DNA from: Oscillospiraceae bacterium
GTDB taxonomy: Bacteria > Bacillota_A > Clostridia > Oscillospirales > Oscillospiraceae
NCBI GenBank assembly: GCA_902789835.1
Contig: CADAPN010000034.1
Location: 1 to 19,119, forward strand
Direction of reading: 5' to 3'
DNA length: 19,119 nt
A program made the translations under genes and the position numbers. Of this stretch, positions 1-19,119 are shown piece by piece (the stretch's first letter is position 1; every line of letters starts with the position of its first letter). The notes under the pieces are model-generated. The model searched no databases and had not been told where the DNA came from. It saw only the letters and a program-made list of their open reading frames with translations.

Positions 1-1
1 G

Positions 2-1243
2 ATCTCCAGTCTCTCCCTCTCGCAGGTCAGCCGGAACATCTCCACCGCCTCCCAGTTCAACCAGAACTTCAAGGACGAAGTCGATCTGAAGATGTACCTC
101 TTTGTGACCGGCAGCGACGAGCAGCTGCCCTGGGAAGAGGTTCAGGCGGCAGAGCAGCTCGCGACCGCGCTGCTGGAAAACACGCACAGCCGGGAGAGCT
201 ACCGTGCCGCAAACAGCGTTCTGGACCTCTGTGAGAATCTGCGGCGCTGCATTCAGGAGATTGAATCTACGGACGGCTACGATCTGCGGATGCACCAGCT
301 GGAGTCCAATATCTATGTCATTACGGAGCTGATCCAGAAATATATCTACAATTATCTCTACCACGAAGCCGGAGAGCTGGCTGCCATCCGCACCAGGCAG
401 AACCTCTGGCTCTCGGTGGATATGATCCTCGCCTTGGGCGTCACAATCCTGGTCATTGTTCACTCGCTGCGCAGAAGCTTCCGCATCAGCGGCAGCATCT
501 CCCAGCCGATTGACGGCCTGTATCAGCGGGTAATCGAAATCGGTGAAGGAGATCTCTCTCCCCGGGCACCCGTGCCGGCGGAGGACAGCAAGCTCCAGGC
601 GCTCGGTACAGGTCTGGAAGAGATGGTTACCCGTCTGAATGATCAGATGGAGCTGAACCGCCAGGAACAGATCCGGCTGCGCAGCATGGAGCTGGCTCTC
701 ATTCAGGCGCAGATCAACCCGCATTTCCTTTACAACACCCTGGACGCGATTGTCTGGCTGATCGAAACCGGGAAGAATGAACAGGCCATCGAGATGGTCT
801 CGAGTCTCTCGACCTATTTCCGCTCCTTCCTCTCCAACGGCAAGGACATTATCCCCCTGCTCGCCTATGATTTTCTGACCGATCCCTCTCTTGATCGCTG
901 CCTGATCCCTAAGATGACCCTGCAGCCGCTGGTGGAGAACGCCATCTATCACGGGATCAAGCCAAAGCGGGGAATCAGCCGCATCACCATCAGCAGCAGC
1001 CGGGACGGCGGTCAGGTGATTCTGAAGGTTGCCGACAGCGGGATCGGGATGGGTCCGGAAGCGCTTCAGGCCCTCCGGGAATCCCTGGAGCGGGACGAAG
1101 GAAGCGGCTTTGGCATGAAAGCCTCCTACAAACGCCTCCGGCTGATGTTCGGAAGCGACCTGGGCTTTGACATCGAGAGCACGGAGAACCGGGGGACGGA
1201 GATCACGATCCGCATCCCCTATCAGACGGAGGTGTCCGCATGA
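2..1243 (+). CDS. Sensor histidine kinase, YesM/LytS type (5' truncated by window edge)
   Basis: The frame is open from base 2, so the true start lies upstream. Numbering from the in-window Met at base 92, a helical extracytoplasmic region is followed by one membrane segment (about 105-125), a HAMP linker (about 133-188) and a His_kinase domain with the motif QAQINPHFLYNTLD (phospho-acceptor His211). The ATPase part has an N box (PLVENAIYHG, about 279-288), a G1 box (ADSGIGM) and a G2-like GSGFGMK. In this family the kinase senses an extracellular cue and phosphorylates an AraC-type response regulator, presumably encoded upstream of the window. The stop overlaps the start of the binding lipoprotein by 4 bp (ATGA), so the two are probably co-translated sensor partners. 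Oddity: between NGKDIIPL and LAYDF the usual ExxHVxxYLxIQxxRYxD segment of about 21-22 residues is absent, with the reading frame kept. Confidence 0.9.
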   Translation: MSSLSLSQVSRNISTASQFNQNFKDEVDLKMYLFVTGSDEQLPWEEVQAAEQLATALLENTHSRESYRAANSVLDLCENLRRCIQEIESTDGYDLRMHQLESNIYVITELIQKYIYNYLYHEAGELAAIRTRQNLWLSVDMILALGVTILVIVHSLRRSFRISGSISQPIDGLYQRVIEIGEGDLSPRAPVPAEDSKLQALGTGLEEMVTRLNDQMELNRQEQIRLRSMELALIQAQINPHFLYNTLDAIVWLIETGKNEQAIEMVSSLSTYFRSFLSNGKDIIPLLAYDFLTDPSLDRCLIPKMTLQPLVENAIYHGIKPKRGISRITISSSRDGGQVILKVADSGIGMGPEALQALRESLERDEGSGFGMKASYKRLRLMFGSDLGFDIESTENRGTEITIRIPYQTEVSA

Positions 1244-2229
1244 AAAAACGCAAATTATTCCCGGGATTCTTCATCCTGCTGCTTTTCCTGCTGTGTGCCT
1301 GCGGACGCGTCTCCGGCACGGAAGAGGACCGTCTGATCCGGGTCGGCTTCTCCCAGCTGGGCTCTGAATCGGACTGGCGTGCGGCGAATACCAAGTCCAT
1401 GACCGCGGCGCTTTCCGAGCAGAACGGATTCGAACTGCTGTTTGACAATGCCAAGCAGAAGCAGGAGAACCAGCTTCTGGCCATCCGCAATTTCATCCAG
1501 GAAGAAGTCGATTACATCGTCCTCGCCCCGATCATGGAATCTGGCTGGGAAGATGTCCTCCAGGAGGCCAGGGAGGCGGAGATCCCCGTCATCATCGTGG
1601 ACCGGCAGATTTCCACGGAGGATAAGGACCTGTATTCCTGCTGGGTCGGCTCGGACTTTCGCGCGGAGGGGGAGACGGTCGTTCAGTGGCTGGAAGAGGA
1701 GCTTGTCCGCCGCGGCCGGGACGGTGAACCGCTCCGGATCCTGCATATACGCGGCACAGACGGCGCCACGGCGCAAATAGGCCGCACGGCGGCTCTGGAA
1801 AGCGCGGTGCGGCTGCATCCGGAATGGGAAATCGCTGGGATTCTGCCCGGGGAATATACGGAAGCAAAGAGCTATGAGCTCGTGCGGGACTTTCTGAAAA
1901 CCGACCGGGACATCGACGTCATCTACAGCGAGAACGACAACATGAGCTTCGGAGCGATGCGCGCTCTCGATGAAGTCGGCCTTTCCTACGGTACGGACGG
2001 TCAGATCATGCTGCTCTCCTTTGATGCGGCGCAGCATGCCCTGCAGCTCTGTCTGGAGGGAAAAATCAACGCCTGTATGGAATGCAACCCCCTCCACGGT
2101 CCCCGCGTAGCCGATCTGATCCGACAGATGGAGAACGGAGAGCAGCCCGAAAAACAGAATTTTGTGAAAGAAACGCTTTTCAGCGCCGACACGCTGACAG
2201 AAGACATCCTCCAAAAGCGGGAATACTGA
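1240..2229 (+). CDS. Periplasmic-binding-protein-like sugar lipoprotein (probable sensor subunit)
   Basis: This 329-residue type 1 periplasmic-binding protein has a lipoprotein signal peptide: positive MKKRK, hydrophobic core, and LCAC with the lipidated Cys at 21. Mature motifs resemble the YtfQ/ribose-binding family: a start like RVGFSQLGSESDWRAAN, PVIIVDRQI near the hinge, and DVIYSENDNMSFGAMRALDE. It is visibly paralogous to the transporter-binding protein at 3757-4737, but is coupled by an ATGA overlap to the histidine kinase instead of to an ABC transporter. By analogy with clostridial three-component systems such as XylFII-LytS-YesN, I infer that it binds the sugar outside the cell and signals through the kinase. 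It could instead deliver substrate to the nearby transporter. The gene ends 6 bp from the stop of the convergent regulator, with no room for a separate terminator. Confidence 0.88.
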   Translation: MKKRKLFPGFFILLLFLLCACGRVSGTEEDRLIRVGFSQLGSESDWRAANTKSMTAALSEQNGFELLFDNAKQKQENQLLAIRNFIQEEVDYIVLAPIMESGWEDVLQEAREAEIPVIIVDRQISTEDKDLYSCWVGSDFRAEGETVVQWLEEELVRRGRDGEPLRILHIRGTDGATAQIGRTAALESAVRLHPEWEIAGILPGEYTEAKSYELVRDFLKTDRDIDVIYSENDNMSFGAMRALDEVGLSYGTDGQIMLLSFDAAQHALQLCLEGKINACMECNPLHGPRVADLIRQMENGEQPEKQNFVKETLFSADTLTEDILQKREY

Positions 2230-2235
2230 ATTTTC

Positions 2236-3249
2236 TCACCCGCTGTTTCTTGCCCGCAGGGTCCAGGAAAGCCTGACCCCGCGGGCATTGTTGCCCCGCA
2301 TCAGGCGAATCAGCATGCGTGCCGCAGTGGTCCCCATCTGATGCCGCTCATGGGCAAGCGAGGTAATGGACACCGGACTGAGCGAACAATAGTGAGAATT
2401 GTCAAAGCTGACCACGGCACAGTCCTCCGGCACCCGGCTTCCGGACGCCAGCAGGGTACGGATGAGCGCATAGGCGATCTCATCGTTATAGCATACGACT
2501 GCGGTGCAGCCTGTAAGCCTGCTGTGGACAAAGCGGTCGAGCCGGTTATACTGTCCGTTCATAAGCCGGTCCCGGTCGTCTGTATCATACCATAGAATGC
2601 TCTCCTCCGGAACCGTCTGCCCGGCATCCAGAAGTTCCGATAGATACCCCCGGTAGCGTTCGATCCCCTGACGGTCGTCACTTTTGAAGATCCCTGCAAT
2701 CCGCTGATGTCCTCTGTTCAGGAGATGCCGCACCAGCATCCGGGCTCCCCCCTCGTTGTCGTCCAGAACATAGGCGGCGTTTTCCGGCACCGGAAGCGGC
2801 GCATGCAGATAGACAATCGGGACCCCCTTCTGATCCAGCTGCCGCAGCAGATCCAGATTCGGGCTTGGAAGAGCCGTCTTCGCCCCCTCCAGCAGAATGC
2901 CCTCCGGAGAGCTCTGTATCAGCTGCTGAAGGATTTCCCGCTCCCGGAGAATCCGGTTCCCGCTGCCAAAGCGCTGCATCTCATACCCGCTGCGGGACAG
3001 CTCCGCCCCGATATCCCTCAGCAGCTGCGGGTAGAGGTACTCCTCGGTATAGGCCGTGATCACCGCCACCTTTCCCGTTCTCCCCCCTTCCTGCTCCAAC
3101 ACATCAAGTGCTTTTCGGACGGTCTGTCGGCTGTATCCGTAACGGGCAGAGAGTTCTGCTTCACTCGGGAATTTTGTGCTTCCGGCGCGCTGCAGCTGTG
3201 TCCACAGCCCTCTCAGGTCCTTCGCAAGAAGGACATATCTGTTTCTCAT
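2236..3249 (-). CDS. GntR/LacI-hybrid transcriptional regulator, AraR-like
   Basis: The 337-residue protein pairs an N-terminal GntR-type helix-turn-helix (about 1-55; FPSEAELSARYGYSRQTVRKALDVLEQEG) with a LacI-type sugar-binding domain (about 60-330). The latter has AraR-like signatures: VAVITAYTEEYLYP, GIFKSDDRQGIERYRGY, CYNDEIAY. AraR proteins repress pentose genes and are released by the sugar. The start is supported by a GAGGAGG ribosome-binding site about 7 nt upstream. The gene is divergent from the transport operon and shares its control region, so it probably represses that operon and perhaps itself. Oddity: after LEQEG the protein runs straight into GRTGKVAVIT. The usual wing segment (LxxRRxGSGTYV-like, roughly 14-17 residues) is missing in frame, which may weaken or abolish DNA binding. 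Confidence 0.88.
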   Translation of the reverse strand: MRNRYVLLAKDLRGLWTQLQRAGSTKFPSEAELSARYGYSRQTVRKALDVLEQEGGRTGKVAVITAYTEEYLYPQLLRDIGAELSRSGYEMQRFGSGNRILREREILQQLIQSSPEGILLEGAKTALPSPNLDLLRQLDQKGVPIVYLHAPLPVPENAAYVLDDNEGGARMLVRHLLNRGHQRIAGIFKSDDRQGIERYRGYLSELLDAGQTVPEESILWYDTDDRDRLMNGQYNRLDRFVHSRLTGCTAVVCYNDEIAYALIRTLLASGSRVPEDCAVVSFDNSHYCSLSPVSITSLAHERHQMGTTAARMLIRLMRGNNARGVRLSWTLRARNSG

Positions 3250-3315
3250 GTTCCCGCCTCCTCTGCTTCCCGATCTGTGCGGTCTGCCGTTTTTCTGATT
3301 GTATCTTCTGATTTT

Positions 3316-3344
3316 ATTGTATCATATCCTGCCGTTTGCGTCAC
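3316..3344 (-). promoter_or_regulatory. Predicted promoter of the AraR-like regulator
   Basis: On the minus strand a -35-like GTGACG (3339-3344) is separated by 17 bp from a -10-like TACAAT (3316-3321), which matches TATAAT at 5 of 6 positions. It lies about 67 nt upstream of the regulator start. The octamer GATACAAT occurs again closer to the gene, so an alternative -10 exists. Prediction by eye only. Confidence 0.45.
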
Positions 3345-3592
3345 GTTCTGTTTTTGATGACGAAATGCCTTGCCCGGAATTTGCGGCATACAATTTTATC
3401 AGCGTTTATCTTAGCGTTATCATGGGGATGACGGTTTTCCAAAGGACTTTTTTACGAAGGACGATATTTTTTTGGGTTTTTGCCTGTGCTTTGGGCAAAA
3501 TGCTGTACGCCGGAACGCCGGAAACCGAAAGCCCGAGCGGAAAATTTTGAACATTTTTCTCTTGAATCGGAAAAAAACCCGCTTCTCGCCGG

Positions 3593-3646
3593 AAAGTTGT
3601 ACTTATTCTTCATCCCACCTTATAAAGTTGTATTTATTCAACTTTA
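3593..3646 (+). promoter_or_regulatory. Operator-like repeat pair, probable AraR-type binding sites
   Basis: The 16-mer AAAGTTGTACTTATTC (3593-3608) recurs at 3624-3639 with one mismatch, a 31-nt period close to three helical turns, so both copies face the same side of DNA. The second copy belongs to a dyad: TAAAGTTG (3623-3630), an 8-nt centre, then the exact reverse complement CAACTTTA (3639-3646). The first copy has only the left arm. The AraR-like regulator encoded divergently is the obvious candidate to bind; this is inference. Confidence 0.6.
3597..3626 (+). promoter_or_regulatory. Predicted promoter of the sugar transport operon
   Basis: A -35-like TTGTAC (3597-3602) lies 18 bp before a -10-like TATAAA (3621-3626). 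Transcription would start near 3633, inside the palindromic operator, leaving a leader of about 120 nt. Operator-like motifs cover both the -35 element and the start site, the usual geometry for repression. Confidence 0.45.
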
Positions 3647-3756
3647 CGATTTCGTTCTCTGTGCCCTCCGGGCAGTTGACGGAGCGGCTTTTTCGTGGTT
3701 TTATTATGCCAGCGGGTACAGTTGCCCACAAAAAATATGGAATAAGGAGAATGAAC

Positions 3757-4737
3757 ATGAAAAAAGTAATTGCTATCGCTCTGGTACTGATGCTCTGCCT
3801 GTCGCTTATGCCGATGGCCTTCGCCGCAGACGATCTGATCACGGTCGGCGTCATCAACAACCCGCCTTCCGAATCCGGTTACCGTGAAGCCAACGTCAAC
3901 GACTTCGCCGCCGTCTTCACCAAGGAGAACGGCTATGACGCCAGCTTCTACTACAGCATCAAGAACGATGAGCAGCTCAGCGCTGCGCGCCAGTTCATCA
4001 CCGACGGTGTTGATTACCTCCTGATCTCCGCCGCTGAGACCACCGGCTGGGATACGGTTCTGAAAGATGCCCAGGAAGCCGGCATCGGCGTGTTCCTGTT
4101 CGACCGTATGATCGACTGCGACACCGATCTCTTCGAAGCCGCCGTTGTCTCCGACATGGCGAAGGAAGGCGAGACCGCCGTCAACTGGCTGCTCTCCCTC
4201 GAGCTTCCCGAGTACAACGTGATCCACATTCAGGGCGCCATGGGCAGCGATGCTCAGCTCGGCCGTACCGGTGCGCTGGATGAGCAGTTTGAAGCCGGCA
4301 CCATGAAGAAGGTTGTCCAGCAGACCGCTACCTGGGACGAAGCCGAAGCCAAGAAGATCGTTGAGTCCGCCATCAACTCCGGTGAAGCCTTCAACGTCAT
4401 CTACGCCGAGAACGACGGCATGGCCAAGGGCGCTGTCGCTGCTCTGGATGAAGCCGGCATCACCCACGGTGTTGACAAGGACGTCGTCGTCATGGGCTTT
4501 GACTGCAACAAGTGGGCGCTCCGCGAGCTGCAGAAGGGCAACTGGAACTATGACGGACAGTGCAGCCCGTTCCAGGCTCAGGTCATCAGCGACATGATCC
4601 AGGTCCTCGAAGAGGGCGGCGAGATTGAAGGCCTCAACGATGCCAAGCAGATCATCTCCGTCGAGAAGGGCTTTGACGCCCGCGAAATCACCGAGGAAGA
4701 TATCCTGACCTACGGTCTCGGCGAAGACGTCGCATAA
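3757..4737 (+). CDS. ytfQ: Sugar ABC transporter substrate-binding protein, YtfQ-like
   Basis: This 326-residue type 1 periplasmic-binding protein captures sugar for the downstream ATPase and permeases. I chose the second ATG: AAGGAG at 3744-3749 is 7 nt from it, but only 1 nt from the ATG at 3751. The signal peptide (about 1-23) ends in AFA before ADD, a signal peptidase I site, and no lipobox Cys is present. Motifs include VGVINNPPSESGYREAN, a hinge-proximal GVFLFDRMID, IQGAMGSDAQLGRTGAL and NVIYAENDGMAKGAVAALDEAG. The family includes the E. coli galactofuranose-binding protein YtfQ; here the AraR-like regulator suggests a pentose or related furanose, so the substrate is open. Codon use is strongly biased (AAG, GAC, ATC, GGC), suggesting high expression. 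A stem-loop follows the gene. Confidence 0.92.
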   Translation: MKKVIAIALVLMLCLSLMPMAFAADDLITVGVINNPPSESGYREANVNDFAAVFTKENGYDASFYYSIKNDEQLSAARQFITDGVDYLLISAAETTGWDTVLKDAQEAGIGVFLFDRMIDCDTDLFEAAVVSDMAKEGETAVNWLLSLELPEYNVIHIQGAMGSDAQLGRTGALDEQFEAGTMKKVVQQTATWDEAEAKKIVESAINSGEAFNVIYAENDGMAKGAVAALDEAGITHGVDKDVVVMGFDCNKWALRELQKGNWNYDGQCSPFQAQVISDMIQVLEEGGEIEGLNDAKQIISVEKGFDAREITEEDILTYGLGEDVA

Positions 4738-4778
4738 TCAGAACCTTCAGGAGCAGCAGCTCCAATCCAACGCAAATG

Positions 4779-4824
4779 ACGCGGTGTGGCGAAGTGGAGA
4801 AATCCGCGGTCCACACCGCGTTTT
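4779..4824 (+). terminator. Intra-operon stem-loop terminator/attenuator after the binding-protein gene
   Basis: CGCGGTGTGG (4780-4789) pairs perfectly with CCACACCGCG (4811-4820) across a 21-nt loop and is followed by TTTT. It lies between the binding-protein stop (4737) and the ATPase start (4864). Partial termination here would yield more binding protein than membrane components. The loop contains CCGCGG, so alternative folds are possible. Confidence 0.7.
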
Positions 4825-4863
4825 CTGAATGATTCGTTTGAAAACTACGCAGGAGGACAGCGG

Positions 4864-6366
4864 ATGGAAAATGACATTGTATTGACGATGCGTGGAATCT
4901 GCAAATCCTTTCCCGGTGTGAAAGCCCTGAACGACGTGGACTTCACCCTGCGGAAAGGGACAATCCACGCTCTGATGGGAGAAAACGGCGCAGGAAAATC
5001 CACGCTGATCAAGGTGCTGACCGGAATCTACCCCATGGACGCCGGAGAAATCCGCATTGACGGAACCGAAGGTGCCATCAGCATCCGCTCCCCTCAGGAG
5101 GCACAGAGTTACGGCATCAGCACGGTGTATCAGGAAATCACCCTGTGCCCGAACCTTACGGTTGCCGAAAACATGTTTATCGGGCGCACCCGGGCCAGAA
5201 CCGTGGACTGGAAGGGCATGGAAAAGCGGGCCGGTGAGCTGCTGGACAGCCTCGGCATTCCCGCAAGACCCAGGCAGCAGCTTGGCAGCTGTTCCCTCGC
5301 CGTTCAGCAGATGGTCGCGATTGCAAGGGCTGTCGATACCGACTGCAAGGTGCTGATCCTGGACGAGCCGACCTCTTCGCTGGATGACAATGAGGTGGAG
5401 ATGTTGTTCAAGCTGATGCGGGATCTGAAGGCAAGAGGCGTCGGAATCATTTTCGTCACCCACTTTCTGGAGCAGGTCTACGAAGTCAGCGATCAGATCA
5501 CCGTGCTTCGAAACGGCGAACTGGTGGGGCAGTTTGATGTGGAAGCCCTGCCCCAGGTAAAACTGGTCGAGCTGATGATAGGCAAGGACATCGCCGATCT
5601 TGCCGTCATCAAGAAAAAAGCGCCTCCCTCCGAAACACAGGAAGTTCTCTATGAGGCGGAAGGCCTGTCGAGCAGCGAGAGCCGGCCGTTTGATTTTCAT
5701 ATCGCCAAGGGCGAGGTAAACGGCTTTACCGGGCTTCTGGGCTCCGGACGCAGCGAGAGTGTGCGGGCCATCTTCGGTGCCGACCCGGTCACCGGCGGGC
5801 AGATCAGGGTGAACGGGAAAAAGGTCCGGATTCAGAAGCCTCTGGATGCCATGAAAAACGGCATCGGCTATCTTCCGGAGGACCGCAAGCGCGACGGCAT
5901 CATCGCCGACCTGTCCGTGCGGGAGAACATCATCCTGGCTCTGCAGGTGATCAAAGGCATGGGTCATCCCTTCTCCCGGGCAAAAGCGGAAGCTTTTGCC
6001 GATGAATACATCAAAGCGCTCGAGATCAAGACGGCCTCCATGGAAACGCCGATCAAGTCTCTCTCCGGCGGAAACCAGCAGAAGGTGATTCTGGCCAGAT
6101 GGCTGCTCACCCATCCCCAATACCTGATTCTGGACGAGCCCACCAGAGGCATCGACGTGGGAACCAAAACAGAGATCCAGAAACTGGTTCTGAAGCTGGC
6201 TGAAGAGGGGATGAGCGTCACCTTCATCTCCTCGGAGATTGAAGAGATGCTCCGCACCTGCTCCAGACTGATTGTCATGAGAGACCGGAACATCGTCGGT
6301 GAGCTTTCCGGCGACGAGCTCACCCAGGAGCATGTGATGCGGACAATTGCGGGAGGAGGCAACTGA
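4864..6366 (+). CDS. ytfR: Sugar ABC transporter ATP-binding protein (two ABC domains), YtfR-like
   Basis: This 500-residue cytoplasmic ATPase powers sugar import and has the tandem architecture of the ribose/galactofuranose family (about 500 residues). Domain 1 has Walker [10 protein letters not shown] and Walker [13 protein letters not shown], with a degenerate signature (SCSLAVQQ instead of LSGGQQ). Domain 2 has the usual degenerate Walker A (GLLGSGRSE), a good signature LSGGNQQ and Walker [12 protein letters not shown]. The start MENDIVL is chosen because AGGAGG at 4851-4856 is 7 nt upstream. A longer in-frame extension to 4786 would run through the terminator stem and is rejected. The permease gene starts 2 nt after its stop, implying co-translation. 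Confidence 0.95.
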
Positions 6367-6367
6367 G

Positions 6368-7453
6368 ATGAAACAGAACAAAAAAGCTTCCGGCCAGTTC
6401 TGGGCCAACAACTCCCAGCTGCTGATTCCGCTCATCGCGATTCTGCTTCTGGTGATATTCAATCTGTTCCGGGATCCCTCTTTCTTCTCCGTCGGCATCA
6501 CCACAAACAACAACGGCGACCCGGTTCTTCAGGGGAACCTGATCGCCATTCTGAACGGCGCGTCGGAGCTGGTCATTCTCTCTATGGGCATGACGCTGGT
6601 CACCGCCGCTTCCGGAGGGCAGGACATCTCCGTCGGCGCTCTCGCCGCGATTGCCGGCAGCGTGTTTGTCAAGGTTCTGAAGAGCGGCAGCGCCATCTCG
6701 CCGCTTACCGTCATCGGCGGCTTTGCGATGTGCTGTCTGGTTGCCATGCTGTTTGGCGCCTTCAACGGAAGTCTTGTTTCGATCTTTAACATTCAGCCCA
6801 TGATCGCGACCCTGATTCTGTTCACCTGCGGCCGCAGCATTGCCTACTGGATCAACGGCGGCGCCACACCGACGGTTTCCAGTTCCATCATCAGCGCGAT
6901 CGGCAGCTTTATCCCCGGCATTCCGATCCCGACGCCGATCCTGATTGTCATCCTGATGGGCATTCTCTTCGCCCTGCTCTTCCGCTTTACCACCCTGGGC
7001 CTCTACATTCAGACGGTCGGCATCAACCAGGGCGCCGCAAGACTCAACGGCATCAACTCCGTCGGCATCAAGCTTCTCTCCTTTGTGCTGCTGGGCGCGT
7101 GCTGCGCGGTGGCCGGCGTGATCAGCGTCAGTCGTCTGAGCCTTATCAACCACGAAACCCTGCTCATCAACATTGAAATGGACGCCATCCTTGCCGTTGC
7201 CATCGGCGGCAACAGCCTCGGCGGCGGAAAGTTCCGGATGCTCGGCTCCGTACTGGGCGCCTATGCCATTCAGGCCCTGACCATTACCCTCTACGCCATG
7301 AAGGTGCCTTCCACGGACGTGAAAGCCTATAAAGCGGTGGTCATCATCATTCTGGTGGTCATCGGCTCGCCCGTTGTGAAGGAAGCATTCGACCGCTTCA
7401 GAAAAAAACTCCGGGGCAGCCGCCCTGTCCACACCGGAAAGGAGGCATCATAA
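6368..7453 (+). CDS. ytfT: Sugar ABC transporter permease, YtfT-like
   Basis: This 361-residue integral membrane protein of the BPD_transp_2 (RbsC/AraH) family forms half of the sugar channel. It has many hydrophobic helices and the family signature GQDISVGALAAIAG in the second quarter, plus DAILAVAIGGNSLGGG towards the end. The ATG at 6368 is preferred over the in-frame TTG at 6347, because GGGAGGAGG at 6351-6359 is well placed for it and the TTG lies inside the ATPase gene. The C-terminal tail is basic and cytoplasmic. It pairs with the next gene; YtfT/YjfF systems use two different permeases instead of a homodimer. Confidence 0.93.
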   Translation: MKQNKKASGQFWANNSQLLIPLIAILLLVIFNLFRDPSFFSVGITTNNNGDPVLQGNLIAILNGASELVILSMGMTLVTAASGGQDISVGALAAIAGSVFVKVLKSGSAISPLTVIGGFAMCCLVAMLFGAFNGSLVSIFNIQPMIATLILFTCGRSIAYWINGGATPTVSSSIISAIGSFIPGIPIPTPILIVILMGILFALLFRFTTLGLYIQTVGINQGAARLNGINSVGIKLLSFVLLGACCAVAGVISVSRLSLINHETLLINIEMDAILAVAIGGNSLGGGKFRMLGSVLGAYAIQALTITLYAMKVPSTDVKAYKAVVIIILVVIGSPVVKEAFDRFRKKLRGSRPVHTGKEAS

Positions 7454-7457
7454 GCGG

Positions 7458-8549
7458 ATGAACAAACAGGATAACATTCAGACCGTTCGCCGCAGAGAGC
7501 CCATTACGGATACCCAGCTGCTTCTGACGATCACGATCTGCATCTTTGTTTCCATGTATGTGCTTGCCATGCTGATCTGGGGCGGCGGCTTCCGCAAGCC
7601 GCAGATGCTCTTCGACATGCTCAATGACAATGCCTTCCTCATCATCATCTCCTGCGGTCTTACCATCGTCATGATCACCGGAAGCATCGACATCTCCGTC
7701 GGCGGCGTCACCGCTCTGGTCGCCATGGTCGGCGTCATGATTCTCAACGGCAACCTCGGCCTCTTCAACGGGCTCATCGCCTCGCTGGGCCTCGGAGAGC
7801 AGTGGCGTATCGTCTTTGCGCTTCTGATGGCCCTTCTGATTGGGCTCGCCTTCGGCCTTGTGCAGGGATATCTCATCGCCTGCCTGCAGATTCAGCCCTT
7901 TATTATCACCCTGGCCGGCATGTTCTTTGCCAGAGGCATGATCACCATCATCAGTGTGGATCCGCAGAAGGCGCCGCAGGAACTGATGGACATCCTCCAG
8001 AACCGGATTGAGATCGCCTGGCTCGGCTCCCCCAACAAAAAAGGCGTGATGATTCCCGCCCGGATGGAGATCGGTGTCATCGTCGCACTGGCCGTTGTAT
8101 TTCTCGTCTATTTCCTGCTTCGCAGGACGCAGCTCGGCCGCGGCTTCTACGCGGTCGGCGGGAACCAGCAGAGCGCCCTGATGCTCGGCGTCAACGTGCG
8201 GAAAACCCGCTTTCTGGCCCATCTTCTGTGCGGACTTCTGAGCGGAATCGCGGGCTTTGTCTTCATGATGCACACCGGCGCAGGCAATGCGACCAATGCG
8301 ACAGCTGCCGAAATGAATGCCATCGCTTCTTCCATCATCGGCGGCACGCTCCTCACCGGCGGTGTCGGAAACGTGATCGGCACGCTCTTCGGTGTTTTGA
8401 CCCTCAGCACCATCAAGTCGATCGTAACCACCTCCGGTCTGAGAGATCCCTGGTGGCAGAGCATTACAACCGGCGCCATGCTGTGCTTCTTCATCGTCCT
8501 CCAGAGCGTCGTGCTGATGCACAGAAGCAAGAATAAGGAGAAGAAATAG
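7458..8549 (+). CDS. yjfF: Sugar ABC transporter permease, YjfF-like
   Basis: This 363-residue membrane protein is the second permease of the importer and homologous to its neighbour. Landmarks are [40 protein letters not shown] and [17 protein letters not shown], all typical of the YjfF subgroup. The ATG follows AAAGGAGG at about 7438-7445, which lies at the end of the preceding gene, and there are 4 nt between the genes. The C-terminus is lysine-rich (SKNKEKK). No break or missing segment is evident. Substrate is inferred only from operon context. Confidence 0.93.
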
Positions 8550-8562
8550 GAGAAAAACATCT

Positions 8563-10116
8563 ATGGATCTGACCAAAACCGTACTCGGGATTGAGCTTGG
8601 CTCGACCCGCATCAAAGCCGTCCTGATCGATCAGCAGCACCGCCCCATCGCCTCCGGCGACTACGAATGGGAAAATCGGCTCGTCAACGGCATCTGGACC
8701 TACTCCATGGAAAGCGTCCACACCGGGCTCCGGGCCTGTGTCAAAGCGCTGAAGGCTGATCTGAAGGAAGAATTCGGCGTGGACCTCACCACGGTCGGCG
8801 CCATCGGCGTCTCCGCCATGATGCACGGCTATCTCCCCTTTGACAAGGATGGAAAGCAGCTGGCGGAATTCCGCACCTGGCGCAATACCATCACGGGCCA
8901 AGCGGCGGAAAAGCTGACCGCCCTCTTCGATTTCAACATCCCGCAGCGCTGGAGCATCGCCCACCTGTATCAGGCCATGCTGAACGGAGAGGCGCATGTA
9001 AAGGACATCGCCTATCTCACGACCCTGGCGGGTTATATCCACTGGAAACTCACGGACCAGAAGGTCATGGGCGTGGGAGAAGCCTCCGGCATGTTCCCGA
9101 TTGACAGCGAAACCTGTGACTATGACGCCGCGATGCTGCAGAAGTTTCTGGATCTCACCGGGCTCGATCTGCGCACAATCCTTCCGAAGGTGCTGCCGGC
9201 CGGCGCCTGCGGCGGCAGGCTCACCGAGGCCGGCGCGCGCTTTCTGGATCCCGACGGCACCCTGCTTCCCGGCATTCCCGTCGCCCCCTGTGAAGGCGAC
9301 GCCGGTACCGGCATGACGGCCACCAACTCCGTCCGTGTCCGGACGGGCAACGTCTCGGCCGGAACCTCGGACTTTGCCATGATCGTCGTGGATCATCCCC
9401 TGGGGGTCCATCGTGAGATCGACATGGTGACCACACCGGACGGACTTCCTGTTGCGATGGTCCACTGCAACAACTGTACCTCCGACATCAACGCCTGGGT
9501 GAACCTCTTCAGCGAATTTGCCCGTCTCATGGGTCTTGACGTGAACCGGGGCGAGCTCTTCACCAAACTCTTTCAGAAAGCCCTGTCCGGCGAACCGGAT
9601 TGCGGCGGGCTCCTGTCCTATAACTATTTTTCCGGCGAGGGCGTCACGGACCTCGATGAAGGCCGTCCGATCTTTGTCCGGTCTCCGTCTGCAAGATTCA
9701 CCCTTTCCAACTTCATGCGCACCCATCTTCTCTCGGCTCTGGCAACGCTGAAGATCGGCATGGACATTCTGACCGAAACCGAACAGGTTCACATCGACAG
9801 GCTCTACGGCCACGGCGGCTTTTTCAAGACCCCCGAGGTCGGCCAGCGCATGCTGTCCGCCGCGGTCGGGGTTCCGGTTTCCGTCATGAAGACGGCCGGC
9901 GAAGGCGGCCCTTACGGCATGGCCCTGCTTGGTGCCTACATGCTCTGGCATGAAGAGGGCGAGAGCCTGCCGGACTATCTGGACAATAAGGTTTTCGCCG
10001 ATGCCCAGAGCAGCACGATTACCGCCACCCAGGAGGACATCGACGGCTTCAATGCCTTCCTCGCCCAGTACCGAAAAGCCCTGCCGTTGGAGCGCCTTGC
10101 CACGGAAGTGCTGTAA
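8563..10116 (+). CDS. FGGY-family carbohydrate kinase (xylulokinase/ribulokinase-like)
   Basis: This 517-residue cytoplasmic sugar kinase probably phosphorylates the imported sugar or its keto isomer. The N-terminal half opens with the FGGY phosphate-binding motif ([15 protein letters not shown], about 8-22) and contains [16 protein letters not shown]. The middle has [12 protein letters not shown]. The C-terminal half has [18 protein letters not shown] and [18 protein letters not shown], which match the ATP-site Gly-rich motifs of the family. It starts 13 nt after the permease stop behind TAGGAG, so it is the last gene of the transport operon. No isomerase, epimerase or aldolase is adjacent, so the exact substrate (ribulose, xylulose or another) cannot be assigned. 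A rho-independent terminator follows. Confidence 0.88.
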
Positions 10117-10195
10117 GCCCTGCTCCGCCTCCCCCGGTTTTTCTCTGCCTGGCCGGCCCTGCCGGAAAATCCGCAGGAATCATTCTGAAAACACA

Positions 10196-10238
10196 AACCT
10201 CCCTCTGCCGTCACTGCGGTCGAGGGAGGTTCGCTTTT
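10196..10238 (+). terminator. Rho-independent terminator of the sugar operon
   Basis: AACCTCCCTC (10196-10205) pairs perfectly with GAGGGAGGTT (10222-10231) across a 16-nt loop and is followed by CGCTTTT. It is about 80 nt downstream of the kinase stop. Confidence 0.85.
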
Positions 10239-10331
10239 ATGATGAATTATTCATCAGGGTTTATGTTGCGAAATCCAGCAACAATCCGGCTTCAGAAGAA
10301 AACCGGCCGTGCCGGCAGACGCGGCATCAGA

Positions 10332-10366
10332 CTGCACGCTCCGGCCTTTTCGTCCGGAGCGTGCAG
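10332..10366 (-). terminator. Stem-loop at the end of the trs-like operon
   Basis: A perfect 13-bp inverted repeat (CTGCACGCTCCGG at 10332-10344 and CCGGAGCGTGCAG at 10354-10366) with a 9-nt loop begins 2 nt beyond the stop of the radical SAM gene. No good U-tract follows on the minus strand, while TTATTTT follows on the plus strand. It may end the minus operon inefficiently, act in both directions, or protect the 3' end of the mRNA. Confidence 0.6.
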
Positions 10367-10368
10367 GG

Positions 10369-11652
10369 TTATTTTGTCGTGGTGAGATACTTCGCGCAGA
10401 AGGGCTTGATCTTCCCATTGTCATAGACATGCAGGCTGCAGCGGTGCAGGCGCTCAATGTTCAGGTTCATCGCGTCCTGAAACGCCATCGCCGACAGAGT
10501 CAGACTGCCGTGACGCAGCCGGTAGAGAAAGGTGTCGAAGTCCATCTCTTCCGAGAAGTCCGTCTCTGGAGCCGGTTCTTCCGGAGGCCGGCGCCAGTGC
10601 CGGGCGACGTATTCCCGGTTGTCCCTTGCGCAGCCTCTGGTGTGCGAGGAATGGGTGATGGAACTGAGGGGCTTCAGTCTCCCTCCCGGTGCAATCAGAT
10701 AATTTGCGTGAAAACCGCAGAGCGGATGGTCACAGCGGGATGGCATGAAGCTCTCGACGGGGATCCCGGCCTGCCGGCTGATGTCCGCCATCAGCTGGTC
10801 CAGCGTGTACCGGTCCTCCGCCTGCGGTGTGCCCGGATAACGGCCGAAGTACGACACCGGCTGGAAGTGGATCCCCCGGACCCCCGGAGCAAGCGACACC
10901 GCGAGCCTTATCAGCTCCCCCAGGTTGTCGTCGTTGACGCCCTTCACCACCGTGGGGACCAGTGTCACGCCGATTCGGAACCGCGAGCACACTTCGATGG
11001 CCTTTCGTTTTGTCTCCAGCAGCGGAGCGCCCCGCAGCGTCTCATAGATGTCCTCCCGGGTCCCGTCAAACTGGAGAAACACGATGTCCAGTCCCGCCTC
11101 CCGGAGCCGCTCGGCATAGGCCGGGTCTTCCGCAAGGCGGATCCCGTTGGTGTTCACCTGGGTATAGCTGCAGCCGGCCTCCCTGGCATAGCGGATCAGC
11201 TCCGGAAGATCGTCCCGCAGGGTCGGCTCTCCGCCGGAAAACTGCAGCAGCGGACGGCCGCACTGAGCCGCGATCTCACGGATGGCCGCCTTCATTTCCT
11301 CAAGAGAGGGATCCCGGGCGTCGGCTCCGCCGTCGGCAAAGCAGAAGCGGCAGTGCAGATTGCAGCGCCGCGTCACTTCCAGCAGCGCGCAGCAGGTCCC
11401 GATCTCATGCTCCGGGCAGATGCCGCAGGCCTCCGGGCAGTGCAGGCCGGTATTCTCCGCCAGCGGCTCGGTCCCCAGCAGCCAGCGGTCGAAGTCCAGC
11501 TTTCCCCGCCAGACCGGTACAGAGAAGCTCCCGTGCTCCGGGCACTGCTTTTCCATCCGGATCGCCCCGTCCGGCTCCCGCGTCAGCCAGGCCGGCAGGT
11601 TTTTCCGACAGACCGGACACACCGAGCGTGTTTGGCGTATTCTCTCTCCCAT
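10369..11652 (-). CDS. trsS: Radical SAM protein, TrsS-like
   Basis: This 427-residue protein has an N-terminal CxxC...C region (VCPVC at 11-15, QCPEHG about 36-41) and a second Cys cluster (HCPEACGICP, 71-80). The radical SAM cluster motif CNLHCRFC (97-104) is followed by FSGGEPTLRDDL, FLQFDGT and VPTVVKGVND. After the barrel are CDHPLCGFH (about 307-315) and a Cys-containing tail (CSLHVY, FCAKYL). Such enzymes cleave S-adenosylmethionine to make a radical; the substrate is unknown. It matches my recollection of the radical SAM (seleno)protein TrsS family; every site here is Cys and no in-frame TGA interrupts the frame, so this is a Cys form. The ATG at 11652, with GGGGAG just upstream, is preferred over a TTG at 11670. 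It is the last gene of the operon. Confidence 0.82.
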   Translation of the reverse strand: MGERIRQTRSVCPVCRKNLPAWLTREPDGAIRMEKQCPEHGSFSVPVWRGKLDFDRWLLGTEPLAENTGLHCPEACGICPEHEIGTCCALLEVTRRCNLHCRFCFADGGADARDPSLEEMKAAIREIAAQCGRPLLQFSGGEPTLRDDLPELIRYAREAGCSYTQVNTNGIRLAEDPAYAERLREAGLDIVFLQFDGTREDIYETLRGAPLLETKRKAIEVCSRFRIGVTLVPTVVKGVNDDNLGELIRLAVSLAPGVRGIHFQPVSYFGRYPGTPQAEDRYTLDQLMADISRQAGIPVESFMPSRCDHPLCGFHANYLIAPGGRLKPLSSITHSSHTRGCARDNREYVARHWRRPPEEPAPETDFSEEMDFDTFLYRLRHGSLTLSAMAFQDAMNLNIERLHRCSLHVYDNGKIKPFCAKYLTTTK

Positions 11653-11681
11653 CTCACTCTCCCCTGTCAAGGACTCCGGTA

Positions 11682-11705
11682 CGGCATCCGCTTTTGCGGA
11701 TGCCG
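11682..11705. repeat. Perfect inverted repeat between the ligase and radical SAM genes
   Basis: CGGCATCCGC (11682-11691), loop TTTT, then GCGGATGCCG (11696-11705). On the plus strand it is followed by CTTTTCTTC and looks like a terminator pointing against the operon. On the minus strand there is no U-tract after it, so in the operon transcript it is more likely a processing or stabilising hairpin. Confidence 0.7.
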
Positions 11706-11712
11706 CTTTTCT

Positions 11713-12894
11713 TCAGTCGCATGTCTCGATTCTTCTCTTGCCCTGGTACAGGCTGCGGTCCTCGTCTGTCACCGGGCGCAGGGTCCATTCCGCGGAAACA
11801 GACGGAAGCGCTCCCTCTCCGCAGGTCAGAAGCTCCAGGCAAAGCCGTCCCGCCCGTCTCATCGCCCGGTAATCCGCCACCCAGGGCAGGGCGAAGAGGG
11901 TCTCATCCAGCTCGGCGATCTCCGCCGCCTCTCCTTTTCGTTTGACACCGTCGAGGCGCAGAACTGCACTCCCGCAGGGACAGGGCGTCGGCAGAATCCG
12001 GGTATAGTCCCCGGTTCGATAGCGGATCAGAGGCATCGCCTCCATCCCGATGGTGGTGATGACCAGCTCCCCGGTCTCTCCCGGCGGTAGCGGATTCCCC
12101 GTCTCATCGATGATCTCGGCAATCACGTGATTTTCCCGCAGATGCATTCCTTCATGGGCCGGGCAGCAGATCGCGCCGCCCAGGGCCATCTCCCGCGAGC
12201 CGTAATGGGGAAACAGTGCCGTTCCGAGAAGTCTCTCACAGGCGGCAATCACCGCACGGGGGCAGGCATCGCCGCTGACCAAAGCCCGTTCCAGGCTCCC
12301 CTTCCCGCAGACACGCAGGATCGACAGCAGCTGCACCGGCATGCCGACAAAAGTATCCGGATGCTGCTCCGTCAGCACCCTGCGGTACTCTCCGTAGCTC
12401 AGCCCTGCACCCAGCTTCAGCGGCTTCGCCCCAAGGCCCTCGATGGCCTCGCTGATAAGTTCACCCAGGCCGTGGGGTCCGGAGAAGGGAAAGCAGATCA
12501 TCGTCACGCTGCCCGGGCCGATGAGCTCTCCCAGGCCTGCCATAAAGAGCCGGACCGTGTTCCGGCAGTCCCCTTCGGTATAGAAAACCCGCTTGGCCGC
12601 GCCGGTGGTGCCGGACGTGGCATCCGAGAGCACCCTCTGGATCTCTGCCTGAGACCGAAGCAGCAGGCCCGGTGCCTGCGCTGCAAGATCCTCCTCGCTT
12701 GTAAAGGGGAGATTCTTCAGCTCCGAGAGGCTGCAGAGCCTCTCCGGCAGGCTCCGGTAGAAGCCGTCCCGCTTTTTCTCCCACGCCAGAACGCGGTTCA
12801 GCTTTTCCAGCTGAACCGCTTCAATGTCTTTTCTGTTCAGGGTCTGCAGGCCTTCCTGCTCCATGATAAAGCTGTCGATCCGACTCCGTCTCAT
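11713..12894 (-). CDS. AMP-forming ligase of the PaaK-like ANL family (DVU_1553-like)
   Basis: This 393-residue adenylate-forming enzyme has the ATP-binding loop SDATSGTTGAAKR (about 90-102), a second core motif HYGSREMALGG (230-240) and TGELVIT...RYRTGD (about 274-296). A short C-terminal part follows, with CPCGS (305-309) and a terminal GKRRIETCD that supplies the lysine region. PaaK-type enzymes activate an aryl or alkyl carboxylate as the acyl-AMP and usually pass it to CoA; the substrate here is unknown. Length and motif order resemble the DVU_1553 family as I recall it, which accompanies Mo-hydroxylase genes. The start is supported by GGGAGCAG upstream. It lies 18 nt after the Cys-rich gene and 60 nt before the radical SAM gene. 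Confidence 0.85.
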   Translation of the reverse strand: MRRSRIDSFIMEQEGLQTLNRKDIEAVQLEKLNRVLAWEKKRDGFYRSLPERLCSLSELKNLPFTSEEDLAAQAPGLLLRSQAEIQRVLSDATSGTTGAAKRVFYTEGDCRNTVRLFMAGLGELIGPGSVTMICFPFSGPHGLGELISEAIEGLGAKPLKLGAGLSYGEYRRVLTEQHPDTFVGMPVQLLSILRVCGKGSLERALVSGDACPRAVIAACERLLGTALFPHYGSREMALGGAICCPAHEGMHLRENHVIAEIIDETGNPLPPGETGELVITTIGMEAMPLIRYRTGDYTRILPTPCPCGSAVLRLDGVKRKGEAAEIAELDETLFALPWVADYRAMRRAGRLCLELLTCGEGALPSVSAEWTLRPVTDEDRSLYQGKRRIETCD

Positions 12895-12912
12895 GCCAGT
12901 ATCTGCTCCCGG

Positions 12913-13338
12913 TCAGAGGAGCCCCTTCTCTTCCAGAATTTCCATGCACTTGTCAAAGCTCGCCGCCATGATCTGCGGGCAGTATTCCACCCGTTTGGCA
13001 GGATCCGTGCCGATGATGTCTTCACAGTTGATGCCGCCGTAATCCGCGGTGATCTCATCCTGAAACCAGCGGGTGAATTCGCCCAGCGCCGATTTGTGCG
13101 CCGGGTGCTCGTACTCGAAGTCGCCGCCTTTTCCCGTGAAGGAAGAAATCAGGCAGGCGCCGCCCGTCATGCAGCCGCAGCAGCCTTTCGAATACCCCAC
13201 ACCCCCGTCCAGGCCGCCCAGGGCTTTGACCAGGGCGGGATTCTCCTCTCCGGTCACCTTCTCCATCAGCAGCGCCAGGATCTGGCCGCAGGAATATCCG
13301 TATCGGCCGAGCTCGATGATTTGGTCAAACAGGTCCAT
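12913..13338 (-). CDS. C_GCAxxG_C_C-type cysteine-rich protein (DVU_1555-like)
   Basis: This 141-residue soluble protein has eight Cys: C17, the cluster C53/C54/C56/C62 in KGCCGCMTGGACL, and C105, C120, C131. The spacing C...GCxxGG...C...C fits the C_GCAxxG_C_C family, whose members are thought to bind metal or an iron-sulfur cluster. The function is not established. I chose the ATG at 13338 because GGAGAAGGAG sits just upstream, inside the tail of the methyltransferase gene; upstream extensions overlap that gene. It begins 2 nt after the methyltransferase stop. Confidence 0.82.
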   Translation of the reverse strand: MDLFDQIIELGRYGYSCGQILALLMEKVTGEENPALVKALGGLDGGVGYSKGCCGCMTGGACLISSFTGKGGDFEYEHPAHKSALGEFTRWFQDEITADYGGINCEDIIGTDPAKRVEYCPQIMAASFDKCMEILEEKGLL

Positions 13339-13340
13339 GT

Positions 13341-13856
13341 TTATTTCTCCTTCTCCGCGATCAGCAGGCGGTATCCGCACTTTCCCCGCGGCAGCTCACA
13401 GTCACAGGTCTCTCCGCGCCAGAGTGCTTCGATGTAATACGCCTTCCACGCCGCGCTGAGATCCTCGTCAAAGAGGATCCGGAATCCGGCTTCTTCCGCC
13501 ATCGGCCGCAGCGGAGCGAACTCCACATCCGAGAGCATCAGCCGCCCTCCCGGTTTCAAAAGCCGATGGGCCTCCCGCATCGCTCCTGCCGTGTCTCCCG
13601 AAACGAAAAACGCGCACTGGCTCAGCACCGCGTCAAAGCTGCCGTCCGGATAGGGGGCGGCCAGAAAGTTCCCTTCCCGGATCCGGTCCGACCGCGGTCT
13701 GAGGTCGATCCCCTCCGCGCGGTATCCGAGGCTGCTCAGCACTGCCACCGCTTCTCCCGCGCCGGCGCCCATGTCCAGGACTCTGGCCCCTGCCGGAAGC
13801 TCCGCCAGCGCCAGCATGCGCCGGGTATGTTCCGCTCCGCCGGGGTGCCCGTTCAT
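13341..13856 (-). CDS. trsM: SAM-dependent methyltransferase, TrsM-like (DVU_1556-like)
   Basis: The 171-residue class I methyltransferase has motif I VLDMGAGAGEAV (27-38), an acidic end of strand 2 (GIDLRP, 49-54), a motif IV region SFDAVLSQCAFF and KPGGRLMLSDV (101-111). The tail has an unusual Cys triad CDC...C (C151, C153, C160) that could bind metal. It starts inside the stop of the small redox gene (ATGA overlap), so the two are translationally coupled; longer starts would read through that gene. The methyl acceptor is unknown. It fits the TrsM family in neighbourhood and motifs. The stretch between SDVEF and the final helices looks short, which may be a lineage trait or a small loss. 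Confidence 0.82.
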   Translation of the reverse strand: MNGHPGGAEHTRRMLALAELPAGARVLDMGAGAGEAVAVLSSLGYRAEGIDLRPRSDRIREGNFLAAPYPDGSFDAVLSQCAFFVSGDTAGAMREAHRLLKPGGRLMLSDVEFAPLRPMAEEAGFRILFDEDLSAAWKAYYIEALWRGETCDCELPRGKCGYRLLIAEKEK

Positions 13857-14074
13857 TTGTCCTCCAGCGCCCGTTCCACGGAAGCGACCTTCCCCAGTGC
13901 CAGCTCCTCCGGCACATAGACAAAGCCGCAGACCGGGCAGACCGGCAGCTCCACGGGAAAGCCGTTGTCCAGATACATGAATTTCGCCTTGCCCTTGATA
14001 AGAGGAACGTGACATTTCATGCACTGAATCTTTCCCTCCGGGTCGATGGTATAATAGGTTCTCTCGATGGCCAT
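13853..14074 (-). CDS. Small CxxC/CPxC redox or zinc-ribbon protein (DVU_1557-like)
   Basis: This 73-residue protein has two knuckles, CMKC (18-21) and CPVC (46-49), a rubredoxin- or zinc-ribbon-like four-Cys site, and ends in a helical tail (VASVERALEDK). It probably binds iron or zinc and may pass electrons between the large dicluster protein and a partner. Its start overlaps the preceding stop by one base (TGATG), and its own stop overlaps the methyltransferase start, so all three should be made together. Family membership is by recalled similarity to DVU_1557; the function is unknown. Confidence 0.82.
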   Translation of the reverse strand: MAIERTYYTIDPEGKIQCMKCHVPLIKGKAKFMYLDNGFPVELPVCPVCGFVYVPEELALGKVASVERALEDK

Positions 14075-16365
14075 CAGCCTTCCCTCCTGACCACGTTCAT
14101 CCGGTGGCTGTACGCCCCGTGTACGGTAACCCGCCCCTCATCCTCGGTGAATTTGACCCAGAAGGTCGCGTTTCCGAGGCGCCTGCGGGCGATCAGCATG
14201 CCCGTCTCCGAATCCAGAACGGCCTCGCCGTGCTCCCGGTAATCGTTCAGCACCGCGATGACATCGTCCGTCAGAATCATCCGGCTGTCCATCAGACGGC
14301 GGGCTTCGTCCGTATACGTCAGTTCATAATCCAGTTTCATTTCCGCGGTTTCCTCCTGCCAGAGTTCCCAGAGCAGCTCTCTCTTCAGATTCAGACGGTT
14401 GCAGCGCTTCTCGCTGATATCCGGCGGCGCTCCGGCGTCCGTGCCGTAGATCAGCTCCAGAATATGTCTGGACTCTCTCCCTTCCCGGGCGAAGCGGTCC
14501 CTGCAGGCCATACAGTAGGTGATGTAGGGTGCATCCGTACGCTCCAGCGCTTTCCGGGTGATTTCTCCGGCAACCTCCGGATTGGCGTAGGCGGTGAGTC
14601 CCCCGTAGCCGCAGCAGGGAGAGCGGTCTCCGGAGTATTCCGTCTCCACCAGCTTGACACCCAGGCGTGACGCCAGGTTCCGGATCGTCTCCTGGGTATG
14701 GGCATCGCCGCGGGCCCCGCAGGAATCGTGCAGCGCGGCGGGGCGGTCCATCCCCTTCGCACCCTCCGGCAAACCGATCTGCTCCAGAATATCCCAGATT
14801 CCGACGATCTCTCCGCCGATGGATTCCGCCAGCTCCTTGCGGCAGCTGGGGCAGCCTGCGATAATCACCGGGTCCCCAAGTTTGGAGAGCTCCGTCAGCA
14901 GGAACTCCCGTGTGCTCTCCTGCATCTCGAAGCGCCCGGCCCAGTCGCAGATCGCCCCGCAGCAGCCCAGCATCAGCGCCACCCCTCCGTCCAGGCGGCT
15001 GCAGAGGTCGAGATAGGCGGCCTTCACCGTCTCCGGTGCGATCGCCGAGGCCTGACATCCCGGGAAGAAGACATACCGGCAGGTTTCACGGCCCGGCTGC
15101 GGCCGGCTGAGGAAGGCGTCGGCGTTCGAAAACAGCATGTCCATCAGCGCAAACTCATGCGGCGCCAGGGGCATCTTGTCTGTGGAGACCATGTTCCGCC
15201 GGGCTACCGCACAGACGTGGGCCATGTCGAAGCCGTTGGGACAGACCACCGTGCACTGTCCGCAGAGGGTGCAGGCGTTCATCGGCTTGTTGAGCTGATG
15301 ATCGCCCATGATGATCTGGGTATTGTTATAGATTTCTTTGGAGAGGAGCCCGGGATATTTCTTATAGTGTTGCAGATAGGCGCAGCTCTTCATGCACTCT
15401 TCGCAGTGGCACTGGATGCATCTTGCTGCCTCCTGTGCCGCCTGTGCCGGCGTGTAGCCGCTCTTTTCCAAGGGAACACGGCGGAGTGCAGAGGCCTCCG
15501 AGAGATCCGTGTAGAGTCTGCTCTCTGTGGCTCCTTCGCTGCCGCGCATATTGCGCGGATCCAGGTTCTGAGCCAGGCGGTCCACCGTAAGGGCGGCTTT
15601 CTTCGCACCGAAGGCGGCAGCCATGACGCCCGCGCCGCAGCCGGTGACGAGGTTCTCCGCCTCCAGGATCATGAGCGCCGGATCTGCCTGTGCCGACGGG
15701 AACAGCTTCTTCGCCACGGTTTCGGAGGCGCAGAGCACATCGAAGGTCTCCCGCTGCCGGGCAAGAAAGTCTTCATCCAGGGTACAGCCGAAGACAAACT
15801 GAATGTCCTTGCCCTTCAGGCGCTTGAGCTCCAGAGAAAAGGCCTCTTCATCCAGAAACTCCGTCTCACAGTGCAAAAAGGCTTCCAGGTCTCCCTGCTC
15901 GCAGAACACCGTGGTCGGATAGGCTTTCTTTTCCAGCTCTCCCGCGAGAAACAGAGGGAACAGCCCCGAGCCCAGCACCGCGACGGTCTTCTTTTTCTTC
16001 GTCCGGAAAACGCTTCCGAGTCTGGAGGCCTGTCCGTAGCGCGCCGCAGCAGCCTCCACCGCGCGCACCGCGATCCCGTCCCCCCGCTCACACAGGCGGC
16101 ACTTTGCTTCACAGGGCGCTTCACAGCCCATGGACAGGATCAGAGGGAACGGCGTCGCCTTCTCATAAAGCTGCAGGGCTTTTTTGAAGTCTCCGCCCGC
16201 CGCCGCCTTCAGAAAGGCGCGGGTATCCAGTTTCAGCGGGCAGGCCGCGTTGCAGCTCGGCGGCTCTTCATAGACGCAGCGCGCCACCATGCTCTCCATT
16301 TCCTCTTTTGAGATGCGGTTGACTTTATATACGTGGGTCGAGCCTCGCTCCTGAATCTCGGGCAT
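14074..16365 (-). CDS. Dicluster-binding iron-sulfur oxidoreductase with HdrB-like CCG domains (DVU_1558-like)
   Basis: This 763-residue protein begins with the Cys-rich helical domain of glutamate synthase small subunit/DPD type (CNAACPL about 38-44; CEAPCEAKCRLC 81-92). A Rossmann-like segment follows (about 126-156, VAVLGSGLFPLFL), whose dinucleotide loop is degenerate (GxGxxP). Cys clusters come next (CIQCHCEECMKSC 316-328; CTLCGQCTVVCP 365-376), then two CCG domains as in heterodisulfide reductase HdrB (FFPGCQ...GCCGAICDW about 433-474; HDSCGARGD...SPCCGYGG 546-589; CMAC 618-621). About 90 further residues lack a recognised fold. It likely moves electrons and may carry unusual 4Fe-4S clusters in the CCG domains. 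First gene of the operon, with GGGAGGGAG 5 nt before the ATG and a promoter just upstream. Confidence 0.87.
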   Translation of the reverse strand: MPEIQERGSTHVYKVNRISKEEMESMVARCVYEEPPSCNAACPLKLDTRAFLKAAAGGDFKKALQLYEKATPFPLILSMGCEAPCEAKCRLCERGDGIAVRAVEAAAARYGQASRLGSVFRTKKKKTVAVLGSGLFPLFLAGELEKKAYPTTVFCEQGDLEAFLHCETEFLDEEAFSLELKRLKGKDIQFVFGCTLDEDFLARQRETFDVLCASETVAKKLFPSAQADPALMILEAENLVTGCGAGVMAAAFGAKKAALTVDRLAQNLDPRNMRGSEGATESRLYTDLSEASALRRVPLEKSGYTPAQAAQEAARCIQCHCEECMKSCAYLQHYKKYPGLLSKEIYNNTQIIMGDHQLNKPMNACTLCGQCTVVCPNGFDMAHVCAVARRNMVSTDKMPLAPHEFALMDMLFSNADAFLSRPQPGRETCRYVFFPGCQASAIAPETVKAAYLDLCSRLDGGVALMLGCCGAICDWAGRFEMQESTREFLLTELSKLGDPVIIAGCPSCRKELAESIGGEIVGIWDILEQIGLPEGAKGMDRPAALHDSCGARGDAHTQETIRNLASRLGVKLVETEYSGDRSPCCGYGGLTAYANPEVAGEITRKALERTDAPYITYCMACRDRFAREGRESRHILELIYGTDAGAPPDISEKRCNRLNLKRELLWELWQEETAEMKLDYELTYTDEARRLMDSRMILTDDVIAVLNDYREHGEAVLDSETGMLIARRRLGNATFWVKFTEDEGRVTVHGAYSHRMNVVRREG

Positions 16366-16402
16366 ACCGGTCTCCCTCCCAATCTCAGAATGGTTTTAGA
16401 AC

Positions 16403-16430
16403 ATAGAGAGGTCCCGAAGGACCTCTCTAT
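16403..16430 (-). promoter_or_regulatory. 12-bp palindrome with c(UUCG)g loop at the transcript 5' end
   Basis: ATAGAGAGGTCC (plus strand 16403-16414) and GGACCTCTCTAT (16419-16430) are perfect reverse complements around a 4-nt loop. Read on the minus strand the loop is UUCG closed by C-G, the very stable tetraloop. The palindrome touches the -10 element and spans the predicted start site, so it can be a 5' stabilising hairpin, an operator, or part of a terminator for the upstream Mo-enzyme gene. Confidence 0.65.
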
Positions 16431-16456
16431 TATAGCATTGCGTCTGGTTTTTGCAA
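16429..16456 (-). promoter_or_regulatory. Predicted extended -10 promoter of the trs-like operon
   Basis: On the minus strand TTGCAA (16451-16456) is followed after 16 bp by a perfect TATAAT (16429-16434), preceded by TGC as an extended -10 element. The start of transcription would be near 16422, about 57 nt upstream of the dicluster gene start. It is the best promoter match in the window. Confidence 0.7.
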
Positions 16457-16512
16457 AGGCTGCGTATCAGAGTGCCCTCCGTACGGCGGACACTCCGTTC
16501 AAAGTGCCCGGT

Positions 16513-16542
16513 CTGTCTCCCGTCCGGGAGGGCGGGAGACAG
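16513..16542 (-). terminator. Stem-loop after the Mo-enzyme gene, weak terminator candidate
   Basis: CTGTCTCCCG (16513-16522) pairs with CGGGAGACAG (16533-16542) with a 10-nt loop, 10 nt past the stop at 16553. No T-tract follows on the minus strand, so termination is uncertain. Confidence 0.4.
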
Positions 16543-16552
16543 AATGCTCTTC

Positions 16553-16867
16553 TCAGAGTGCCTTCAGGGCGGCGAGCACCTTGTCCGGCGTGGCCGGGAT
16601 ACGGGTGACACGGGCTCCGGTGGCATTGAAGATCGCGTTGAGGATGGCCGGGTGCGGCGCATCCAGCGGGGCCTCGCCGCAGCCGGCAGCACCGTAGGGG
16701 CCGGAGGGACGATAGGTCTCGTTGTAGACGAGCTCGATGTCATCAGGGATGTCCTTGATGTACGGGATGCCGCACTTGAGCAGGCTGGTGTGCTTCGACA
16801 GATCTTCGAAGTCCTCGGTCAGCGCAAGGCCGATGCCCTGTGCCAGGCCGCCGTAGAAGTTGCCGTC
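16553..16867 (-). pseudogene. Out-of-frame 3' fragment of the molybdenum hydroxylase
   Basis: In a frame different from the main coding region, 104 codons starting at DGNFYGGLAQGIGLALTEDF continue the Mo-hydroxylase protein and end at a TGA (16553-16555). They contain GAAGCGEAPLDAPHP, whose Glu (codon 16673-16675) corresponds to the catalytic glutamate of the xanthine oxidase/aldehyde oxidoreductase family. No start codon with a ribosome-binding site precedes the fragment, so it is not an independent gene. It shows that the intact gene once, or in truth, extended to 16553. Confidence 0.85.
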
Positions 16868-19119
16868 GTGTACATGTAGGTGGCAAACGGATCGCCCTGG
16901 GCGGTGTCCTGATCGATCGGATGATCGGCGCAGAAGGTGGTGACCCAGTTGCCTTCAACCTTCAGCTTCTTTCCGTCGGCGACCATCTCGTCATAGGTGC
17001 GGAAGGTGCCGTCGTCCTTCTTCATCTCGGCAACCAGCGCTTCTGCCGCGAGGCGGCAGGCGTTGCCGGACATGACCTGGGAGCGGGAGCCGCCGGCAGG
17101 TCCGGAGTTCGGGGTGTACTTGGTGTCGTTCATGACCAGGCGGATCTGCTCGGGCTTGATGCCTGCCTGGCGCAGGGTCTCATGAGCCGAGACCAGGATG
17201 CCCATGTCGGCGCCCTGTCCGTGATCCTCCCAGGAGGCGTACATGGTGACTGTGCCGTCCGGATTCAGCTCGGCGTAGGCGGAGGAGGTGTCAACACCGT
17301 CCAGGCCGCAGCCGTACACACCGAGGGAGACACCGATGCCGTACTTATACCGTCCGTCGGAAGCGGCGTTCTTCTCGGCAACTCTCTTCTTGCCGGCCTC
17401 ATACAGCGGGCGGGCCTTGTCAAACAGGGCTTCTTCGCAGTAAACCTCAGGCGGATAACCTGTCGGAATGGTGGTGCCTTCGGACTCCTTGTAGCAGTTC
17501 ATCGCGCGCATCTCGAACGGATCGATGCCCATCTTGGCCGCGAGGCAGTCGATGGCGATATCCGAGCCCATGAAGCTCTGCGGAGAACCGTAGGCACGGA
17601 AGGCGGAGCCCCAGGCGTGGTTCGTGAAGACCGTCTGGCTCTTGTTGCGGATGGAGGGGATGCCGTAGCCGGCGCCGGTGAACTGGCTCAGACGCATGGT
17701 CAGCAGGTCGCCGAACTCGGAGTACGGGCCGTGGTCGACATAGTTGTCGCCCCAGAGAGCCAGCAGCTTGCCGTTCTTGTCGGCCGCCAGCTTGATATGC
17801 ATGAAGGCCGGGGAACGCTTGCCGGTGTAGGTGATGTTCTGGAACTGGTTGAAGTTCAGGGACACGGGAACGCCCAGGATCTTGGCGGCCGCGCCGATGA
17901 GGGCTTCGTTCGTCGGGGAGAACTTGTAGCCGAAGGTACCGCCGGCGTGGTTCTGGACGATGCGGAGCTTCTCCATCGGGACACCGATACCGTCGGCGAT
18001 CATCGGCATGTGCAGATGGATACCGATGGACTTGGAGTGGACGGTGACCATGCCGTCTTCATCGATGTAGCCGTAGCCGTTGTCCGGTTCGAGGTGCAGG
18101 TGCGGCTGACGGGAGCAGTAGCTCTCGATCTCGACCTGCTGGGAATCGGGCACGCTGTCCCAGTCGAAGTCCGGTCCCTTGATGCAGTTGGTCTCGAAGA
18201 AGACGTTCGGGGTACCCGGGTGGATTTCGATGGCGTCGGGGGCCATGGCGTCAAGAGCGCTCATGTAGGCGGGCAGCTCTTCGATGTCGACCTTGACGGC
18301 ATCGGCAGCGGCGCGGGCATGCTCTTCGGTGTCGGCGGCAACGATCGCGATGGCATCGCCGAACTGGAAGATCTTGTCAGAACACAGGACCGGGCGCTCA
18401 AAGCCGTCGGTCTTGTTGTGCTTCGGCAGCATGACGAGGCCGTTGATCTTGTTGGAGCCGCCGGCAGCCAGGATGTCCTTGTAGGTGATGACCTTGACAA
18501 CGCCGGGCATCTTTTCGGCTTCGGATGTGTCGATGGACTTGATGTTGGCGTGGGAAACCTTTGCCTGAGTGAGGGCCAGACGCAGGCAGCCGGGCATCTT
18601 CAGCGCGTCATCTGCACCGAAGTCCCACTGACCGGTGACCTTCTGGGCTGCGGAGGGACGGATGTACTTGGTGCCCTTGATGCTGTCGCCGGTGGGCTTG
18701 AAGACCAGGTCTTCCTTGGTCATCTCACCGCGCAGAACCGCGGCGGCATCCATGACGGCGTCAACCAGCGGCTTGTAGCCGGTGCAGCGGCAGAGGTTGC
18801 GGGTCTTGTTGAACCAGTCGCGGACCTCTTCGCGGGTCGGGTTGGGATTCTGCTCCAGCAGGACCTTGGCGCTGATGATGAAGCCCGGGGTGCAGAAGCC
18901 GCACTGGGCGCAGCCGTGGGCCATCCAGGCAACCTGCAGGGGGTGCATGTCGCTGAGCGTGCCGACACCCTCGATGGTGGTGATCTCAGCATTGTCGGGA
19001 ACCTTGCTCATCTTCACGATGCAGGACTTGGTGACCTTGCCGTTCATGATGACGTTGCAGGCGCCGCAGTGGCCTTCGCCGCAGCCGATCTTGCAGCCGG
19101 TGAGCAGCAGATGCTCACG
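16819..19119 (-). CDS. Molybdenum-dependent aldehyde oxidoreductase, Mop-like (5' cut by window, 3' frameshifted)
   Basis: The frame is open to the window end, so the N-terminus (about 30 residues by family length) is missing. It starts in the plant-type [2Fe-2S] domain (CGEGHCGAC). The helical [2Fe-2S] domain follows (CAQCGFCTPGF, LCRCTGY), then directly the molybdopterin part (GGTFGYK, AFRAYGSPQ, GGSRSQVMSGNA). No FAD domain is present and the iron-sulfur and Mo parts are fused, as in Desulfovibrio gigas aldehyde oxidoreductase (about 907 residues) and unlike three-subunit xanthine dehydrogenases. Such enzymes oxidise aldehydes or hydroxylate heterocycles with water as oxygen source. After DPFATYMY (16870) the true continuation is absent and the frame shifts to a tail of about 16 unrelated residues ending at 16819. 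Codon use is strongly biased, suggesting high expression. Confidence 0.88.
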   Translation of the reverse strand, partial: REHLLLTGCKIGCGEGHCGACNVIMNGKVTKSCIVKMSKVPDNAEITTIEGVGTLSDMHPLQVAWMAHGCAQCGFCTPGFIISAKVLLEQNPNPTREEVRDWFNKTRNLCRCTGYKPLVDAVMDAAAVLRGEMTKEDLVFKPTGDSIKGTKYIRPSAAQKVTGQWDFGADDALKMPGCLRLALTQAKVSHANIKSIDTSEAEKMPGVVKVITYKDILAAGGSNKINGLVMLPKHNKTDGFERPVLCSDKIFQFGDAIAIVAADTEEHARAAADAVKVDIEELPAYMSALDAMAPDAIEIHPGTPNVFFETNCIKGPDFDWDSVPDSQQVEIESYCSRQPHLHLEPDNGYGYIDEDGMVTVHSKSIGIHLHMPMIADGIGVPMEKLRIVQNHAGGTFGYKFSPTNEALIGAAAKILGVPVSLNFNQFQNITYTGKRSPAFMHIKLAADKNGKLLALWGDNYVDHGPYSEFGDLLTMRLSQFTGAGYGIPSIRNKSQTVFTNHAWGSAFRAYGSPQSFMGSDIAIDCLAAKMGIDPFEMRAMNCYKESEGTTIPTGYPPEVYCEEALFDKARPLYEAGKKRVAEKNAASDGRYKYGIGVSLGVYGCGLDGVDTSSAYAELNPDGTVTMYASWEDHGQGADMGILVSAHETLRQAGIKPEQIRLVMNDTKYTPNSGPAGGSRSQVMSGNACRLAAEALVAEMKKDDGTFRTYDEMVADGKKLKVEGNWVTTFCADHPIDQDTAQGDPFATYMYTTATSTAAWHRASALR

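What the first reader, a model, noticed from the sequence alone, without database searches (positions are those of the whole stretch)
10369..16365. Compact trs-like operon of unknown function next to a Mo-hydroxylase
Six genes packed with overlaps encode a dicluster HdrB-like oxidoreductase, a four-Cys mini redox protein, a methyltransferase, a C_GCAxxG_C_C protein, a PaaK-like adenylating enzyme and a radical SAM protein. Content and order mirror what I recall of DVU_1558 to DVU_1553, beside a Mop-type enzyme as at DVU_1559. A methyltransferase, radical SAM enzyme and adenylating enzyme together look like a small-molecule or cofactor pathway. I infer two options: maturation or modification of the Mo-enzyme or its cofactor, or metabolism of the Mo-enzyme's carboxylate product (acyl-AMP or acyl-CoA formation) with electrons passed to the HdrB-like protein.
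Basis: partly seen in the sequence, partly recalled or inferred. Interest (0 to 1): 0.8.

Follow-up and report, generated by a model that had tools for sequence, protein, structure and literature searches.

The report
Trs operon serving MOP-type aldehyde oxidoreductase
A tightly packed six-gene operon of unknown function sits beside a molybdenum aldehyde-oxidising enzyme, and in two genome samples its marker genes turned up almost only in genomes that have that kind of enzyme, which suggests a dedicated, still undescribed helper pathway for a classic enzyme.

Summary
In detail: six overlapping or closely spaced minus-strand genes (16365-10369) follow an FAD-less Mo-hydroxylase of the Desulfovibrio MOP type. 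NCBIfam has a model for each (the methyltransferase falls below its cut-off), so the window is a member of a curated neighbourhood of unknown function. The neighbouring Mo-hydroxylase is broken by a 106-bp deletion. A second sample of 179 agrees (11 shared of 12 TrsS and 13 AOR genomes). Elsewhere the set forms one run with MoeA-like, XdhC and MocA genes, once behind tandem Moco riboswitches. One single-contig genome has three AOR-dicluster-DVU_1557 triplets but one TrsS and one ligase over cut-off, which points to a trans-acting biosynthetic or maturation role rather than product metabolism. New here: DVU_1557 proteins end in a near-invariant LEDK; TrsS keeps tetraether synthase's metal ligands but not its invariant tyrosine; an AOR-free paralogous cassette pairs TrsS and ligase with dihydrolipoyl dehydrogenase. 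The product is unknown.

The parts
16553..19119 (-). FAD-less Mo-hydroxylase (MOP-type aldehyde oxidoreductase), 5' end cut by the window, frame broken by a 106-bp deletion at about 16868
   Evidence: NF045668 1232 bits; Pfam Fer2_2, Ald_Xan_dh_C, MoCoBD_1/2, no FAD domain; PDB 1dgj and 1sij best; deletion against 8 relatives
14074..16365 (-). Dicluster protein: GltD-like N-terminus with Fer4_20, degenerate dinucleotide fold, 4Fe-4S dicluster, two HdrB-like CCG domains
   Evidence: NF045663 790 bits; Pfam; 25 of 26 positions checked are Cys in 96-100% of 45 relatives
13853..14074 (-). DVU_1557/DUF7479 small protein, two CxxC knuckles, near-invariant C-terminal LEDK
   Evidence: NF045645 91 bits, PF24292; last residue K in 46 of 46 (window and 45 locus sequences) and in 119 of the 120 listed database homologues
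13341..13856 (-). Class I SAM methyltransferase, DVU_1556-like (short)
   Evidence: NF045667 123.6 bits, under the cut-off of 155; Methyltransf_11
12913..13338 (-). C_GCAxxG_C_C protein, DVU_1555 family
   Evidence: NF045669 138 bits, cut-off 103
11713..12894 (-). PaaK-like adenylate-forming enzyme, DVU_1553 family; P-loop, RTGD and C-terminal K-R motif present
   Evidence: NF045666 324 bits, cut-off 300; PDB 4r1l alignment; conserved columns and C-termini
10369..11652 (-). Radical SAM protein TrsS, tetraether-synthase (Tes) superfamily
   Evidence: NF045646 506 bits, cut-off 490; PDB 7tol 7.3e-72; metal-ligand residues conserved in 92-93 of 93 sequences
16403..16434 (-). TATAAT hexamer running into a 12-bp perfect hairpin with a TTCG loop, between AOR and the dicluster gene
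   Evidence: sequence; fold, with stems of different sequence in L004, L015 and L117

Best explanation
The operon is the accessory module of MOP-type, FAD-less molybdenum aldehyde oxidoreductases. It has two layers. AOR, the dicluster protein and the DVU_1557 protein form the catalytic and electron-transfer unit: electrons leave AOR through its 2Fe-2S clusters and go to the multi-cluster, HdrB-like dicluster protein, with the small four-Cys protein as partner (inferred). The methyltransferase, C_GCAxxG_C_C protein, ligase and TrsS are a trans-acting biosynthetic layer, co-encoded in relatives with Moco maturation genes, that builds or installs a small-molecule group which this unit needs. Inferred steps: the ligase activates a carboxylate as acyl-AMP; TrsS abstracts H from an unactivated carbon and, as shown for its homologue Tes, passes through a carbon-sulfur intermediate on one of its clusters to give a C-S or C-C bond; the methyltransferase and the C_GCAxxG_C_C protein finish or handle the product. 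Shown here: gene content, near-exact co-occurrence, shared operon with Moco genes in relatives, one TrsS and one ligase over cut-off beside three AOR units in one genome, retained catalytic and metal residues. Not shown: the product and its place of use.
For: Class sample of 291 genomes: TrsS over cut-off in 11, AOR in the same 11; ligase 12 and dicluster 12, namely those 11 plus G121. Without the centre genome, Fisher p = 1e-18. Of 20 TrsS genomes picked from the 80 loci, 20 have an AOR match, 17 over cut-off. Full run MoeA-like, AOR, dicluster, DVU_1557, MT, CGC, TrsS, ligase, XdhC, MocA, HisPhos in L133 and L150, nearly the same in L131, L136, L143, L149, L151. Moco riboswitches before the L149 operon. 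G110: three AOR-dicluster-DVU_1557 triplets (L129-L131), one TrsS and one ligase over cut-off; G199: two AORs, two TrsS, one ligase over cut-off. TrsS metal ligands and the Tes Met439 equivalent conserved.
Against: G121 has contig-cut AOR, dicluster, ligase and CGC but no TrsS over cut-off. In G264 the TrsS over cut-off lies in an AOR-free cassette; the one beside its ligase at C103 is cut by the contig end at 244 bits. G131 and G264 carry AOR-free cassettes with two TrsS-type proteins and a ligase (L145, L142). D. gigas AOR has MCD and is active without a sulfido ligand, so nothing obvious is missing from its known cofactor. The MT in the window is under its family cut-off. The window's own AOR is broken. 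Genomes in a sample are related, so the p values overstate independence.
Confidence: 0.58

Rival explanations
1. Product metabolism: AOR makes a carboxylate, the ligase turns it into an acyl-AMP or acyl-CoA, and MT, TrsS and the C_GCAxxG_C_C protein process it further, with electrons to the dicluster protein.
For: The ligase is a PaaK relative with P-loop, RTGD and C-terminal lysine motifs and lies in the same run as the oxidase in many relatives.
Against: One ligase and one TrsS over cut-off with three AOR triplets in G110; Moco maturation genes interleaved; MT, CGC and ligase relatives with dihydrolipoyl dehydrogenase and no AOR in L145. Flanking ORFs were not all annotated, so further pathway enzymes are not excluded.
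Confidence: 0.15
2. The module changes the molybdenum cofactor itself (pterin, dithiolene or a labile Mo ligand) or inserts it, as a variant of XdhC/MocA maturation.
For: Shared run with MoeA-like, XdhC and MocA genes, cysteine-desulfurase-like genes in L113, L114 and L138 (L114 and L138 scanned, under the TIGR01977 cut-off), Moco riboswitches.
Against: MCD in D. gigas AOR at 1.28 A (trs genes in D. gigas not checked). The pterin-methylase reading of the TrsS homologue MJ0619 was not corroborated by its later study. AOR-free cassettes exist.
Confidence: 0.2
3. TrsS is a membrane-lipid enzyme like tetraether synthase and its company with AOR is incidental.
For: Tes is the nearest solved relative and second-best NCBIfam model (299 bits).
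Against: Under the Tes cut-off (299 against 450); Tes Tyr459 aligns with Val409 (V in 90 of 93 TrsS); chain 427 aa against 526; co-occurrence with AOR.
Confidence: 0.03

Closest known systems
TrsS neighbourhood (NCBIfam NF045646, NF045663, NF045645, NF045667, NF045669, NF045666, with NF045664, NF045665, NF045668); TrsS credited to Haft and Tolstoy 2025
   Same: Same protein families; NCBIfam even names an XdhC family AOR maturation factor and a DVU_1551 family NTP transferase. The window is a member.
   Different: TrsS stands after the ligase here, the AOR is deleted for 106 bp, and the CobW-type GTPase gene found near TrsS in 50 of 80 loci is absent from the 60-nt ligase-TrsS gap. The 2025 paper is not held; seen only as a table row and reference in PMC13188914.
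MOP, aldehyde oxidoreductase of Desulfovibrio gigas and D. desulfuricans (PDB 1sij/1vlb, 1dgj; species of the entries recalled, D. gigas confirmed by PMC10223205 passages)
   Same: Closest solved relatives of the Mo-hydroxylase; D. gigas AOR is FAD-less with MCD.
   Different: The window copy is broken; in print flavodoxin is the putative electron partner, whereas here a dicluster protein and a DVU_1557 protein follow AOR.
Tetraether lipid synthase Tes / GDGT-MAS (MJ0619, PDB 7tol)
   Same: Radical SAM core, rubredoxin-type site, N-terminal cluster ligands, C-terminal Cys and labile Met equivalents, SAM loop Gln/Ser/Arg.
   Different: Invariant Tes Tyr459 is Val409; about 100 residues shorter; no lipid context.
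Hdr-like sulfur oxidation with lipoate-binding protein LbpA and the dedicated lipoate assembly (PMC6067878, PMC10332631; starts of abstracts seen in a search listing)
   Same: Works like at most: Hdr-type protein, ligase, radical SAM enzyme and a small partner protein kept together (the two radical SAM sulfur inserters LipS1/LipS2 and the ligase sLpl are recalled).
   Different: DVU_1557 is a two-CxxC, DUF7479 protein, not a lipoyl domain; the ligase is PaaK-like; the radical SAM enzyme is Tes-like; no lipoate shown.

Membership tests
TrsS (NF045646) | Score over curated cut-off 490 bits | tested here: met
   506.5 bits
DVU_1553 family AMP-dependent CoA ligase (NF045666) | Score over cut-off 300 bits | tested here: met
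   323.9 bits
DVU_1555 family C-GCAxxG-C-C protein (NF045669) | Score over cut-off 103 bits | tested here: met
   138 bits
DVU_1556 family methyltransferase (NF045667) | Score over cut-off 155 bits | tested here: not met
   123.6 bits, 171 aa against a 213-position model; same place in the operon as in L133
DVU_1557 family redox protein (NF045645) | Score over cut-off 60 bits | tested here: met
   91.2 bits
Dicluster-binding protein (NF045663) | Score over cut-off 530 bits | tested here: met
   789.9 bits
Molybdopterin-dependent aldehyde oxidoreductase (NF045668) | Score over cut-off 1100 bits; no FAD domain | tested here: met
   1232.5 bits on the part before the frameshift; no FAD domain among Pfam hits
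Molybdopterin-dependent aldehyde oxidoreductase (NF045668) | Intact reading frame through the C-terminal part | tested here: not met
   106-bp deletion, frameshift at about 16868
Tetraether lipid synthase Tes (NF045702) | Score over cut-off 450 bits | tested here: not met
   299.3 bits
Tetraether lipid synthase Tes (NF045702) | Invariant Tyr459 | tested here: not met
   Val409 in the window, V in 90 of 93 TrsS sequences
Tetraether lipid synthase Tes (NF045702) | Three [4Fe-4S] sites and rubredoxin-type iron site | tested here: inconclusive
   Ligand residues present by alignment; no metal analysis, and the C-terminal cluster's Cys assignment is inferred
Phenylacetate-CoA ligase PaaK (TIGR02155) | Score over cut-off 646 bits | tested here: not met
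   88.2 bits
Phenylacetate-CoA ligase PaaK (TIGR02155) | CoA ligation of aryl acids | not testable with these tools
   needs an assay
Lipoate-type carrier and assembly system | Lipoyl carrier domain | tested here: not met
   DVU_1557 protein hits only DUF7479 and a weak zinc-finger model

The most novel reading that the evidence does not exclude
The Trs enzymes make a new thiol/disulfide-type redox group, built by a Tes-like radical SAM enzyme through carbon-sulfur chemistry and a PaaK-like ligase, and attach it at, or use it with, the near-invariant C-terminal LEDK tail of the DVU_1557 protein, which then carries electrons between the molybdenum enzyme and the HdrB-like dicluster protein. In the AOR-free cassette dihydrolipoyl dehydrogenase takes the place of the dicluster protein.
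Probability: 0.15. Interest if true: 0.88.

Novelty: new member of a known kind. Interest (0 to 1): 0.6.

Why it matters
MOP-type aldehyde oxidoreductase gave the first crystal structure of its family (PMC10223205 passage), yet the genomic partners of its relatives point to an undescribed biosynthetic requirement. If true, a textbook enzyme depends on a radical SAM pathway for which I found no functional study in the held library, and the question becomes testable by deletion and mass spectrometry in a genetically tractable Desulfovibrio.

Tried and rejected
Rejected: a selenocysteine TrsS in G177. The one TGA reported inside the match is the natural stop at the end of the protein. Rejected: pterin methylation by TrsS from the Pfam name HMPTM; MJ0619 was re-identified as tetraether synthase and the pterin claim not corroborated. 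Not counted as TrsS: sub-cut-off matches of 341-365 bits in G152, G246 and G024 and 313-356 bits in G413 and G432, genomes without AOR over cut-off. Not counted as AOR over cut-off: G121 and G219, G381, G384 and the 500-760-bit group.

Led nowhere: paper searches for the locus tags and for trs gave no functional study in the held library; searches show DVU_1559 only as a row in tables. The structure model of the DVU_1557 protein is weak (mean pLDDT 64.5, tail about 51), so no fold search was made and the second structure job was not used. D. gigas, D. desulfuricans and D. vulgaris loci could not be reached; the Desulfobacterota were not sampled. CGC was sought in 20 handles, not in the whole sample; DVU_1557 and MT were not sought genome-wide; ligase and dicluster protein were sought in the class sample only. 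In some searches only part of the first-look candidates was scored in many genomes, so extra copies can be missed (the third AOR of G110 was seen only beside its dicluster gene). ModA, ModB and ModC were recognised by reading the sequences, not by a profile scan; cluster identities rest on scans of one member each. One search lists 120 of 1137 homologues, the best-scoring ones.


Full report
What is there. The window carries six minus-strand genes between 16365 and 10369 with overlaps or short gaps. NCBIfam has a curated model for each: dicluster protein NF045663 (790 bits), DVU_1557 protein NF045645 (91), DVU_1556-type methyltransferase NF045667 (124, under its cut-off of 155), DVU_1555-type C_GCAxxG_C_C protein NF045669 (138), DVU_1553-type AMP ligase NF045666 (324) and radical SAM TrsS NF045646 (506). 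Upstream lies a Mo-hydroxylase of family NF045668 with 2Fe-2S and Moco domains and no FAD domain among its Pfam hits, closest among solved structures to aldehyde oxidoreductases 1dgj and 1sij. That gene is cut by the window end and has a 106-bp deletion at about 16868 against L048 (96% identical) and the seven other relatives compared, which shifts the frame before the C-terminal part. Deletion or assembly error cannot be told apart here. The plus-strand genes are of another kind: sensor kinase, a sugar-binding protein and an FGGY kinase by scan, a second binding protein and an ABC transporter by reading.

Eighty TrsS loci were fetched. Of 20 genomes picked from them, 20 have a match to the AOR family, 17 over cut-off; of the other three, G001 and G010 have it in pieces at contig ends and G016 has a full-length match of 980 bits. 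Because those were picked for TrsS, an even sample was then drawn from the class of G002: of 291 genomes TrsS is over cut-off in 11 and AOR in exactly the same 11. The ligase is over cut-off in 12 and the dicluster protein in 12, in each case these 11 plus G121, whose AOR is cut by the end of the same contig and which has no TrsS over cut-off. In G264 the TrsS over cut-off belongs to an AOR-free cassette (L142), while the one beside its other ligase is cut by a contig end (244 bits). For the ligase model 181 genomes have a match; below the 12 over cut-off the next score is 229.5 bits, well apart from the 300+ group. In 179 genomes of the phylum of G020, AOR is over cut-off in 13 and TrsS in 12, shared 11. 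The odd ones: G384 has an AOR cut by its contig end on the TrsS contig; G380 has a TrsS (469 bits) cut by its contig end on the AOR contig; G391 has only a 332-bit TrsS-like protein. G381, not over cut-off, has a contig-cut AOR (1056 bits) without dicluster gene beside it or TrsS. Without the centre genomes the Fisher values are 1e-18 and 1e-13; kinship makes these optimistic. In the second sample 18 genomes have only Mo-hydroxylases of about 500-760 bits, and none of them is in the TrsS list, so the link is to the MOP type, not to Mo-hydroxylases at large.

Neighbourhood. In the 80 TrsS loci the commonest neighbour cluster is a CobW/HypB/UreG-type GTPase (50 loci); next are Mo-hydroxylase (25), XdhC (24), dicluster (18), ligase (16), and MocA-type, phosphatase-HD and MoeA-like genes (14 each). 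In many of the rumen Oscillospiraceae TrsS and the GTPase stand apart from the AOR-dicluster-DVU_1557-MT-CGC-ligase run. In other genomes everything is one run: MoeA-like, AOR, dicluster, DVU_1557, MT, CGC, TrsS, ligase, XdhC, MocA, phosphatase-HD in L133 and L150, and nearly so in L131, L136, L143, L149 and L151. L149 has two Moco riboswitches directly before the operon and one more past its ModC-like gene, L137 and L112 have one each; none in the window; that is 3 of 14 sources searched. L113, L114 and L138 add a cysteine-desulfurase-like gene, L137 a nucleoside-phosphorylase-like one.

Who serves whom. G110, one 4.04-Mb contig in this region, has three AOR-dicluster-DVU_1557 triplets (L129-L131) but one TrsS and one ligase over cut-off. 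G199 has two AORs and two TrsS but one ligase over cut-off; G177 has two of each. The first two fit a trans-acting layer better than a substrate-specific degradation path. L167 shows ligase, MT and CGC with a different AOR-like protein and a cysteine-desulfurase-like gene, without dicluster or TrsS beside it.

AOR-free cassettes. L145 (in G131) has a CGC relative, a free-standing C-terminal domain of the dicluster protein, an MT relative, dihydrolipoyl dehydrogenase (TIGR01350, 476 bits, cut-off 409), two TrsS-type proteins (545 and 373 bits, the second under cut-off), a DVU_1553-type ligase (333) and an unassigned protein related to the 2-hydroxyglutaryl-CoA-dehydratase-like one in L142. L142 (in G264) has a similar pair of TrsS-type proteins (545 and 350 bits) and a ligase (337); no Lpd relative was found there. 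Both genomes also have AOR over cut-off. So at locus level the trs chemistry does occur without a Mo-hydroxylase, and in one of the two a disulfide-active flavoenzyme stands in the operon.

Proteins. TrsS aligns with tetraether synthase. With the numbering offset of 20 that I infer from Cys9 of the paper, TrsS keeps the rubredoxin-type site (C12, C15, C37, H40), N-terminal cluster (C72, C76, C79, H82), SAM cluster (C97, C101, C104), C312 and C405 (each 93 of 93), C419 (92 of 93), the labile-Met equivalent M389 (93 of 93) and the SAM loop Q264, S267, R271 (93, 89, 93 of 93); Tes Tyr459 is Val409 (V in 90 of 93) (assignment of C312 to the C-terminal cluster is my inference). Tes forms a carbon-sulfur intermediate on one of its [Fe4S4] clusters (abstract of PMC9433317). 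The ligase keeps P-loop and RTGD residues, and 36 of 39 sequences of 380 aa or more (3 shorter ones of 42 left out) have a K-[KR] pair in the last 22 residues. In the dicluster protein 25 of the 26 positions checked are Cys in 96-100% of 45 relatives (position 34 is Glu in the window and Cys in none), while a GxGxxG/A-type motif is found in 32 of 45 and is degenerate in the window's lineage. The DVU_1557 protein ends in LEDK in 41 of 46 sequences (window and 45 loci) and in K in 46 of 46; of the 120 listed database homologues 118 end LEDK, one LEEK, one LEDQ. The other seven families compared end variably.

Reading. Most likely the operon is a dedicated accessory module of MOP-type AOR: AOR, dicluster and DVU_1557 protein as working unit; MT, CGC, ligase and TrsS as makers of a small-molecule group for it. 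A stable pterin change sits badly with the MCD of D. gigas AOR, and the HdrB-like domains, the dihydrolipoyl dehydrogenase in L145 and the conserved tail make a thiol/disulfide-type group an attractive but unproven guess. Known status: the families are curated, TrsS was named in a 2025 paper I could not read, and the searches found no functional study in the held library.

Noticed in passing
16403-16434 (-): Between AOR and the dicluster gene a TATAAT hexamer runs into a 12-bp perfect hairpin with a TTCG loop; in L004, L015 and L117 the stem is kept with different bases (GTCC/GGAC, GCCC/GGGC, GCTC/GAGC). Operator, attenuator or processing site is open.
   Followed up: partly
about 16868: 106-bp deletion in the Mo-hydroxylase gene, absent from the 8 relatives compared; real pseudogene or assembly error.
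   Followed up: partly
11652-11713: The ligase-TrsS gap holds a short perfect hairpin; in the closest relative L048 a CobW-type GTPase gene lies here instead.
   Followed up: partly
L142:6621-7199 and nine other loci (e.g. L034:8817-9572, L158:12223-12954): DUF5714 proteins (L142 copy scanned; related to selenoprotein MbdU) recur in TrsS loci.
   Followed up: partly
L145:3641-12279: AOR-free paralogous cassette with dihydrolipoyl dehydrogenase, two TrsS-type proteins, ligase and a free-standing dicluster C-terminal domain.
   Followed up: partly
L137:5793-6101, also L144 and L148: PpnP-type nucleoside phosphorylase gene (L137 copy scanned) between MocA and the ligase.
   Followed up: partly
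L114:17817-18107, L113:16701-16976, L111:16732-17019: About 95-aa protein with no Pfam or NCBIfam match (L114 copy scanned) behind a cysteine-desulfurase-like gene in AOR cassettes.
   Followed up: partly
92-10116 (+): Sensor kinase, two sugar-binding proteins, sugar ABC transporter and FGGY kinase (partly by reading); an ordinary sugar-uptake locus facing the trs operon.
   Followed up: no
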